Source: Sulfurimonas sp. (GTDB taxonomy: Bacteria > Campylobacterota > Campylobacteria > Campylobacterales > Sulfurimonadaceae). Taken from it: a stretch of 64,000 bases of DNA. The stretch spans positions 1,736,001 to 1,800,000 of the forward strand of contig NZ_CP093396.1 in NCBI RefSeq assembly GCF_029027405.1, written 5' to 3'. Below the pieces are notes generated by a model, which was not told where the DNA came from, ran no database searches, and saw only the letters and a program-made list of their open reading frames with translations. The translations under genes and the position numbers were made by a program. This document shows positions 1 to 64,000 of the stretch, one piece after another (position 1 is the first letter of the stretch; each line of letters begins with the position of its first letter).

Positions 1-1215
1 TCACTTGTCACAAAACTATTTTTTGATGGTATAGATAGTTTAGATGCAACAAACAAAGACGCATTAGATTCAAATATAAGAGCTAATAAAAGTAGAAAAA
101 CTTCTGCCCTTATTCATGACAAAGCTGTACAAGAGAGAGTAACCTACTATACTAAATTTCAAAGAGATGGCAGATATGAAGATAGAATCAAACTTCAAAA
201 AGAGATTTTGGGATATAAAGATTTAGCTATTACAACTATAGGTTCATTCCCTCAAACACCTGAGGTGAGAAAAGCTAGAAGAGCGTTTAAAAATGCTGAT
301 ATTTCTTATGAAAATTATGAAAAACAAATGAAGGATTACATAGATGATTGTATAGCTTTCCAAGAAGAGTGTGGCATAGAAGTTTTAGTCCATGGGGAAC
401 CTGAAAGAAATGATATGGTTGAATACTTTGGAGAACAGCTACAAGGATATGGATTTTCTCAAAATGGTTGGGTACAGAGCTATGGCAGTAGATGTGTTAA
501 ACCACCATTTATATATGGAGATATAAGTCGTCCAAAAGCTATGACCGTTGATTGGATAACATATGCACAAAGTAAAACTAAAAAAATAATGAAAGGGATG
601 CTAACAGGTCCGGTAACCATTTTAAACTGGTCATTTGTAAGAGATGACATGCCTAAAGATGAAGTTTCAAAACAAATAGCAGTAGCTCTAAGTGATGAGA
701 TAAATGATTTACAAAAAGCAGGAATAAAAATCATACAAGTTGATGAGGCAGCATTTAAAGAGGGTTACCCATTAAGAGATAAAAAGATAAAAATTTATGA
801 AGCATGGGCTGTCAGAGATTTTAAAATATCTGTAAGTAGCGCAAAAGAAGAAACTCAAATCCATACTCACATGTGTTATAGCGAGTTTAATGATATCATC
901 CAAACTATAGAAAATATGGATGCAGATGTCATCTCGATAGAAACTGCAAGAAGTGGAAATGAACTCTTAAAAATATTCAAAGAGGTTGGCTATAAGCAAG
1001 AAGTTGGTCCCGGAGTTTATGACATTCACTCTCCAAGAATACCAAGTATAAATACAATTGTCCATCAGATAAAACTATTACTTGAAGTTTTACCAAAAGA
1101 ACAACTTTGGATTAATCCAGATTGTGGTTTAAAAACTAGAAAATGGAGTGAAGTAAAACCAAGTTTAAAAAATATGGTTGAGGCAGTTAAAATAATTAGA
1201 GCTAATCTTAAATAG
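1..1215 (+). CDS. metE: Cobalamin-independent methionine synthase (3' part)
   Basis: The reading frame is open from the first base, so the gene begins before the window; about 404 residues of the C-terminal half are present. This is the catalytic barrel of 5-methyltetrahydropteroyltriglutamate-homocysteine S-methyltransferase, which makes methionine in the cytosol without B12. Family signatures seen are the TIGSFPQT start of the C-terminal domain and the zinc ligands: His and Cys in HTHMCYSEF, Glu in ISIETARSG and Cys in INPDCGLKTRKW. The His of YDIHSPRIPS matches the catalytic histidine. A TTG codon at 208 is not a credible start, because homologous sequence continues upstream of it. glyA, a source of one-carbon units, follows 69 bases downstream but has its own -10-like box. 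Confidence 0.97.
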   Translation, partial: SLVTKLFFDGIDSLDATNKDALDSNIRANKSRKTSALIHDKAVQERVTYYTKFQRDGRYEDRIKLQKEILGYKDLAITTIGSFPQTPEVRKARRAFKNADISYENYEKQMKDYIDDCIAFQEECGIEVLVHGEPERNDMVEYFGEQLQGYGFSQNGWVQSYGSRCVKPPFIYGDISRPKAMTVDWITYAQSKTKKIMKGMLTGPVTILNWSFVRDDMPKDEVSKQIAVALSDEINDLQKAGIKIIQVDEAAFKEGYPLRDKKIKIYEAWAVRDFKISVSSAKEETQIHTHMCYSEFNDIIQTIENMDADVISIETARSGNELLKIFKEVGYKQEVGPGVYDIHSPRIPSINTIVHQIKLLLEVLPKEQLWINPDCGLKTRKWSEVKPSLKNMVEAVKIIRANLK

Positions 1216-1248
1216 TTTTTATTCAGTCATTTATTATTAAATATTGAG

Positions 1249-1254
1249 TATAAT
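1249..1254 (+). promoter_or_regulatory. Candidate -10 box for glyA
   Basis: TATAAT lies 31 bases before the glyA ATG in the metE-glyA gap, with an AAGGAA ribosome-binding site near 1271. No clear -35 box is visible, which is common for sigma-70 promoters in Campylobacterota. This suggests that glyA can be transcribed separately from metE. Confidence 0.45.
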
Positions 1255-1284
1255 CCAATCAAATATAATAAGGAATTTTATATC

Positions 1285-2532
1285 ATGAGTTTTTTAAAAG
1301 AGTACGATAGTGAAATTTACGATTTATGCGAAAAAGAGTTAGAACGCCAAACTGACCACTTAGAGATGATTGCATCTGAGAACTTTACACTTCCTGCAGT
1401 TATGGAAGCTATGGGTTCAGTTTTTACTAACAAATATGCTGAGGGTTACCCTGCTAAACGCTACTACGGTGGTTGTGAATATGCTGATGGTGTTGAGCAA
1501 CTAGCAATAGACAGAGCTTGTGAACTTTTTGGATGTAACTTTGCAAATGTTCAACCACACTCAGGAAGCCAAGCAAATGGTGCAGTTTATGCAGCACTTT
1601 TAAAAGCTGGTGATAAACTTCTTGGTATGGACTTAAGTCATGGTGGTCATTTAACACATGGTTCAAAACCTTCTTTTTCAGGTAAAAACTACTCTAGTTT
1701 TACTTATGGAGTTGAGCTTGATGGTCGTATTAACTATGAAAGAGTTATGGACATTGCCCAAATTGTAAAACCTAAAATCATCGTTTGTGGTGCATCTGCT
1801 TATGCTCGTGAAATTGACTTTAAAAAGTTTCGTGAAATAGCTGATGCTGTTGGTGCGATTTTATTTGCTGATATCGCACATATTGCTGGTCTTGTATGCG
1901 CAGGTGAACATCCAAGTCCTTTTCCTTATGCGGATGTTGTTACAACTACAACTCACAAAACTCTTGCTGGTCCAAGAGGTGGTATGATTATGACAAATGA
2001 TGAAGATATTGCAAAGAAAATAAACTCTGCTATCTTCCCTGCTCTTCAAGGTGGTCCACTTGTTCATGTAATCGCTGCTAAAGCTGTTGGTTTTAAATAC
2101 AACTTATCTCCAGAATGGAAAGAGTACGCTAAGCAAGTAAAAATAAATGCTAAAATCCTTGGCGAAGTAATGGTTAAACGCGGATATGATGTAGTTTCAG
2201 GCGGAACTGATAACCACTTGATACTTGTTTCTTTTGTTGGAAGTGAGATTTCAGGAAAAGATGCTGACTTAGCTCTTGGTAACGCTGGTATAACTATCAA
2301 TAAAAATACAGTTCCAGGTGAAACAAGAAGTCCATTTGTAACTTCTGGTATAAGAGTTGGTTCAGCTGCTTTAACTTCTCGTGGTATGAAAGAAGCCGAG
2401 TTTGAACTAATCGCAAACAAAATGGCTGATGTTCTTGATGATATTGATAACACTGAGCTTCAAGCAAATATTAAAGCTGAATTAAAAGAGTTAGCTCAAA
2501 ACTTTATAATTTATAATCAACCGACTTACTAA
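1285..2532 (+). CDS. glyA: Serine hydroxymethyltransferase
   Basis: This 415-residue protein has the normal length for cytosolic SHMT, the PLP enzyme that converts serine and tetrahydrofolate to glycine and methylene-tetrahydrofolate. The PLP-binding lysine is K225 in [13 protein letters not shown]. Other family motifs are ASENF near residue 31, YAEGYP near 51 and the PHSGSQAN cofactor loop near 91. The gene starts the block glyA, DUF1882 gene, SPOR gene, trpE, aroE, which apart from trpE matches the order known in Campylobacter jejuni. A good ribosome-binding site supports the chosen ATG. Confidence 0.98.
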
Positions 2533-2540
2533 GGTAAAAC

Positions 2541-3083
2541 ATGACAGCTATGGATACAAAACTTATAAAAATGGTGAGTGACCACTACTGGATAAAAAGA
2601 GAAAAAGTAGTAGAAAAACTCACCTTTAAGGGTCGTACTTTTTATAATAAGTTTGAAAAGGTTAATGCACCTTTGACTCAATCTTTAATAAATCAACACC
2701 TAAAAGGTGATATAACTATCGCTCATTCTATTGTAAACAAACATGTAAAAGTTGAAAATATAGTTATAGATTATAATGGTAGAGACCCTGAAAGATTTTA
2801 TCACAAGGCTCAACTCCTCCTTCGAGAAGAAGGCTATATAAACTTTACTGCTTATACAACAAAAACAGATGGTCACCTTCATGTATATATTCATAAAGGT
2901 CATACAACCTTACAAGAAGCAATACAACTTGGTAAAATGATAAGTATGAAACTGTCTGCTAAACAACCTAAGCAATGGAGAATGTTTCCAAGTGCTGATA
3001 TACCTAATGAGTACAATATTTTAACCTTACCTTACGATGTTTACGCTAAAGAGCGAGGAGCTTCTTGGTCTAAACACATGTAA
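2541..3083 (+). CDS. DUF1882-family protein
   Basis: The product has 180 residues and no signal peptide or membrane segment, so it is probably cytosolic. Its position directly after glyA and before a SPOR-domain gene matches the conserved DUF1882 protein of Campylobacterota (Cj0403 position in C. jejuni). The sequence is basic, with an N-terminal region rich in Lys and Trp and a [13 protein letters not shown] segment near the middle. No catalytic motif is recognised and the function is unknown. It begins 8 bases after the glyA stop, so it is very likely co-transcribed with glyA. The family call rests on synteny plus general resemblance. Confidence 0.8.
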
Positions 3084-3144
3084 AGCGTATGTAAATATGT
3101 TTTTTGATATGATAAAGTAGATAAAAAATTTTGAGAGAGAAATT

Positions 3145-3786
3145 ATGAATGAAAAAAATGAACTGAATGATATAATTTTAAATAGAGGTGGTTCTAGTGG
3201 TGGTAACAAAAAAATTGTTTTAGCAGTAGCTACACTTGGTGTAATTTTAATTATAGTAGTTATGCTAATGAGTACCTTGACTCCTGATGCTAAAGAAAAT
3301 CTTCCACAACCGATTCCTCTTCCTACTCAACAAAGTCATATTACTCCTACACAAAAGAGTGAACCTCTATTTGAAGAAGTTGTAGTTGTTGAAGAAAACT
3401 CTAAAAGTAATGATTCTTTAGATGAAATAGCACAAAGATTAAAAAAAGAATCTCTTGAAGATATAAAAGAAACAGTAAAAAAACCCGTTAAAAAAATAAC
3501 AAAAAAAATAACAAAATCAACACATAAAAAAGTAGTAAACACCCCAATAAAAGAAGTATCTAGTGCAAAAACATACTTTGTTCAAGTTGGTTCTTTTTCA
3601 AAATACGAACCAAATAAAAAGTTCTTAGATTCTATTTTAAGTCAAGGTTATAGATATAAGTTTCACAAAGTAAAAAACTTAACTAAAGTTTTAGTTGGTC
3701 CATTTTATAATGAAAAAGAAGCGCGTGCAGCACTAAGAGTATTAAGAAGCAACATAGAAGCAGGCGCTTTTTTAGTTAAAATCTAA
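3145..3786 (+). CDS. SPOR-domain membrane protein
   Basis: This 213-residue bitopic inner-membrane protein has a short cytoplasmic N-terminus, one membrane helix (about residues 20-43, rich in Val, Ile and Leu) and a charged Pro/Lys-rich periplasmic linker. The C-terminal SPOR domain starts near residue 142 with YFVQVGSFS and ends with the usual KVLVGPFYNEKEARAAL pattern. SPOR domains bind denuded septal peptidoglycan, so a role in division or wall turnover is likely (DedD/FtsN-like). It lies between the DUF1882 gene and trpE. Its stop codon overlaps the trpE start by one base (TAATG), which indicates translational coupling. Confidence 0.88.
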   Translation: MNEKNELNDIILNRGGSSGGNKKIVLAVATLGVILIIVVMLMSTLTPDAKENLPQPIPLPTQQSHITPTQKSEPLFEEVVVVEENSKSNDSLDEIAQRLKKESLEDIKETVKKPVKKITKKITKSTHKKVVNTPIKEVSSAKTYFVQVGSFSKYEPNKKFLDSILSQGYRYKFHKVKNLTKVLVGPFYNEKEARAALRVLRSNIEAGAFLVKI

Positions 3787-5195
3787 TGATATATTATAAA
3801 CAATTTGTACTCGACCAACTAGCACCTATCGCTGTTTACTCTAAATTAAAAAAGATTTTTAAAAATGAGATTAGTTATCTTTTTGAAAGTGCTGGACAAA
3901 GTGATGGGAACTATAGTTTTATCTGTATAGGCGCAAGAGAAAGACTCCAATACATAAATAATCAAACTATTTATACTGATGCTTCTGGGAAACAACATAC
4001 AAAAATAAAAAATCCATTTACTTTTTTAAAAGAGTATTATAAAAAAATTGATACAAGCATATACAAAGAAGTGGCTTCAAAATTAAACATTGGCTTCGTT
4101 GACGGTTTTATAGGATATATCGGTTATGATATGGTTAAAGTCTTTGAGCCAAAACTAAACTCTGCCATGGATAACTTAAAAGATGAGTTAAATACACCTG
4201 ACTTAGATTTAATGCTTCCAAAAATCATATTAGTATATTCACATAAAAATCATCAAATCACTCTTGTTAGTAAACTAGAAGAGATGCATAATAAATTTGA
4301 TTTCATAGAAAATTCACTTAAAGACAACTACCAATATATTCACATGAAAAAGAATATTGGAACCGATAAAGGAAGTTTTTCACACTCAAAAGATAAATTT
4401 TTCAAAATGATTGATGATTCAAAAGAGATGATAAAAAGTGGTGATGTTTTTCAAATTTTAATGACAAACCGTTTTATAAGAAAGATAAAAGTTGATCCTT
4501 TCAGTTTTTATAGAATTTTAAGAACAAAAAATCCATCTCCTTATATGTTTTTACTTGAATATAATGATTTTAACATTGTAGGTAGTTCACCAGAAGTTAT
4601 GATAAGACTTACAGATGGAGAGCTTCTTCTTCGTCCAATAGCAGGAACAAGAAAAAGAGGAGCTACAAAAATTAAAGACAAAGAGATGGAAGATGAACTT
4701 CTAGCAGATCCAAAAGAGCTAGCAGAGCATCTTATGCTTATTGATTTAGGTAGAAATGATGTTAGTCGTGTTGCTAAAACAGGAAGTGTGAAAGTTCAAG
4801 ACATGATGCATATTGAACGATTTTCTCATGTTATGCATATAGTTTCAGATGTAACAGCTGAGCTTGATGATGGCAAAGATATGTTTGATTTGTTTATGGC
4901 AACTTTTACAGCTGGAACAATGACTGGAGCACCAAAAATCAGAGCAATGGAATTAATAGCTAAATATGAAGGTCTTAAAAGAGGTTTTTACAGTGGAAGC
5001 ATCGGATATTTTGGTTTTGATGGGAACATGGACAGTGCAATAACTATACGAACAGCAATGGTAAAAAAAGACAAGGTCATTCTTCAAGCTGGAGCTGGTA
5101 TTGTTGCAGATAGTCAAAATGAATTAGAGTATTTAGAAGTTAAAAATAAGCTTGGTGCGCTCATTCATTCATTAGAAGACTTAGACAAAAATTAA
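3786..5195 (+). CDS. trpE: Anthranilate synthase component I
   Basis: The 469-residue chorismate-utilising enzyme carries the full C-terminal signature: RPIAGTRKRG, DPKELAEHLMLIDLGRND, HVMHIVSDV and FTAGTMTGAPKIRAM. The N-terminal YLFESAGQSDGNYSF resembles the tryptophan-feedback LLES region of TrpE, which favours TrpE over the close relative PabB. It makes anthranilate from chorismate with a glutamine amidotransferase subunit (TrpG) that is not in this window. It overlaps the SPOR gene by one base and precedes aroE by 10 bases, so it sits in an aromatic amino-acid context. PabB remains the alternative. Confidence 0.88.
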   Translation: MIYYKQFVLDQLAPIAVYSKLKKIFKNEISYLFESAGQSDGNYSFICIGARERLQYINNQTIYTDASGKQHTKIKNPFTFLKEYYKKIDTSIYKEVASKLNIGFVDGFIGYIGYDMVKVFEPKLNSAMDNLKDELNTPDLDLMLPKIILVYSHKNHQITLVSKLEEMHNKFDFIENSLKDNYQYIHMKKNIGTDKGSFSHSKDKFFKMIDDSKEMIKSGDVFQILMTNRFIRKIKVDPFSFYRILRTKNPSPYMFLLEYNDFNIVGSSPEVMIRLTDGELLLRPIAGTRKRGATKIKDKEMEDELLADPKELAEHLMLIDLGRNDVSRVAKTGSVKVQDMMHIERFSHVMHIVSDVTAELDDGKDMFDLFMATFTAGTMTGAPKIRAMELIAKYEGLKRGFYSGSIGYFGFDGNMDSAITIRTAMVKKDKVILQAGAGIVADSQNELEYLEVKNKLGALIHSLEDLDKN

Positions 5196-5205
5196 AGAAA
5201 ACAAT

Positions 5206-6000
5206 ATGAAAAAACTATTTGCTATCTTTGGTAATCCCGTATCACACTCTCGTTCTCCACTTATGCACAATAGTGTCTTTAAAGGCTTAAACTACAATGC
5301 ATGTTATACTAGAGTGCACCTACTTGATGGAACAAAATTAAGAGAAACCTTTTTCAAACTAAAACTCTCTGGTGCCAATGTGACAGTTCCACATAAAGAG
5401 GCTGCATATAAAGCTTGTGATGAAGTTAGAGGTTTTGCAAAGAAAGTTGGCGTTGTTAACACCATTATAAATGAGAATGGCAAACTTGTTGGTTACAACA
5501 CAGATGCTGATGGTTTTATGTTCGCTATAAAAGAATTTAAAGAGATAAAAAATGTTCTCGTTATTGGTGCTGGAGGAACAGCAAAAGCTTTAGCATCTAG
5601 GCTTGTTCAAGACAATATAAAAGTTACTGTGTTAAACAGAAGTGCTTCAAGATTAAAGTTTTTTATGGATATAGTTGATGAATGTTATACTTGGGATAAC
5701 TTCAAATTACAAAAATATGATTTAGTTTTAAACTCAACAAGTGCTGGATTAAAAGATGATGAATTACCTGCCCCAAAAGATATGATTAATGATATTTTAA
5801 ATAATACTTCTTTTGTTGCAGATGCTATCTATGGAAAGCTAACACCATTTTTAAAACAGGCACATAACAAAAATATAACATATAAAGATGGAGCAGATAT
5901 GCTTTTAGGTCAAGGTATTTTAGCAAACGAACTTTTTGTAAATAACGAACTAAAAATTGATAAAATCAAATATTTCATGCAAAAGAGCTTTAATCTGTAG
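5206..6000 (+). CDS. aroE: Shikimate dehydrogenase
   Basis: The 264-residue protein is full length for AroE, the NADPH-dependent reductase that converts 3-dehydroshikimate to shikimate. Substrate-binding GNPVSHSRSP (about residues 9-18), catalytic Lys64 in NVTVPHKEA, Asp100 in GYNTDADGF, the nucleotide-binding VIGAGGTAKA loop and a C-terminal DGADMLLGQG are all present. It closes the glyA-to-aroE block. A GTG-free ATG start 10 bases after trpE is well placed. Confidence 0.97.
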   Translation: MKKLFAIFGNPVSHSRSPLMHNSVFKGLNYNACYTRVHLLDGTKLRETFFKLKLSGANVTVPHKEAAYKACDEVRGFAKKVGVVNTIINENGKLVGYNTDADGFMFAIKEFKEIKNVLVIGAGGTAKALASRLVQDNIKVTVLNRSASRLKFFMDIVDECYTWDNFKLQKYDLVLNSTSAGLKDDELPAPKDMINDILNNTSFVADAIYGKLTPFLKQAHNKNITYKDGADMLLGQGILANELFVNNELKIDKIKYFMQKSFNL

Positions 6001-6035
6001 TAAATAGTGCTAAATAAGAGTACAATACGACAGAG

Positions 6036-7433
6036 ATGAAAAAACATACTATTGAACAAACAACTATCTTTTTAAGTGTCGCTAAATGGCTACTCCTTTC
6101 CTCTTTTGTAGGTATAATTATTGGAGCAACTGTTACACTATTTTTAAATATTTTACAATATTCTGAACAAAATCAACATCTAGTTCCATTTCCTCACTAC
6201 TACCTTCTTCCTTTTGGTTTAGTTGCAACTGTTTGGTTAGTAAAAACATTTGCTCCTGATGCAAAGGGTCATGGCACAGAAAAGGTTATAGAAGCCGTAC
6301 ATAAAAAAAGTGGTAAAATCGAAATTGCGGTTATTCCTATAAAATTACTTGCAACTGTAATAACTATATTTACTGGTGGTTCAGTTGGTAAGGAAGGTCC
6401 AGGGGCGCAGATTGGTGCAGGCATGGCATCTTTTGTGTCAGACTTATTTCGTTTTTCAAAAGAAGATAGAAAAAAGCTTGTTATTTGTGGGATTGGAGCT
6501 GGATTTGCTTCAGTGTTTGGAACACCAATCGCAGGTGCAATCTTTGGTGTTGAAGTTTTAATAGTAGGACTAATTCGTTATGATGTTCTTCTTCCTTCTT
6601 TTATTGCAGGTTTTGCCGCTTTTTCTACTGCCCAATATTTAGGAATAGATTATACATATTTTGATATAAATTTTCATCAAATAGTCACTCTAAATTTACC
6701 TCTTATTCTTCAAGTAATTGTTGCTGGATTATTTTTTGGTCTAATCTCTGATTTAACTATAACTTTTTTAAAGCGTACCGAGAGATTTATTAGTAAAGTA
6801 GCTTTAAATGTATATATTAAAGCATTTATTGGTGGTCTTTTTCTTGTCGGATTATCACTTGTGTTTGGAGATGAATATTTTGGTTTAGGAATTGAAACTA
6901 TTGATAAAGCACTTGGGCCAAACTCATTACATAATGCAGATATACCTTGGTATGCTTTTATTTTAAAAACAATATTTACTGCTGTAACCTTAGGTTCTGG
7001 AGGAAGTGGTGGAATTGTTACTCCAATATTTTACATTGGAGCAACAAGTGGTAATTTATTTGGTACTATTATGGGTGGCAATATAGCATTTTTTGCCGCT
7101 ATTGGTTTTGTAAGCGTTCTTGCAGGAACAACAAATTCACCAATTGCTGCGACTATTATGGCTATGGAGTTATTTGGTATTGAAGTAGCTCACTATGCTG
7201 CTATCTCTGTTGTTATAAGCTTTTTTATGACTGGTCATAGAAGTGTCTTTCCTTCTCAAATTTTAGCAATGAGGAAGTCAGATATGCTAGACATAAAAAG
7301 TGGTGATAGTATTGGAAATGTCAATGTTAAAATAAATACTGCTGAGATAGATAGATTAACTAAATTTCGTGATAGACTTCAAAGTAAACGAAAACGAAGA
7401 AATGAAAATAAAAACTCTAAAAATAGTAATTAA
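6036..7433 (+). CDS. ClC-family chloride channel or antiporter
   Basis: This 465-residue polytopic membrane protein has ClC signatures: GKGHGTEKVIEAV near residue 77, the gating-glutamate loop GGSVGKEGPGAQIG near residue 117 and GSGGSGGIVTPIF near residue 320. The glutamate of GKEGP is the external gate, which in bacterial members usually means 2Cl-/H+ exchange. The anion-pore motif is GIVTP rather than the commoner GxFxP. The C-terminus is a basic tail without CBS domains. It is convergent with pldA, separated by one base. Confidence 0.93.
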   Translation: MKKHTIEQTTIFLSVAKWLLLSSFVGIIIGATVTLFLNILQYSEQNQHLVPFPHYYLLPFGLVATVWLVKTFAPDAKGHGTEKVIEAVHKKSGKIEIAVIPIKLLATVITIFTGGSVGKEGPGAQIGAGMASFVSDLFRFSKEDRKKLVICGIGAGFASVFGTPIAGAIFGVEVLIVGLIRYDVLLPSFIAGFAAFSTAQYLGIDYTYFDINFHQIVTLNLPLILQVIVAGLFFGLISDLTITFLKRTERFISKVALNVYIKAFIGGLFLVGLSLVFGDEYFGLGIETIDKALGPNSLHNADIPWYAFILKTIFTAVTLGSGGSGGIVTPIFYIGATSGNLFGTIMGGNIAFFAAIGFVSVLAGTTNSPIAATIMAMELFGIEVAHYAAISVVISFFMTGHRSVFPSQILAMRKSDMLDIKSGDSIGNVNVKINTAEIDRLTKFRDRLQSKRKRRNENKNSKNSN

Positions 7434-7434
7434 A

Positions 7435-8319
7435 CTATCTTGAAAAACTAAATCCAATAGAAAATTTTGTTACATAATTGTTATAATCAATCAAGCTTTC
7501 ACCATATCCTGTAAAAATTTTTGCATAAAAGTAAGTATCTTTTATAAGTGGATATGAATATGTGACTTCCGCTGCACCTTGTTTTGTCTCAATATTCCCT
7601 CTTCCCATTAAAGTAAACATATGTTTATTTAAAAAATAGTTGAATTTCAATGAAGTGTACCCTAGATATTCCATTATATCAGGATTGTCTGTGCCATGTA
7701 TAGTTTCATAAAAAGGTATCCAAAAACTAAATTCTGTAACTAAAGTATCATACTGAAATGAAAATTCAGAGTAAATATAGTTCATGCTTCTAGATTGATT
7801 ATTTGTGTTATATCTTTGAGTTGAGACAATAGTGGAAGTACCTGCATTACTTCCTTGTCCGTTAGAGCGATGAGCATATGCTACCTTTATGGATTTCATA
7901 TTTAAAAATGAATCTTTATCTTCAATCGGAAAAACAACAAAAGCTTCAGGATTGTAAGTTGTTTCTCTAAATGGAGAAGAATCCACATAAATTTGCCAAA
8001 AAGCTTTGTGAGTATAAGAGAGATAATATTTTTCATTTAATCCAAAAAGTCCACTTCCAACACCTAACTGCAAACTAACTTGCAATTCTGCTTCAATATT
8101 TCTATAATCACCAGTAGGAGAGTAATTATCATAAATACCATTTGTTCTATAACCATAAGGCAAAAGATAGTTGACTTTATATGGCTTTAGTCCAAAGCCG
8201 CCATCTATCCATGTATTCATACTATCTATAGCTTCACTATCTTTTATCTTTGTAGTTTCTATATTTTCTAAAGCATAGATACTAGTAAAAAAAATCAAAA
8301 CTATAAATATATATTGCAT
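7435..8319 (-). CDS. pldA: Outer-membrane phospholipase A
   Basis: The product has 294 residues with an N-terminal Sec signal (about residues 1-17) and a beta-barrel-like body. OMPLA signatures are YTHKAFWQIY, SPFRETTYNPEAF and the active-site AYAHRSNGQGSN, in which His and Ser form the catalytic pair. OMPLA hydrolyses phospholipids that have moved to the outer leaflet of the outer membrane, normally after calcium-driven dimerisation. It is followed upstream by recR with only one base between them, so pldA is probably the last gene of the mltA-recR-pldA unit. Confidence 0.93.
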   Translation of the reverse strand: MQYIFIVLIFFTSIYALENIETTKIKDSEAIDSMNTWIDGGFGLKPYKVNYLLPYGYRTNGIYDNYSPTGDYRNIEAELQVSLQLGVGSGLFGLNEKYYLSYTHKAFWQIYVDSSPFRETTYNPEAFVVFPIEDKDSFLNMKSIKVAYAHRSNGQGSNAGTSTIVSTQRYNTNNQSRSMNYIYSEFSFQYDTLVTEFSFWIPFYETIHGTDNPDIMEYLGYTSLKFNYFLNKHMFTLMGRGNIETKQGAAEVTYSYPLIKDTYFYAKIFTGYGESLIDYNNYVTKFSIGFSFSR

Positions 8320-8320
8320 C

Positions 8321-8890
8321 TTAAACCTTTACTCTATCTTTTAATGCTCTAGTTAGGGATAATATATCCACATTTTCCAAACTTACTCCAGTTGGAACAC
8401 CTTGTGCAATTCTTGAAAAATTTATATTAAAAGAACTAAGTTTTTCTTCTATATATAAAATAACTGCATCATTTGAAATAGATGGGGTAAGAGCAAATAA
8501 AACTTCACTAATTCCATTTTCCACCATTTTAACAAGATGTGAAACAGTTAACTCTTCTAAAGAATCAAGCACAAAATATTTACCATCAAAAAGTCCATTT
8601 TCTTCCAATAAAAGTACATCTTTAGCATTTTCTATAATACACAATAAGGTATTATCTCGTCTTTCATCACTACAAATAGAACAAAGTTCATCTTCACTCA
8701 TTCCACCGCATACTCTGCATTTTCTCAAACTCCCAAGAGCGTCTTCTATTGCTTGAGATATTTTCATACCAACAAAAGTATCATTAATTGCCATATGATA
8801 TGCTAGTCTTGTTGCAGACTTTTTTCCTATTGTTGGAAGTTCTTGTAGTGCATCTACCAAGCGGTTGAATTTATCTAATGAGCCTCTCAC
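8321..8890 (-). CDS. recR: Recombination protein RecR
   Basis: The 189-residue protein is slightly shorter than usual for RecR. The helix-hairpin-helix LPTIGKKSATRLAYH, a four-cysteine zinc finger (CRVCGG...CSIC) and a Toprim domain beginning LLCIIENAKDVLLLE appear in the family order. RecR works with RecO, and in many bacteria RecF, to load RecA at single-strand gaps. It overlaps the mltA stop by 4 bases. Confidence 0.96.
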   Translation of the reverse strand: MRGSLDKFNRLVDALQELPTIGKKSATRLAYHMAINDTFVGMKISQAIEDALGSLRKCRVCGGMSEDELCSICSDERRDNTLLCIIENAKDVLLLEENGLFDGKYFVLDSLEELTVSHLVKMVENGISEVLFALTPSISNDAVILYIEEKLSSFNINFSRIAQGVPTGVSLENVDILSLTRALKDRVKV

Positions 8891-9954
8891 TTATTTTCCT
8901 TTGGTAGTAATATCCATAATCTTAGTTCTGATTTCAATTCACCTGCTATTTTGCTAGCTTCACTTGACGAGCCAAAAAACATGTCAGCTCTAACTTCGCC
9001 TTTTATAGCTCCACCAGTATCTTCAGCCATTACAATTTTATCTACTTTTTTACCATCTATTATAGCATCTAAAAAGAGTATGCTTCCTAACTGTATGATA
9101 CGTCTATCAACAGCAACAGAACGCTGAGGAGTAAGGACTAAACCAAGTGAGCCAGATGCTCCATGTTGCTTTTGTTTGAAAAAAACTACTGACTTATTAT
9201 AATTTAAAACTTCATCAATTCTACTTGGATTATCTATAAACCATTGCTTGATACTTTGAAGAGATATTGTCTGGGATGATATTTCACCTTCTTTTACTAA
9301 ATATTTACCAATAGAACTATATTTATGCCCATTTTGATTTGAAAAACCAACAAATATTTTTTTTCTATCTTCAAAACTAACCATGCCTGAACCTTGAACT
9401 TCTAAAAAGAAAAGATCGATTTTTGAGTCTGTGTAACAAATAATGTCAGCATCTAGACCTGATTTAGCAATTTGCTCTCTTGTGTGATAAGGAACTAACT
9501 TTTTACCTTCTACTCTTCCTCTAAGTCTATAATTTTTTAAATCGGGATAGACACTAGTTAAATCAACACTTATTAAATCATTTGGTTCATTATACACTGG
9601 ATAAATATATGGTTCTCTTTTTATATATGAACCTCTGATAGTAGGTTCATAATAACCTGTTAAAAGTCCTTTTTTGTTGGCATCTAGATTTTGAATCCTA
9701 TAAACATCAAATTCGGTTTCAAAAAAAGTTTTTGGATTTTTACTTAAAGTTGCTTTTTGGCATAGATGCAAGTAAATTTTTTGAGTTTTTGTACTTCTAC
9801 AACTATTTATAAATGAGTTAAGTGCTATTTGGTGATTTTCATATTGCCATCTAGGCAGTTCATCAAAACTAGCAATTGAAAATATTGACTTTTCTTCTTT
9901 TGCACATCCCACAAAAAATATAACAATGGCCAATAATACTAAACTTCTCTTCAT
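8887..9954 (-). CDS. mltA: Membrane-bound lytic murein transglycosylase A
   Basis: I place the start at 9954 (355 residues), because it gives a clean lipoprotein signal MKRSLVLLAIVIFFVGC with the lipobox Cys at residue 17; the upstream start at 9972 only adds six residues. MltA motifs are LLTGYYEPTIRGS, VQGSGMV, LVLTPQRSVAVDRR and the catalytic region AEDTGGAIKGEVRADMF with the conserved Asp residues. It cleaves glycan strands to 1,6-anhydromuropeptides at the outer membrane. It heads a minus-strand unit with recR and pldA and diverges from dnaJ. Confidence 0.93.
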   Translation of the reverse strand: MKRSLVLLAIVIFFVGCAKEEKSIFSIASFDELPRWQYENHQIALNSFINSCRSTKTQKIYLHLCQKATLSKNPKTFFETEFDVYRIQNLDANKKGLLTGYYEPTIRGSYIKREPYIYPVYNEPNDLISVDLTSVYPDLKNYRLRGRVEGKKLVPYHTREQIAKSGLDADIICYTDSKIDLFFLEVQGSGMVSFEDRKKIFVGFSNQNGHKYSSIGKYLVKEGEISSQTISLQSIKQWFIDNPSRIDEVLNYNKSVVFFKQKQHGASGSLGLVLTPQRSVAVDRRIIQLGSILFLDAIIDGKKVDKIVMAEDTGGAIKGEVRADMFFGSSSEASKIAGELKSELRLWILLPKENK

Positions 9955-10047
9955 AAAAAGAATTATACTCATATTAAATTAAAAAAGAACAAGTAGCTTT
10001 CACTTTTAGACTCTAATGAATTCGAGGTTCCTTTAAATTTAAAACGA

Positions 10048-10053
10048 TATAAT
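10048..10053 (+). promoter_or_regulatory. Candidate -10 box for dnaJ
   Basis: TATAAT lies 34 bases before the dnaJ ATG in the mltA-dnaJ divergent gap. A TAGGA Shine-Dalgarno sequence sits near 10070. No CIRCE-like inverted repeat was seen. Confidence 0.4.
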
Positions 10054-10086
10054 TGCGAAAATTTATTTGTAGGATATTAATATAGT

Positions 10087-11217
10087 ATGCAAGAACTAAG
10101 CTATTATGAAATATTAGAAGTAACACAAAGTGCTGATAAAGCAACCATTAAAAAAGCTTATAGAAAGATGGCTAAGATGTATCACCCCGATAAAAATCAA
10201 GGGGATGCAGAAGCTGAGCAAAAATTCAAACTATGCAATGAAGCATATCAATGCCTAAGTGATGAACAACAAAAAAGTGTATATGACCGTTATGGTAAAG
10301 AAGGTCTTCAGGGTATGGGTGGCAGCAGTCGTCGCTCCTCTAGTGGTTTTGATGACCTAGGTTCTATGTTTGAAGAAATGTTCAATGGCTTTGGTGGAGG
10401 TGGAGGACGAAGTCGCCGTCAAAACCCACAAGATATGGAAAAATATAACCTTGATTTAGATGTAGAAATGTATCTAACTTTTAATGAAGCAATTTTTGGT
10501 TGTGAAAAAAAAGTAGAATTTACATATAAGAAAGCTTGTAAACCATGTAAAGGTACAGGTGCTAAAAATGCAAAACTTTCAACTTGTAAACAGTGTAAAG
10601 GTCAAGGTCAAGTTTTTATAAAACAAGGTTTTATGACTTTTTCTCAAACTTGTCCTGTTTGTAATGGTGTTGGAAGTGCTCCTTCAGATTCTTGTAAAAA
10701 TTGTCATGGAAATGGCTATGAAGAAACAAGAGAGTCTGTTACTATTAAGGTTCCACAAGGTATAGATGAAGGTAATCGCCTAAGAGTATCTGGCAAAGGA
10801 AATATTGGGAAGCGTGAATCAAGAGGAGACTTATATGTTACCTTTGGCGTAAAACCTGACAAACATTTCCAAAGAGAAGGAAATGATGTTTATATAGCAA
10901 TACCAGTATTTTTCACTCAAGCAGTTTCTGGAGAAACTTTAACTATTCCATCTTTAAGAGGAGAGTTAGAGTTAAAACTTGATATTGGTACAAAAGATAA
11001 ACAGCACTTTACATTTAGAGGTGAAGGTATAGAAGATGTACACGGACATGGTAAAGGAAATTTAATCGCTCAAGTAAACATAATTTATCCTAAAAAATTA
11101 AATGATGAACAAAAAGAACTTTTGACAAAACTTCAAGACTCTTTTGGTATAGAGTCTAAACCACATGAAGGTGTTTTAGACTCTGCTATCGAGAAGATGA
11201 AAAGTTGGTTTAAATAA
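10087..11217 (+). CDS. dnaJ: Chaperone DnaJ
   Basis: This is a 376-residue type I Hsp40. The J domain (residues 1-70) has the HPD motif in MYHPDKNQG, followed by a Gly/Ser-rich region (about 75-115) and four CxxCxGxG zinc repeats: CKPCKGTGA, CKQCKGQGQ, CPVCNGVGS and CKNCHGNGY. The C-terminal substrate-binding domains are complete. DnaJ delivers unfolded clients to DnaK and stimulates its ATPase. The next gene begins 12 bases later on the same strand. Confidence 0.98.
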   Translation: MQELSYYEILEVTQSADKATIKKAYRKMAKMYHPDKNQGDAEAEQKFKLCNEAYQCLSDEQQKSVYDRYGKEGLQGMGGSSRRSSSGFDDLGSMFEEMFNGFGGGGGRSRRQNPQDMEKYNLDLDVEMYLTFNEAIFGCEKKVEFTYKKACKPCKGTGAKNAKLSTCKQCKGQGQVFIKQGFMTFSQTCPVCNGVGSAPSDSCKNCHGNGYEETRESVTIKVPQGIDEGNRLRVSGKGNIGKRESRGDLYVTFGVKPDKHFQREGNDVYIAIPVFFTQAVSGETLTIPSLRGELELKLDIGTKDKQHFTFRGEGIEDVHGHGKGNLIAQVNIIYPKKLNDEQKELLTKLQDSFGIESKPHEGVLDSAIEKMKSWFK

Positions 11218-11229
11218 AAAGGATTTAAG

Positions 11230-11820
11230 ATGAACAGAGAGCATTTAAAAGGTAATTTATCTACATTGGCATTATCTATGTTTAGAAAAGATTTTTTTGG
11301 CATCTATCATGGTTCATTATCCGCTAAAACAGAATCAAATCGTTTTATTATTAACACAAAAGAAGCTATTTTTGACGCTTTAGATGACAACTCTTTAATA
11401 GAACTGTATTTCAAAAAAGATTATAGATGGAATCAAGCAAGTATTGACTCAAGTATTCACTTTAGCATCTACTCTCAAATCTCAGATGCTAAGTTTGTTT
11501 CTTTTTCGATGCCACCTTTTACAACAGCCTACTCACTTGAACACAATATCATAACTCCAAAAGATTACTTTGGATTTAAAGAACTTGGTTCTATTGAAAT
11601 AGTAAACCCTAAACAATTTGAAGATTGGTATGAGAGAGCACAAAGTGAAATCGCGTATTATTTTCAAACTAAAAAAACAAATATTATGGTTATTCGTGGT
11701 TATGGAGTTTACTCTTTTAACAGAGATTTACATGAGATGGCAAAACAGTTAGCAATTTTAGAAAAAAGTTGCAGACTTTTACTACTAGATAGTTCAAGAA
11801 GTGATTATAATTTTGATTAA
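11230..11820 (+). CDS. Class II aldolase/adducin-fold protein lacking metal ligands
   Basis: The 196-residue protein follows the class II aldolase/adducin N-terminal pattern: GIYHGSLSAKTESNRFIINTKEAIFDAL near residue 24 corresponds to the GNLS substrate loop, and MVIRGYGVYSFNRDLHEMA near residue 155 to the LrgHGv strand-helix. The zinc histidines of active aldolases are absent, with FTTAYS in place of HxH and RGYGV in place of RGHGV. A catalytic aldolase role is therefore unlikely and a binding or scaffold role is possible. It lies between dnaJ and a thioredoxin-like gene in a tight three-gene run. Function unknown. Confidence 0.7.
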   Translation: MNREHLKGNLSTLALSMFRKDFFGIYHGSLSAKTESNRFIINTKEAIFDALDDNSLIELYFKKDYRWNQASIDSSIHFSIYSQISDAKFVSFSMPPFTTAYSLEHNIITPKDYFGFKELGSIEIVNPKQFEDWYERAQSEIAYYFQTKKTNIMVIRGYGVYSFNRDLHEMAKQLAILEKSCRLLLLDSSRSDYNFD

Positions 11821-11834
11821 AAAGGAAGATATAA

Positions 11835-12164
11835 ATGGCAATATTTGAAGTAGATGACAATAACTTTCAAGATACATTAGATGCTGAGTTTAAAAAGAAC
11901 AACATAGTTATTTTAAAGTTTGGTTCTGATTTTTGTGATGCATGTATGGCACTAGATACTGAACTAGAGCAAGTTGATGAAGAAGATTTAAATATTTCAA
12001 TTATTGCAGTAAATACAGATGACTATCCAGAAATTGCAGAAGCTTATGATGTTTATCAATTGCCAACAATGATAATTTTTAAAAACATAAATTACACCAT
12101 TTATGATAGCCAAGGTGTTGTGCTATCTGATGATATTTTACAAATTGTAAAGTCTTCTTTATAG
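11835..12164 (+). CDS. Thioredoxin-like protein
   Basis: The 109-residue protein has one thioredoxin fold. The redox motif is CDAC in KFGSDFCDACMALD (about residues 31-44) and the cis-proline is in YQLPTMIIF. The WCGPC sequence of canonical thioredoxin is replaced, so this is a divergent member, probably cytosolic because no signal peptide is seen. It follows the aldolase-fold gene by 14 bases and its last 6 bases overlap the end of the convergent bioA. Confidence 0.88.
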   Translation: MAIFEVDDNNFQDTLDAEFKKNNIVILKFGSDFCDACMALDTELEQVDEEDLNISIIAVNTDDYPEIAEAYDVYQLPTMIIFKNINYTIYDSQGVVLSDDILQIVKSSL

Positions 12165-13457
12165 CGCTTCAATAGCCTCAAACGCCACATTCATCATTTT
12201 ATCAATCTCTTTGTTAGTTATAACATAGGGAGGCATAAAATATATAACATGACCAAGCGGTCTTAATAAAACCTCATTATTTAAAGCGTATTGATACACT
12301 TTTAAGCCTATACGCTCTGATGCTTCATAACCTTTTAACTCAACGACACAAATCATGCCTGTTTGTCTTATGGAAGCAACATTTTCTAGCTCTAAAAATT
12401 TTTCTAGTTTATCACCCATATATTTGGAAATTTTTTTATTGTTTTGTATAACATTATCATTTTCAAATATATCAAGGGTAGCATTGGCAGCAGCACAAGC
12501 AAGAGCATTTCCCGTATAAGAGTGTGAGTGTAGAAATGCTTTATGTTCATTGTAGTCACAATAAAATTTTGCATATATTTCATCTGTTGTTAGCACAACA
12601 GAAAGAGGTAAATAACCTCCAGTTAAACCTTTTGATAGAACCAAAAAGTCAGGAGTTATATTCGCTTTTTCACAGGCGAATAACTCTCCTGTTCTACCAA
12701 AGCCAACCATTACTTCATCTGCTATCAAATGAACATTATATTTATCACAGATTTGACGAACTAAAACTAAAAACTCAGCATGATACATGTGCATATAACC
12801 TGCCCCTTGTACTAAAGGTTCCAATATAATTGCACTTATTTCATCTGATTTTTCTTTACATAACTTTTCAAATTTATCAGCAGCCATTTTTGCAGCTTCT
12901 ATACTCATATTAGATGGAACTGGAGTTTGTAAAGTTTTTAAAAGGAGTGGCTCATAAGTTTGTTTGTACAACTCTACATCACCTACACTAAGAGCACCAA
13001 TAGTTTCACCATGATAAGAGTTTGTTAGCGAAACAAAAACATTTTTTCCACTAATACCATCGTTAAGATGTGCATGGTAACTCATTTTTAGAGCAACTTC
13101 TACTGCACTTGAGCCGTTATCAGAATAAAAACATTTTTCTAACCCCTTTGGTGTTAGTTTTACTAAACGCTCTGATAATTCTACTACACCCTCATGCGTG
13201 AATCCTGCTAAAATTACATGTTCTAAAGTGTCTAACTGTTTTTTTATTCTTTCATTTATATATTTATTTGTGTGTCCAAATATATTTACCCACCAACTAC
13301 TAACTGCATCAATTAACTTATTTCCTTCATAATCTTCAAGCCAAACACCGTGAGCTTTTTTTATAGGAATTAAAGGTAATGTTTCATGATCTTTCATCTG
13401 CGTACATGGATGCCAAAGGACACTTAAGTCCCTATTTTTAAGTTCTTCATTTTTCAT
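12159..13457 (-). CDS. bioA: Adenosylmethionine-8-amino-7-oxononanoate aminotransferase
   Basis: This 432-residue class III PLP aminotransferase has the BioA hallmark LWHPCTQMKDHE at its N-terminus. The PLP lysine is in LSKGLTGGYLPLSVVL (near residue 277), and IADEVMVGFGRTG supplies the Asp that binds the pyridine nitrogen. It converts KAPA to DAPA in biotin synthesis using S-adenosylmethionine. It stands alone here, convergent with the thioredoxin-like gene and divergent from the PpiD-like gene. Confidence 0.96.
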   Translation of the reverse strand: MKNEELKNRDLSVLWHPCTQMKDHETLPLIPIKKAHGVWLEDYEGNKLIDAVSSWWVNIFGHTNKYINERIKKQLDTLEHVILAGFTHEGVVELSERLVKLTPKGLEKCFYSDNGSSAVEVALKMSYHAHLNDGISGKNVFVSLTNSYHGETIGALSVGDVELYKQTYEPLLLKTLQTPVPSNMSIEAAKMAADKFEKLCKEKSDEISAIILEPLVQGAGYMHMYHAEFLVLVRQICDKYNVHLIADEVMVGFGRTGELFACEKANITPDFLVLSKGLTGGYLPLSVVLTTDEIYAKFYCDYNEHKAFLHSHSYTGNALACAAANATLDIFENDNVIQNNKKISKYMGDKLEKFLELENVASIRQTGMICVVELKGYEASERIGLKVYQYALNNEVLLRPLGHVIYFMPPYVITNKEIDKMMNVAFEAIEAL

Positions 13458-13529
13458 AACGGAATTTTATCAAGTTTTAATACGAATTTACCTAAAATTA
13501 CAAAAATAACGCATATAAGGTAATATTAA

Positions 13530-14996
13530 ATGATTCAATGGATGCAAAGACATAAAAAATATCTCATTATAACTATCTGGATTTCTACAATAGCTTTTGT
13601 TGGAGCAGGTTTTGTGGGTTGGGGACAGTACAGCTATGGAGATAAAGCAGGTTCAGTAGCAAAAGTTGGTAGTGTTAACATAACAATGGGTGAATTACAA
13701 AAAACATATTCTGATTTATATTCTCAATACAACAAAATGTTTCAAGGTAATTTTGATGAAGAAAAAGCAAAAAGTTTTGGCTTACAAAAACAAGCATTAA
13801 AACAACTAATCGATCAAGCACTTATTATAAACCTTGCGCTTTCTTATGACTTAGAGATTAGTGATAAAGAAATTTTAGATGAAATAAGAACTCAAAGTTA
13901 TTTCTTTAAAGATGGAGTTTTTAATAAAGAGATTTACAAAGAGGTCCTTTTAAGAAACAATAGAAATCTAAAAGAGTACGAAGAAGATGTAAAAAAAGAG
14001 TTACTTATCGGTAAAACATTCAAATTACTTCCTGTTAAAATTAGCAAAAATGAAGAAAAAATCATAGATACTATCGTTAGTATTGCAGATAAAATCGACT
14101 ATAAAGTTATAAATGATAAACAAATAAATATTGATACTTCAGATGCGGCTCTAAAACCTTACTGGGAAATTCAACAACAAAATTTCATGAGTGAAGTTGA
14201 ATATGAAGTTGAATATATAAAACAAGAACGGGTATCAAACGAATATGAAGAGAGTAAAATACTTGAACACTACAATGCAAATAAAACCCACTTTAAGGAT
14301 GTCGATTCAAAACTATTACCATTAGAAGGAGCTAGAGCTTCAGTTATTATAGAGTTAAATGACAAAGCAACAAAAGAGGCTGCACTAAGGGCATATGTAG
14401 CATACAAAAAAGATGAACTTAAAAAAGATGTAGAAGTTTTAAGTATTACTATATCAGCATCTAATAATTTATTTGGAATAAAAGCTTTTGAAAAGATTTC
14501 TAAACTTTCTCAAAAATCTCCATACTTAAAACCTGTTATAGTTAATGATGAGTACTTTACATTCAAACTAATCAAGACAAACCCTTCAAAAATGAAGTCT
14601 TTTCAAGAAGCCAAAAAAGATATTTTGCCAATGTATGTAAAAGAGCAAAAAACAATCAAATTACTTGAACTTGCGAAAAACTCTCTAGCAACATTTAAAG
14701 GGACTACAACTGACTTTATCACGAACTCTGATGCCATAAAATTAACAAAATTAGAAACAAAACAAGCAAATGAATTTCTTATCTCTTTGTTCTCATCAAA
14801 AGAAAAAAAAGGTTTTATAATTTTAAAAAATGGAAATGTAGTTTTGTATAACATTTTGGAACAAAAACTGCTTAGCAATACTAACACTAATCCAAACAAT
14901 TCTATTGTTAGATTAAAAAGTGCTTTGTTTAATGAAGGTATAGTTAAAAACCTACAAAACAAGTACAAAACAGAGATATTTTTAGAAGGACTCTAA
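13530..14996 (+). CDS. PpiD/SurA-like membrane-anchored periplasmic chaperone
   Basis: The 488-residue protein has a short cytoplasmic N-terminus, one membrane helix (about residues 12-31, ending AGFVGWGQY) and a large periplasmic part. The start of the soluble region, AKVGSVNITMGELQ followed by LGLQKQALKQLIDQALI-like helices, is the SurA/PpiD N-terminal chaperone domain. A later segment (about 255-370) resembles a parvulin domain but lacks obvious catalytic residues. It probably helps fold exported proteins at the inner membrane. It is followed by ftsA after one base and may be co-transcribed with it. Confidence 0.82.
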   Translation: MIQWMQRHKKYLIITIWISTIAFVGAGFVGWGQYSYGDKAGSVAKVGSVNITMGELQKTYSDLYSQYNKMFQGNFDEEKAKSFGLQKQALKQLIDQALIINLALSYDLEISDKEILDEIRTQSYFFKDGVFNKEIYKEVLLRNNRNLKEYEEDVKKELLIGKTFKLLPVKISKNEEKIIDTIVSIADKIDYKVINDKQINIDTSDAALKPYWEIQQQNFMSEVEYEVEYIKQERVSNEYEESKILEHYNANKTHFKDVDSKLLPLEGARASVIIELNDKATKEAALRAYVAYKKDELKKDVEVLSITISASNNLFGIKAFEKISKLSQKSPYLKPVIVNDEYFTFKLIKTNPSKMKSFQEAKKDILPMYVKEQKTIKLLELAKNSLATFKGTTTDFITNSDAIKLTKLETKQANEFLISLFSSKEKKGFIILKNGNVVLYNILEQKLLSNTNTNPNNSIVRLKSALFNEGIVKNLQNKYKTEIFLEGL

Positions 14997-14997
14997 G

Positions 14998-16353
14998 TTG
15001 AGTAAAACTGTTTTAGCCATTGATATAGGCTCTACAAAGATATGTGCAATCATCGCCGAAGTTTCTGATGATGGTTCAATAGCTATTACAGGTGCTGGAA
15101 CTTCCAAGGCACAAGGCTTAAAAAAAGGAAGTATAACAAATATTGAGTTAGCCTCCAAATCTATAAAAGTTGCCCTGTCAGATGCTAAAAGAGTTTCTGG
15201 AAGCGATGTTAAAACTGCTATAGTTTCAATCTCTGGAGCATATACGAAAAGCTTAAACTCTAACGGAATAGTAAATATTCAAAATAAAGAGATTAGTTTC
15301 AAAGAGATAGAAAGAGTTATGCAAACATCTTTGTATAATGCAAATATTCCAAATGAGTATGATGTGCTTCATGCTCTTCCTTTTAACTTTAAAGTTGATG
15401 ACCAAGACTATATTGAAGACCCTTTAGGTATGAATGCATCTAGACTTGAAGTTGAAACGCACATCATCACTACTCAAAAGTCAAACTTAAGTAACTTTAA
15501 AAAAGCTGTTCGAGGTGCTGGAGTTGAAGTAGAAAATATTGTTTTAAATGGTTATGCTTCTTCTATCGCAACTCTAAATACAGATGAAAAAGAGTTAGGT
15601 GTTGCTGTTATAGATATGGGTGGAAATACAAGTAATATTATTATTCACTCTGGCAACTCTATAAGATACAATGACTTTTTAGGAGTTGGTTCCAATCATG
15701 TAACAAGCGATTTATCAATGGCTCTTCATACTCCACTAAATATTGCTGATAGCGTCAAGTTGAGTTATGGTTCTCTACTGACTCCAAGTAATGAACTTAT
15801 AGAGCTTCCTATTATTGGTGATGAGACAACTACACATGAAGTTTCCCTTGAAGTTGTTCATAATGTGGTTTATGCAAGAGTTGAAGAAACTCTTATGATT
15901 TTAGCTCAGTTTATTGAAAATAGTGGTCTTAAAGATCAACTTGGTGCTGGTATTGTACTAACTGGTGGATTTTCAAAAATGGAAGGAATAAGAGATTTAG
16001 CCATAGCTACTTTTGGCTCAGTACCTGTTCGTCTTGCTCGTCCCATAGAAATGAGTGGGCTTTTTGATAGCTTGAGAAGTGCAGAATACTCAAGTGCTGT
16101 TGGTCTGATTATGTATAGTTCAACCTCATTTACTCCTTATGAAATAGATGTAAATAAGCGTGTTCGACACTCCAATGAGACACCAGTAGCACAAAGTAAT
16201 ATTAACTTCAAAGAAGAGCCAGAGATTCCTGTTGCTCCTTCAGAAGATGAGAAGATAGATAAAATGGTTATTCTACCATCTAAAAAAGAGAAAAAGAGTG
16301 ATGAAGCTGGAACTTTAGTCAAGTTTTGGAACTGGGCAACCCAGTTATTTTAA
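14998..16353 (+). CDS. ftsA: Cell division protein FtsA
   Basis: The 451-residue actin-like ATPase starts at a TTG one base after the previous stop; the first residues SKTVLAIDIGSTKICAII are the phosphate-1 motif of the family. VIDMGGNTSNIII (phosphate 2) and GIVLTGGFSKMEG (adenosine) are present. The C-terminal amphipathic helix, ending FWNWATQLF, is the membrane-targeting sequence that tethers FtsZ. ftsZ follows 12 bases downstream, as in most bacteria. Confidence 0.97.
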   Translation: MSKTVLAIDIGSTKICAIIAEVSDDGSIAITGAGTSKAQGLKKGSITNIELASKSIKVALSDAKRVSGSDVKTAIVSISGAYTKSLNSNGIVNIQNKEISFKEIERVMQTSLYNANIPNEYDVLHALPFNFKVDDQDYIEDPLGMNASRLEVETHIITTQKSNLSNFKKAVRGAGVEVENIVLNGYASSIATLNTDEKELGVAVIDMGGNTSNIIIHSGNSIRYNDFLGVGSNHVTSDLSMALHTPLNIADSVKLSYGSLLTPSNELIELPIIGDETTTHEVSLEVVHNVVYARVEETLMILAQFIENSGLKDQLGAGIVLTGGFSKMEGIRDLAIATFGSVPVRLARPIEMSGLFDSLRSAEYSSAVGLIMYSSTSFTPYEIDVNKRVRHSNETPVAQSNINFKEEPEIPVAPSEDEKIDKMVILPSKKEKKSDEAGTLVKFWNWATQLF

Positions 16354-16365
16354 AGGAGTGAGATA

Positions 16366-17484
16366 ATGGAAGCATTTAATATAGAAGAAACAAAAAACTT
16401 AAGCGGTGCGAGAATCATAGCTGTCGGTGTTGGTGGCGGTGGTGGTAATATGATTGGTCATATGGTGAAAGAAGGTGTTACTGGCATCGAAATGATTATG
16501 ATAAATACAGATGCACAGGTATTACGAGAAGCAGAAAGTGCTTCAAAGATTCAGATAGGGACTAAACTCACCAAGGGTCTAGGTGCAGGTATGAAGCCTA
16601 GTGTTGGAAAAGATTCTGCATTAGAGAATTATGATGAAATAAGAAGCGCTCTTGAAGGTGCTGACATAGTTTTTATATCTGCTGGTCTTGGTGGAGGTAC
16701 TGGAACTGGTGCGGCTCCTGTTGTTGCCCAGATAGCAAAAGAAGTTGGCGCTTTAACTATTTCTATAGTTACTAAACCTTTTGGTTTTGAAGGCAAAAAA
16801 CGCCTCAAACTTGCTGAAGCTGGACTAGAAGAATTGAAAAAAGAAAGTGATTCTATAGTTGTTATTCCAAATGACAAACTACTTTCTATTATAGATAGAA
16901 GACTTGGCTTAAAAGATAGTTTTAAAATAGTAGATGGTGTTTTAGCACAAGCTGTTAGTGGAACTTCTGGTGTTATTCTTTCAAGTGGAGAAAATGATAT
17001 TAATCTTGACTTTGCCGACTTGCAAACTGTAATGAGTCATAAAGGCATGGCTCTGATGGGTGTTGGTGAATTTGAAGGTGAAAATGCTGCTTATGAAGCT
17101 ATAAAAGCAGCAATAGAATCTCCTCTTTTAGATAATATGACTATAAATGGTGCGATGGGTGTTTTAGTTCACTTTAAAATGCACCCTGAGTTTCCACTTA
17201 TGGAAGTTTCAGATGCTATGAATGTTGTGCATGAAAGCGCACATGAAGATGCAGAAGTTTTATTTGGTACTTCAACTGATGAAACGATATCACCAAACTA
17301 TGTAAAAATAACCATAGTTGCAACTGGGTTTGAGAAAGATTTACAAAATGGCACAAATGACCCTGACTTTGTTGGAGAAACACCAGCGCCAAGAGCTATT
17401 CTTCGTCCAAAAATAGTTGTTGGTGGAGACTTTGATGATAACTTCTTAGATATTCCATCTTATATGCGTCAACAACAAGACTAA
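16366..17484 (+). CDS. ftsZ: Cell division protein FtsZ
   Basis: The 372-residue tubulin-like GTPase has GVGGGGGNMIGHM at the N-terminus, the tubulin signature LGGGTGTGAAPVVA near residue 108 and T7-loop residues DGVLAQAVSG followed by NLDFADLQTVM. The C-terminal conserved peptide is DIPSYMRQQQD, which binds FtsA. It forms the cytokinetic Z ring. A small stem-loop (17493-17509) lies directly after the stop. Confidence 0.98.
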   Translation: MEAFNIEETKNLSGARIIAVGVGGGGGNMIGHMVKEGVTGIEMIMINTDAQVLREAESASKIQIGTKLTKGLGAGMKPSVGKDSALENYDEIRSALEGADIVFISAGLGGGTGTGAAPVVAQIAKEVGALTISIVTKPFGFEGKKRLKLAEAGLEELKKESDSIVVIPNDKLLSIIDRRLGLKDSFKIVDGVLAQAVSGTSGVILSSGENDINLDFADLQTVMSHKGMALMGVGEFEGENAAYEAIKAAIESPLLDNMTINGAMGVLVHFKMHPEFPLMEVSDAMNVVHESAHEDAEVLFGTSTDETISPNYVKITIVATGFEKDLQNGTNDPDFVGETPAPRAILRPKIVVGGDFDDNFLDIPSYMRQQQD

Positions 17485-17492
17485 ATCTTTTC

Positions 17493-17509
17493 GAGGCCTT
17501 TTTGGTCTC
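17493..17509 (+). terminator. Weak stem-loop after ftsZ
   Basis: A 6-bp stem (GAGGCC pairing with GGTCTC, one G-T pair) encloses five T residues, 8 bases after the ftsZ stop. No U-tract follows, so it is only a candidate terminator. Confidence 0.35.
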
Positions 17510-17591
17510 ACTCCTAAATAAAAGTATTGCCACTTTAAATACTTATCAACTTTACTTGTGTATAATACATATAAAAAAGAGTCTATTAAAA

Positions 17592-18029
17592 ATGAAAAAA
17601 ATACTTCTAATCCTAATCTCAATCTTTATGCTATCTTTTGCATCTGATATACCAACCAGAACAGGTACTTTCCCAGATAAAGAGATGAAATCACAAAACA
17701 AAAAAATAACTAACTTAGTTGCCGAGGAAATTTCATCTACGCTTCCTCAAATTGTCGATAAATATACAACACTAATCTCTGTAAAAGCAAATAATCTAAC
17801 ACTTGTTTATACATTTAAAATTAAAACTGGATCAAAAAGTGATGAAGTCATAAAAAAAGAAGATCACTCCAGAATGAAAAAAGCCATAATTTTAGGTGTA
17901 TGTCAATCATCAAGTAAATTCTTAGTAGTTGGTATAAACACTTCTTATATTTACATAAGTGCAAAAACATCTGCACAATTATTTAAATTCGATATTTCTC
18001 AAAAAGATTGTGTAAAAAGTAAAAACTAG
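17592..18029 (+). CDS. Exported protein of unknown function
   Basis: I use the ATG at 17592 (145 residues), because it begins a clear Sec signal peptide MKKILLILISIFMLSFA; the frame is open further upstream to a TTG at 17502, but that extension looks like intergenic sequence. The mature part has no recognised motif: a Lys-rich stretch, then beta-rich segments with TLISVKANNLTLVYTF and two cysteines near the end (CQSSS and KDCVK) that could form a disulfide. It precedes the Crp/Fnr-like regulator by 7 bases, so it may belong to that transcript. Confidence 0.72.
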   Translation: MKKILLILISIFMLSFASDIPTRTGTFPDKEMKSQNKKITNLVAEEISSTLPQIVDKYTTLISVKANNLTLVYTFKIKTGSKSDEVIKKEDHSRMKKAIILGVCQSSSKFLVVGINTSYIYISAKTSAQLFKFDISQKDCVKSKN

Positions 18030-18036
18030 GATTATT

Positions 18037-18693
18037 GTGTCACTAAAAAATACTCTAAACTCTTTGGATTTTTTTAAAACTCTCAAGGAAAAAGAGATTA
18101 TATTACTATGTTCAATCTCTAGCATTCAATCACTAAATGAAAACTATATACTTCATTATGAAAAAGAACAAAGTTCTTCTTTAGTATTTTTAGTGAATGG
18201 ATTAGCAAAAGCATACAAAATCGACAAACACTCAAATGAAATTTTTTTATATTATATATATAAGAATTCTCTTCTTTCTGATATCACCGACATAAATAAC
18301 AATACAATCACTTCTTATTCAAATATTTCACTTGCAGAAGATTCTATAATTCTTAGTATTAATTATGCACAATTTAGAAATCTTTTTTTGCACAAAAATC
18401 TTTTATGTTTAGAATTACTCCAAGAAATTGCTCTCAAGTCTCAAAAACTAGACTCCCTTGTTAATCGTGAATTTATTTTTGACGCTGTTCAAAAAGTTGC
18501 ACAAATGCTTGAATCTGACTTAGAAATGTTCAATAAGCTAAAACGACATGATATATCACTAATATTACATATTCAACCTGCAACACTATCTCGTGTTTTA
18601 AATAGACTAAAGAGAAATAATATTATCGATATAATACAAGGCAAAGTAATAATACTAAATAAAGATGAACTTAAGGAGATAGGAAATGACTAA
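18037..18693 (+). CDS. Crp/Fnr-family transcriptional regulator
   Basis: The 218-residue protein starts at GTG. An N-terminal cyclic-nucleotide-binding-like beta-barrel (about residues 10-125) is followed by a long dimer helix and a C-terminal winged HTH, whose recognition helix is QPATLSRVLNRLKRNN (about 178-193). Only two cysteines are present, so it lacks the Fe-S ligand set of true Fnr. Placement before nosZ and the Fnr-like palindromes upstream of nosZ and nosB suggest that it controls N2O respiration, perhaps by sensing NO or N2O in the way of DNR/NssR types; this is inference. It overlaps the next gene by 8 bases. Confidence 0.85.
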   Translation: MSLKNTLNSLDFFKTLKEKEIILLCSISSIQSLNENYILHYEKEQSSSLVFLVNGLAKAYKIDKHSNEIFLYYIYKNSLLSDITDINNNTITSYSNISLAEDSIILSINYAQFRNLFLHKNLLCLELLQEIALKSQKLDSLVNREFIFDAVQKVAQMLESDLEMFNKLKRHDISLILHIQPATLSRVLNRLKRNNIIDIIQGKVIILNKDELKEIGND

Positions 18694-19675
18694 AATTAAA
18701 ATAGTAGGAGTTTTTATATTTTTATCTTCAATCGCTTTAGCATTTATATCAAATTATATCTATCACGAAAATAAAGTAAATAATAATCTTCTAGATGTTA
18801 TAAACAATCAAAAAGCCTTTACTCAAGAAATATCAAAAAATATTTTTTATATTTACAAAAATAAAAAGAAAAACAATCAAATATCAACAAAACAATTGGA
18901 TGACTCTATTAATAAATTCTTAAATAACCTTGATAACAAAAATAAAGTATTAGAAGAGATTGACTCTTTATCAATCAAAAATAAAAGTGAAGAGATTGTT
19001 CTTTTATGGAATAAATTTTACCTTGAAGTGCAACATTTTAGAAATAATTCTAAAATAATTACACCATATTCTAATATATTACTTGAAAAGTGTGTAAATG
19101 AAATATATAGAATAAATATAAATTTAGTAATAAAATTCAATGAATTAATAAATATACATAATTTATATTTTGATAAAACTCTAAATAATTATAAAAACTT
19201 GCAATATACACTTTTTGCTTTTTTAGTGTTTTTACTTTTATATCTTTTTACTCAACTTCAAAGTACTATGGAGTTTATTCAACAGTTTAGAAAAACTTCT
19301 AGTAATATTATTAATAATTCAAGTATCAAAGAGCTTAAACCTATTAAAATTAAAAATAGTTCTCAAGAATTAACTGAGGCATCTGATAACTTTAATTTTT
19401 TAGTAGATAAAGTAAATAGTTCACTTAAATATTCAAGTGACTCTATTAAAAATTCTTATGAATCGTTAGAACTTGTAGAAAATAATATTGAAGATATACT
19501 TACCTTACTCTATGCAATGGACAATAGTGACTCAATAGATAAAGAACTTACAAAGAAAGAAGATATAATTATCCAGTCTTTAGAAGAATTAACGACCTCT
19601 ACTCAAAAGCTAGAAAATTTAAAGATTAATTTAGACAACTTAATTTCTCATTATAAACTTAAAAAACAAAATTAA
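18686..19675 (+). CDS. Two-helix membrane protein, possible sensor
   Basis: The 329-residue product has an N-terminal membrane helix (about residues 4-24) and a second at about 174-194. Between them lies a mostly helical periplasmic region of about 150 residues, and behind them a charged, coiled-coil-like cytoplasmic tail. This layout resembles the sensory half of chemoreceptors or histidine kinases, but no HAMP, kinase or methyl-accepting signature is recognised. It overlaps the Crp/Fnr-like gene by 8 bases, so the two are probably co-translated. It may feed a periplasmic signal to that regulator, which is inference. Confidence 0.6.
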   Translation: MTKIKIVGVFIFLSSIALAFISNYIYHENKVNNNLLDVINNQKAFTQEISKNIFYIYKNKKKNNQISTKQLDDSINKFLNNLDNKNKVLEEIDSLSIKNKSEEIVLLWNKFYLEVQHFRNNSKIITPYSNILLEKCVNEIYRININLVIKFNELINIHNLYFDKTLNNYKNLQYTLFAFLVFLLLYLFTQLQSTMEFIQQFRKTSSNIINNSSIKELKPIKIKNSSQELTEASDNFNFLVDKVNSSLKYSSDSIKNSYESLELVENNIEDILTLLYAMDNSDSIDKELTKKEDIIIQSLEELTTSTQKLENLKINLDNLISHYKLKKQN

Positions 19676-19684
19676 TCTTTTATT

Positions 19685-19698
19685 TTGACCTTAGTCAA
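19685..19698. promoter_or_regulatory. Fnr-like palindrome upstream of nosZ (distal)
   Basis: A perfect inverted repeat TTGAC-N4-GTCAA lies 83 bases before nosZ. The half-site resembles the Fnr/DNR half TTGAT. Its centre lies about 70 bases before the start of transcription predicted from the -10 box at 19750. The binding protein is unknown; the neighbouring Crp/Fnr regulator is the obvious candidate. Confidence 0.6.
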
Positions 19699-19715
19699 AT
19701 TATCAGCTTCTTAAA

Positions 19716-19730
19716 TGTAATAATATTACA
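19716..19730. promoter_or_regulatory. Perfect 15-bp palindrome upstream of nosZ (proximal)
   Basis: TGTAATA-A-TATTACA is a perfect inverted repeat centred 58 bases before the nosZ ATG. Its centre is about 39 bases before the predicted transcription start, close to the -41.5 position of class II activators. The half-site differs from the TTGAC palindrome just upstream, so two different regulators may act here. Confidence 0.55.
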
Positions 19731-19749
19731 TATCATTTGAGTATATTTC

Positions 19750-19755
19750 TATACT
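19750..19755 (+). promoter_or_regulatory. Candidate -10 box for nosZ
   Basis: TATACT lies 26 bases before nosZ, behind the two palindromes. A strong ribosome-binding site AAGGAGAAG lies just upstream of the ATG. Confidence 0.45.
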
Positions 19756-19780
19756 GAAAAGAATTTTAAGGAGAAGAATT

Positions 19781-22405
19781 ATGAGCAAAACTTTTAATAA
19801 GCTTACTTCATTTCTTGTAGGAACAGCTTTAGCTGCAACAGTTGCATCTGCTGCTGGTGGTGAACTACAAAAAGTTATGAAGGCAAGAGGCCTAACGGAA
19901 AACGATGTTATTCGTGCTGCGAAAACTTACAACCCTACTGGTGGACGGGATGAGTTTATCGTATTTAGTTCTGGTGGTCAATCTGGACAAGTAATTGTTT
20001 ATGGTGTTCCATCTATGAGAATTTTGAAATATATTGCTGTATTTACACCTGAGCCTTGGCAAGGGTATGGTTATGATGTTGACAGTCTTAAAATTTTAAG
20101 ACAAGGTAATATTCGTGGTCGTGAAATAAATTGGGGAGACACACATCACCCTGCACTTAGTGAAAAAGATGGTAAATATGATGGTAGATGGTTAGCTATT
20201 AATGATAAAGCAAACCCTCGTATCGCGATTATTGATTTACATGACTTTGAAACTAAACAAATAACTGTTAACCCAGTTTTCAAATCAGCTCACGGTGGTG
20301 CTTTTTTTACTCAAAATAGTGACTATATTATTGAGGCGGCACAATATGCTGCTCCCTTTGATAACTTCTATCATCCAATTGAAGAGTATAAAGAAACATA
20401 CCGTGGTGGTGTGACAATGTGGAAATTCAACTATAAGAAGGGTAGAATTATTCCTAAAGACTCATTTACTATTGAGATGCCTCCATATATGCAAGATTTA
20501 AGTGATGCAGGTAAAGGTGTGAGTGATGGTTGGGGTTTCACAAACTCTTTTAACACTGAAATGTATACAGGTGGAATCGAAGTTGGTATGCCACCAAATG
20601 AAGCTGGTATGTCAAGAAATGATACTGACTTTTTACATGTTTACAACTGGAAAAAATTAGCTAAGATAGCTAAAAATAAGAAAAATGTAAAAATTGTTAA
20701 TGGACATAAAATAATTCCTATGAGTGTAGCTGTTGCTAACAATGCTTTATTTTTAATTCCAGAACCAAAGTCACCTCATGGTGTTGATGTTTCTCCTGAT
20801 GGTGAATATATCACAGTTTGTGGTAAGTTAGACACTCACGCTTCTGTTTTTAAATGGAGTAAGATTAAAAAACTTATCAAAAACAAAAAATATGTTGGTA
20901 GAGACCCATATGGTATTCCTATCTTAGATATGAAATCATCTCTACATGGTCAAATAGAACTAGGACTTGGGCCATTACATAATCAATATTCAAATGTAAA
21001 AGGTGAGATTTATACTTCTCTTTATGTTGATTCACAAATTGTTAAATGGAACTATTTAACTCTAAAAGTTCTTGACAAAGAAAATGTTCATTATAATGTT
21101 GGACACTTAGCTGGAATGGAAGGAAAGTCTGCTGACCCTCAAGGTAAGTATATTATTTCTCTTAACAAACTTGCGATTGATAGGTTCCAAAATGTTGGTC
21201 CTCTTCACCCGCAAAATCATCAATTAATTGATATTAGTGGTAAAACAATGGATTTACTTGTTGATATGCCTCTACCTTTAGGTGAGCCTCACCAAGCTGT
21301 TGCAATTAGAGCTTCAAAATTGAATCCGCACGTAAGATATCCAATGGGTACTAACTCAAAAACAGGTAAGATTCATGTTGGTAAAACTTTAGCTGGTCAA
21401 GAAAGAATTGAAAGACGCAATGCGAAAGGTAAAATAGACCCTAAAGGTAAATTTGTTACTATTTACGCTACATTTGTTAGATCTCACATTAACCCTGAGA
21501 GAATTACAGTTAACAAAGGTGATGAAGTTAAAATCTATATGACTAACTTAGAGCGTGCTCAAGATGAAACTCACGGTTTTACTGTTGATGGATTTGATGT
21601 TCACTCTTCATTGGAGCCAGGTGAGACTACTGAAATGAAATTTATTGCTGATATTGAGGGTGTTTTCCCTTACTATTGTACAGAGTTTTGTTCTGCACTT
21701 CACTTAGAAATGATGGGTTACCTTATGGTTAAAGACCCTAAAAAGACTTATGTTTCTGCTAAAAAACTTAAAATGAAAACTATGACAACTGCTGAGTTAA
21801 AAGCTGAATACAAAAAAACTGTTGCAGTTAATGATGCTACAGATGCTGTAATCCAATCAGTTGTTGCTTTCTTAAAAGAAAACAAATTTGGTGAGCATAA
21901 AGTTGTTGCTGACTTAGTAACTGATGCGTTTGATCAATATGGACAAATCCCAGCACAGAAAAAACTAGCTGATGCTGAATACAAAAAAGGTAATATTGAA
22001 AAAGCTATACTTTTTGAAAATATGATTTGGCAACTAATGGTTAAAACAGCAGATGTTGGAATTAGAGCAAAAGATGCACTAGTTAGACTTGTTGCTACTA
22101 AGCAATCTTCTTCAGCTCAAGCTGGTGAAAGAGCATTTGGCGAAGGTGGTTGTTCTGGTTGTCATGTTATTGGTAAAGTATCTTCAGGTCCAGACCTTAC
22201 AGGTGTACTCCAAAGACATGAAAATGGTGAAAAATGGGTAACTAACTTCATTATGAATCCAGAAAAAATGATGCATGACCCATATGTTAAAGCAATGATA
22301 GATGTATATAATCTAAAAATGCCTAATCAACATATGAACAAAAAAGAAACAAAAGACATTATTGAGTACCTAAAATGGATTGACACTAATGCAAACTTAT
22401 TCTAA
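19781..22405 (+). CDS. nosZ: Cytochrome c nitrous oxide reductase (clade II)
   Basis: This 874-residue periplasmic enzyme reduces N2O to N2. Its signal peptide is Sec-type (cleavage after about residue 25, ASAAGG) and has no twin arginine, as in clade II NosZ. The N-terminal propeller contains CuZ histidine motifs such as GDTHHPALS and SAHGGAFF. The cupredoxin domain has the CuA set: His608 and the C633-x3-C637-x3-H641-x2-M644 pattern. A C-terminal fusion carries one heme c site (CSGCH, residues 791-795), the feature of Wolinella-type cNosZ. A strong terminator-like hairpin follows, so nosZ can be transcribed alone. Confidence 0.97.
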   Translation: MSKTFNKLTSFLVGTALAATVASAAGGELQKVMKARGLTENDVIRAAKTYNPTGGRDEFIVFSSGGQSGQVIVYGVPSMRILKYIAVFTPEPWQGYGYDVDSLKILRQGNIRGREINWGDTHHPALSEKDGKYDGRWLAINDKANPRIAIIDLHDFETKQITVNPVFKSAHGGAFFTQNSDYIIEAAQYAAPFDNFYHPIEEYKETYRGGVTMWKFNYKKGRIIPKDSFTIEMPPYMQDLSDAGKGVSDGWGFTNSFNTEMYTGGIEVGMPPNEAGMSRNDTDFLHVYNWKKLAKIAKNKKNVKIVNGHKIIPMSVAVANNALFLIPEPKSPHGVDVSPDGEYITVCGKLDTHASVFKWSKIKKLIKNKKYVGRDPYGIPILDMKSSLHGQIELGLGPLHNQYSNVKGEIYTSLYVDSQIVKWNYLTLKVLDKENVHYNVGHLAGMEGKSADPQGKYIISLNKLAIDRFQNVGPLHPQNHQLIDISGKTMDLLVDMPLPLGEPHQAVAIRASKLNPHVRYPMGTNSKTGKIHVGKTLAGQERIERRNAKGKIDPKGKFVTIYATFVRSHINPERITVNKGDEVKIYMTNLERAQDETHGFTVDGFDVHSSLEPGETTEMKFIADIEGVFPYYCTEFCSALHLEMMGYLMVKDPKKTYVSAKKLKMKTMTTAELKAEYKKTVAVNDATDAVIQSVVAFLKENKFGEHKVVADLVTDAFDQYGQIPAQKKLADAEYKKGNIEKAILFENMIWQLMVKTADVGIRAKDALVRLVATKQSSSAQAGERAFGEGGCSGCHVIGKVSSGPDLTGVLQRHENGEKWVTNFIMNPEKMMHDPYVKAMIDVYNLKMPNQHMNKKETKDIIEYLKWIDTNANLF

Positions 22406-22427
22406 AAAATAAGTTTTAACACTCTGC

Positions 22428-22456
22428 TTAGCAAAGAGCTTTATGCTCTTTGCTAA
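22428..22456 (+). terminator. Strong hairpin between nosZ and nosB
   Basis: A perfect 12-bp stem (TTAGCAAAGAGC with its complement) closes a 5-base loop, 23 bases after the nosZ stop. The following bases are only partly T-rich. It probably terminates or attenuates read-through or stabilises the nosZ mRNA 3' end. Confidence 0.75.
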
Positions 22457-22506
22457 CACTCTTTAACCATATTTTGATAAAATTTCTGTATAATCCTTTT
22501 TATCAA

Positions 22507-22520
22507 TTGACATAAATCAA
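22507..22520. promoter_or_regulatory. Fnr-type site upstream of nosB
   Basis: TTGAC-ATAA-ATCAA fits the Fnr consensus (TTGAT-N4-ATCAA) with one change. The TATAAT at 22543-22548 predicts transcription from about 22555, which puts the centre of this site at about -41.5, the class II activator position. This is geometry read from the sequence, not a mapped promoter. Confidence 0.6.
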
Positions 22521-22542
22521 TCATATTATTTATAATTAATAT

Positions 22543-22548
22543 TATAAT
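22543..22548 (+). promoter_or_regulatory. Candidate -10 box for nosB operon
   Basis: TATAAT lies 29 bases before the nosB ATG and about 30 bases after the centre of the Fnr-type site. Another TATAAT at 22531 is a less well spaced alternative. Confidence 0.45.
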
Positions 22549-22576
22549 AACTTAAATTTATTTTTAAAGGTTTTAT

Positions 22577-23359
22577 ATGCATCCAAGTATTATAAAAGCA
22601 AGAGTTTTCGCAACATTATCTTTACTTATTTTAACTTTTTCTTTCACTTTTCCAATGCTCGCTTTCAATGGTGTTTTAAGTCAAATAGATAAACAAGAAG
22701 GTAATAAAATTTCTTCTTTTAGTGCAAAGATATGGGGCATCTATAATCAAGGAAGATATAAGAGTGTTTCTACTCCAGAAGAAGCTCACAATAATCTATC
22801 TGAAATGATAACTTCTTCATCAGAAATTGGTCCTGCTTCTCTACCTATATGGGCAGTATCACTAGAAGCACCTAACTATCCGAAAGAAGCTTTTCCTGAA
22901 GGCATTCCTGTATATTTTCACTTTGATGGATATAGTGGAGAAGTTCATGAAATGAATACAATCAATCATTATGTTGGAATGGACCCTATGTGGGTTGGTG
23001 GAATATTTGAGCGTGAAATTGGCATCTATGCACTGCTTTTACTCTCTCTTGGTATGATATATTTTATTGCTTATAACAATAAAATTTTAAATTACCTTAT
23101 GTTAGTTCCAGCTTCTCTACCTATCCTTTTTATGGCTGATTATTCATATTGGTTATATTGGTTTGGTCATAACTTACATGATTGGGGAGCATTTAACATC
23201 AAACCTTTTATGCCTACTGTATTTGGAGATGGTAAAATCGCTCAATTTATCACTCATTCATATCCATCGATTGGTTTTTATATGATTGTCGCTATTGGTT
23301 TATTTAGCCTGTTAGCATTTTTTGCAAAGCAAAAAGCATTCAAAGAGATGCAACTATAA
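22577..23359 (+). CDS. nosB: NosB-like inner-membrane protein
   Basis: The 260-residue membrane protein lies directly downstream of nosZ, where Wolinella-type nos clusters carry nosB. It has an N-terminal helix (about residues 12-32), a periplasmic domain of about 110 residues and three or so C-terminal helices (about 147-165, 172-195 and 232-252). Aromatic, His-containing segments such as YSYWLYWFGHNLHDW lie between the last two helices. The function is not established; it is probably needed for N2O reductase maturation or electron delivery. It begins the nosB-to-nosY run. Confidence 0.8.
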   Translation: MHPSIIKARVFATLSLLILTFSFTFPMLAFNGVLSQIDKQEGNKISSFSAKIWGIYNQGRYKSVSTPEEAHNNLSEMITSSSEIGPASLPIWAVSLEAPNYPKEAFPEGIPVYFHFDGYSGEVHEMNTINHYVGMDPMWVGGIFEREIGIYALLLLSLGMIYFIAYNNKILNYLMLVPASLPILFMADYSYWLYWFGHNLHDWGAFNIKPFMPTVFGDGKIAQFITHSYPSIGFYMIVAIGLFSLLAFFAKQKAFKEMQL

Positions 23360-23372
23360 ATTAAGGAATTAA

Positions 23373-24587
23373 ATGCTCAAATTCTTTGTCCTTTTTTATT
23401 TTATTTTTTCTAGCTTCTTAAATGCTAATATACTCCAAGATGCAATTGATAATGCTCCTGAAGGCTCTATCCTAAGACTTCCAGCTGGAATATACAAAGG
23501 AAATATAACTATTACAAAACCTATAACAATTATAGGAAAAGAAGATGGTGTAGTTATAGACGCTGAGGGAAAAGGCACTGTTATTACTATAAAAAGTTCT
23601 TATGTGACTCTCAAAAACCTAAGAATAACAAATAGTGGCGATAGACATGAAAATTTGGATTCTGCAATATCTATATCAGAAGGAAAACATTGTGAAATAA
23701 GTAATTGTGTTATTGATGATTGTCTTTTTGGTATAGATATGCAAATGATAAGTAACTCCATAATTTCAAACAATAAAATAACTTCAAAAGATTTGGATTT
23801 AGGACTTCGTGGAGATGGTCTAAGACTTTGGTATTCAAATGATAATATCATAAAAAACAACTCTTTAGTGAAATCTAGAGATATGGTCGTTTGGTATTCT
23901 CATGGAAATGAAATAGTTGACAACAGTGGTGAACATGGAAGATACTCTCTACATTTTATGCACGCTGGTAAAAATATAGTAAAAAACAACCATTATAAAT
24001 TTAATAGTGTTGGTATATTTTTCATGTATTCAAAAGACACTATAGCAACAGGTAATACTGTTAGAAGTTCTTTAGGTGCAACAGGCATGGGGATTGGTTT
24101 AAAAGATGTTTCAAATTTTACACTAAAAGACAATAGTATAATTTACTGTGCGCAAGGCATATATATAGATAGATCACCTTTTGAACCAGATGCAAAAAAC
24201 TGGTTAATTGGAAACAAGTTTTTATACAATGCAGAAGCTATACATTTTCATTCATTAAGTGAGAATAATATTCTTAAAAATAATGTTATATTAGGAAATA
24301 TTGAAGATGTTGTAAATGATAGTAGAGGTGCAAAGACTAATAAAAATGATATATCAGAGAACTATTGGGACAACTATGCTGGATTTGATAGAGATGGAGA
24401 TAATGTAGGAGATACTCCTCATAGAGTATATCAATATGCAGACCAACTTTGGGTATATAACCCTAATGTAAAATTTTTTTATGGAAGTCCTGTTATTTCT
24501 TTACTAAATTTTTTAGCAAAATTAGCTCCATTTACAAAACCTATCTTCTTATTTGAAGATGAAAAGCCAATAGTTAAATTACACTAA
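23373..24587 (+). CDS. nosD: Periplasmic copper-maturation protein NosD
   Basis: This 404-residue protein with a Sec signal (about residues 1-18) is built of parallel beta-helix (CASH) repeats, seen as recurring NxIxxN patterns such as NSIISNNKITS and NDNIIKNNSL. NosD works with the NosF/NosY ABC transporter in assembling the CuZ sulfide-copper centre of NosZ. The C-terminal part has WDNYAGFDRDGDNVGDTPHR, typical of NosD, and a hydrophobic end. It follows nosB by 13 bases. A second, disrupted copy lies at 30356-32811. Confidence 0.95.
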   Translation: MLKFFVLFYFIFSSFLNANILQDAIDNAPEGSILRLPAGIYKGNITITKPITIIGKEDGVVIDAEGKGTVITIKSSYVTLKNLRITNSGDRHENLDSAISISEGKHCEISNCVIDDCLFGIDMQMISNSIISNNKITSKDLDLGLRGDGLRLWYSNDNIIKNNSLVKSRDMVVWYSHGNEIVDNSGEHGRYSLHFMHAGKNIVKNNHYKFNSVGIFFMYSKDTIATGNTVRSSLGATGMGIGLKDVSNFTLKDNSIIYCAQGIYIDRSPFEPDAKNWLIGNKFLYNAEAIHFHSLSENNILKNNVILGNIEDVVNDSRGAKTNKNDISENYWDNYAGFDRDGDNVGDTPHRVYQYADQLWVYNPNVKFFYGSPVISLLNFLAKLAPFTKPIFLFEDEKPIVKLH

Positions 24588-24613
24588 AACTTAAATATGA
24601 GAAAAGGATAGAA

Positions 24614-25351
24614 ATGGCAAAACTACAAACTGACAGAAGAAAGTTTGTTAAGTATTCTACACTTGGAATATTAGGATTGGTATTAGGTGGAGGAATATTA
24701 TTTTCACCATACCCTCTAAGAGCAGAAAACAGACTTCGTCCTCCAGGTGCAGTAAATGAAAAAGATTTTTTAGCACTTTGTATAAAATGCGGTCAATGTC
24801 TTCAGGTTTGTCCTTATCACTCTATAGAATTAGCTGACTTCACAAAAGGTCATGGAGTTGGAACTCCTTTTATAGATGCTAATGTTAGAGCTTGTTATGC
24901 TTGTGAAGCTGTTCCTTGTGTTCTTGCATGTCCAAGTGGAGCGCTTGATCATAATTGTGAAAAAGCAGAAGATATACACATGGGAATAGCTGTTTTAGAA
25001 TTTCCAGATACCTGTATAGCAATAACAAATACGCCTATTCCATCTGGATTCAATGATAAAATGCATAAATTTCATAACTCTGTGAATAACTTAACAGAAT
25101 ATGAAGAAAAAATGCTTGCAAAATTTGATGAATTTGAAGGTAAGCAATGTACACTATGTGCAGATATGTGCCCAATACCAAATCCAATTAATGCTATTTC
25201 TATGATTAACGATGGAAATGGAAAACGCCCAGAAATTTATGATGGCTGTATAGGCTGTGGAGTTTGTCAAGAAGTTTGTCCGACTACAATCCCATCAATA
25301 GTTGTGAAACCAAGAGTTACATATGAACAATACTACGAAAACAGAACTTAG
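24614..25351 (+). CDS. nosG: NosG, NapG-type ferredoxin
   Basis: The 245-residue protein begins with a twin-arginine-like DRRKFVKYST segment and a hydrophobic stretch (about residues 15-30). It then has four cysteine clusters for 4Fe-4S centres: CIKCGQCLQVCP, CYACEAVPCVLACP, CTLCADMCP and CIGCGVCQEVCP. It resembles NapG. With NosH it is thought to pass electrons from menaquinol towards the periplasmic cytochromes and NosZ. It sits between nosD and the two cytochrome genes. Confidence 0.93.
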   Translation: MAKLQTDRRKFVKYSTLGILGLVLGGGILFSPYPLRAENRLRPPGAVNEKDFLALCIKCGQCLQVCPYHSIELADFTKGHGVGTPFIDANVRACYACEAVPCVLACPSGALDHNCEKAEDIHMGIAVLEFPDTCIAITNTPIPSGFNDKMHKFHNSVNNLTEYEEKMLAKFDEFEGKQCTLCADMCPIPNPINAISMINDGNGKRPEIYDGCIGCGVCQEVCPTTIPSIVVKPRVTYEQYYENRT

Positions 25352-25359
25352 GAAAAATA

Positions 25360-25977
25360 ATGAAAAAAAATAAAATAAATACTTTAGCATATGCCGTTGG
25401 CTTATTAACTTTAATAATGATTTCGGGATGTAGTGACTCAAATGAGACAAAAAATACAAATAAAATCAACTCATCAAATGTAGTTACAACTTCTAAAATT
25501 GAAATAGTTAAAAATGAAAATGCACATGCCATAAAAGTTGAAGAAAAAGAGGCAGATAAATCTCAAGAAAAATCATACTATTATGATTACAACATTAAGA
25601 GTGCTTATGATCAGAACGCTCAACCAGCAAATGAAGATGCATCTGTACGAGTTAAACCAAGAACAAGTGTTGAAGCGAATATGAATATTAGAAGTCCATA
25701 CCAAAGTGTTAGAGTTTCTAATGTTAAAAATAATTTAAGTCTAAACTTTAGAGTTAAGTGTTCTGCTTGTCATAGTGATTATGCGAATGGTGTCGTTGGA
25801 CCTTCACTCCTTGGTAAAGATAGTGACTATATCTATAAAAAGATTATTGAGTTTAAAACGAATAAAGACAAAAATGTACTTATGAGTGATTTAGTTAAAA
25901 TGATGGATGAAAAAGAAATTCGTGAAATTGCTAATGAAATATTTGAGTTCAATAAACAACTAAATAATGGGAAATAA
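25360..25977 (+). CDS. nosC1: NosC1, monoheme cytochrome c lipoprotein
   Basis: The 205-residue protein has a lipobox (LIMISGCSD, Cys near residue 25), then a low-complexity Lys/Asn/Glu-rich spacer, and a C-terminal cytochrome c domain with CSACH near residue 136 and a distal methionine candidate in NVLMSDLVKMM. It probably relays electrons to NosZ from the outer face of the inner membrane. It is 8 bases downstream of nosG and followed by nosC2 after 3 bases. Confidence 0.88.
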   Translation: MKKNKINTLAYAVGLLTLIMISGCSDSNETKNTNKINSSNVVTTSKIEIVKNENAHAIKVEEKEADKSQEKSYYYDYNIKSAYDQNAQPANEDASVRVKPRTSVEANMNIRSPYQSVRVSNVKNNLSLNFRVKCSACHSDYANGVVGPSLLGKDSDYIYKKIIEFKTNKDKNVLMSDLVKMMDEKEIREIANEIFEFNKQLNNGK

Positions 25978-25980
25978 ATA

Positions 25981-26472
25981 ATGAAAAATATAATTGTAGG
26001 ATTTTTAACACTTGTCGTCGTTGCATTGGCTGTGTTTACTGCTATGGACGACCCTGTTTATCATGGTGGGAATCATGCTAAAGTTATTAAAGATTTTGGA
26101 GATACAGATAATGGTTTTACAAAAGTAGAAGAAAAATCTAACAGAGAAAAAGAAAATGATGCATTAAATGCTCTTAGAGATAAGGCAGGTAATGCGGGTG
26201 CCTTTAAAGTAAGTAGAGAATACAAAAGTAAATGTTCTGCTTGTCACGGTGTTAATGGTTCAGGCTTCCAAAATGGCAAAGCGATGATGGGACCTAAACT
26301 TTTTGGTCAAAGTGAAGAAAAAATTTATACAGATTTAGCAGACTTTAAAGCTGGAAGAAAACAAAATATTATAATGAAAGGTCTTCTTATAAAACTTCAA
26401 GATGCTGATTTAAAAAGATTAGCAAAAGAAATTGGAGAATTCCCAGCGAAAGCCAAAGAGCAAAAGAAATAA
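25981..26472 (+). CDS. nosC2: NosC2, monoheme cytochrome c
   Basis: The 163-residue protein has an N-terminal hydrophobic signal or anchor (about residues 3-20) and a single heme site CSACHG near residue 82. MKGLLIKL holds a likely axial methionine. It is a partner of NosC1 in the Wolinella-type electron path to NosZ. It is flanked by nosC1 and nosH with 3-base gaps. Confidence 0.88.
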   Translation: MKNIIVGFLTLVVVALAVFTAMDDPVYHGGNHAKVIKDFGDTDNGFTKVEEKSNREKENDALNALRDKAGNAGAFKVSREYKSKCSACHGVNGSGFQNGKAMMGPKLFGQSEEKIYTDLADFKAGRKQNIIMKGLLIKLQDADLKRLAKEIGEFPAKAKEQKK

Positions 26473-26475
26473 AAA

Positions 26476-27381
26476 ATGGATAAGTATAACAACAAAGAGA
26501 CTATAAAAAATACTTCTTTTTGGTCTACATTTTTTGATGTAACAAAAGATGGAAAGTCAAAATTTAGTTATAGAATGAAAAGATGGATTCTTGTTATTGC
26601 AATTCATCTATTATTTTTCTTATCATTTTTTATTGATTTACAGATACTTGAGGGAACATTAAGTGGTTCTAGATTTTTGGGCTTTCATATGATTGACCCT
26701 TATATGACTATGGAAGTGTTTTTAGCAACCTTTCATTTACCTATAAACATAATAATTGGGACTAGTACTATTGTTATTGTCTATCTCATGGTTGGTGGAA
26801 GGAGCTACTGCTCTTGGGTTTGTCCTTATGGTATACTTAGTGAAATTGGTGAAAAATGGCATAATACTTTGGTAAATAAAAAAATCATTAAAAGTAGAAA
26901 GTTTGATCATAGAGTAAGACATATCTTTTGGACAATATTTTTGATTCTTTCTTTTACTAGTGGTTTTATTGTATTTGAAACTATCAATGTTGTTGGTATT
27001 TTGAGTAGAATGATGGCATATGGTTGGAGTTTAGCACTTATTTGGGTTCTATTAGTATTAATTATGGAAGTTTTCTTCTCTCGTCGTGCTTGGTGTACAT
27101 ATATTTGTCCTATTGGTACTACTTATGGATATATCGGTAAAGTTTCGGCTCTAAGAATTGAGTGGAATGATAGCTGTGATAGCTGTATGGTTTGTCATGA
27201 TGTGTGTTTTGAACCTCAAGTCTTAGAAATAACTAAGGCAAAGTATAAAAAACAAATAGATGAAAAGAATATAACAGATGCCTATATAACAGGGGCTGAC
27301 TGTACTCTTTGTGGTAGATGTGTAGATGTTTGCCATGAAGACGCACTTAAATTTGATTTTAGATTAAAAAGCTTGGTATAA
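26476..27381 (+). CDS. nosH: NosH, NapH-type membrane ferredoxin
   Basis: The 301-residue polytopic protein has about four membrane helices. It carries the two cysteine signatures of NapH/NosH on the membrane part (CSWVCPYG and CTYICPIG) and two C-terminal 4Fe-4S clusters (CDSCMVCHDVC and CTLCGRCVDVC). NapH-type proteins oxidise menaquinol and pass electrons to the G subunit. It ends 2 bases before nosF. Confidence 0.94.
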   Translation: MDKYNNKETIKNTSFWSTFFDVTKDGKSKFSYRMKRWILVIAIHLLFFLSFFIDLQILEGTLSGSRFLGFHMIDPYMTMEVFLATFHLPINIIIGTSTIVIVYLMVGGRSYCSWVCPYGILSEIGEKWHNTLVNKKIIKSRKFDHRVRHIFWTIFLILSFTSGFIVFETINVVGILSRMMAYGWSLALIWVLLVLIMEVFFSRRAWCTYICPIGTTYGYIGKVSALRIEWNDSCDSCMVCHDVCFEPQVLEITKAKYKKQIDEKNITDAYITGADCTLCGRCVDVCHEDALKFDFRLKSLV

Positions 27382-27383
27382 AT

Positions 27384-28022
27384 ATGATAAAAATAAATAA
27401 CTTAACAAAAAAATTTGCTTCACATATTTCACTTGATAATATTAGTTGTGAATTTCACAAAAATGAATCTATTGCACTAATGGGTGCCAATGGTGCTGGA
27501 AAAACAACTCTTATTCGTTCTATTTTGGGTTATTATCATCCAGATGCTGGTGAAGTCCTAATAAATGGACTAAGCCCAATAAAACAGAGGATAGAAGTAT
27601 TAAAAGAGATTAGTTTTGTTCCTCAACTTCCACCTCCAATCAAGTTAAGTATAAGTGAGCTTATACAGTATATTTCGATAAGTGCTGATGTTGAAAAAGA
27701 CAAAATAATACACTATGCAAATGAGATGAAACTTGATATTAACTCAAATATGCATAAATCATTTTTTAAACTTAGTGGTGGAATGAAGCAAAAGTTACTT
27801 ATTGCGATTTCTATTGCAAAAAAGAGTAATATCATCATTTACGATGAACCAACAGCCAACTTAGACCCAGTGGCAAGAGATGATTTTTATAGACTTTTGA
27901 AGCAAAATGAAGAAGAAAAAGTTCTTCTTTTTGTTACTCATAGACTAGAAGAAGTAAAAGACTTAGTAAATAGACAAATATATATGGACCTTGGTAAAAT
28001 AGTATCAGATGAAAAAGTTTAG
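27384..28022 (+). CDS. nosF: NosF, ABC transporter ATPase
   Basis: The 212-residue ATPase has Walker A GANGAGKTTLIR (about residues 34-45), signature LSGGMKQKL and Walker B IIIYDEPTANLDP. It energises NosY and is needed, with NosD, for building the copper-sulfur centre of NosZ. At 212 residues it lacks the C-terminal extension found in longer NosF proteins. Its last 14 bases overlap nosL. Confidence 0.94.
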   Translation: MIKINNLTKKFASHISLDNISCEFHKNESIALMGANGAGKTTLIRSILGYYHPDAGEVLINGLSPIKQRIEVLKEISFVPQLPPPIKLSISELIQYISISADVEKDKIIHYANEMKLDINSNMHKSFFKLSGGMKQKLLIAISIAKKSNIIIYDEPTANLDPVARDDFYRLLKQNEEEKVLLFVTHRLEEVKDLVNRQIYMDLGKIVSDEKV

Positions 28023-28461
28023 TTTTTTATTTAGTTTTTTACTTCTGTTTTTTACTGCTTGTAACTCAACTCAAAGTTCATCCAACGAAGTAAAAAATGA
28101 AACAAAGATATGTCCACAATGTAATATGGAAGTTGGAAAATCTAGTGAGTATAGTTCATCTTTAAGTACAAATGGAAAAACTTACTACTTTGACGATATT
28201 GGATGTATGATTTTGTGGGCAAATGAACATGAAATAAAAAAAGCGAAAATGAATGTTTTTTCAAAAGATACGCTCCGTTTTATAGATGTTAAAAATGCAA
28301 ACTATACAATAGGTGAAACAACTCCTATGTCTTATGGATTTTGTGCTTATGAAAATAAAAAAAAGATTCAAATTACATTTGAAGAAGTTAATGTAAAAAT
28401 GTTAAGGGGTGAAAACATGACAAACCCAAAAATAAGAAAACAAATACTAGGAAACAAATGA
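28009..28461 (+). CDS. nosL: NosL copper-chaperone lipoprotein
   Basis: The 150-residue lipoprotein (lipobox LFFTACNS, Cys near 18) has the NosL copper-binding motif CPQCNMEV near residue 35 and FDDIGCM near residue 64. NosL delivers Cu(I) to apo-NosZ in the periplasm. The start overlaps nosF by 14 bases and the stop overlaps nosY by 4 bases, so the three are translationally linked. The order nosF-nosL-nosY differs from clusters in which nosL is last. Confidence 0.92.
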   Translation: MKKFSFLFSFLLLFFTACNSTQSSSNEVKNETKICPQCNMEVGKSSEYSSSLSTNGKTYYFDDIGCMILWANEHEIKKAKMNVFSKDTLRFIDVKNANYTIGETTPMSYGFCAYENKKKIQITFEEVNVKMLRGENMTNPKIRKQILGNK

Positions 28462-29285
28462 AAAATTTATATCTAATCGCATACTTAGACTTAAAAGAGT
28501 CCATACGAGCTAAATGGTTTGTTGTTTATTCACTAGTTTTTGGTGGAATGATTGCTCTATTTTTCATAGCAGGAGTAACAGAGTCTCAAGTTATGGGCTT
28601 TAGTGGATTAAGCAGACTCCTATTAATGTATATACAAATTACTATTGTTATACTACCAATATTTATACTCATCACAACTGTTCGCTCCATTTCAGGGGAT
28701 AGAGATAATCATATTTTAGAATATATGTTATCTTTCCCTATCTCACTAAAGCAATACTATTGGGGTAAAATCATTGGACGATTTATTACAGTTTATCTTC
28801 CTGTTATTTTTGCAATGATAATTGCAGTTGTTTATGGAGCTATTAAAGGTGCAGAAATTCCTTGGGATATTTTCTTCTTATATACTGGTTTACTATTTGC
28901 TATGAGTGGAGCATTTTTAGGTATAGCATTTTTTATCTCTTCTTTTGTAAAATCAAGTGAAGTTGCTCTTGGCATTGCTTTTTTTATATGGATATTTTTA
29001 CTAGCATTTATTGATATTGCATTAATTTCACTAATGATGCAAAATAGATTTAATGAAGAGCTAGTAATATTTATAGCATTAGTAAATCCAATGGAAATAT
29101 TTAGAGTTGCTGCTATATCACTATTTGACCCAGAGTTAACAGTTATGGGACCAGTTGCATTTTATATACTTGATTCTATGAGTCAAACAGTATTTGTACT
29201 TATCTCTATTGCATACCCACTTTTTATTGGTCTATTTTTTGCCTTTTTTGGGTTTAAAATATTTGAGAAAAAAGATTTAGTTTAA
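28458..29285 (+). CDS. nosY: NosY, ABC transporter permease
   Basis: The 275-residue protein has six predicted membrane helices and the ABC-2 type layout of NosY. RSISGDRDNHILEYMLSFPIS near residue 75 is the coupling-helix region typical of the family. It forms the membrane part of the NosFY transporter that acts with NosD in NosZ maturation. A GC-rich structured gap of 60 bases separates it from the next gene. Confidence 0.93.
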   Translation: MKNLYLIAYLDLKESIRAKWFVVYSLVFGGMIALFFIAGVTESQVMGFSGLSRLLLMYIQITIVILPIFILITTVRSISGDRDNHILEYMLSFPISLKQYYWGKIIGRFITVYLPVIFAMIIAVVYGAIKGAEIPWDIFFLYTGLLFAMSGAFLGIAFFISSFVKSSEVALGIAFFIWIFLLAFIDIALISLMMQNRFNEELVIFIALVNPMEIFRVAAISLFDPELTVMGPVAFYILDSMSQTVFVLISIAYPLFIGLFFAFFGFKIFEKKDLV

Positions 29286-29340
29286 TACCCCACTTAGGTT
29301 TCAACCACGGGGGCATCGGCATTTAGTGCCAGAAAGGAAA
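29286..29340 (+). other. Structured GC-rich gap between nosY and the second NosL gene
   Basis: The gap contains an outer pairing (CCCC at 29288 with GGGG near 29309) around a small hairpin (GGTTTCAACC), and a second hairpin GGCA-TTTAG-TGCC at 29318-29330 just before the ribosome-binding site AAAGGAAA. It is much richer in GC than its surroundings. It matches no riboswitch that I recognise. It may be a processing or translation-control element. Confidence 0.4.
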
Positions 29341-29345
29341 TCAAC

Positions 29346-29816
29346 ATGATAAAAGTAATATTAGCCGTAGTTTTAGCATCTAGTGTTTTACTCTCTTATG
29401 AGATGAATTTTACAAGAGAAAGTGATTGTTTGGTAAGACATATAAAAGTTTATAAAGAACCTAAATGGGTGTCTAAAATAGAACTTGTCAATGGCAAAGT
29501 TTTGTTTTTTTCTAGCCCAAAATCTATGATAGAGTTTTATCATCAACCTGGGAAGTGGTTTGATGTTGGAGTAAAAAGTGAATCAGATTTTAAAGATATT
29601 TTAGTTACAGACTTTAGTACACTAAAACCAATCAATGCAAAAGGTGCTTTCTTTGTTTATGGCGCAAATGTAATATCTCCTGCTGGAGATGATTTACCTG
29701 CCTTTGCAACTTACGCATCTGCTGAGAAATACTTCAAAGAGCATAATGGAAAAAGAATTATGCACTTTAAGGATATTTCGGACGCTCTTATAAGACTTTT
29801 AAATGGAAGAATATAA
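29346..29816 (+). CDS. Second NosL-like protein
   Basis: The 156-residue protein has a Sec signal (residues 1-17). The body matches the NosL family pattern: KIELVNGKVLFFSSPKSMIEFY near residue 45, VTDFSTLKPINAKGAFFVYG near 85 and LPAFATYASAEKYFKEHNG near 120. The CPxCxM copper motif of NosL is missing and only one Cys (SDCLVRH) is seen. It may bind copper differently or serve another step of NosZ assembly. It follows the structured gap after nosY. Confidence 0.75.
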   Translation: MIKVILAVVLASSVLLSYEMNFTRESDCLVRHIKVYKEPKWVSKIELVNGKVLFFSSPKSMIEFYHQPGKWFDVGVKSESDFKDILVTDFSTLKPINAKGAFFVYGANVISPAGDDLPAFATYASAEKYFKEHNGKRIMHFKDISDALIRLLNGRI

Positions 29817-29817
29817 A

Positions 29818-30342
29818 ATGAATAAACCTATTCCACTTGATATAGAGATTCCTCTGGATGCTAAAAGATATATTATTAGTGAAACAGATGAAAAAGGTAA
29901 AATAACCTATTGTAATGACTATTTTATAGAAGTATCAGGCTACTCTCAAAAAGAGCTTATAGGAAAACCTCATAATATCGTAAGACATCCAGATATGCCA
30001 AGTATTGTCTTTAAACTTCTTTGGCAAACAATTTCATCAGGAAAGAATATAAATGCTGTTGTAAAAAACTTAGCTAAAGATGGAAGGTACTACTGGATTT
30101 TTACAGAATTCGAAATAAGAAAAGACACTGATACAGGCAAAATTATTGGTTATCATGCTTCACGAAAAAATATTTCTAAACATGTTATAGAAATTATTTC
30201 TGATTTATATGCAAGACTTTTGGAAATAGAAAAACATGACAGTATAGATGCTAGTGAAAAGTACTTATTAGATTTTTTACAAGAAAAAGGTGATGATATT
30301 GATTTTTCAAATATCATGGAAGAGATTCATCGCTTTTACTAA
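29818..30342 (+). CDS. PAS-domain sensor protein
   Basis: I take the ATG at 29818 (174 residues), preceded by GGAAGAA, rather than a start at 29803 inside the previous gene. An Aer-like PAS domain fills residues 15-125: SETDEKGKITYCNDYFIEVSGYS, the RHPDMP motif and YYWIFTEFEI. The tail is helical and has no kinase, cyclase or methyl-accepting domain, so it is a stand-alone PAS protein. In Aer-type domains this fold binds FAD and reads redox state. Its place inside the nos region suggests redox signalling linked to N2O respiration, which is inference. Confidence 0.78.
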   Translation: MNKPIPLDIEIPLDAKRYIISETDEKGKITYCNDYFIEVSGYSQKELIGKPHNIVRHPDMPSIVFKLLWQTISSGKNINAVVKNLAKDGRYYWIFTEFEIRKDTDTGKIIGYHASRKNISKHVIEIISDLYARLLEIEKHDSIDASEKYLLDFLQEKGDDIDFSNIMEEIHRFY

Positions 30343-30734
30343 AGTTATATAAAATATGAAAATATTTTTACTTACTATATTTTTTTTAACATCTTTATAT
30401 TCAAATATCCTTCAAGATGCTATAGATAATGCTCCCTCTGGTTCAACATTAAAACTACCAGATGGCATCTACATAGGAAATATAATCATCAATAAACCAC
30501 TTAAAATTGTTGGTAAGAATAAAAAAGCCATTATAGATGGAAATTCCCTTAAAGATGTAATAACAATAACTAGTTCAAATGTCATCCTTGAAAATATAAC
30601 TATTACAAATAGCGGTAGTAAAATGTATGAGTTAAATTCTGCCATATATATAAATAAAAGTGATAATATTGAAATAAATAACTGTAAAATACTAAACTCT
30701 CTTTATGGGATAAATATGTCTATGGTTAATAATT

Positions 30735-31962
30735 GAACCCTCTGAACAATCAAGCAATTTAACTTAACCTCCCTCAAACCAATAATTAGCTAAAATAAAT
30801 ATACTAAGAAGCCAAGTTTGAGGGATAAATATGCAACTAAGTTTTTTTGACCATGCCATGAAATACCAAGGTGGTAAGAAGAGTATGAAGTTTTTAAATG
30901 AGATGAAAGAGATTATTCCATTTGAAGCTATTGAGAAGATACTTATAGAGAAAAATGTATACAAACCCAACAAAGGTAAGACAGGAAGACCATCTATTCC
31001 ATCAAAGATATTAGTAGGCTCACTTTTTTTACAAAACTGGTATGGATTGTCAGACCCAATGACCGAAGAGCTTATACATGACCGTATAAGCTTCAGAAAG
31101 TTTCTTGATATAAGAGATGAAGATACTATTCCAGATGAAACAACTATTTGTAAATTTAGAAACAAGCTTATCAAAGAAGAGATACTTGGTGATATATTTG
31201 AAGAAGTAAAAAAGATGATGGAATCTAAAAGACTTATACTCAATGAGGGAACTCTTATAGACGCTACTCTCATCCACTCAAGCGAACCAAAGAGAAAAAA
31301 AGATGACAAGGGTAAAGTTATTTCAAATAAAGCCCATGATTCTGATGCAACCTATACTTCAAAAAGAGGTCGTAAACATCATGGATTAAAGATGCATATA
31401 GCAACTGATACAAACGGTATCATCAAAAAAGTAATAGCTACAACTGCATCAACACACGATAGTACACAGTTTGATAAGCTGACAGAAGATGAAAATAAAG
31501 CAATATTCGCAGATAGCGGCTATATGCAAAAGGCAAGAAAAGTGGCACTAAGAGCAAAAGGTATTTTTGCTGGTATAGTTGAAAGACGAGTAAGAGGTCA
31601 ATCGAAACTAAGACCTAAACAATCAAGAAATAATACAAGATTCTCAAAGATAAGATGTCTCGTGGAATTACCATTCGCATTTATAAAACAACATATGAAC
31701 TTCAGAAAAACCAGATATCGGGGAATAGAGAAAAATCAACAACACTTTTTTATGTTGGCTGCTTGTTATAATCTGAGACGGACACCTGCACTGGTAAGGG
31801 CTAGGAACTGATACAAAAGGAACAAAATAAGGTTCTAACATGCTAATAAATAGTAGAAATATAGAAAAACAAGACAGAAACTCACTTCAAAATTGAAAGA
31901 GAATTTTTAAAATGATAGAATATTAGTATAAAGAAGAATCATCTGGCTTGTTCAGAGGGTTC
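30735..31962 (+). mobile_element. IS5-family insertion sequence
   Basis: The 1228-bp element is bounded by perfect 15-bp inverted repeats (GAACCCTCTGAACAA at the left, its complement at the right) and flanked by a direct AATT at 30731-30734 and 31963-31966. Both the 4-bp duplication and the transposase fit the IS5 group. The host gene is otherwise uninterrupted, so the insertion may be recent. Confidence 0.92.
30831..31811 (+). CDS. IS5-family transposase
   Basis: The 326-residue DDE transposase is complete and looks intact. Catalytic residues are in LIDATLIHSS (first Asp, near residue 145), AIFADSGYMQ (second Asp) and VELPFAFIKQ (Glu), followed by the family pattern YRGIEKNQQHFFMLAACYNLRR. 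It fills the IS between its inverted repeats and reads in the same direction as the interrupted nosD copy. Confidence 0.95.
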   Translation: MQLSFFDHAMKYQGGKKSMKFLNEMKEIIPFEAIEKILIEKNVYKPNKGKTGRPSIPSKILVGSLFLQNWYGLSDPMTEELIHDRISFRKFLDIRDEDTIPDETTICKFRNKLIKEEILGDIFEEVKKMMESKRLILNEGTLIDATLIHSSEPKRKKDDKGKVISNKAHDSDATYTSKRGRKHHGLKMHIATDTNGIIKKVIATTASTHDSTQFDKLTEDENKAIFADSGYMQKARKVALRAKGIFAGIVERRVRGQSKLRPKQSRNNTRFSKIRCLVELPFAFIKQHMNFRKTRYRGIEKNQQHFFMLAACYNLRRTPALVRARN

Positions 31963-32805
31963 AATTCTATAATTTCAAATAATTATATATCCTCAAAAGA
32001 CAAAGAAATCAGCCAAAGAGGAAATGCTTTAAAATTCTACTACTCAAACAATAACCTTATACAAAATAATATAGTGGATAAATCAAGAGATGTGACTTTT
32101 AACTACTCAAATAATAATACAATCAAAAATAATACTTTTATAAATAATAGATTTGCTCTTCATCTTGGTAACTCTCATAACAATACAATTGAAAAAAATA
32201 GTTACAAATATAACTCTGTTTCAATAATGCTTATAGGAGCAAAAAACACAACAGTTATAAATAACTCTATAAAAAGTTCCAAAGGAGCTGCTGGTATCGG
32301 AGTAATGCTCAATGGTGTATCTGGATTAAACCTCAAAAAAAACATTATAAAGTTTAATGCTAAGGGCATCTATATAGATTCTAAAGCAACTGAAATAGGA
32401 ATGAAAAGAGATATACAACATAATGATATATCTTTTAATAAAGAAGCTATCCGTTTTCACCTTGTAATAAGAAACAATACTATTTCAAATAATAAATTTG
32501 TTGGAAATATTGATGACATTGTCAAAAGTACTGAGGGTTATAGGTCTGATTCAAATATAGTTGAGTATAACTATTGGGATAGATATAGTGGATTTGATAA
32601 AAATGAAGATAATATCGGGGATAACCCCTACTCTATCTATCAATATGCATCTCAACTATGGCAGTACAATAATAAAATAAAGTTTTTCTATGCTTCACCA
32701 ATTATGTCATTACTTGATTTTTTAAGTAAACTAGCTCCTTTCATAGAGCCAATTTTACTCTTAGAGGATACAAAACCATTAATTAAAGAGTATAATCAAC
32801 AACTA

Positions 32806-34161
32806 TCATAAAATACCTTTGAAAAAAAACTCTGCGATTAACACGATTAGGATTATACCAACAAAGTTTAAGACTACACCATACCTAATCATACTTTTAA
32901 CATCAACTGCTCCACTACTCATAGCAATAGCATTTGGTGGAGTGGCAATAGGGAGCATAAAAGCATAACTTGCACAAAGTGTAGCGACCATCATAAAAAG
33001 AGTGGCATTTATGCCTGTTTGCTGTGCAACTGAGTAAATAACTGGAAGCATTATTGATATAAGTGCTGTATTAGATGTTATCTCTGTTGTAAAAGTAATT
33101 AGCATCGCAACTGACAGAAGTAATAGTATCGGAGGTAAAGATGTCATAACAATCAAATATGACGCTACTTCATCTGCTAAACCTGTATAACCAAAAGCCT
33201 TAGCAATAGAAAATCCTGCTCCAAACAAAAACATTATTCTATATGGAATTTTTGCCTTATCGTCCATCCAATCAAGAACATTAAAAGGTGGCATAAATAA
33301 AAGTAATCCCATACTTAGAAGAATACCTGCTTCACTAAGACCTAAACCACCCCAAAAAGGCTCCATGGGTGCATTTAAAAGTAGTAAAATAATTAATCCA
33401 CCCATTAGGTATAAAATCTTTTTTTGAGTTGCATCTAGCGTTTTCTTTATTGTTTTTCTCTGAATTGACACATTTTTCACGCCTACACTAAGAAGAAGGC
33501 TTACTGTTATAAACATCAAGAAAACAAGCGGAGCAACCATCCATATCCACTGAAAAAAAGCAATTGGCTCCATACCTTTTTCACTCATAATACCTAGTAA
33601 TATAAGGTTTGGCGGTGTACCAATAGGAGTTAAAATCCCACCTACACTAGCACCATAAGCAATAGCCAAAGCAAATCTAAGTTTTAATTTTATATCTGTT
33701 GTTATAAAAAGAGCAATCGACATTAATAAAAGACTGGTTGTTGTGTTAGATAGAACAGAGCTTAAAAGACCAGAGGTTATTGTAAGAGAAAATATTATAC
33801 CTCGTGGTGTATTTGGAAAAAGTGAGAGCATTTTATCAGATATAAAAATATGAAGATTACTTTTTTCAACCGCAATAGCTAACAAAAAGCCTCCCAAAAA
33901 TAAAAAAATTATAGGATGTGCATAATTTACAGATGTAGCTTTTGTGCTTAATATACCAAAAGCAGGAAACAAAACAATAGGAAGTAAAGATACAACAGCT
34001 AAAGGTAAACCCTCATTTGTCCAAAGTACAACTAAGAAAGCTATAAGACCTAAAAGAGAGGCTTGAGTTGTATTAAATAAAATCATTGAAAGAAAAAAAG
34101 CAATAAGACCTATCAAAATAGCTAAAGATATTTTTTTAATTTGCTCTTTATTTTCACTCAT
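32806..34161 (-). CDS. SLC13/DASS-family anion permease
   Basis: The 451-residue protein has about twelve membrane helices. Divalent anion:sodium symporter features are seen: SSVLSNTTTSLLLMS near residue 133, YGASVGGILTPIGTPPNLIL near 168 and EITSNTALISIMLP near 365, which correspond to the two SNT substrate and sodium loops. Likely substrates are dicarboxylates, sulfate or phosphate, and the sequence alone does not decide. It overlaps the end of the nosD copy by 6 bases. Confidence 0.88.
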   Translation of the reverse strand: MSENKEQIKKISLAILIGLIAFFLSMILFNTTQASLLGLIAFLVVLWTNEGLPLAVVSLLPIVLFPAFGILSTKATSVNYAHPIIFLFLGGFLLAIAVEKSNLHIFISDKMLSLFPNTPRGIIFSLTITSGLLSSVLSNTTTSLLLMSIALFITTDIKLKLRFALAIAYGASVGGILTPIGTPPNLILLGIMSEKGMEPIAFFQWIWMVAPLVFLMFITVSLLLSVGVKNVSIQRKTIKKTLDATQKKILYLMGGLIILLLLNAPMEPFWGGLGLSEAGILLSMGLLLFMPPFNVLDWMDDKAKIPYRIMFLFGAGFSIAKAFGYTGLADEVASYLIVMTSLPPILLLLSVAMLITFTTEITSNTALISIMLPVIYSVAQQTGINATLFMMVATLCASYAFMLPIATPPNAIAMSSGAVDVKSMIRYGVVLNFVGIILIVLIAEFFFKGIL

Positions 34162-34168
34162 ACATGAC

Positions 34169-35059
34169 TCAATTAGACAATAAATCTCTTAAAGATTCTT
34201 GTGGATTTTTTCCCTCTAGCATCTCATAAACTTCTTTAGCTATTGGAAGATATAAATTTTTTTCTTTTGCAATTTTTTCTAAAGCATAACTTGTGCCTAT
34301 TCCCTCTGCAACCTCACCTAAATCATCAAGTATCTCTTGTTGCGATTTAGCATCTGCTAAACCTAAACCGACACGAAAGTTTCTACTCATAGTAGAAGAT
34401 GCTGTTAAAAATAAATCTCCTGCTCCACTAAGTCCTATAAAACTCTCTTCTCTTGCTCCATATTCATAACCAAATCTTTGCATCTCAACTAAACCTCGTG
34501 AGATAAGTGAAGCGGCAGCATTTTTACCTAAACCTAAACCTTCACATATTCCAGCGGCAATAGCTATAACATTTTTATAAGCTCCTGATATTTCTGCACC
34601 CATTACATCCGTAGAAGTATATGCCTTAATAAAAGATGGGAAAAAAGAAGCAAACTCATCACAAAGATTTTCATTTTTAGAGTTTATTACTAAAGCTGTT
34701 GGTAAAGATTTAATAACCTCAGATGCAAAAGAAGGACCAGATAAAAAAGCAATATTTTCATCTGGGATATATTCTTGATAAATTTCATTTAAAAACCTAC
34801 CGCTAGATGCTTCAATTCCTTTTGAAGCAACCAATACTTTTTGTCCATCAAAAACAAAATGCTCTTTTAACCATGATGAAACTTGTTGAGTGGGAACTGT
34901 GACAACTAAATATTCACACTTTAAAATCTCTTGCATTGGAACAAAATTTTTAAGCTTTCGTGGTGTTCTTGAGCTTATGCTAACTTCATTTTTTTCGCTT
35001 AAAGCAAAAGCTAATGCTGACCCCCATTTACCTGCGCCTATTACACCTATTTTATTCAC
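34169..35059 (-). CDS. gpsA: Glycerol-3-phosphate dehydrogenase [NAD(P)+]
   Basis: The 296-residue enzyme makes glycerol-3-phosphate from dihydroxyacetone phosphate for phospholipid synthesis. The N-terminal Rossmann loop is GAGKWGSALAFAL, SKGIE lies near residue 80, and the catalytic lysine is in ISGAYKNVIAIAAG (near residue 160). It is somewhat shorter than the 330-residue norm. It overlaps the neighbouring RCK gene by 8 bases. Confidence 0.95.
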   Translation of the reverse strand: MNKIGVIGAGKWGSALAFALSEKNEVSISSRTPRKLKNFVPMQEILKCEYLVVTVPTQQVSSWLKEHFVFDGQKVLVASKGIEASSGRFLNEIYQEYIPDENIAFLSGPSFASEVIKSLPTALVINSKNENLCDEFASFFPSFIKAYTSTDVMGAEISGAYKNVIAIAAGICEGLGLGKNAAASLISRGLVEMQRFGYEYGAREESFIGLSGAGDLFLTASSTMSRNFRVGLGLADAKSQQEILDDLGEVAEGIGTSYALEKIAKEKNLYLPIAKEVYEMLEGKNPQESLRDLLSN

Positions 35060-35723
35060 TTTTATTTCCTATAAATTTTTTAAAATCTTTTATATCTTGC
35101 TCATAACCAACTACGACAAAAGTATCACCACTTTTTATCATATGATGCTTTTCTTTTGATGAGTATATAAATTCTCTTTTCATATCTTCATGTACAATAG
35201 AAATAACTATAATGCCATGCTCCCTACTCCACTCAATATCAGATGGATATTTACCATCAAGAATAGTCTCTTCTTTTAGTTTAATTTCAGCAATTTTTAA
35301 AGCACTATTTTTATAAAGTATATCGTGAAAAACCTTTGTTACAATAGGTTTTTCAAGTATTTCCACAATAGTATTTGCCATTGTTTGAGTTGTAGGTAAG
35401 ATTCTAGTTGCTCCTGCTAAAAGAAGCTTATCCGAACTCTCCTTATCTTGCGATAATGCTATAATATTTAAATGTTTAAAAGAATCACGAAGAGAAATAG
35501 TCAAAAATATATTTTCTGCCATATTTTCTAAATTACAAAAAACGATGCAATCAGTCATGTCATATTTTTTACTTAACTCATCCCAATCATCACTTAAATC
35601 AAAACTATATTCATCATCTGTATTTAATTTAAACACTTGTACATTTTTATAATGCTGTGATATATTATTTTGTATTTCTATAGTAAATTCATTATCTCCA
35701 AATAACAAAGCATTATTTTGCAT
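35052..35723 (-). CDS. RCK-domain potassium-channel regulator
   Basis: The 223-residue soluble protein has an N-terminal RCK_N-like part (about residues 1-125), with ALSQDKESSDKLLLAGATRILPT near residue 95, and a C-terminal RCK_C-like part with GDTFVVVGYEQDIKDF. The usual GxGxxG nucleotide loop is replaced by LLFGDNEF, so ligand binding is uncertain. It abuts the channel gene at 35724 without a gap. The pair probably form a regulated K+ channel. Confidence 0.75.
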   Translation of the reverse strand: MQNNALLFGDNEFTIEIQNNISQHYKNVQVFKLNTDDEYSFDLSDDWDELSKKYDMTDCIVFCNLENMAENIFLTISLRDSFKHLNIIALSQDKESSDKLLLAGATRILPTTQTMANTIVEILEKPIVTKVFHDILYKNSALKIAEIKLKEETILDGKYPSDIEWSREHGIIVISIVHEDMKREFIYSSKEKHHMIKSGDTFVVVGYEQDIKDFKKFIGNKSE

Positions 35724-37274
35724 TTAAGCGCCTTTTTTATTTAAATATATAATAAATTCTTGTAAAAACTGAGTATTTCCAATCACTAAAAGGTAATCCC
35801 CAACTTCTAATACTGTACTATCGATAGGATTAAAGAAAAACCTATCCTTTTCTTTTTTATAAATGCCTAAAAGAACTATTCTATATCTTTTGTTTTCTAA
35901 CTCTCCTACAGTTGAAATATTATTAAAAATTCTATCATTAATAAATATCTCATCAACATCAATACCATTATCATTTGCACGAAGTTCATGTATAGCTTCA
36001 AAAGCAACAGGTTGACCTACAAACTCCTTAGCTATTATACCTACTAATTCTTTTTCATAAAAAACTTCATTCACTCCTGCAAATATCAATTTATTTTTAT
36101 TCATCTTATTCATTAGGATTGAGAGGATAAATACATCTTTGTTAAATGAGCGAATTGTTAAAGCAGTATAAATATTTTCTATATCACTATGGCTTAAACA
36201 AAGGATTGCTTTTACTTGCGTTTGTATATTTATACGAAGTTTTTTATAACTTGCGATTGAACCAGGATCATAGTTAAGTGCTACAAAACCATCTTTTGTT
36301 GCGTTTTGTACTTTTAAATGGTCTTCTTCTAAGATAATAATATTATTATTTTTACTAAGTTTTTTTACTACTTCTTTTGCTACATTCTCATAACCACAAA
36401 TAAGATAAAACTCTTTTATTTTAGATATGTCATCTATAAATTTCTGATCTTTTATCTCATCTAGTTTTTCTGTAAAAGCAGTAACAATAAGTGAAGTTGT
36501 AAAAGAAAAAACACCAATACCTGCAACTATTACAAACATTGCAACTACTCGTCCTTCTTGTGTCACAGGAGTGATATCTCCATAACCAACAGTAGAGATA
36601 GTTACAATAGACCAATAAACTGCTTCAAAAAGAGTATCTATTGGCGAGTCTGGATTATTTGCTTCCATAACATAAATCAAAACAGATGATACAAAGATGA
36701 TGATAGATGCAAACATTAAAAGTGTAAAAAACTCAAACTTTTTTGCTAAAATAATCGAGGTAAAAGTTTGAATACTTTTGGCATATCTAAAGAGTTTAAA
36801 TACTCTAAATAGTATAAATATACGAAGAAGCCTTAACTGATGGAAAAATGGAATAATAGCTAGTAAGTCAACCATAGCTTTAAAAGAGAAGATATATGTT
36901 AGTTTATCAACACTGATAACTTTGATAGCTTTAAAAAATCTAAACTTTTCCCCAAGCATACTATCATGCTCACTTTGTTTTATAATAACATCACTAGCAC
37001 TACTACTAATCCAAAGTCTTAAAATATACTCAATAAAAAATATAATAGAAATAATGTAGTTATTGAAAAAAAGTAGATTGTCATTTACATGTGATTTTAC
37101 TTCTCTAATAAGTATAGCAACACTTATAAAGATTAGTGTAATCATAAAAATATCAAAGTATTTTTTATATTTATAGTTGCTATTTTCTAAAACATTATAA
37201 AAAAAGCGTTTAGTATTTTGATACGATGTTGATGTATTTAAAAAATAAGCAAAGTCAACAACTAAACGCTTCAT
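35724..37274 (-). CDS. Voltage-gated-like potassium channel with RCK domains
   Basis: The 516-residue protein has six membrane helices. S4 is rich in Arg (RLLRIFILFRVFKLFRYAK, near residue 145), and the K+ selectivity filter is TVGYGDITP near residue 225. The C-terminal cytoplasmic half has an RCK_N fold (YLICGYENVAKEVVKKLS) and an RCK_C end (VLEVGDYLLVIGNTQFL). It is a Kch-type K+ channel of the inner membrane. It lies next to a stand-alone RCK gene and upstream gatB in the same direction. Confidence 0.92.
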   Translation of the reverse strand: MKRLVVDFAYFLNTSTSYQNTKRFFYNVLENSNYKYKKYFDIFMITLIFISVAILIREVKSHVNDNLLFFNNYIISIIFFIEYILRLWISSSASDVIIKQSEHDSMLGEKFRFFKAIKVISVDKLTYIFSFKAMVDLLAIIPFFHQLRLLRIFILFRVFKLFRYAKSIQTFTSIILAKKFEFFTLLMFASIIIFVSSVLIYVMEANNPDSPIDTLFEAVYWSIVTISTVGYGDITPVTQEGRVVAMFVIVAGIGVFSFTTSLIVTAFTEKLDEIKDQKFIDDISKIKEFYLICGYENVAKEVVKKLSKNNNIIILEEDHLKVQNATKDGFVALNYDPGSIASYKKLRINIQTQVKAILCLSHSDIENIYTALTIRSFNKDVFILSILMNKMNKNKLIFAGVNEVFYEKELVGIIAKEFVGQPVAFEAIHELRANDNGIDVDEIFINDRIFNNISTVGELENKRYRIVLLGIYKKEKDRFFFNPIDSTVLEVGDYLLVIGNTQFLQEFIIYLNKKGA

Positions 37275-37279
37275 ATTTT

Positions 37280-38704
37280 TTATCCTAATTTTGCTTTTAA
37301 AATTTCATTTACTGCTTGAGGATTTGCTGTTCCCTTAGAAGCTTTCATAACTTGTCCAACAAAAAAGCCAATGAGTTTATCTTTTCCACCTCTGTACTGT
37401 TCTACCTTATCAGGATTAGCATCTATAATCTCTTTACACAGAATATTTATAGCACCCGTATCTGTAACTTGTTTAAGTCCTAATGCCTCTATAGCAGCAT
37501 CTACGGCTTCATCTTTGTTCATCAAATAATCAAGAATTTCTTTAGCCGCTTTTCCACTTATGCTTTTATCTTCTATACGCTTAACTAAAAAGCCTAGTTT
37601 TTTAGCATTTACTGGAGAGTTTTTGATATTTACATCGCCTTTAAAACGAGCAAGAAGCTCAACTGTAAGCCAAGTAGTAGCATTTTTTGCCGTTATGCCT
37701 TCTTTCATCATAAGCTCAAAGAAGTTTGCCATTTCTATACTTGCTGTGATAACACCTGAGTTGTATTCATTCATACCATACTCTTTTACAAATCTATCTC
37801 TTTTAGCATCTGGTAGTTCTGGTATTTTAGAGTATTTTGCAAACATCTCATCTGTTACAATTACTTTCAGTAAATCAGGCTCAGGAAAGTAACGATAATC
37901 TGCAGCTTCTTCTTTTCCACGCATAGAACGAGTTTCTTGTTTTATTTGGTCAAAAAGTCTAGTTTCTTGAGAAATTTCTTTTTCATAAACTCCATCCTCC
38001 CAAGCTTCACTCTGCCTTGCTACTTCTACTTCTATGGCTTTTTGAATAAACTTAAAACTATTTATATTTTTAACTTCAACACGAGTATATAATTTTTTAT
38101 CACCTTTTGGTCTTATAGAAACATTTACATCAACTCTAAAAGAACCCTCCTGCATGTTTGCGTCACCTATATCTAAATAACGGATGATTGAGTGTAGTTT
38201 TTTAAGATATGCCACAACTTCATCGCCATTACTTAAGTCTGGTTCTGAAACTATTTCAAGTAGTGGAGTCCCACCACGGTTTAAATCTACTTTAGATATC
38301 TCACCCTCATGTATATTTTTACCAGCATCTGCTTCAATATGTGCACGATTTATACGGATAGTTTTTTTACTACCATCTTCTAAGTCTATCTCTAAAGTAC
38401 CATATTCAACTATTGGAGTATAAAGCTGAGTAATCTGATATGCTGATGGACTATCTGGATAGAAGTAAGACTTTCTGTCAAAAAATGAAGTCCTGTTTAT
38501 CGTAGCATCTATAGCTGCTCCAAGCATAATAGACTTATGTAAAACTTCTTTATTTAAAACTGGTAAAGCTCCTGGAAGGGCTAAACAAGTTGGACATGTA
38601 TTTGTATTTTGTTTGTGGTTAAAACTCGTAGGACACGAGCAAAAAAGTTTAGTTTTAGTGTTTAGCTGTACATGAACTTCAAGTCCTATAACTACTTCAA
38701 ACAT
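37280..38704 (-). CDS. gatB: Aspartyl/glutamyl-tRNA amidotransferase subunit B
   Basis: The 474-residue protein starts [20 protein letters not shown] and has the zinc cysteines CSCPTSF and [12 protein letters not shown], and further on [10 protein letters not shown]. With GatA and GatC it converts Glu-tRNA(Gln) and Asp-tRNA(Asn) to the amide forms. The C-terminal tail domain (YqeY-like) ends [18 protein letters not shown]. gatA and gatC are not in this window. Confidence 0.97.
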
Positions 38705-38768
38705 ATATTCCCTTAGATAAAAATTATTGATTATCTATTTTAGCAAATTTTTGCTTTTATATATCATA

Positions 38769-38808
38769 AAGTGTATGCACTTCTAGTTCCATATCTCCAG
38801 ATATGGAA
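38769..38808. repeat. Paired hairpins next to the RAYT gene
   Basis: Two consecutive palindromes: AAGTG-TATG-CACTT (38769-38782) and a 10-bp perfect inverted repeat TTCCATATCT-CC-AGATATGGAA (38787-38808). They lie just past the end of the REP-associated transposase gene. RAYTs often act on nearby REP palindromes, so these may be its substrate; they could equally be a terminator. No further copies were noticed in the window. Confidence 0.45.
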
Positions 38809-38822
38809 TCTTCTACATAAAA

Positions 38823-39311
38823 CTAAAAACACCTCTCAATATCAACCAACCCTTGTACACCTTCGTAATCTCTAGCAGAACTATATCGCCAATGCACAGC
38901 TTCATCAACATATCCACGTTTTATAGGATTTTTATGGATGTACTTTATCTTTGTTTTCATCATCTCATCAGAGCTGATTTGTTTTAGTTGATAACCTTCT
39001 TTCCATACTTGAAAATTAGTTGCTTTATGATGTGCTTTTTTATAAAACTTTAGTTGTTCTAAGATGTTTGTAACATTTTCTTTTTTTAGTAAATTTAACA
39101 ACTCTTTTGCTGTGTACTGTTTAAATGATTTCATAGTTTTTTCTATATCATTGCTTTGAACAACCATATGCAGATGATTTTCCAAAACAACATAAGCATA
39201 GAGTTTTAAGTTATCTTTTTTTTGCAAAAATTTTAAACAATCTATGATGATTTCTACGCTATTATGTCTTATAAACAGAGGTATCCAATGAAGTACTGTA
39301 CAAGTTGTCAA
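38823..39311 (-). CDS. REP-associated tyrosine (Y1) transposase, RAYT
   Basis: The 162-residue protein belongs to the IS200-like Y1 family. The HUH-type metal site is in YVVLENHLHMVVQS (HLH near residue 47), and a candidate nucleophile is the Tyr in MKSFKQYTAKELL. The C-terminal KIKYIHKNPIKRGYVDEAVHWRYSSARDYEG is a RAYT hallmark. The start is a TTG at 39311, and the N-terminus is shorter than usual, so the 5' end may have been lost at the edge of the cassette array. It is followed by paired hairpins. Confidence 0.85.
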   Translation of the reverse strand: MTTCTVLHWIPLFIRHNSVEIIIDCLKFLQKKDNLKLYAYVVLENHLHMVVQSNDIEKTMKSFKQYTAKELLNLLKKENVTNILEQLKFYKKAHHKATNFQVWKEGYQLKQISSDEMMKTKIKYIHKNPIKRGYVDEAVHWRYSSARDYEGVQGLVDIERCF

Positions 39312-39344
39312 CAGCGTAGTTAAAATAAGCAGTATTTTATGATT

Positions 39345-39545
39345 TTAACGTTCTTTTTCATACTCTTTATATGTTCTTTTATTAAGATTTTCTAAACATT
39401 GCTCAATTGCACCAGCTGGTTGATTACGACAGTTATGTTCTGCCCCATATTGTCCACCTTTATACCAAGCCTTGGCGGTACACCCTGTAAAAAGGCTCAT
39501 AAAAAGAGCAAGTGCGATAGATAGTATAATTTTTTTTGTTTTCAA
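39345..39545 (-). CDS. Small lipoprotein (cassette gene)
   Basis: I use the TTG at 39545, which has GGGAG 9 bases upstream and gives a 66-residue lipoprotein: LKTKKIILSIALALFMSLFTGC with the lipobox Cys near residue 22. A start at 39608 would translate the preceding attC core. The mature part AKAWYKGGQYGAEHNC... has two cysteines and a charged end. Function unknown. It follows the attC whose R' is at 39584-39590, so it is cassette cargo; its own downstream attC was not found. Confidence 0.65.
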   Translation of the reverse strand: MKTKKIILSIALALFMSLFTGCTAKAWYKGGQYGAEHNCRNQPAGAIEQCLENLNKRTYKEYEKER

Positions 39546-39583
39546 CTTAATGTACTCCCATATTTTAATATCGCTCCTATTGA

Positions 39584-39706
39584 AACTAACGGTCGAGTTG
39601 AAAAACAAGGTATCAAATCGTCTTGATTATTAGCTATTTAATATATCTTAATTCGACACATAAAAGGTAGAAAATTTCGCACTATTACCTTGTTTTTCTT
39701 TCCAAC
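39584..39706 (-). other. attC site, cut by the IS1182-like element
   Basis: On the plus strand AACTAAC (R') at 39584 is followed by GGTCGAG and a 12-bp arm AAAAACAAGGTA, matched by its complement near 39686-39697. The far end CCAACGA stops at the IS boundary, so the R'' core is missing. Arms and the GGTCGAG box match the attC at 49251-49387. R' of GTTAGTT opens the small lipoprotein cassette. Confidence 0.75.
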
Positions 39707-41521
39707 GAGACTGTGAAACAATCAAGCCTCAAAGTTCATAATAATTCGATTTTTAGAAATTATATCGTTTAAATTGTACCATAAAAATATTTGATATTAT
39801 TTTAGCCATATAGAGCCTAAAACTAGCGATATAAAAAGCTATTTCTTCTCTTATATCACTTAAGTCTCCATCTTTGACAGCTATCATCAGTTTTCTAAAC
39901 AGAGCTATCCCTATCAGGTTTAGTAATCGTTTGAAATTATAGGTAAACATGATGAGTGCGTTTTCACCAGCTACTTTCTTTTTGCTTCTCACTAAGAAGT
40001 GATCCCAGCCTAAGCTTCTTTTGATTGTTCCAAATGGGTGTTCAACTATTGAACTTACATAAATCTATTTAGTAGATTTATTGCACTGACGCTTGTTGAG
40101 CTAGTCTTTTTTTGATGATAGCTTTTGATTCATCTGTTTGCATATTCGCATTATAGTTGTCAAGTAGCTCTTGATGTTCCCATCTTTGAGTCTGTTTATT
40201 CTTAGTCTTTTCACCTAAACATTTATCTTTGATTGGGCAGGCATTACAGTCGGTTTGAGAGCTTCTATACAAGTACATAGTTCTAGCATATGATTGATTC
40301 AATGATGATGTTCTTGATATTAGTTTATTGTTAGGGCATACATAAGCGTCTTTGTTCTTATCGTAGATAAACATATCTTTAGTGAACTTACCTTTGTTTT
40401 TTAGTTCTTGACCTGTTCTTACTAATGGTACTACTGTATTTATATTATCGTCAATACATTTTTTAATCTCAACTGCTGAAGAGTAGCCTTTATCTGCTGT
40501 TATTATCAAGTTTGGATTATTTATAACTTTTCTAGTTTGTAGAGCCATTTTATGGAGTTCTTGTTTATCGCTACCTGATGATGTTACATCTGTAGCTACT
40601 ATAAACTTGTACTTATCGTCTACACATATCTGAGAGTTGTAAGCCATAAGATTATGGGATGGTTTAGTCATTACGCTTGCATCTGGGTCAGTACGATTAT
40701 ATTGAGTTTTATTAAGACTTTTAAGAAGCGCTAAGTCAGCTTTAGACTTGAGTTTTTTTTAAGAGTTTATCTAAATTTTTAGGTAGATTTTTAGAGAGTT
40801 TATTTGTGACTGTCTCTTCATCGCTATATTCTAAAGTAGTTAGATACTCTTCTATAGACGATTCTACTTGTTTGATGGACTCATCTACGGTTCTTTTCAT
40901 TATAAGAGTATTTTTAGAAGCATTAGCTCTTAGAAATGCACCATCAAGTCCAACTATCTCTCCACCGATAAGTCCTATTCCTTTACACAAAAGTATAAAT
41001 TCCTTAAACACTTGTTTAAGTGCTTTTGGATTGTCCTTTCTAAAATCCGCTATTGTTTTATAAGTTGGCTTTAGTCCTGCTGTCAACCACATCAGTTCTA
41101 TATTTCTGCTATTTTCCTTTTCAAGATTGCGAGAACTTCGTATCTTATTGAGATAGCCGTAGATATATATTTTTAATAGTAACTTTGGTGCATAAGATTT
41201 TTGACCAGAGAGACTCTTAGACGTATCGCTAAAGCCTAGTCTTTTTAAATCTAATAATGAGACATAATCATCAATAGCTCTTACAGGGTTATTCTCATCT
41301 ACATACTCATCAAGACTTGGAGGAAATAATAGTTGTTGATTACGGTTTAAACCCTCTTTGTATTTCTCACTCATAGACACCTCTTTAAATCCCTATATTA
41401 CGAACTATTATTAGTTATATTATACAATTATAAGGGTTTAAATATGGTTAATGTTAAGGTATTTGTGTTAGAATTTTTGTAATTTATGAGACTGTTTGAG
41501 GTTTAGTTATTTCACAGTCTC
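39707..41521 (-). mobile_element. IS1182-family element with broken transposase
   Basis: The 1815-bp element is bounded by GAGACTGTGAAA at 39707 and its complement at 41510-41521; subterminal AAxCCTCAAA is also shared. Both ends adjoin attC sequence: CCAACGA on the left, and ATAGTAGCC of the toxin-antitoxin attC on the right. No target duplication is seen between these two flanks, which fits a rearrangement after insertion. The transposase frame is broken at least twice. Confidence 0.8.
39753..41380 (-). pseudogene. IS1182-family transposase, frameshifted
   Basis: Three consecutive pieces make one transposase. 41380-40742 is the N-terminal part (LLFPPSLDEYVDENNPVRAIDDYV, RDNP and VGLDGAFLRANASKN). 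After a shift at a run of eight A (40753-40760), 40740-40078 is the core (TDPDASVMTKPSHNLMAYNSQ, ITADKGYSSAVEI). After a further break, 40057-39753 is the end (IVEHPFGTIKRSLGWDHFL). The second break coincides with about 25 extra bases containing the palindrome ATAAATCTA-TTTAG-TAGATTTAT (40059-40081). Slippage at the A run could in principle restore the first frame; the second break looks like damage. Confidence 0.82.
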
Positions 41522-41577
41522 ATAGTAGCCAATAAGTAGCCTAGCGGCGACTTATTGGCTATATTCAGCCGTTATCA
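41522..41577 (+). other. attC half (R' side) of the toxin-antitoxin cassette
   Basis: ATAGTAGCCAATAAG and its complementary arm CTTATTGGCTAT frame CCTAGCGG, followed by TTCAGCC and the R' core GTTATCA (41571-41577). The same stem sequence is in the attC sites at 50068 and 53650. Here it is oriented on the plus strand, opposite to the rest of the array. Its R'' half lies at 42257-42271 on the other side of the genes. Confidence 0.8.
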
Positions 41578-41598
41578 CCAAAAGTAATTTTCAATTAA

Positions 41599-41627
41599 TA
41601 CCAAATTAAATCTAAATTTGGTACAAT
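41599..41627 (+). promoter_or_regulatory. Operator/promoter of the toxin-antitoxin pair
   Basis: A 9-bp inverted repeat, TACCAAATT (41599-41607) and AATTTGGTA (41615-41623), overlaps a -10-like TACAAT at 41622-41627. It lies 28 bases before the antitoxin ATG, as expected for autoregulation by a YefM-type antitoxin. Confidence 0.5.
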
Positions 41628-41654
41628 ATAGTATCTTTAAAGAAGGTGGAAATT

Positions 41655-41927
41655 ATGTATTTAAGTCAAGATATAAAACCAATTAGCTATTTAAAAGCAA
41701 AAACTGCAAATGTTATCAATGAGGTAAATGAAAATCAAAGAACTATTATAATTACACAAAATGGTGAAGCAAAAGCAGTAGTACAAGATATAAAAAGTTA
41801 TGAAAATACACAAAACTCTTTAAACCTGTTAAAACTCATAGTTCAAGGTGAAAATGATATAGAAAACAGTAGAACTATAGAACAAAAAGATATGTTTGAT
41901 AATTTAGAGCAAAAATTATTTGGATAA
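41655..41927 (+). CDS. Phd/YefM-family antitoxin
   Basis: The ATG at 41655 (90 residues, MYLSQDIKPIS) has AAGGTGG upstream and is preferred over the GTG at 41646. The Phd/YefM DNA-binding half is clear: IKPISYLKAKTANVINEVN, then RTIIITQNGEAKAVVQD. The C-terminal half should wrap the toxin. It is paired with the RelE-like toxin 6 bases downstream. The pair is inverted relative to other cassettes. Confidence 0.9.
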   Translation: MYLSQDIKPISYLKAKTANVINEVNENQRTIIITQNGEAKAVVQDIKSYENTQNSLNLLKLIVQGENDIENSRTIEQKDMFDNLEQKLFG

Positions 41928-41933
41928 CTTAAA

Positions 41934-42272
41934 ATGAAAAAATTCAAAGTTATCTGGAGTAAAAATGCTGAACTTGATTTAGAATTAATTATTGAATACA
42001 TTAAGATTGACAGCATAAATATAGCAAAAAAAATATTTAATGAAATAAAAAAAGAATGTAATAATTTATACACTTTACCAGAACGAAAAAGAATAGTACC
42101 AGAGTTTCAACAAATTGGTATTTTAAAATATAGAGAAATTATATATAAAAGATGGAGAATAATTTACAAAATTGATAATGAAAAAGTTTATGTTTTATTA
42201 GTAATAGACACAAGTAGAAATTTAGAGGATATACTATTTCAAAGGTTAATAAATAGTGATAACAAAACATAG
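41934..42272 (+). CDS. RelE/ParE-family toxin
   Basis: The 112-residue toxin has the family pattern VIWSKNAELDLELIIEYI at the start and YREIIYKRWRIIYKIDNEKVYVLLVIDTSRN near the end, with several basic residues that could serve for mRNA cleavage or gyrase binding. Its TAG stop lies at the junction of attC R''-side sequence and the IS end. This close fit of stop codon to attC is shared with other cassettes here. Confidence 0.9.
   Translation: MKKFKVIWSKNAELDLELIIEYIKIDSINIAKKIFNEIKKECNNLYTLPERKRIVPEFQQIGILKYREIIYKRWRIIYKIDNEKVYVLLVIDTSRNLEDILFQRLINSDNKT
42257..42271 (+). other. attC half (R'' side) of the toxin-antitoxin cassette
   Basis: TGATAAC is the exact complement of the cassette's R' core GTTATCA at 41571. 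AAAACATA follows, then an IS1182-like end begins at 42272. Joining this half to 41522 through the shared ATA gives a normal attC, which shows that an IS of the same type lies on both sides at the same attC position. Confidence 0.75.
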
Positions 42273-42334
42273 AGACTGTGAAATAACTAAACCTCAAACA
42301 GTCTCATAAATTACAAAAATTCTAACACAAATAC
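42272..42334 (+). mobile_element. Terminal fragment of a second IS1182-like element
   Basis: These 63 bases are identical to the complement of 41459-41521, the end of the full element that lies upstream of its transposase gene. Similarity stops abruptly after AAATAC. The rest of this copy has been lost. Confidence 0.85.
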
Positions 42335-42400
42335 TGGAGTGGTAACCTAAATTCATACTAAGAATTTAAGATTTAAAGTAAATTTTTTTAGGCTGAATAA

Positions 42401-42808
42401 TTATTTTTTCTTATAGTTTAATAAATAATCATCAACCATTTTTAACTTCAAGCTTTTGCTTAATCCTCTGTGGATTTTAATGAGTATTTTCAATGGAGAA
42501 AAAGTTCCACCATCGAGAGTATTTGTTGTGTTTGGAATCTTGAAATTTTTATATTTATTTCTTGTAAAAAGATATGAAAGATTAGCTCTTAAACTTCTAT
42601 ATGCAGCTCTAACTTTTTGATGAGTGTAATATGATTTACCAGTATCATTATTGATACTTTTTTCTTCTATAAAATTTTTATATGTTTCATACCATTCATC
42701 AAGCTTTTTAGTAAATTTTTTTTCATTAGTTTGAGTGAGTCGATACATGATTTTCTTCAAATCTTTTCCAGCTTGTAGTCTTGGTCTTTTAGTTATATAT
42801 CTTTATAA
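42401..42808 (-). pseudogene. C-terminal fragment of a DDE transposase
   Basis: The open part runs from the IS3-family boundary to 42401. It reads KRPRLQAGKDLKKIMYRLTQ, then YRSLRANLSYLFTRN, IPNTTNTLDGGTFSPLKILIKIHRGLS, the end of a transposase with an NTTNxLxG motif. The N-terminal two thirds are missing, replaced by the IS3-family element at 42809. A start codon at 42760 exists but the homology begins upstream. TGGAGTGGTAACC near 42335 may be the end of this lost element. Confidence 0.7.
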
Positions 42809-44150
42809 TGCCCCTAAAAATCAAGACAACTTTCCTAAAGATTTAATTTCATAAGCAACTGTTACCTTACCCTACATTTTTTAGATATTCAAGATAAACA
42901 TTCATCGGTTTTCTATAATCTAAACTTGAGTGAAATCTCTTAAAGTTGTATTTATAGATATAAGCTTTAACTCCTTCTTTTAAATTTCTAATAGTTTGAT
43001 AATCATTTATGTAAATATTACCATGTTTAAGGGTTCTAAAAAATCTCTCAATTACTATATTGTGAATACTTCTAGCTTTCCCATTCATTGATATTTGAAT
43101 ATTATATCTTTTAAGTATCTGAGTATGCTCATTGCTTGTATATTGACTTCCTTGATCACTATTAAATATCTTAGGCTTAGGATACTTTGCAAGTGCCTTT
43201 TCTAGCACATCGGTTGCAAGTGTTGCATCCATAGAATTAGTACCACAAGGGCATGATAATATTTTATAGGAGAGTATAGCTTTAGAATGCCAGTCTATAA
43301 CTGCTGCCAGATACATAAAACCTCCGTTAATACGAATATAGGTAATGTCACCACTCCATACTTCGTTTGGAGTAGGCACATAGACAGTATTTTTCTTACC
43401 AACTCTAGTCCAATACTTCTTGAGGAGGTACTCATATATTTTATGTTCTTTATTTTTAATACTTGTTAGTTTCTTTTTAGTTGGGTATATTGCTTGTATG
43501 CCAAGTATTGCCATATATTTCAAGACTCTATTTCTGCCAATGGCATAGCCATCTTCTTTGAGTTGCTCGTAGATAAACCTATAACCATACTCTGAGTTCT
43601 CTGTAGCTATCTCATCAATTTTATGAAGTAGTTTGATGTTTTTTTGACTCATTGGTACTGGTTGATAGTAATAGTGGCTTCTACTAATACCAAATATCTC
43701 ACATTGCTCTGAAATTGATAATTTTTTATGCTTGGACTCGATCAAAGCTTTTTTATTACATAAGTCCAAGCTCTTTAGCTTTTTTTCAACGAAACCTGCT
43801 CTTACAGTTGCTTTTCCTAGTGCCTTAGCTAAGCCATCATTCTCAGTTTTTAACTCTTCTATTTCATCTCTATAAGCTTTCGTCGCTCCACCCAAGTCAA
43901 ATGCTAAAGATGCATTTTCTAAAAATTGAGTCTTCCATTTTCCTAATGATTGAGAAGTGATTTTATACTTAGTTGCTAACTGACTTATTGTCATATCTTC
44001 TTTTAACATTTCTAAGACTATTTTAGTCTTCTGTTTTGCCGTATAAGTTTGCCCTTGTTTTCTACTCATAATTTATCTCCATAATTCTTACTTATTTTAG
44101 CTTTTTTGAAAATAAATCCTACTGAATTGGTGTCTTAGATTTTAGGGGCA
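42809..44150 (-). mobile_element. IS3-family insertion sequence (first)
   Basis: The ends read TGCCCCTAAAA...TTTTAGGGGCA with inner matches up to AAGACA. The symmetry also extends outward over TATAA. No target duplication could be fixed: the left flank is transposase debris and the right flank is a truncated cassette gene, so flanking DNA was probably lost by recombination or deletion. Confidence 0.82.
42867..44069 (-). CDS. IS3-family transposase (single frame)
   Basis: The 400-residue protein fuses the HTH part (KIVLEMLKEDMTISQLATKYKI) with the rve catalytic part without a frameshift. The DDE residues are in VWSGDITYIRI, KIFNSDQGSQYTS and IVIERFFRTLK. FHSSLDYRKPMNVYLEYLKN is the family C-terminus. 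The gene looks intact. Confidence 0.93.
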   Translation of the reverse strand: MSRKQGQTYTAKQKTKIVLEMLKEDMTISQLATKYKITSQSLGKWKTQFLENASLAFDLGGATKAYRDEIEELKTENDGLAKALGKATVRAGFVEKKLKSLDLCNKKALIESKHKKLSISEQCEIFGISRSHYYYQPVPMSQKNIKLLHKIDEIATENSEYGYRFIYEQLKEDGYAIGRNRVLKYMAILGIQAIYPTKKKLTSIKNKEHKIYEYLLKKYWTRVGKKNTVYVPTPNEVWSGDITYIRINGGFMYLAAVIDWHSKAILSYKILSCPCGTNSMDATLATDVLEKALAKYPKPKIFNSDQGSQYTSNEHTQILKRYNIQISMNGKARSIHNIVIERFFRTLKHGNIYINDYQTIRNLKEGVKAYIYKYNFKRFHSSLDYRKPMNVYLEYLKNVG

Positions 44151-45192
44151 TTATAGTTATGAAGTTTTGTGTCATTGAATACAAAAATATATCCCATGTT
44201 TTATTGTATGTTTCAGTAATAGTTTTTTCATAACTCCAATTATTGTTATAGTTAAAAAATTGGTTTACTTTTCTATCATCGTCAAAGTAGTCATATGAAA
44301 ACTCAAGTATATGTTTAAAATTTCTACCATTTAAAACCATTTGATGAAAAACATTTTTTACTTTTTCTTCTGTTGATATGTTCTTTCTTTTCTCTATCAG
44401 TATTTTTAATATATACCCAAATATCATGTAGTATTCTGATAAAATCGAATATATATCAAGCTTATTATTTGATTGAAAAGTATAATAAGGGGAGTTGCAT
44501 AATTGTATTTTAGTATACTGATGTTGAAGTTTATCAATAAAATGATTGAAGTAGAAGACCCTATCCTCAATAAGCTCATCAATATTCTTAAAACCATGTT
44601 GATTTAATAAATTTAAGTTTTCACTTAAATTATTTCTATTTTGAAAATTTTCAATATCTAGATTATTTATTATTTCAAATATTCTAATTTTCTCTAATGT
44701 TCTTTGTGGATTCTTTTTTTTATGATGTGGGTTTATATGATCTTCCATCATATATGGTAAATAATTCAAATCTATATTGTGCTTTAGTTTAAAGTCAATA
44801 AAATTATTAGAAATTTTTTTATTATAAAATCTCTCAAACATATTCATTGAGTTACTGTCAACAAATATAGAACTATCATGATTTACTTTTTCTTTAAATT
44901 CATTTGTAAAATATAAAATGTTTTTATAATTTGAAAAATGGTGTTCAACAGTTATTTCACTTTCATCAGAATCATAGAATTTTTTGCTATTAATTTCTGA
45001 TAATATATTTGTATGAAAATCTGACCCAGTTTCATCATCCGTGCCAACAATTAGTGAATAGTTCTTAATAAAGTCATACTTTGATTTATAGTTATTATAA
45101 ATACGATTATAATCATAATTTTTTGTAGATTGAACGAACTCTTGAATCATATCCCCTAAAATAAGCTGCTCGTTATAATTTTCACCAAACAT
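44151..45192 (-). pseudogene. Cassette gene of unknown function, 3' end lost to IS3
   Basis: About 347 codons remain before the IS3-family boundary; the last ten residues of the open frame are IS sequence. The protein is rich in Asn, Tyr, Phe and Lys, and has a HINPHHKKKNPQRTLEKIR segment near residue 170 and long helical stretches after it. No membrane helix, signal or known motif is recognised. The start has an AAAGGTAC site and lies 23 bases after the R' core of the repeat cassette at 45215, so this was a cassette gene. Its attC is missing. Confidence 0.6.
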
Positions 45193-45214
45193 AAAGTACC
45201 TTTGTTTTTTGTAT

Positions 45215-45373
45215 AGCTAACGGGGGCGCGGGTGAGTAACTGCCGTTGGTAAAACTTTAGTTTTTCCAATGGTTGCTTGCTCCTCCCGCTTGTTATCTGG
45301 CGCTGTGCGACAGATGACCAGTGGGTGTTCAACCCGCGCCCCCGTTATCCGGTCACGCAGTGAGCGGATAACG
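45215..45373 (-). repeat. Gene-less cassette, repeat copy 1
   Basis: Cassette proper 45221-45371 (151 bp), inside a 156-base stretch (45218-45373) identical to three other copies. Its attC runs from R'' GGATAAC near 45350 to R' GTTAGCT near 45215 (minus strand), with 16-bp arms ACGGGGGCGCGGGT-like and a nested TTGG/CCAA hairpin. It has no credible ORF. It follows the attC of the IS-split gene. Confidence 0.88.
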
Positions 45374-45434
45374 TTTTAGGAGAGCAATAGTTTTCCCGCT
45401 AGGGTAAACTATTGGCTCCTGCGTTTTGTTAGCT
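45366..45434 (-). other. attC site of the IS-split cassette
   Basis: R' GTTATCC (plus 45366-45372) and R'' AGCTAAC (plus 45428-45434) bracket a 69-base palindrome with arms CAATAGTTT / AAACTATTG and a GCTAGGG loop region. R'' is complementary to the R' GTTAGCT at 47442 that opens this cassette. The TAG stop of the gene touches R''. Confidence 0.85.
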
Positions 45435-45867
45435 ATAGCACTAACATACGACTATTTTTTGTTCTTAATGATTTGCGACTACTACAATACGAAATGCTTA
45501 GAAAACCAAATTTATATCCTATATTTCCAGTATATCTATCACCCAAAGGTAAAGAACCAACCTTTTTGATAACTAAACGATTTACTTTAATATATTTTCC
45601 ATTTTCAAAATCAATAGTTGAGTCATTACTGACAGTTACTAAAAGTATATTACAAAAAACAGCTACTCCATCTGAAGCACTCCATGTTTGAATAATATGA
45701 ACTCCACTAAATGAACAACCTATATATTGATAAGAAAGTATCTCATCTTCTTCTTTCGCTGTGACAACTGGATGAGTTTTGCTTGATTTTTTTGATGTTA
45801 TATCAGAAAAATATCTGTTACTTGGAATGTCCCCTATAAACTAGACAATTACTAATCCAGTAAAAAC

Positions 45868-46680
45868 CTAATTTTCTGAAGACCCCAAATTATACCTTTT
45901 TTCAAACTCATTTGGTGAAATATAATCCAAATAACTATGTCTTCTTTTCGAGTTGTAGAACATTTCTATATATTCAAAGATTTTAGATGCTGCAACTTCT
46001 CTAGTTAAAAATACCTGCTTTCTAACAAGCTCTTTTTTTAATGTTTTGAAGAAGCTTTCCGCAACTGCATTATCATAACAGTTTCCTCTTCTACTCATGC
46101 TAAGAGTAATATTATGCTTCTTGGCAAACTTTTTATAATCATAAGAGCTATATTGACTTCCCTGATCGGAGTGAAGAATAACCTTATCATCCTTATGCAG
46201 TCTTGTAACTGCCATTTTAAGTGCATCAATAATTAGTGGTGTTGTTTGTCTATGTCCTGTCGCCCAGCCAATAATTTTTCTATTAAATAAATCTATAACA
46301 GTTGCCAAGAATATCCATCCTTCTTTTGTTCTAATGTAAGTTATATCACTAACCCAAGTATCATTAGGTTTATTTACTATAAAACACTGCTGTAAATGAT
46401 TAGGATGTGCCTTGTGAACGGGACCAGCTTTAGAGTATGGCTTACGTTTATAAGTGCCTACACCATAGAGCTTGGCCTCGCTCATCAGTCTAGCTACTCT
46501 CTTTTTATTTACATGAACTCCAAGTTCTTTTAAATCTTTATGAATATTTCTATGACCATATACCCCATTGGATTCTTTATAGGCTTCTTTTATCTGAATA
46601 AGTAATTCTTGATTTTCCAACTCTCTATTAGAAATCGGTTGATTTAGCCACTGGTAATATCCACTTCGGTGCACTTGCAT
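45868..46680 (-). CDS. IS3-family transposase OrfB
   Basis: The 270-residue catalytic part has VSDITYIRTKEGW, VILHSDQGSQYSS and DNAVAESFFKTLKKELV, which give the DDE triad, and the C-terminal RRHSYLDYISPNEFE. The frame is open upstream of the listed ATG, and expression is expected as a fusion with OrfA by -1 frameshifting at AAAAAAG (46773-46779). Confidence 0.93.
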   Translation of the reverse strand: MQVHRSGYYQWLNQPISNRELENQELLIQIKEAYKESNGVYGHRNIHKDLKELGVHVNKKRVARLMSEAKLYGVGTYKRKPYSKAGPVHKAHPNHLQQCFIVNKPNDTWVSDITYIRTKEGWIFLATVIDLFNRKIIGWATGHRQTTPLIIDALKMAVTRLHKDDKVILHSDQGSQYSSYDYKKFAKKHNITLSMSRRGNCYDNAVAESFFKTLKKELVRKQVFLTREVAASKIFEYIEMFYNSKRRHSYLDYISPNEFEKRYNLGSSEN

Positions 46681-46739
46681 AACTTTACAAAGTCTATGAA
46701 TGGCATAGACTTCGCTATAAGCTTTAATAAAAGTATATT

Positions 46740-47024
46740 TTAGTTTGTGTGGCTTGCAAAGTACACCGCGGCCTTTTTTAGGATGTCCCTCTCTTCTGTA
46801 ACTCTCTTTAGCTCTTTTTGGAGTTTTTTTATCTCCGCTTGGGACTCATCCATAATCTTATATTTTTTTACTGCTGCTGGAGACTCTAATCTTTTTATCC
46901 AACCACTTAACGATGTTGGATGTATACCTAATCTATTTGCCGTATCTGTTATGCTGTAACCATTTTTAGTTACTTGTTTTACTGCCTCTATTCTAAACTC
47001 TTCACTGTATCTTTTTCTTGCCAT
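46740..47024 (-). CDS. IS3-family transposase OrfA
   Basis: The 94-residue protein has an HTH (SEEFRIEAVKQVTKNGYSITDTANRLGIHPTSLSGWIK) and a leucine-zipper-like tail (EIKKLQKELKRVTEERDILKKA). The A6G slippery sequence lies in the RDILKKA codons, the usual place for IS3 programmed frameshifting. Confidence 0.93.
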   Translation of the reverse strand: MARKRYSEEFRIEAVKQVTKNGYSITDTANRLGIHPTSLSGWIKRLESPAAVKKYKIMDESQAEIKKLQKELKRVTEERDILKKAAVYFASHTN

Positions 47025-47441
47025 TTTTCAACCCTATAATTTTCATAATGTTATATCATTATACTATCTAAATTATTGGATTAATTAGTGTCTAGTTTAT
47101 AGGGGACATTCCAACTATTATTTGATTTAGAAATATTGATTGATACAACTTGATCACCTGTATCGCTTGTCCAACCGATTAGGTCTTCAAGAATTTTTGG
47201 GTTAATATATTCTTCATTTGTAAATGAATACTTATAATCACTAAAATCTCTAATTAAAGTAGAATTTGGGGTTAATGACATAAAGTTAAATCCAATGATT
47301 CCATGAACTTCATCTCTAAAAAATGCAGCTGTGCTTAGCAGTAGAACAACTACCGGCTCTGGACTTGGTTCTATATATAACCAAATTATACAAGCTAAAA
47401 AAGCTAGAATACTAATTATTTTATACAATTTTTTCCTTGAT

Positions 47442-47600
47442 AGCTAACGGGGGCGCGGGTGAGTAACTGCCGTTGGTAAAACTTTAGTTTTTCCAATGGT
47501 TGCTTGCTCCTCCCGCTTGTTATCTGGCGCTGTGCGACAGATGACCAGTGGGTGTTCAACCCGCGCCCCCGTTATCCGGTCACGCAGTGAGCGGATAACG
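47442..47600 (-). repeat. Gene-less cassette, repeat copy 2
   Basis: Cassette proper 47448-47598 (151 bp), identical to copies 1, 3 and 4 through 47445-47600. R' GTTAGCT at plus 47442-47448 opens the IS-split gene cassette. It follows the attC of the PD-(D/E)XK gene. Confidence 0.88.
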
Positions 47601-47662
47601 TTTATCGTGAGCAATAGTTTTCCCGCTAGGGTAAACTATTGGTCTCCTCGTTTTTGTTAGAT
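47593..47662 (-). other. attC site of the PD-(D/E)XK cassette
   Basis: R' GTTATCC (plus 47593-47599) and R'' ATCTAAC (plus 47656-47662) bracket arms CAATAGTTT / AAACTATTG almost identical to those of the attC at 45366. R'' differs by one base from the complement of the opening R' GTTAAAT. The TAA stop of the gene is part of R''. Confidence 0.85.
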
Positions 47663-48889
47663 GTTCGCATGTTGATTGCTTCTAAAGTCCATTACATCTG
47701 AAATTGTTTCTATAAAACTTTTTAAATTATGATGTGCTTCATCATCTCTAACCAAGGGACAACCATTTTCCCGTGACAATGTAAATCCAATTTTACACGG
47801 TTCTGTATGTGACTCAATACGTAATACATCTTTCTTTTCTTCAATTATATTTTCTTGAATTTTTGTTCTAAACCAATACTGTTCAACTTCATCTTCTGAT
47901 AATTCTATTTTATCCTGTGATACTCTATTACAATCATTGATACAAACATCTGATAATTCTATTTGTAATTGATTGATAATCGGCTCTAGAATCATTGTTT
48001 GTATTTCTCTTGGATACTCTCTATCTGTAACATTCCATATATTTGTTAATATATTAATTGTTCCATTTTTACCTACTTTTTTACAGCATATTAGGATTAA
48101 ATATGAAAATGATTTTATAATTGGTTCTTGTTTTGTACCAGCTTCATCTGCTCTAAAAATTAAGTATAAAAAATTTATAAGTCCATTTGATAATGTTTCT
48201 ATTAATAACTCATTATCAACAAACATACACCATGACCTCTGGTTGATATTTCCATTGTTTATTTCTGAGGTAGTCAATGCAAGTAAGGATTGTGGTGATA
48301 TTTTAAGTTCACTACGATTTTGCCATAATTTTATTAGTGTTGGCTTATCAGATAAAGTTGAATAGTTCCAAAACTTAGTTCTAATAACTTCTAGTTGCCC
48401 TTGTAAGCTAAGAGCTTTTGAATATAGTCTTATTATTGATAATGGATTTTTAGAACATAAATTTTCTAATTCAGTACGTTCCCAAAGTTTAACTTTTATT
48501 TTAGGATTATTTGATTGCCATTCTTTAACCCAATCTCTTGTTGGATTAGAAAAGTTTGAATTTGTTGCTATCACTATGACATCCACATCTTGTTTATTGC
48601 TTATATTAAATAATGCACTGTGCACTTCAGCTGGTTCTACTGTAGATTTTCTTCCTTTAGCTTCTATCCACCATTTTTGTTTTGTTAATTCACCATCAGG
48701 TGAAGATACATAAAATGATAATTCTAAATCTCTTCCTCCATCTGAAGCACCATTACCTTGGCCTCCTATACGCCATTCAATATCTTTAGCTCCCATTTCA
48801 TCAAAAAGCCAGTACAATAATTCTTCTAATTCTTTACCTTTTATTATATCCCAAGGAATTTCTGTTGGTATAATTAATTCTGAATCCAA
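47657..48889 (-). CDS. PD-(D/E)XK nuclease-like protein (cassette gene)
   Basis: The 410-residue protein has an N-terminal restriction-endonuclease-like (Mrr-type) domain: DGGRDLELSFYV near residue 50 supplies the Asp, and KQKWWIEAKGRKS near residue 72 supplies the E-x-K. VDVIVIATNSNFSNPTRDWVKEW near 103 continues the fold. The C-terminal 240 residues are helical with no recognised motif. A nucleic-acid-cleaving defence function is plausible but unproven. It is the only gene of its cassette; the stop lies in attC R''. Confidence 0.75.
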   Translation of the reverse strand: MDSELIIPTEIPWDIIKGKELEELLYWLFDEMGAKDIEWRIGGQGNGASDGGRDLELSFYVSSPDGELTKQKWWIEAKGRKSTVEPAEVHSALFNISNKQDVDVIVIATNSNFSNPTRDWVKEWQSNNPKIKVKLWERTELENLCSKNPLSIIRLYSKALSLQGQLEVIRTKFWNYSTLSDKPTLIKLWQNRSELKISPQSLLALTTSEINNGNINQRSWCMFVDNELLIETLSNGLINFLYLIFRADEAGTKQEPIIKSFSYLILICCKKVGKNGTINILTNIWNVTDREYPREIQTMILEPIINQLQIELSDVCINDCNRVSQDKIELSEDEVEQYWFRTKIQENIIEEKKDVLRIESHTEPCKIGFTLSRENGCPLVRDDEAHHNLKSFIETISDVMDFRSNQHANI

Positions 48890-48916
48890 TACTTCTCCTA
48901 TAAATTTTAATAAACT

Positions 48917-49075
48917 ATTTAACGGGGGCGCGGGTGAGTAACTGCCGTTGGTAAAACTTTAGTTTTTCCAATGGTTGCTTGCTCCTCCCGCTTGTTATCT
49001 GGCGCTGTGCGACAGATGACCAGTGGGTGTTCAACCCGCGCCCCCGTTATCCGGTCACGCAGTGAGCGGATAACG
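48917..49075 (-). repeat. Gene-less cassette, repeat copy 3
   Basis: Cassette proper 48923-49073 (151 bp), identical to the other copies over 48920-49075. Its R' here is GTTAAAT (plus 48917-48923), which opens the PD-(D/E)XK cassette. It directly follows the other gene-less cassette (49074-49256), so two gene-less cassettes stand in tandem. Confidence 0.88.
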
Positions 49076-49256
49076 GCGAAGCTGAGCTCCATTAATGAGT
49101 ATATCAGAAAATTCGCTTGCGATTTTCTGGGATACACTTTGATGTGTGACTCCTGCCATTTGTTGTATGTAGCGTAGCGAAATACGACAAATGGTTGGGG
49201 GCACGTTTAGGGCTCAGCTTCGCCGTTGTACGTTTCCGCTCCGCGGGAACGTACAA
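49068..49256 (-). repeat. Second type of gene-less cassette (183 bp)
   Basis: The cassette proper is 49074-49256. Its attC has R' GTTATCC (plus 49068-49074) and R'' GTACAAC (plus 49225-49231), 16-bp perfect arms AACGGCGAAGCTGAGC with their complement at 49212-49227, and nested hairpins (GAAAAT-TCGC..., CCATTTGT...ACAAATGG). The opening R' GTTGTAC at 49251 and R'' form the palindrome GTTGTACGTT...AACGTACAAC. Short ORFs crossing it do not look like genes. Confidence 0.82.
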
Positions 49257-49387
49257 CGGTCGAGTACAAAAATATGTTACCTGTTTTTGTAGTCTTTTAA
49301 GTTCTACAATGGTATCTAAATCTTTGAAGTTTTCCAATCTAAAAATTGGCAGAGGTAACATATTTTTCTTGCTACGATTTGTTATAT
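49251..49387 (-). other. attC site of the lipoprotein cassette
   Basis: R' GTTGTAC (plus 49251-49257) and R'' ATATAAC (plus 49381-49387) bracket a 137-base palindrome with arms AAAAATATGTTACCT and complement near 49352-49366. R'' is the exact complement of GTTATAT at 49917, the opening core of this cassette. Confidence 0.85.
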
Positions 49388-49389
49388 CT

Positions 49390-49842
49390 TTAATTTTTTA
49401 TGAATTTATTTAAGGTTGAAAGAGCCGCTCTATCTCCATTTAATGCAAATCCAGTTTCTATTCCATTTTTATCAAATATTGTTAAGAGTTTAGAATTTGC
49501 CCATAAATCTCTTTTAACAATTCTTTCTTCAATTTTTGAAATTTCATTTTTACTTAATTTAAACATGATATTGTATTCAAATCCCCTCACATCCCATTGA
49601 GCAAAATAAACACCTTGGTCTGTTATTGTAAAAATACCCCATGCTTTTAAATCATCATTTTGATACATTGTTGTAAATTCTTTAAACAATATCTCAGATG
49701 AACCATCTTTTACTGTTTCAATAAAAATTGGCTTAAATTGTTTCGTGCTTAATAAACCTTGTTGTGTTTGCATAGGTCCTAATGCACTACACCCTGATAG
49801 TAATGTGATTAAAACTAAAAAACTAAAATAAAATTTCTTCAT
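49390..49842 (-). CDS. Lipoprotein of unknown function (cassette gene)
   Basis: The start at 49842 gives a lipoprotein signal MKKFYFSFLVLITLLSGC (Cys 18) and 150 residues; a start at 49872 adds ten residues. The mature part has beta-rich segments such as LKAWGIFTITDQGVYFAQWDVRG and ends RAALSTLNKFIKN. No family is recognised. It lies alone between two cassette boundaries. Confidence 0.72.
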   Translation of the reverse strand: MKKFYFSFLVLITLLSGCSALGPMQTQQGLLSTKQFKPIFIETVKDGSSEILFKEFTTMYQNDDLKAWGIFTITDQGVYFAQWDVRGFEYNIMFKLSKNEISKIEERIVKRDLWANSKLLTIFDKNGIETGFALNGDRAALSTLNKFIKN

Positions 49843-49916
49843 TAAGAAATCTCCAAAAATAAATTTACCCATTTTTAATAGGCATATTCAAACTTCCAAA
49901 TAATGTGGTTTCTTGG

Positions 49917-50075
49917 ATATAACGGGGGCGCGGGTGAGTAACTGCCGTTGGTAAAACTTTAGTTTTTCCAATGGTTGCTTGCTCCTCCCGCTTGTTATCT
50001 GGCGCTGTGCGACAGATGACCAGTGGGTGTTCAACCCGCGCCCCCGTTATCCGGTCACGCAGTGAGCGGATAACG
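49917..50075 (-). repeat. Gene-less cassette, repeat copy 4
   Basis: Cassette proper 49923-50073 (151 bp), identical to the other copies over 49920-50075. R' GTTATAT (plus 49917-49923) opens the lipoprotein cassette. It follows the attC of the DUF262 gene. Confidence 0.88.
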
Positions 50076-50135
50076 GTCGAAGATAGCCGATAAATTGCCG
50101 CTAGGTAATTTATTGGATACTCTGTTTTGTTATGC
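50068..50135 (-). other. attC site of the DUF262 cassette
   Basis: R' GTTATCC (plus 50068-50074) and R'' GCATAAC (plus 50129-50135) bracket the conserved stem CCAATAAATTACC / GGCAATTTATCGG with GCTAGG at the tip. R'' is the exact complement of the opening R' GTTATGC at 52069. Confidence 0.87.
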
Positions 50136-50142
50136 TTTTAAC

Positions 50143-52038
50143 TTAAAGTAGCTTAGAAAAATCTTCTTCTTGAAAAGTAATATTCCATCTATCTGACATA
50201 AATTGTAGTAATTTTTCTCCTCTTGAATATATATCGTCTATACTCCAAGATATATTTTGACTTATCTCAATTGTATTGTAACTTGCAGTTGAAAAAACTT
50301 CCACTTTTACATCAAAACATTTATTTCCAATACTTGAGTTGTATGTTTTGGAGAGTAAAACTAGATTACCAAGAGAATGCAATATTCTTTTTTTACTTTT
50401 ATTGTCTAAAGTATTAATTTCGTTCCAACATTCCCTAACAGTATTTTGAGGATAAATATGCTCTACGGAATCTTTATTTATTTCTTCCCATTGAAGTTTC
50501 CTCTCACCTTGTGCATTAGATTGTAAAAATAATTCATACTCATAAAGTAGATATTGTATACCATTCCACGAGTACCAACCTTTTTTATTTTCATCATCAA
50601 AGTTATCATTGATAATATCTATAAATTTTTTTGATTTAAATAGCTTATTTTTATGATTATCATAAATTTTATCTTCAAGTTTTGTTCTGATTCTATAAAT
50701 ATACTTCTTTTTATGATATTCATAAGCCAATTCAAAAAAATCTTTTATAGTTGTATTACTACCTTTCATCGTCCTAAATTTTATAAACATATAATTTTCA
50801 ATTAGTCTTAAAATTCTTACAATCTCATCGTCATCATTGATGTTTTCTTTATCAATCATAATCGCCATTACTAAAGGTTTAAAAGTGTCAAATCCTAATC
50901 TATTTATTTTAGAAAGCCATACTTTTATTTCTTCGCTATATTTTGTGTTAATAGGATTAAGCATATTGTAATATGCAACAATAGCATTTTGAATATTAAA
51001 CACATAATCTTTAATATCAGTATAATCAATAAAAAAATCTTTAAGTCGTGATTCATCCATCACTTCTTGAATTTGAGAAAAATTTTCTCTATCTCTAAAA
51101 GTTACTTTTTGGATTGTAAAATGTTCTTTTAATAAAAAATCTCTTTCAGGATTAGCTACAGCTCTGTCATATTTTCCAAAATACATTCTCCAATGATCTT
51201 TTAAAAAAACATCATCTTCAATTTTTGATGATGAGTCTTTTCCAATATACTCATAAATTGTTTTCCATGCTTCATTAATATTAAAACGTAATTGGGAAAC
51301 TTCTTCTTTATCATTATTTAAGATAGTTGTTAGATACATTAGTCTATTTTTCAAAAGTTCCAATGTTGTCAGTTGTTTACCCCTATTATTCATAGTTTCA
51401 AAAATAATTGAAACATCTAATTCATCATCTTTATCAATTTCATAAAAATTAAACTTGAGTTGCTTCGTTATTTTTCTCACCAAAGTTTCAAGAGGATTTT
51501 TTTCTAGTTTATCAATTTTTTTATGAAAAAACTTTTTTGCATTATGAAGATTTTTAGTATACAAAGTATCAGTTTGTGTAGCAAAAGATTCTGTACTCTC
51601 TAATTCTAAAATTTTTGTTCTAAAAAATATATCACTAGGGTTGTCTTTTTCGTAGCCAAATACAACGCGAACAGTTTGTGCATCTTTTCCTACTCTTTTA
51701 AATAAATATTTATTGGTAAGTTCAGATTTTAATGCTCCTGTATTTTCATCACCTATCCAATCAGAATTGTTAAATTTATCAAGAATAATTTTTAATAAGA
51801 TCGTTATTGTTGTCAATCTTTGTTGACCATCTACTACATGATAATAATCATTTTCTTTTTTATGTTCAACTGTCAGCATTCCTGTATAGTGAACTCTCTT
51901 GTCATCTAAATTTTGTAAATCTCTCCAAAAATCCTCTAGTTGCTCATTCTCCCAAGAATAACCTCTTTGATAGTCGGGTATCTTGAAAATTTTATCATTA
52001 AATATCTCAGATAATGTTTCTAGTCCACTATTTGCCAA
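50143..52038 (-). CDS. DUF262/DUF1524 (GmrSD-like) protein (cassette gene)
   Basis: I place the start at the TTG at 52038, which has AAGGA 8 bases upstream and gives 631 residues; the frame is open to 52155, but the extra part is attC sequence and overlaps the Doc gene. The N-terminal DUF262 domain has IFKIPDYQRGYSWENEQLEDFW and VVDGQQRLTTITILL, the latter being the nucleotide-binding DGQQR motif. The C-terminal DUF1524 has the HNH-like VEHIYPQN...LGNLVLLS pattern. Homologues include the GmrSD type IV restriction enzyme of modified phage DNA, so phage defence is likely. Confidence 0.88.
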   Translation of the reverse strand: MANSGLETLSEIFNDKIFKIPDYQRGYSWENEQLEDFWRDLQNLDDKRVHYTGMLTVEHKKENDYYHVVDGQQRLTTITILLKIILDKFNNSDWIGDENTGALKSELTNKYLFKRVGKDAQTVRVVFGYEKDNPSDIFFRTKILELESTESFATQTDTLYTKNLHNAKKFFHKKIDKLEKNPLETLVRKITKQLKFNFYEIDKDDELDVSIIFETMNNRGKQLTTLELLKNRLMYLTTILNNDKEEVSQLRFNINEAWKTIYEYIGKDSSSKIEDDVFLKDHWRMYFGKYDRAVANPERDFLLKEHFTIQKVTFRDRENFSQIQEVMDESRLKDFFIDYTDIKDYVFNIQNAIVAYYNMLNPINTKYSEEIKVWLSKINRLGFDTFKPLVMAIMIDKENINDDDEIVRILRLIENYMFIKFRTMKGSNTTIKDFFELAYEYHKKKYIYRIRTKLEDKIYDNHKNKLFKSKKFIDIINDNFDDENKKGWYSWNGIQYLLYEYELFLQSNAQGERKLQWEEINKDSVEHIYPQNTVRECWNEINTLDNKSKKRILHSLGNLVLLSKTYNSSIGNKCFDVKVEVFSTASYNTIEISQNISWSIDDIYSRGEKLLQFMSDRWNITFQEEDFSKLL

Positions 52039-52068
52039 TTGATTTTCCTTATAGTAATTTTTTCTGTA

Positions 52069-52135
52069 GCATAACGACTGTCGTGAGCGATAATTTTCCT
52101 TTAGGTAAATTATTCGTTCCTCGTTTTTGTTAGGT
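52069..52135 (-). other. attC site of the Doc cassette
   Basis: R' GTTATGC (plus 52069-52075) and R'' ACCTAAC (plus 52129-52135) bracket arms GCGATAATTT / AAATTATTCG. R'' complements the opening R' GTTAGGT at 53650. The TAA stop of doc is part of R''. Confidence 0.87.
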
Positions 52136-52573
52136 TTCTGCTGAGACAGCTTCAAATATCTCTATTTTTAATGATTCATCAAATTCATTGTCATCTACTA
52201 TGAATTTAATTATTTTTAAAAGTAAATCATCATTTATTTTGCCTTCTGCTAACCAAACTACTATATTTTCCATTTCTAAAATAAATCTTTTAGTGCAATA
52301 GTCATAACCGTTTAATTCTAAAAAATATGCACCTAAAACTAAGCTTGACCTTTTATTTCCATCAGAAAATGGATGAAATTTATTTACTGCATAAATAATA
52401 TGTTTAAGTTTTTCTTCAAATGTTGGATAATACATATCATTTTGAACATGTTCCAATGCACTATCAAGTAAGCCTATTTCTCTATTACCACTAAGTCCAC
52501 CACTATTTTCAATAATCCAATCATGTACATTTATTGCATGATTTGTATCAAAATAAAAGATTTCTAATTCCAT
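52130..52573 (-). CDS. Doc/Fic-family toxin (cassette gene)
   Basis: The 147-residue protein has the Fic core HPFSDGNKRSSLVLGAYFLELNGY near residue 67, the catalytic HPFxDGNKR, and the GGLSGNREIGLLDSALEHVQ region of death-on-curing proteins. Doc phosphorylates EF-Tu; other Fic proteins AMPylate targets. Its start overlaps the upstream gene by one base (TAATG), so the two genes form an operon within one cassette. Confidence 0.9.
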   Translation of the reverse strand: MELEIFYFDTNHAINVHDWIIENSGGLSGNREIGLLDSALEHVQNDMYYPTFEEKLKHIIYAVNKFHPFSDGNKRSSLVLGAYFLELNGYDYCTKRFILEMENIVVWLAEGKINDDLLLKIIKFIVDDNEFDESLKIEIFEAVSAET

Positions 52574-53586
52574 TATCTATCTTTTAAGCGTTTTAATACA
52601 TCTAATGTTTCAGGATCAGACAGTCTTTCTTCAAGAGATTTACTTGTTTCGCCTAAAAATTTATCAAAATCACTTTGTGGAACAGATTGAATATATCCTT
52701 CCAATTTATTATGTAAGGCATCCCTGAAACATAAATCTCGACTTGCCATTTTCACTCTAGCATCATCTATGCTTGGTTTCATATAAGGATTTGAAGCAGC
52801 ATTTTTAATTATGCTATCTAATTCACTTTGAGATAATTTTCTACCTAATTCTTCGGATTTAGTTTTCATTTCTTGTGCAAGTCCATGTTCAAAGCTTGCA
52901 ATCGCTTTTAAAACTTCTGAGTACATAGTATCTCGAACTTTTTCTTTTTCAGCGAGATTAAGAATTTTTTTATATTCACTTGCATTTTCTAGAAAAATCA
53001 TTTCATAAATCTTATTTGTGTAAATTCCATATTTATATCTATCTGACATGTCAAGATAGTGCTTTAAAGCATCTGTAAATTCTTTTCTATAACTATATTC
53101 TTGATAAGAAGCTGGTAGATAACCTTCATCCCTTTGATTAATATATTTGGTTTGCCCACCAGCTTTTTGTGCAACAGCATCTATTGCTATATCTAGAATT
53201 TTACTTCTAATAATTTTTGCTTTTTCACTTTCTGTAATTAACATAGAAATATTTAAAACAGCTCTAAAAGAGAAAACTCCAAGAATTGTTGTTTTGGTAG
53301 CGACATTCATGTCGTTACCAAAATTTTCTTTCAATTTTTTTAGTTCCTTCCCTTTAATAACCTTATATCCATTAGATGACAACTCGTCATTATTTTGTTC
53401 AATATATCTATCAATAGTTCTTTCATCAACTGATAATAAACTTGACACTTGTGTTTTAGTAAAAATTCTTTCATCTTTCCAAGTTGTCCCACCTAATGCT
53501 AAATTAAGTTCAACTTTTTCTAAAGCATATTGGTTATTTAAAATATTTTGTCTACTTATTGTTGATTCTGTTAAATCTTTTTTCAT
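52573..53586 (-). CDS. DNA-binding partner of Doc (cassette gene)
   Basis: The 337-residue protein has an HTH-like region, FTKTQVSSLLSVDERTIDRYIEQN (about residues 42-65), followed by KAKIIRSKILDIAIDAVAQ and a long helical C-terminal part. Genes of this type are often found upstream of Fic/Doc toxins and resemble RhuM-like proteins. It may act as antitoxin or transcriptional regulator; no canonical Phd antitoxin is present. ATG with GGGAAAAG upstream. Confidence 0.68.
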   Translation of the reverse strand: MKKDLTESTISRQNILNNQYALEKVELNLALGGTTWKDERIFTKTQVSSLLSVDERTIDRYIEQNNDELSSNGYKVIKGKELKKLKENFGNDMNVATKTTILGVFSFRAVLNISMLITESEKAKIIRSKILDIAIDAVAQKAGGQTKYINQRDEGYLPASYQEYSYRKEFTDALKHYLDMSDRYKYGIYTNKIYEMIFLENASEYKKILNLAEKEKVRDTMYSEVLKAIASFEHGLAQEMKTKSEELGRKLSQSELDSIIKNAASNPYMKPSIDDARVKMASRDLCFRDALHNKLEGYIQSVPQSDFDKFLGETSKSLEERLSDPETLDVLKRLKDR

Positions 53587-53649
53587 CTTTTCCCAATTTA
53601 TACATATTTATGTTAATTATAACATTTTATAAGAGTAACTAATTTTGGT

Positions 53650-53717
53650 ACCTAACGACTGAAGATAGCCAATAAATTTCCGCTAGGTAATTTATTGGCT
53701 ACTCTGTTTTGTTAGGT
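53650..53717 (-). other. attC site of the DUF4062 cassette
   Basis: This is the cleanest attC here: R' GTTAGGT and R'' ACCTAAC match the consensus cores at all positions, over 68 bases. The stem TAGCCAATAAATT with its complement frames CCTAGCGG. The DUF4062 stop codon lies 18 bases from the R'' edge, inside the site. Confidence 0.93.
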
Positions 53718-54700
53718 TTTTCATCAGTTTTTTTAATTAACTCTAAAAACAACATGGCATCACCTTTCTCAATTTCATAATCATATAAATATTTTTGTTC
53801 ATTAATAGAGCCCATCATACTGTCAATATCGTATGGATTTTTAACATAATCTGGATTTTTTCTTTTTAATGTATTAGTTATATTAATAAATGTTGCTTTG
53901 ATTTTATCAATACTATTTTCACTAAAAATTAATCTTGATAATATTTTAATCTCTTGATTATCTTTTTCATTAAAATATATATCTGATTTTTCTTCTGGAA
54001 TAATTAGATATTTTATTTTATTTTGATCTAAATCTTCTACAAATTCAATTTTTGTGATAATTGTCTCTCCAAACTTAAATCCCAATTCTCGACAAGCTTC
54101 CTTAGACAAAGGTACAGCTTTCTCTGATAATTTTATATTTACAATAGTCTCGTAGTTTTTATACTTGTTTGGAAATAATAAAAATTTTTCTAACAGATTT
54201 AAGTTGTCATTTTCATTTATTTTAAGTTTTTCAATTTCCTTTTTTGTTAAAATATCATCTAACCTATTTTTTAGTCTAATTGATAAATCTTGAGGTGTTT
54301 GAAAAAAATCTACAGTATGTTTTTCTTTTAGTAGTTGTTTAAAATTATCTAGTTTTTTATGCTGTTCAAAATCTATAGCATTTACTTTGATTTGGGCTTC
54401 GTCATCAATCAAATAAATTAAAATTTCTTTTTTTTGCTCTAAAGCTTTTTCATATTCTAATTGAGTAAATGATTTGTTCGACTCTGCTTCAAGACTGCCA
54501 AATCTTGTAGCAATTATACCAATATAAATATCTGCTCTTTCTACTTCGTTTAAACAGGTTTCAAGTGGAGTTTCTTTTCTTGCTCCAAACTTTTCCATAC
54601 CAAGAACATTAACACTATAGCTTTCCAATAGTTTCCATACTGCTTCTCTATAGTCTTTTAAATCCATATAGGTTGATGAAATAAATACATTTTTTTTCAT
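53699..54700 (-). CDS. DUF4062-domain protein (cassette gene)
   Basis: The 333-residue protein starts MKKNVFISSTYMDLKDYREAV and has ARKETPLETCLNEVERADIYIGIIATRFGS, the DUF4062 domain, a TIR-related nucleotide-binding fold found in putative immune proteins. The C-terminal two thirds (about residues 140-333) are not recognised. A role in defence signalling is possible. It is the first cassette after the candidate array promoter. Confidence 0.82.
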   Translation of the reverse strand: MKKNVFISSTYMDLKDYREAVWKLLESYSVNVLGMEKFGARKETPLETCLNEVERADIYIGIIATRFGSLEAESNKSFTQLEYEKALEQKKEILIYLIDDEAQIKVNAIDFEQHKKLDNFKQLLKEKHTVDFFQTPQDLSIRLKNRLDDILTKKEIEKLKINENDNLNLLEKFLLFPNKYKNYETIVNIKLSEKAVPLSKEACRELGFKFGETIITKIEFVEDLDQNKIKYLIIPEEKSDIYFNEKDNQEIKILSRLIFSENSIDKIKATFINITNTLKRKNPDYVKNPYDIDSMMGSINEQKYLYDYEIEKGDAMLFLELIKKTDEKPNKTE

Positions 54701-54742
54701 AATTTAAGCATTATCCTTTATTTATAATAATTTACTTTATAA

Positions 54743-54770
54743 ACCTAACTATTTATTCATTCCCATTATA
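54743..54770 (-). promoter_or_regulatory. Array start: R' core and candidate cassette promoter
   Basis: Plus ACCTAAC at 54743-54749 is GTTAGGT on the minus strand and complements the R'' of the first cassette. No attC stem lies beyond it, so it may be the attachment-site edge. A TATAAT -10 box lies at 54765-54770 on the minus strand, about 65 bases before the DUF4062 start, with no good -35. It is placed as an array promoter would be. Confidence 0.5.
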
Positions 54771-55017
54771 GTGAACTTACTCTTAAGTAACATTATTAAC
54801 AGATAAAAAATATGTACCTTTAAAAAGAAAAATATCAATGAATTAGGCAAATAATATGACAAAATGCCGTGTTTTTAAGATATTTATCAATTTTAGATTA
54901 TTATCCTTAAAGAATAAGTGGGCTATTAATACTTTTATTGTCATTATTGGAGCATAAGTGGGTGTTAATTGGCTGTATTTCATTTAAAGAGCATGGTTTA
55001 GCTTAAAAAAATAGAGG
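54771..55017. other. Intergenic edge between the array and the SulP gene
   Basis: About 250 AT-rich bases without a credible ORF. Two short similar stretches (AAGTGGGCTATTAATAC near 54917 and AAGTGGGTGTTAATTGGC near 54956) look like an imperfect direct repeat. No integrase gene or strong inverted repeat was seen. Confidence 0.4.
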
Positions 55018-56565
55018 TTATTCTATCGCTTCTCTTAAATATTTGTACATTGGAATTTCATCGAAGACTTTTATCTTGTCTAATCTTTTTATTTTTGCCA
55101 TGTGTCTATCTCTTAAAACTAGTACAACTTCTATATCTAAGTCTTTTAATTTTAAGACCATTTCTTCTAACACAAATATTGCAGATATATCTATAAAAGG
55201 AACATCAAGACAATTTATAACAATCTTTTTAGTATCTAATACTTCTGATATTTTATCTTCAAACATACTTGCAGAGCCAAAGAAAAAAGCTCCATCTATG
55301 TTGACTATCCGTATATCTTTATTTACAACATCATCAACATCTTTGTGAAAATCTATCTTAACTTCTGATTCTACTGTTATTCTGTATACAATTAGTATAG
55401 ATGCTAAAACAACACCAACACCAACGGCCATAATTAAATCTACAAAAACTGTCAAAACAAAGACTACTATCATAACTGCCAAGTCATGCTTTGGAACTAA
55501 ATGCATCATTCTAAGTAACTTATAGTCAAGTATATCAACCCCAACTTTCATCAAAATTCCAGCAAGAACAGCCAAAGGTATTTGAGAAGCGATAGGAGCA
55601 AAAAATAAGATGATAAGAAGTAATGTAGTGGAATGTATCATTCCTGAAAGTTTTGTAGTTCCACCACTTTTAATGTTTATAACTGTTCTCATAGTTGCAC
55701 CAGCTCCAGCTATACCACCTATCATAGAGACAAATGTATTACCGATTCCTTGACCTATTAGCTCTCTATTTGAGTCGTGCTTAGTCTTTGTCATGGAGTC
55801 TGCAACGAGTGAAGTCAGAAGGGTATCTATTGTTCCTAAAAGTGCTAAAGTAAAGCCCATGCCTATTATATTTTTAATTTGGTGCATCTCAAAGGATGGC
55901 AAAACAAACTCTGGTAAAGAATGAGGAATTTCTCCTATTGTTTTTATATCTAAGTTAAAAACAGCTGTAGCTATTGTCATAGTAACAAGGGCGATTAAAG
56001 ATGTTGGAACAATTTTAGAAAGTTTTTTAGGAGTAAAAAACATTATAATTAAAGTAGCTACAGCAATATACATAGAGTCTAAATTTATATGACTTAGAGT
56101 AAAAGGCAGGTTAATAAGTGTTTGCATAACTGAGCCAAAACCTTCTTCTCCTAAAAATGGATTAATTTGTAAGATGATAATAATTAGACCTATTCCACTC
56201 ATAAATCCTGAAATAACTGGATATGGAATATACTTTACATATTTACCAACTTTAGCAATACCAAAAGCTATTTGAAAAATTCCTGCTAAAAAAATGACAC
56301 TCATTACTGATTTTATATCGCCATGAAAAAGTACAACTGCACTAGCAACAACAACAGTCATTGGTCCAGTTGGACCTGAAATTTGTGTAGATGTTCCACC
56401 AAACAGTGAAGCTAAAAAACCTATGACAATTGCGCCATATATCCCTGCTATTGCTCCAACACCACTAGCAACACCAAAGGCTAATGCTAAAGGCAAAGCA
56501 ATCACAGCAGCGGTAATCCCACCAAACAGATTGCCTTTTAGATTACTCAGCACTCTGTTTCTCAC
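55018..56565 (-). CDS. SulP-family anion transporter with STAS domain
   Basis: The 515-residue protein has about ten to twelve membrane helices with the SulP start GGITAAVIALPLALAFGVASG and STQISGPTGPMTVVVAS, and a C-terminal STAS domain (about residues 405-510: VRIVNIDGAFFFGSASMFED, INCLDVPFIDISAIFVLEE). Substrates in the family are sulfate, bicarbonate or other anions. It overlaps the small membrane-protein gene by 23 bases. Confidence 0.92.
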   Translation of the reverse strand: MRNRVLSNLKGNLFGGITAAVIALPLALAFGVASGVGAIAGIYGAIVIGFLASLFGGTSTQISGPTGPMTVVVASAVVLFHGDIKSVMSVIFLAGIFQIAFGIAKVGKYVKYIPYPVISGFMSGIGLIIIILQINPFLGEEGFGSVMQTLINLPFTLSHINLDSMYIAVATLIIMFFTPKKLSKIVPTSLIALVTMTIATAVFNLDIKTIGEIPHSLPEFVLPSFEMHQIKNIIGMGFTLALLGTIDTLLTSLVADSMTKTKHDSNRELIGQGIGNTFVSMIGGIAGAGATMRTVINIKSGGTTKLSGMIHSTTLLLIILFFAPIASQIPLAVLAGILMKVGVDILDYKLLRMMHLVPKHDLAVMIVVFVLTVFVDLIMAVGVGVVLASILIVYRITVESEVKIDFHKDVDDVVNKDIRIVNIDGAFFFGSASMFEDKISEVLDTKKIVINCLDVPFIDISAIFVLEEMVLKLKDLDIEVVLVLRDRHMAKIKRLDKIKVFDEIPMYKYLREAIE

Positions 56566-56809
56566 AGAGTTTTTCTAAAAGTTGTGTATGTTTTTTAGAC
56601 TCTTGTAATCTTTTTCGGTTAATAGAGAAAGCATCTAAAGCTAAAATCATAAATAATGAGAAAAAAATAAATAAAAATGTTAAAAATAAAGAGAAGGAAA
56701 AACCAAAAACTATAAATATTTTAAAAGTGAGTAAAGCACCAAAAAGGACTATTGCCCATGATGCTCCAAGCAAAAAGCCTATAATTCTATCAAATATATC
56801 TTTTTGCAT
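56543..56809 (-). CDS. Small two-helix membrane protein
   Basis: The 88-residue protein has two hydrophobic segments (about residues 8-30 and 31-57) and a basic, helical C-terminal tail. No family is recognised. It overlaps the SulP gene by 23 bases and lies 22 bases after atpB, so it may link both in one transcript. Confidence 0.65.
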   Translation of the reverse strand: MQKDIFDRIIGFLLGASWAIVLFGALLTFKIFIVFGFSFSLFLTFLFIFFSLFMILALDAFSINRKRLQESKKHTQLLEKLCEKQSAE

Positions 56810-56831
56810 AAGGGTGTACTTTAGTTATGAC

Positions 56832-57506
56832 TTAATGTTCTTCTATTGCTACTGCCGAACCAAGATAAACAGTTGTAAGCATCATGAAAATAAATGCTTG
56901 TAAAAATGCCATAAAAGTAAGAAGTGCAAATGGAATCATTGGAAGTAACCAAGGAGCTAACATCAAGATAACCATCAAGAACATATCGTCACCCTTTACA
57001 TTTCCAAAGAGACGGAAAGATAGAGAAACAAGACGAGAAAAGTGAGAAACTATCTCAATTGGGAACATCAACCAATACAACCACCAAACTGGACCTAAGA
57101 AATGCTTAAAGTATTTAACTATACCTTGACGACGAATGCCTTCAAAGTTATAGTAAACAAATACAACAAGTGCTAAAGTTAGTGCAAATTCTAAAAATGC
57201 AGTTGGAGCTTCAAAACCTGGAATAACACCAATAAGATTAGCGATACCAACAAAAAGACCAATAGTCGCGATAAGAGGAAGATAACGACGAGCATCTTCT
57301 TTTCCCATAACATCTATTCCCATTTGAAGAACACCACCAAGATATGCTTCCATAAAGTTCTGTGCACCCTTTGGAACAAGTTGTAAGTTTGACATCGCTG
57401 ATTTTACCAACATTAACGCTAAACCTGCGGATAGTAACATGTGCGTAATATAGATAAATTCTTTGTTGTGAGAAATAATCCCGAAAAATGTAAACAAATC
57501 TGGCAT
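56832..57506 (-). CDS. atpB: ATP synthase F0 subunit a
   Basis: The 224-residue protein has five to six membrane helices. The essential arginine is in [15 protein letters not shown] (near residue 160), preceded by [15 protein letters not shown]. It forms the proton half-channels next to the c ring. As in other Campylobacterota, atpB stands apart from the F1 genes. Confidence 0.96.
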
Positions 57507-57576
57507 AAAAAAGCTCCCTATTCTTAAATTAATTACGGGATTATAGTCTAAGTTGCATTAAACTTTCATAAATTAA

Positions 57577-58605
57577 TTATTTTTTTGCCTTAAGTTTTAC
57601 ATCTTTTGCACTAAAATTCTTTCCAGCGATTGATTCTAAAAAGACCGTTGCATAAGAACCTTTGGGTAAAGAAAATGAAATGTTTAATAATGTTTGTTTT
57701 TTCACATAACTACAAACTATATCTTTTGGATAAATAAGAGCTTCTCTTCTGTAACCTTTATCTTGTAAATATTCGTCATCATACTTTAACTCTATTTTCC
57801 CTGCTTCATCCCTTGCACGAAACACATCCCTTCCACAAAGCAAACCTGTTGGAACAAGCTTTTTACTTTCATACTCTTTAGTTGGCATGATTTTAGGAGT
57901 AGATAGTTTAGCATCTAGAGATTTATAAACATCTCCATCTAAAAGTTTAAATACTGTTTCATCATTATCTAAGGTAATATTCACTCTTTCTCGTAACCAA
58001 TCGTTAAAATATGTGCTTTGATAAATGGAAACCAAAAATTTCTTTATTTTTGCATCTTCAATAAATAAATCACCTTGTATCATCTCTTTTGCTTGATTTA
58101 TACTATCTGCATCTCTACCAAATCTTTGATAACCAAAATAATTAGGTAAACCATCTCTAGCTATCTTTCTTGCCACTTTTTCAATTTTTCCAGCATCTAT
58201 ATTATCTACAAAATGAAGATTTATACTAAATCTATTCCCAGCTAAGTCACCCATGCGAATAGAATGAGAATGTCTAGTTGCACTCAAAATCTTTATTTGC
58301 TTATTATAAAATTTCTTTAACATCTTTTCATAAGTTGCATCTACTGAAATGTACTGAGTAGTTGTTGCGTGTTTATCTTTTAAACCTGCATAACCTATCT
58401 TTTGGGCAGGAACACTCATATACTCTGCAAAGATTGCTACCATATCCCAAGTTGTTAATTCATACTTTTGAATATGCAGTATTAAATAATTTCCTTTACC
58501 TTTATACTCAGTAGAACTAATCTCATCAACTATAAAATCTTTAGTTGTTTGATAAAACTTAAAATCAATACCTTCAACGCTTTGTAAATATTCTCTTTTT
58601 CTCAT
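57577..58605 (-). CDS. truD: tRNA pseudouridine(13) synthase TruD
   Basis: The 342-residue protein has the TruD catalytic GYAGLKDKHATTTQYIS (Asp near residue 80), GNRFSINLHF, and NYFGYQRFGRDADS. It isomerises U13 of tRNA-Glu. It overlaps the ribF stop by 4 bases and so is probably co-transcribed with ribF and tlyA. Confidence 0.95.
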   Translation of the reverse strand: MRKREYLQSVEGIDFKFYQTTKDFIVDEISSTEYKGKGNYLILHIQKYELTTWDMVAIFAEYMSVPAQKIGYAGLKDKHATTTQYISVDATYEKMLKKFYNKQIKILSATRHSHSIRMGDLAGNRFSINLHFVDNIDAGKIEKVARKIARDGLPNYFGYQRFGRDADSINQAKEMIQGDLFIEDAKIKKFLVSIYQSTYFNDWLRERVNITLDNDETVFKLLDGDVYKSLDAKLSTPKIMPTKEYESKKLVPTGLLCGRDVFRARDEAGKIELKYDDEYLQDKGYRREALIYPKDIVCSYVKKQTLLNISFSLPKGSYATVFLESIAGKNFSAKDVKLKAKK

Positions 58606-59423
58606 AATGCTAAAATCTTTAATTTTTCTAAAGCGATATTTATATCTTTGTTTATCGCTTGTTTCAACTCTTCAATTGAGTCAAATTTTTTATTATCCCT
58701 TATAAAAGAGATAAAACTAATACTTGCTTTTTTATCACAAATCACTTCGCCATCTAAAATATGTGATTCTATTGCAAAAGAGCCATCTGTTGTAACTCTA
58801 TGCCCAATAAAAGAGACAGAAGGATGATAATGTTCTTCTTCATCAATGCGTGTTAAACTAACATACACCCCCTCTTTAGGAACTAAGAAGCCTTCTGTTT
58901 CTATATTTATGGTTGCTACTAACTCTTTTTTACCGATGCCTTGACCTGTGATACGATGACCTCTGATTGTGTAATTATGCCCCAAAAAGTTATTTGCACC
59001 TTTTATGTCACCTATTTGTATTTTGGCTCTAATCTTATGAGAATGAACAGAATCACCCTTTAAGGCAACCTCATCGACAACTTTAACTTCTCCACTAAAA
59101 AGAGTCTTTAAATCATTAAAAGAGTATTTTCTATGTTTACCAAAATGAAAATCATAACCAACAACTATTTTTTGTAGTTTTGGAAATTTACTTTGAAGCA
59201 GTGCAACAAAGCCTTCTCCATCTAAATGACGAATATCTTCTAAATCTAAATAAAGAATAGGATAATGAGAAAAATTCTCACGCTCTTTTTTTGGTGTAAG
59301 GTTTGCATAACCTGTTTCAATAACTACAATCGTACCATTCTTACCCATCTCATTAAAAAGCTGTTGATGTCCTATATGCATACCATCAAAACCACCGATA
59401 GCAATTGCTGTGCTATTTTTCAT
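58602..59423 (-). CDS. ribF: Bifunctional riboflavin kinase/FAD synthetase
   Basis: I use the ATG at 59423 (273 residues) rather than a TTG at 59441. The N-terminal FAD synthetase domain has AIGGFDGMHIGHQQLF and VVGYDFHFGKHRK; the C-terminal flavokinase domain has GHRITGQGIGKKELVATINI and GVYVSLTRI. It converts riboflavin to FMN and FAD. Start and end overlap tlyA and truD. Confidence 0.92.
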   Translation of the reverse strand: MKNSTAIAIGGFDGMHIGHQQLFNEMGKNGTIVVIETGYANLTPKKERENFSHYPILYLDLEDIRHLDGEGFVALLQSKFPKLQKIVVGYDFHFGKHRKYSFNDLKTLFSGEVKVVDEVALKGDSVHSHKIRAKIQIGDIKGANNFLGHNYTIRGHRITGQGIGKKELVATINIETEGFLVPKEGVYVSLTRIDEEEHYHPSVSFIGHRVTTDGSFAIESHILDGEVICDKKASISFISFIRDNKKFDSIEELKQAINKDINIALEKLKILAL

Positions 59424-60123
59424 AGTAGTAACAATACTCAAGATTGCCTTCCTTCCCAGTTAATTTTGATTCTGATTTTAAAACCAAATTCCATCCTTTT
59501 AATCTACACGCATCCTCAAATTTTATCATCGCATTCAAAATAGCTTTTTTATCAAGAACAACTCCGTGGTTATCTCGTTTAGCTTCTCGTCCTACTTCAA
59601 ACTGAGGTTTAAACAGGAGTATAATTTTCTTAGATGCTAGTCTATCAATATCATCTAAAATATTAAGTAGAGATATAAAAGCCACATCACTAACTACTAT
59701 ATCAAAAATTTTATCGCTTTTAAACTCTCTTATATCACAACTCTCATAAGAAAGAACTCTTTCATCATTTAGTAAGCTTAGATGCAACTGCTCACGACCT
59801 ACATCAACTGCACTTACTTCTTTTACTCCTCGTTCTAGTAAAACTTGAGTAAAACCACCCGTAGAAGCTCCTATATCTAAAGCAACCATAGCATCTATAC
59901 TTAAGTTTAATTCATCTAAAAAAGCTTCAAGCTTAAAAGCAGAACGAGATACATACTTTTTGTGTTGTTTCATCTTTACCTTATCACCCTCTTGCACTTG
60001 ATAAGAACTCTTTAGTATTACTTTAGCTTCTATACTTACAAAACCTTTTTTTATTAAAGCTTGTGCTTTTGTTCTACTGTCAATAGATAATTTTTTAACA
60101 AGATAGTTATCTAATCTAATCAA
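59413..60123 (-). CDS. tlyA: TlyA-family rRNA 2'-O-methyltransferase
   Basis: The 236-residue protein has an N-terminal S4 RNA-binding domain (RLDNYLVKKLSIDSRTKAQALIKKGFV) and an FtsJ-like methyltransferase domain with the SAM loop ALDIGASTGGFTQVLLERG (near residue 80). TlyA methylates ribosomal RNA and affects capreomycin sensitivity. Overlaps: 4 bases with the barrel gene upstream and 11 with ribF. Confidence 0.93.
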   Translation of the reverse strand: MIRLDNYLVKKLSIDSRTKAQALIKKGFVSIEAKVILKSSYQVQEGDKVKMKQHKKYVSRSAFKLEAFLDELNLSIDAMVALDIGASTGGFTQVLLERGVKEVSAVDVGREQLHLSLLNDERVLSYESCDIREFKSDKIFDIVVSDVAFISLLNILDDIDRLASKKIILLFKPQFEVGREAKRDNHGVVLDKKAILNAMIKFEDACRLKGWNLVLKSESKLTGKEGNLEYCYYYEK

Positions 60124-60662
60124 AATTGAAGCTCTATAGCACTATATAAAACACCGATATCAATCGCTTTATCAACAGTTCCTTTTTTATAATCAGCGTT
60201 ATATTTGTCATAAGCTATTTTCATACTCCACATCTTTGAAAACCTATATCCAACACCAGCACCATAGACAACACTAAAACCACTTGAACCTTCACTCGCA
60301 CTCATACTGCCAACACCTACTTTTGCATAAAAATCTAAAGTATCATCAAAAAAAGCATAGTGAGCTAAGGTACTAACATGCATAGCACTAAAAGAGATAG
60401 TTTCTTTTAAATCGCTATCATTTACAACTTTATAATCTCCACCTTGGTTAAAATTAACATAACCCAATTCAACACTTAAATGTTTATTTACATATGCACC
60501 AGCATAAACCAGCAGAGCAGTAGAATCTGCATCTGTAATCTCTTTATATATCCCATCATCACTATAAGAAGACAAGCCATAACCTACCCCAACATATGGA
60601 CCACCATCTCTGTCTGCTAGCAAAGCAGTACAAAATATTAATATTATTAAAATTATTTTCAT
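60120..60662 (-). CDS. Outer-membrane beta-barrel protein
   Basis: The 180-residue protein has a Sec signal (residues 1-16, ending LLADRDG) and alternating beta strands such as GPYVGVGYGLSSYSDDGIY, HLSVELGYVNF and YAKVGVGSMSA, ending in Phe as outer-membrane barrels do. It resembles small OmpA-like/porin-family barrels. The ligand or role is unknown. It is 10 bases downstream of ligA. Confidence 0.8.
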   Translation of the reverse strand: MKIILIILIFCTALLADRDGGPYVGVGYGLSSYSDDGIYKEITDADSTALLVYAGAYVNKHLSVELGYVNFNQGGDYKVVNDSDLKETISFSAMHVSTLAHYAFFDDTLDFYAKVGVGSMSASEGSSGFSVVYGAGVGYRFSKMWSMKIAYDKYNADYKKGTVDKAIDIGVLYSAIELQF

Positions 60663-60672
60663 ATTTTTACTC

Positions 60673-62637
<1,965 letters not shown>

Positions 62638-62717
62638 TTACTTAAAATCAAAACATATTTTTTATATTGAAAAAGTTTATTATTCAAAGCTAGTTTTCTT
62701 ATTATAACATTGTAAAA

Positions 62718-64000
62718 TTAAACTTTTGTATTCAACCATTCTTTTTTATGATAGATATACCAATAGACCATACCTTTAATCAATGTTTCAATATTCATAA
62801 TCATAAATATAACAACAACCCCGTATCCCATTTTATACGCTATAAACGAAGGAATAACCCGAAGAAACCACAAAGATAATACATTTACTTTCAATGTAGT
62901 TTTTGTAGCACCTGCTCCTCTTAATGCTCCCGAGTAAACAAACATTATTGCTAAGGGAATTTGAGCAAGTCCCACAAGAATAAGATACTTAGATGCTATT
63001 TCTATTGTTGCTAAATCTTTTGTAAAAAAATTCACTAGAACTTCAGGAAAAAGTATTAAAAAAACACCTACACTCCCCATAAATATATAAGCAATTCTTC
63101 CACTAATTATTCCCATTTTATAAGCTAGATCTTTATTGTTAGCTCCAAGGTTCTGTCCTACTAAAGCCATAGCGGCTATCGAAAACCCAAAACCGGGCAT
63201 AAAAGCTATACCCTCTATACGAAGCCCTACTTGATAACCAGCAAGTCCTGCTGTTCCATAAGCTGTAATAATTGAAATGAAAACTAAAAAAGACATACTA
63301 GAAATTCCACGATCAAGTGCTGCACTCCAACCAACATTCCAAACTCGTTTCATATCTTTTATACGAATAATTGGGATTAAGTTTAACTTTGCTTTTGGTT
63401 TTTTTAACAAGATTAGATAAGCAATCACATTAAAACAATAAGCAATGACAGTAGCATAGGCAGCCCCCTCTATGCCATAAGCCTCAAAACCAAAATGACC
63501 AAAAATCAAAACATAGTTTAAAAAGGCATTTATAGATGCTGAAATAAGTTTTATATAGAGGGAACTCTTTGTATCACCAGCTGCAGAAAGCGCATTATAG
63601 AGAAGATTATCTATAAATATAAATACAATACCAAGGGAGAGTATTTTAAAATACATTGAACCTTGAATGACAACCTCTGCTTCCGCCCCCATCAAAACAT
63701 ATATATGTTCACTCGCAAAGTATCCACCAATAGTTACAAAGATAGAAAGAAATATAGCAAAGATTCCAAGTGAATATAAAAGAGCAGATGCTCGTCTTTT
63801 TCTACCCTGTCCTATAAACCTAGAGATAAGAGCATTTCCGCCTATAACATAAAGAGTCATTAAAACATTTATAACCATCATAAACTGCATACTCATGCCA
63901 ACAGCCGCCAAAGCTGAGATACTAATCATACCAACCATCAACATATCTATAATGATTTGAAGTATATCTACGAGGTGTTTTAGTGCAGCAGGAAGAGCAA
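62718..64000 (-). CDS. MATE-family efflux protein (5' end outside window)
   Basis: The frame is open to the window edge. Residues before the ATG at 63944 (LPAALKHLVDILQIIIDM) are a typical MATE first helix, so the gene extends beyond 64000. About 427 residues with many membrane helices are visible, including NALISRFIGQGRKRRASAL and GLRIEGIAFMPGFGFSIAAMALVGQNLGA. MATE proteins export cationic compounds in exchange for Na+ or H+. Confidence 0.92.
   Translation of the reverse strand, partial: ALPAALKHLVDILQIIIDMLMVGMISISALAAVGMSMQFMMVINVLMTLYVIGGNALISRFIGQGRKRRASALLYSLGIFAIFLSIFVTIGGYFASEHIYVLMGAEAEVVIQGSMYFKILSLGIVFIFIDNLLYNALSAAGDTKSSLYIKLISASINAFLNYVLIFGHFGFEAYGIEGAAYATVIAYCFNVIAYLILLKKPKAKLNLIPIIRIKDMKRVWNVGWSAALDRGISSMSFLVFISIITAYGTAGLAGYQVGLRIEGIAFMPGFGFSIAAMALVGQNLGANNKDLAYKMGIISGRIAYIFMGSVGVFLILFPEVLVNFFTKDLATIEIASKYLILVGLAQIPLAIMFVYSGALRGAGATKTTLKVNVLSLWFLRVIPSFIAYKMGYGVVVIFMIMNIETLIKGMVYWYIYHKKEWLNTKV

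Follow-up and report, generated by a model that had tools for sequence, protein, structure and literature searches.

The non-coding cassettes of Vibrio super-integrons provide the closest described point of comparison for the locus analysed here. In the accessible part of the paper that presents them (PMC1382264), these cassettes are repeated (up to 45 copies) and conserved between species, and the authors propose that they are selfish elements or regulators of the integron. Whether such repeated non-coding cassettes are selfish or useful has been left open since 2006. Other gene-less cassettes, of Vibrio and Treponema, have been shown to act as promoter cassettes (PMC11014356, PMC6557892). 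Integron integrases recombine the bottom strand (PMC2727003, PMC8946536), and in the VCR attC pairing of the central spacer lowered recombination 27-fold (PMC2727003).

The window (the whole stretch of 64,000 nucleotides analysed, G000:C1:1736001-1800000, part of a 2.83-Mb single-contig Sulfurimonas genome) contains a cassette array at 45370..54757. The array reads on the minus strand from an attI-like core, AATAAATAGTT (54747..54757, minus strand), with a TATAAT box at about 54765-54770 and no adjoining intI. A search model built from 25 ordinary attCs only (the host attC model) places the canonical attCs of this array on the same strand, at 53654-53713, 52073-52131, 50072-50131, 47597-47658 and 45370-45430. 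The last three belong to the cassettes upstream of copy 4 (49923..50073), copy 2 (47448..47598) and copy 1 (45221..45371) of an ORF-less minus-strand cassette of 151 bp, the F1 unit. Copy 3 (48923..49073, minus strand) comes directly after an ORF-less cassette of a second family, F2, with the same anatomy (49074..49256, minus strand; about 49072-49257, or 186 nt, when measured from GTT to GTT). The preliminary description had reported four identical 151-bp copies, and an exact string search bears this out, with every base the same and the coordinates exact; four identical 151-mers in the window cannot be chance. A second array on the same chromosome (263500-278597) holds eight further full F1 copies (five exact, two with one difference and one with three), for a host total of 12, and a second F2 copy lies there at about 274777-274965. 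On the minus strand the F1 unit runs G/TTATCC-15 nt-GGATAAC-GGGGGCGCGGG...CCCGCGCCCCCG/TT, slashes marking the borders. These borders are constant at 12/12 host sites, where the left neighbour ends in CG and the right one begins with TT (CG/TT, G/TT), and both neighbours differ at all 12.

The BLAST search of other genomes that had been suggested as a check found the F1 unit in 38 of the 135 genus genomes, and F2 units, which measure 184-192 nt from GTT to GTT, in 25 of the 135. F3 units (177-178 nt) are present in the genomes G013 and G023. A covariance model search gave 48 of 228 family genomes, in 7 genera, and in a phylum sample of 397 genomes the count was 26, spread over 12 genera. Together the three families comprise 95 distinct full-length occurrences, 58 following an attC, 37 directly adjoining an attI-like core and none elsewhere; the downstream neighbours of the 73 F1 occurrences are all different. 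This distribution argues for a mobile integron cassette that lacks an ORF, and against a MITE. The view that the unit is a complete gene-free mobile cassette, spreading without protein cargo, thus stands, since in many genomes the units directly abut attC or attI borders. Genome comparison shows that the unit moves as a discrete piece among cassette borders and attI, and the 37 junctions point to integration at attI. Searches of phage and plasmid collections gave no match to the unit, and viral contigs no exact match, so a phage or plasmid origin was set aside. The Mrr-type neighbour gene, used as a query for related loci, found nothing.

Fold and covariation define the anatomy of the unit. 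In copy 1, a 29-nt hairpin, P0 (45344..45372, minus strand; GTTATCC-GCTCACTGCGTGACC-GGATAAC), forms helix 1 of the covariation analysis; a cargo of segments 1 and 2 follows (45295..45343, minus strand), and then a canonical-type attC of 76 nt that matches the host attC consensus (45219..45294, minus strand; equivalents in copies 2, 3 and 4 at 47446-47521, 48921-48996 and 49921-49996). The minus-strand order after P0 is segment 1 (GGGGGCGCGGG), TTGAA, segment 2 (CCCACTGGTCATCTG), a loop, segment 3 (CAGATAAC-AAGCGGG), AGGAGC, the stem-loop P3 and segment 4 (CCCGCGCCCCC-GTT). Segment 1 pairs with segment 4, the L'-R' arm, to form the P1 stem, and segment 2 pairs with segment 3, the R''-L'' arm, to form P2. 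The inner site presents R'' AACAA, L'' GGAG, L' CTCA and R' CGTT, and its AACAA-N6-GGAG is the R''-L'' signature of the host with identical spacing. By eye and by fold it also appears to have an unpaired spacer and extrahelical bases. F2 and F3 show no obvious sequence likeness to F1, and both have P0, a perfect outer stem, P2 with AACAA-N6-GGAG, and P3.

The reading of the F1 unit that we prefer is a non-coding cargo of about 75 nt joined to a 76-nt attC of host type. Judged by sequence comparison, its 5' half repeats the attC arms in inverted orientation but leaves out the terminal stem. The cargo complements both arms, and the bottom strand is predicted to close into a three-way junction that masks the attC. 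The preliminary description had divided the unit into a 136-base attC plus 15 bases; we retain an attC but favour the inner 76-nt site with the host consensus, the other 75 nt or so being its complement. Segments 1 and 2 are also able to pair mutually (GCGGG-TTGAAC-ACCCGC), in which case the attC is formed by segments 3 and 4. Two mutually exclusive pairings result: state A (1:4 plus 2:3) and state B (1:2 plus 3:4). In state A the outer stem is perfectly paired and lacks the unpaired spacer and the extrahelical bases on which recombination of an attC depends, and the 27-fold effect of spacer pairing (PMC2727003) leads us to expect that this state recombines poorly. In a DNA model state A is more stable than state B by about 10-24 kcal/mol for the units tried, a difference that counts against a working switch between the two.

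Covariation indicates that the pairing is maintained by selection. Among 26 distinct units, 92.2% of the cells of the 52-pair structure are paired, and 133 cells are changed on both sides, compared with 43.5 +/- 5.7 after shuffling and 8-37 when the partners are slid. The P0 core is paired in 210/210 cells with compensatory changes, through the types GTTATCC, GTTGTCC, GTTGTCT and GTTGCCT. The inner R'' of F1 tracks the core type (AGATAAC, AGACAAC, AGGCAAC) and co-varies with R', and distant members bring the additional types GTTATCTCGG and GTTGTACAGG. One unit (L157) has matching changes in all four segments. One host copy (L016:16990-17140) carries three changes in segment 3 that turn it into the exact complement of segment 2, the pattern expected if the hairpin had templated its own correction. 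The tolerated wobbles show which strand is selected, as sense G.U wobbles mark selection on RNA and sense A.C (bottom-strand G.T) marks selection on bottom-strand DNA. The F1 units have 182 wobble cells of the bottom-strand type and 17 of the top-strand type; the excess is weaker in F2 (24 vs 15) and F3 (6 vs 4), and the case for the strand comes chiefly from F1 and from the folding energies. The DNA minimum free energy is lower for the bottom than for the top strand in 54/54 F1, 14/14 F2 and 4/4 F3 units (72/72), compared with a lower bottom-strand energy in 16/25 ordinary attCs. Wobbles on the bottom strand and a better bottom-strand fold in every unit argue that the target of selection is bottom-strand DNA, not RNA.

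We therefore regard the unit as probably a minimal gene-free integron cassette, a passenger of integron integrases, in which selection keeps the fold of the bottom-strand DNA. It would consist of an attC of ordinary type (R''-L''-stem-L'-R', 76 nt) placed after an inverted, stem-less copy of the same attC of about 75 nt. State A would be a closed three-way junction with both attC arms hidden in a near-perfect duplex, presumably the resting and protected form; state B would set a small hairpin next to an open attC that keeps its unpaired spacer and its extrahelical bases, could be recombined by IntI and would be the recombining form. IntI acting in trans would move the units, and masking may damp excision and shield the very small single-stranded product. 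Masking and product protection of this kind would explain the persistence of the units, their copy number and their frequent first place at attI. The fold may in this way tune recombination.

The supply of integrase bears on when such movement could occur. No integron integrase scored above the family cut-off in the host genome, and a remnant near the second array is a 17-residue C-terminal fragment (L017:3891-3941). Movement would thus not be current in this host unless the integrase is supplied from outside, and the missing intI speaks against a passenger of integrases here. Integrase matches occur in 58 of the 135 genus genomes, counted over all 135.

The main rival to the masked inner attC takes the whole 136-nt outer structure as the attC, with the 15-nt hairpin as spacer and a perfect stem that eases folding or cruciform extrusion, and involves no switch. 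P0 renders the outer R'' an exact complement of the cassette core in all units (210/210), and the outer stem co-varies. In F2 the outer R'' alone tracks the core: P0 co-varies with it and the inner R'' does not, which backs an outer attC and counts against our explanation. So does a gene cassette (G073, L046) that ends at the outer R'' and appears to have the outer 136-nt structure as its attC. A second apparent case (L097), taken for a gene cassette using the attC of the unit, turned out to be an IS110-type insertion. The host attC model gives no match at the inner site of the F1 window copies, a further point against the inner site, but in F3 it finds the inner site only (L196, L215, L234 and L235; E 0.0005-0.0024), which backs the inner reading. 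The outer stem, however, lacks the unpaired spacer and extrahelical bases, the pairing of a spacer having cost a tested attC so much of its activity (PMC2727003), and the inner site keeps the host R''-L'' spacing in all three families. On balance the inner site is considerably the more probable of the two, and an outer attC without a switch appears rather doubtful to us.

An action as RNA, in which the first cassette behind the attI promoter would form a folded 5' leader acting as a stabiliser, an attenuator or a small RNA, could draw on the enrichment of the units just behind the TATAAT box, on the strong fold of the sense RNA (z -6.55) and on the regulatory role already proposed for non-coding cassettes in the accessible part of PMC1382264. 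Yet the sense-strand wobbles are A.C and not G.U, the bottom strand folds better throughout, and none of the 12 full host copies is first at attI. Nor does a T-run follow any stem, which also leaves the terminator suggested earlier unsupported, and a search of the window against Rfam at gathering thresholds gave no match that would supply an explanatory RNA. We judge an RNA role improbable. Still less likely is a promoter cassette of the Vibrio and Treponema kind, the promoter carrier of the preliminary description: no promoter-like site is listed inside the four copies, weak evidence in that prediction is unreliable for such cassettes (the Vibrio paper finds their promoters not computer-predictable), and the unit stands out as GC-rich from the AT-rich genome around it. 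A conserved peptide was rejected, as no reading frame is kept and unit lengths vary out of frame. A transposase-driven element of MITE or REP type that merely targets attC would suit a short, repeated, hairpin-rich unit; IS elements do insert at attCs, and the IS110-type element at L097 abuts a unit exactly at the outer R''. But the G/TT borders are exact at attC and attI alike, attI has little in common with attC beyond the core, and the copies outside arrays with target duplications that would mark a MITE amount to 0/95. We give a transposon identity hardly any credence.

The position of the units within arrays may point to a further history for the putatively masked cassette. At loci picked by the attI motif alone, a P0 hairpin opens 23 of 85 first cassettes, compared with 3 of 47 later starts after ordinary attCs at the same loci (p = 0.005, only a guide, as the genomes are related and not independent); one of these three looks like chance. 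The origin of this enrichment in related genomes is a point against reading it as part of our explanation. Several units at attI are shortened or are remnants fused to a gene (L188, L214, L239, L253). We tentatively raise the possibility, to which we would give less than an even chance, that self-masking attCs are integron elements of a class of their own. Each would be a switch of single-stranded DNA with two states, spread by integrase acting in trans and prone to come to rest at attI; internal deletions would turn it into the 5' leaders of ordinary gene cassettes, and it would thereby supply new cassettes with attCs and leaders. If remnants do become the leaders and attCs of gene cassettes, this bears on cassette origin; if masking is true, DNA folding would be a means of setting attC activity in cis. 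The F1-F3 units allow a direct test of the selfish-or-useful question, since the sequences themselves reveal, in three families of one build, which strand and which pairing selection acts on, and P0, segments 1 and 2 and the inner attC can each be removed separately in an assay.

Comparison with known systems places these units in a class, conserved repeated non-coding cassettes, that has been described before; to judge from the literature covered, novelty lies in the anatomy, in the evidence on the strand and in the phylum. The open-access literature yielded no study of comparable Sulfurimonas cassettes and no description of the anatomy. Like the paralogous non-coding cassettes of Vibrio, as the accessible part of PMC1382264 presents them, the units are gene-free, occur repeatedly within arrays, and are conserved across species but restricted to a lineage. 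In contrast, an attC-complementary cargo, bottom-strand selection and an attI preference are undescribed for the Vibrio cassettes in that part of the source, and the Sulfurimonas-type units are about 151-186 bp, belong to Campylobacterota and comprise three families of one build. The gene-less promoter cassettes (PMC11014356; PMC6557892) are likewise ORF-less and reside in chromosomal integrons, but act via promoters, and nothing promoter-like was found in the four F1 copies of the window. REP/BIME and MITE elements are likewise short, gene-free, hairpin-rich and moved in trans, whereas F1 units have integron cores at their borders and occur only at cassette positions. VCR-type attCs with a large variable terminal structure share with the unit its length, its bottom-strand fold and, at the inner site, the order R''-L''-L'-R'; in F1, however, the whole cassette would join the fold, which would conceal the two attC arms and not present them.

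Across the 228 genomes of the family-wide set, the motif search located attI-like sites with a TATAAT box in 107, with up to five such sites in one genome (examples are G013, G144 and G004). Such sites turned up more often than integrase genes did, and it seems that integron platforms lie scattered, without intI. In the host, a degenerate unit lies downstream of an attI-like sequence (approximately 8483-8600 of locus L018, G000:C1:1856500-1856600); the two are apparently the relic of a third host platform.

Remnants of the unit also form the 5' leader of gene-bearing, attI-proximal first cassettes in loci L239, L253, L254 and L230, which look as though the attC of the unit had been deleted. 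In locus L046 (genome G073), the F1 outer structure without the opening hairpin P0 appears to serve as the attC of one gene cassette, and the attC of the next cassette resembles the F2 outer stem. An IS3-family element (window 45819-47117) splits the cassette gene downstream of unit copy 2, and an IS110-type transposase gene (L097:1349-2430) ends just ahead of a unit lacking P0, the element-unit junction falling at the outer R'' AAC.

Among the cassette genes of the window array (47657-48889, 50143-52155 and 53699-54700) are those for nucleases of the Mrr and GmrSD types and for a DUF4062 protein, a content suggestive of an array rich in defence genes. At 41459-42334, 63-bp perfect inverted repeats enclose a toxin-antitoxin-like gene pair (41646-42272), and this region also holds an attC (41520-41570) on the plus strand, opposite to the array.

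Follow-up and report, generated by a model that had tools for sequence, protein, structure and literature searches.

The integron cassette array of a Sulfurimonas sp. raises the question of what kind of element a cassette might be that stands among gene cassettes, is bounded by regular crossover points and contains no gene of its own. The cassette in question, termed X in the following, lies in a window of 64,000 nucleotides (positions 1,736,001-1,800,000 of a single 2.83-Mb contig), to which all coordinates refer unless another locus is named, and occupies positions 49074-49256 on the minus strand between two G^TT crossovers. Direct reading and a scripted cut yielded a length of 183 bp and the ends TTGTACGTTCCC...GCTTCGCCG, in agreement to the base with the coordinates given by a first-pass annotation made from the letters alone. 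X begins with a 5′ hairpin, GTTGTACG...CGTACAAC (49225-49257, minus strand, 33 nt including the preceding G), which is the short palindrome that the annotation had described as formed by the opening core and R″. The outer 7 bp of this hairpin are the R′ and R″ boxes of the circular cassette, its inner stem being extra. An attC-like palindrome follows, whose arms AACGGCGAAGCTGAGC / GCTCAGCTTCGCCGTT match perfectly over 16 bp, as had likewise been noted (minus strand; right arm in the sense direction at 49072-49087, left arm at 49212-49227). The palindrome encloses two internal hairpins on the minus strand, both recognized from folds and alignments, namely CCATTTGT...ACAAATGG (49156-49194), which holds GTC...AAC as the 5′ hairpin does, and CAGAAAAT...ATTTTCTG (49105-49129). 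The nested hairpins of the first reading are real: the bottom (+) strand from 49072 to 49220 has a folding energy of -34.6 kcal/mol, where shuffles average -14.6 (z -6.95) and none of 200 does as well, the minus strand one of -22.3 kcal/mol (z -3.38), and the short hairpin alone reaches z -7.3 and -5.5 on the two strands. Both strands of X thus fold far beyond chance, the best fold being that of the plus strand (the bottom strand with respect to the array).

X stands in tandem with a second gene-less cassette of 151 bp, termed Y (48923-49073, minus strand), which had been listed as repeat copy 3 and, as claimed, adjoins X at one common G^TT joint. X and Y have a plan in common, namely a 29-36-nt hairpin reaching from the crossover GTT to AAC and then a palindrome AAC-arm...arm-GTT with two further hairpins inside, and both exceed the host in G+C (0.49 for X and 0.56 for Y vs about 0.31). 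The sameness of design had been proposed before and stands, whereas the accompanying view that the two units are unrelated and independent examples is not established, given the shared plan, a similar internal GTC...AAC hairpin and a mixed unit in a relative. In the latter (locus L141, 1473-1654), a unit of the X type bears the 5′ hairpin that the Y-type units of that genome have, which would suit a hairpin that can be exchanged as a module.

The array to which both units belong runs on the minus strand downwards from an attI-like core, GAATAAATAG^TT, at 54,758-54,747, with a TATAAT box upstream at 54,770-54,765 (feature 54747-54770, minus strand) and without an integrase gene; in relatives, the same core is located between intI and the first cassette. 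From this core onwards, the array contains a DUF4062 gene with its attC (53650-53717, 78.2 bits), PDC-M59A/Fic genes with an attC (52069-52135, 75.4 bits), a GmrSD-like gene with an attC (50068-50135, 74.6 bits), a copy of Y (49923-50073), a lipoprotein gene with an attC directly before X (49251-49387, 42.0 bits, E 7e-7), X itself, the tandem Y, an Mrr-like gene with an attC (47593-47662, 71.5 bits), a further Y (47448-47598), a short ORF, an insertion that we take from its two-ORF form to be of the IS3 type, an attC (45366-45434, 76.3 bits), a last Y (45221-45371) and a further gene, with all listed attCs and Y copies on the minus strand. Bit scores refer to R1, a covariance model built from the gene attCs of the array, of which all listed sites except the one of the lipoprotein gene are members. 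A transposase pair lies inside the array, the stretches concerned being 45819-47117 of the window and 11185-12539 of locus L017. A stretch of 1355 bp that is 100% identical between the window and L017 is the other transposase region at about 42804-44158. An attC-like site was also seen on the opposite strand (41509-41577, plus strand, 40.6 bits with R1), on the far side of the transposase at 42867-44069. Anti-phage defence genes abound in the gene cassettes (GmrSD-like, Mrr-type, Fic/PDC-M59, SIR2 + HerA, NsnA/PD-T4-2-like), with defence-rich stretches at 47657-54700 of the window, 5337-8269 of locus L018 and 18417-19496 of L017.

No IntI was found in the 64-kb window, and the whole host genome yielded no match to TIGR02249 over the cut-off; the best match lacks positions 182-257 of the IntI model, which we take to be the IntI-specific part. 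Locus L018 has kept an attI core with just 16 residues of IntI, and locus L020 contains IntI fragments. The host array is a fossil, its integrase having been lost. With six gene attCs on the array strand and without an IntI over the cut-off, it has the make-up that defines a CALIN. Like the attC clusters without integrase described under this name (PMC8618304), it consists of several attC sites and no IntI; unlike them, it still has a relic attI core marking the former place of the integrase.

Evidence for movement comes from the copies in the same genome. X has one further copy, identical in 189 of 189 bases (100%), and the two have different neighbors: in the window X lies between a gene attC and Y, and the second array copy (locus L018, 8777-8965) follows a Y and precedes a gene. 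Both joints of X are located exactly at G^TT, the integron crossover. X is therefore a mobile gene-less integron cassette that has moved whole and with exact joints into different cassette neighborhoods. Y is present in 12 copies, 4 of them in the window and 8 in loci L017 and L018, as defined by copy comparison and scripted coordinates. Their mean pairwise identity amounts to 0.993 inside the unit vs 0.33 in the 40-nt downstream and 0.49 in the 40-nt upstream flanks, the latter value being as high as it is because different attC sites resemble each other. Since the edges of Y and X are sharp and the neighbors unrelated, homologous recombination alone is insufficient as a source of these copies. 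Other arrangements were observed as well. In two chimeras, the 5′ half of X or just its first 40 nt is joined to a gene (L017, 10771-10898; L105, near attI), so that the hairpin becomes the leader of that gene. An X-like unit beside the IntI fragments of L020 (9256-9441) has its inner part inverted between the arms, which differ by compensatory changes.

A combined Y+X query found matches in 73 of the 228 genomes searched in the family of the host, which belong to 8 of 18 genera, and in 33 of 397 genomes (13 of 68 genera) in a sample of the phylum, all of them in one order. The exact X-core pattern was found in 25 stretches of named genomes, 24 of which are metagenome-assembled and 21 titled Sulfurimonas; the other titles are Helicobacteraceae, Campylobacterales, Patescibacteria and Flavobacteriaceae, with the last two possibly reflecting binning errors. 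A distant-mode search in 72,556 plasmid and 50,697 phage records yielded no match. IntI is present over the curated cut-off of TIGR02249 in 68 of the 228 family genomes, and the IntI of one relative aligns with the Vibrio IntI of PDB 2a3v over 310 residues (E 1.7e-82).

When the attC parts were used as query, without the hairpin being required, 117 places were found in the fetched loci, some of them counted twice in overlapping loci. The left end is included in 111 of these, and 97 of the 111 are preceded by a GTT...AAC hairpin. Wherever the left context of a hairpin-bearing place was readable (96/96), it was an attC R′ box (61) or an attI-like core (35). End-to-end matches to the query numbered 90, of which 6 lacked a recognized hairpin (contig end, deletion or changed base), and the others reduce to 55 different units, 15 of X and 40 of Y. 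The 117 places and 55 distinct, complete, hairpin-bearing units bear out the earlier suggestion that gene-less cassettes form a class in this lineage. All 40 Y entered the Y alignment (A3), and the X alignment (A2) comprises 19 rows, i.e., the 15 X and the units of L145, L141, L117 and L123.

Relatives of X sit at the attI of integrons that do possess IntI. Among 52 IntI-linked loci (L055-L106), 40 whose attI core was readable were scored, two of them (L105, L058) by eye; 12 were left out because of fewer than 45 nt to the left (L056, L063, L082), no recognized core (L081, L084, L101) or a contig end before the core (L060, L061, L073, L076, L079, L088). The first cassette was a gene-less unit in 15 of these 40 loci, compared to 18 of about 80 cassettes at later positions, a total which is a lower bound (86 gene attCs plus 33 gene-less units minus 39 first cassettes); the excess among first cassettes does not reach significance (p = 0.089). 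The 86 gene attCs were found with R1 at E up to 0.01, after 6 of 92 rows had been removed by hand (5 duplicates on the opposite strand and 1 match inside a gene-less unit). Beside IntI, gene-less units thus account for 33 of the roughly 119 cassettes read, or about a quarter. The 35 of 96 units located at an attI-like core were not taken as a preference, since some loci had been fetched for their IntI and some places were counted twice. Two units, in L083 and L074, were counted as gene-less by their hairpin, their sequence being neither X nor typical Y. Gene-less units with hairpins of neither type were seen in L092 (2646-2825), L083 (1244-1421) and L074 (1208-1236), the last one being cut by the contig end, with an arm start that resembles Y.

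In the alignments, the 5′ hairpin and the palindrome both retain their pairing through compensatory changes. The first 7 bp of the 5′ hairpin need no special reason, since R′ and R″ of a circular cassette must pair and no gene stands between them. Beyond the R boxes, at hairpin positions 8-10, 67 of 75 cells are paired among 25 distinct hairpins, compared to a shuffled mean of 35.8 and none of 2000 shuffles as high, in a control that does not correct for the relatedness of the hairpins. Changes on both sides of a pair were found by RNAalifold in 20 of 47 pairs of Y and 21 of 51 pairs of X, and compensatory changes occur in the arms as well as in the 5′ hairpin, which is unbroken on the bottom strand only. 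Folded with DNA parameters, every distinct unit (40/40 Y and 19/19 X) is more stable as bottom strand, the margin averaging about 11 kcal/mol, whereas shuffled sequences show a difference of 1.5 (sd 2.1-2.2). Since the bottom strand folds better in all 59 units, the structure is read as one of single-stranded DNA and not of RNA. IntI uses the bottom strand, according to the part of the work on attC recombination considered here (PMC2727003), and we infer that selection acts on the unit in its entirety as single-stranded bottom-strand DNA, which is what IntI recombines. The internal boxes were inspected as well. In Y, the three bases before the internal AAC (GAT, GAC or GGC) recur in the R″ box of all 40 distinct units, two of which have GATGAC, while X lacks such a link (9/17). 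As an idea, the units might have originated from a tandem dimer with the internal GTC...AAC as relic junction, which the box match in Y favors and the absence of covariation in X does not.

Taken as a whole, the sequence evidence makes it probable that X is a gene-less integron cassette composed of a 5′ hairpin and an attC-like palindrome and that it spreads as a passenger moved by IntI in the form of single-stranded bottom-strand DNA. The DNA between the two G^TT crossovers consists of the short hairpin and the long palindrome and nothing else. Such a unit is short, folds on itself and has its two crossovers near each other; it may therefore be excised and re-inserted by copy-and-paste more readily than gene cassettes, and it would multiply as a passenger, i.e., as a "selfish" minimal cassette, a process that would have halted in the host genome with the integrase gone. 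Cassette excision is reported to be able to proceed by copy-and-paste (PMC8024014). In experiments with one pair of sites, synthetic cassettes were excised more when short, with frequencies falling from 1.17e-3 (60 bp) to 5.25e-5 (+3,000 bp), and with low-pfold sites on the lagging template it was the shortest ones that were excised most (PMC5371416).

The sites of X and Y depart from those of ordinary cassettes. The consensus of the attC core is RYYYAAC for R″ and GTTRRRY for R′; the cores of X, GTACAAC and GTTGTAC, are complementary and differ from it in one inner base on each side. The first 16 bp of the stem in X and 15 bp in Y are perfect, with no unpaired central spacer, and X lacks extrahelical bases over the 13 pairs that follow AAC, its first asymmetric base coming later and on the other arm. 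With the stem fully paired over 15-16 bp, both the spacer and an extrahelical base at the expected place are missing. The first-pass annotation had proposed to fold the single strands and to compare their extrahelical bases with those of known attC bottom strands; the bottom strand does fold better, but the usual extrahelical bases are absent. The gene attCs of the same array are ordinary, with a TAAC core, an unpaired A-rich spacer and an interrupted L box, and R1 barely detects X (16.6 bits, E 0.86). The VCR site of Vibrio cholerae, like X and Y, is a long attC with a branched terminal structure and is recombined on the bottom strand; unlike the fully paired, gene-less X and Y, it is described as having an unpaired central spacer and extrahelical bases and as belonging to gene cassettes, and removal of these features lowered its insertion 8.5e4-fold in the experiments considered (PMC2727003). 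By the known rules for attC, X and Y should accordingly be predicted to recombine poorly; nonetheless, they are the most copied cassettes here. Either the IntI of this family tolerates such sites, or the 5′ hairpin compensates for them, or an old burst was rare but favored. A more far-reaching version of the preferred reading, which we put forward only tentatively and consider rather doubtful in its full extent, is that X and Y might form a family of selfish minimal integron cassettes made of attC alone, counterparts of MITEs, which IntI would copy and paste in spite of their non-canonical, fully paired site and which may amount to about a quarter of the cassettes of Sulfurimonas-type integrons; the 5′ hairpin would then replace the missing spacer and extrahelical signals, or would allow extrusion of the whole cassette as one folded single strand, at the base of which both crossovers would lie.

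Gene-less cassettes might also act on the genes next to them, as mobile promoters or mRNA leaders driving the following gene cassette, and Y and X of the host are mostly located directly before a gene in the same direction. X was also considered as an open reading frame and rejected. A conserved ORF, named by the first-pass annotation as something that would speak against its interpretation, was not found, since any single frame stays open from end to end in at most 2 of 19 X and 18 of 40 Y, and the unit length is not kept modulo 3. A consensus scan for sigma-70-like promoters between 48880 and 49420 found 0, compared to 0.8 in shuffles, a terminator scan of the same stretch likewise found none, fewer than in shuffles, and inspection by eye revealed no TATAAT-like box kept across either alignment. 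In addition, what is conserved are paired bases, polarized to the bottom strand. Of 29 gene-less cassettes from four Vibrio integrons that were tested, most showed sense-strand promoter activity (PMC11014356), and promoter activity was likewise reported for two ORF-less cassettes of Treponema (PMC6557892). The negative outcome of the promoter scan is weak evidence, because promoters of gene-less cassettes are reported not to be predictable in silico (PMC11014356). On balance, a promoter or leader function as the explanation of X appears unlikely.

It is also improbable that the units are inert leftovers, cassettes with a lost gene that spread by ordinary duplication of the array and whose palindromes are kept by template-switch correction and not by selection. 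The loss of the integrase in this genome, with relic pieces of attI and IntI remaining, and the existence of X-gene chimeras in L017 and L105 would fit such a history. However, size and internal plan of the units are constant across genera, precise G^TT joints with unrelated neighbors need IntI, and the strand polarity of the folds also argues against this explanation.

The strong conserved secondary structure with its compensatory changes could, in principle, belong to a small RNA or a structured leader encoded by the unit. Searches against Rfam, which presumably holds sRNA-Xcc1 among its models, yielded no match to X, Y or the loci of four relatives at E up to 1 or 0.5, so that a known RNA family, the other kind of counter-evidence named beforehand, is not seen either. 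Moreover, in every one of the distinct units (59/59) the top (sense) strand is the less stable one. An RNA acting in the sense direction should retain G-U and avoid C.A pairs, and most hairpins show the reverse: a G.T pair in the bottom fold only was found in 13 of 22 distinct X/Y hairpins and in the top fold only in 1 of 22 (these events not being independent). Less strict tallies of wobbles lean less to one side: position by position, the 25 hairpins gave 8 for the top vs 17 for the bottom strand, and the whole alignments gave 13 top vs 40 bottom for Y and nearly equal numbers, 13 top vs 11 bottom, for X. One integron cassette of Xanthomonas is reported to encode sRNA-Xcc1 and is gene-less like X and Y, which differ from it in having no Rfam match and a structure polarized to the DNA bottom strand (PMC6557892, as far as considered). 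An RNA function of the unit is thus very unlikely. That X is a transposon-like repeat (MITE, REP/BIME) lying in cassette arrays by chance is scarcely credible, since, although it is palindromic, short, multi-copy and higher in G+C than the host, all 96 readable left joints are integron crossovers, no duplicated target was seen at the joints of X and Y copies, and copies outside the two arrays (L020-L022) are diverged or partial.

The preferred reading, that of a passenger cassette moved by IntI, is to be seen against cassettes already published. The gene-less cassettes of Vibrio and Treponema, as described in the parts of the reports considered (PMC11014356, PMC6557892), likewise lack a gene and stand among gene cassettes in an array, but they retain a body with measured promoter activity, whereas the body of X and Y is a hairpin of about 30 nt; also unlike them, X and Y recur many times as the same unit and form a sequence family across genera. 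As gene-less cassettes were published before, what is new about the class is its form and its occurrence in this lineage, not the concept. No paper on the X/Y family was found in the excerpts of open-licence PMC articles on integrons in Sulfurimonas/Campylobacterota and on gene-less or ORF-less cassettes. What looks new is that cassettes consisting of attC only form a sequence family, in which a second hairpin covaries, the sites are fully paired, copies are numerous and the spread within one order is wide.

Draft contigs often end in or near X/Y units beside intI, so that surveys may overlook such arrays, and the units themselves escape an attC model derived from gene cassettes. In integron theory, cassettes are carriers of genes, and attC can hardly do without its unpaired spacer and extrahelical bases; the most repeated cassettes of this lineage are gene-less and have a fully paired site. 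If IntI does not move X and Y efficiently, it is a puzzle how a dozen near-identical copies reached exact crossovers. If it does, the rules of IntI recognition will have to be revised, and integrons would themselves be hosts to parasites.
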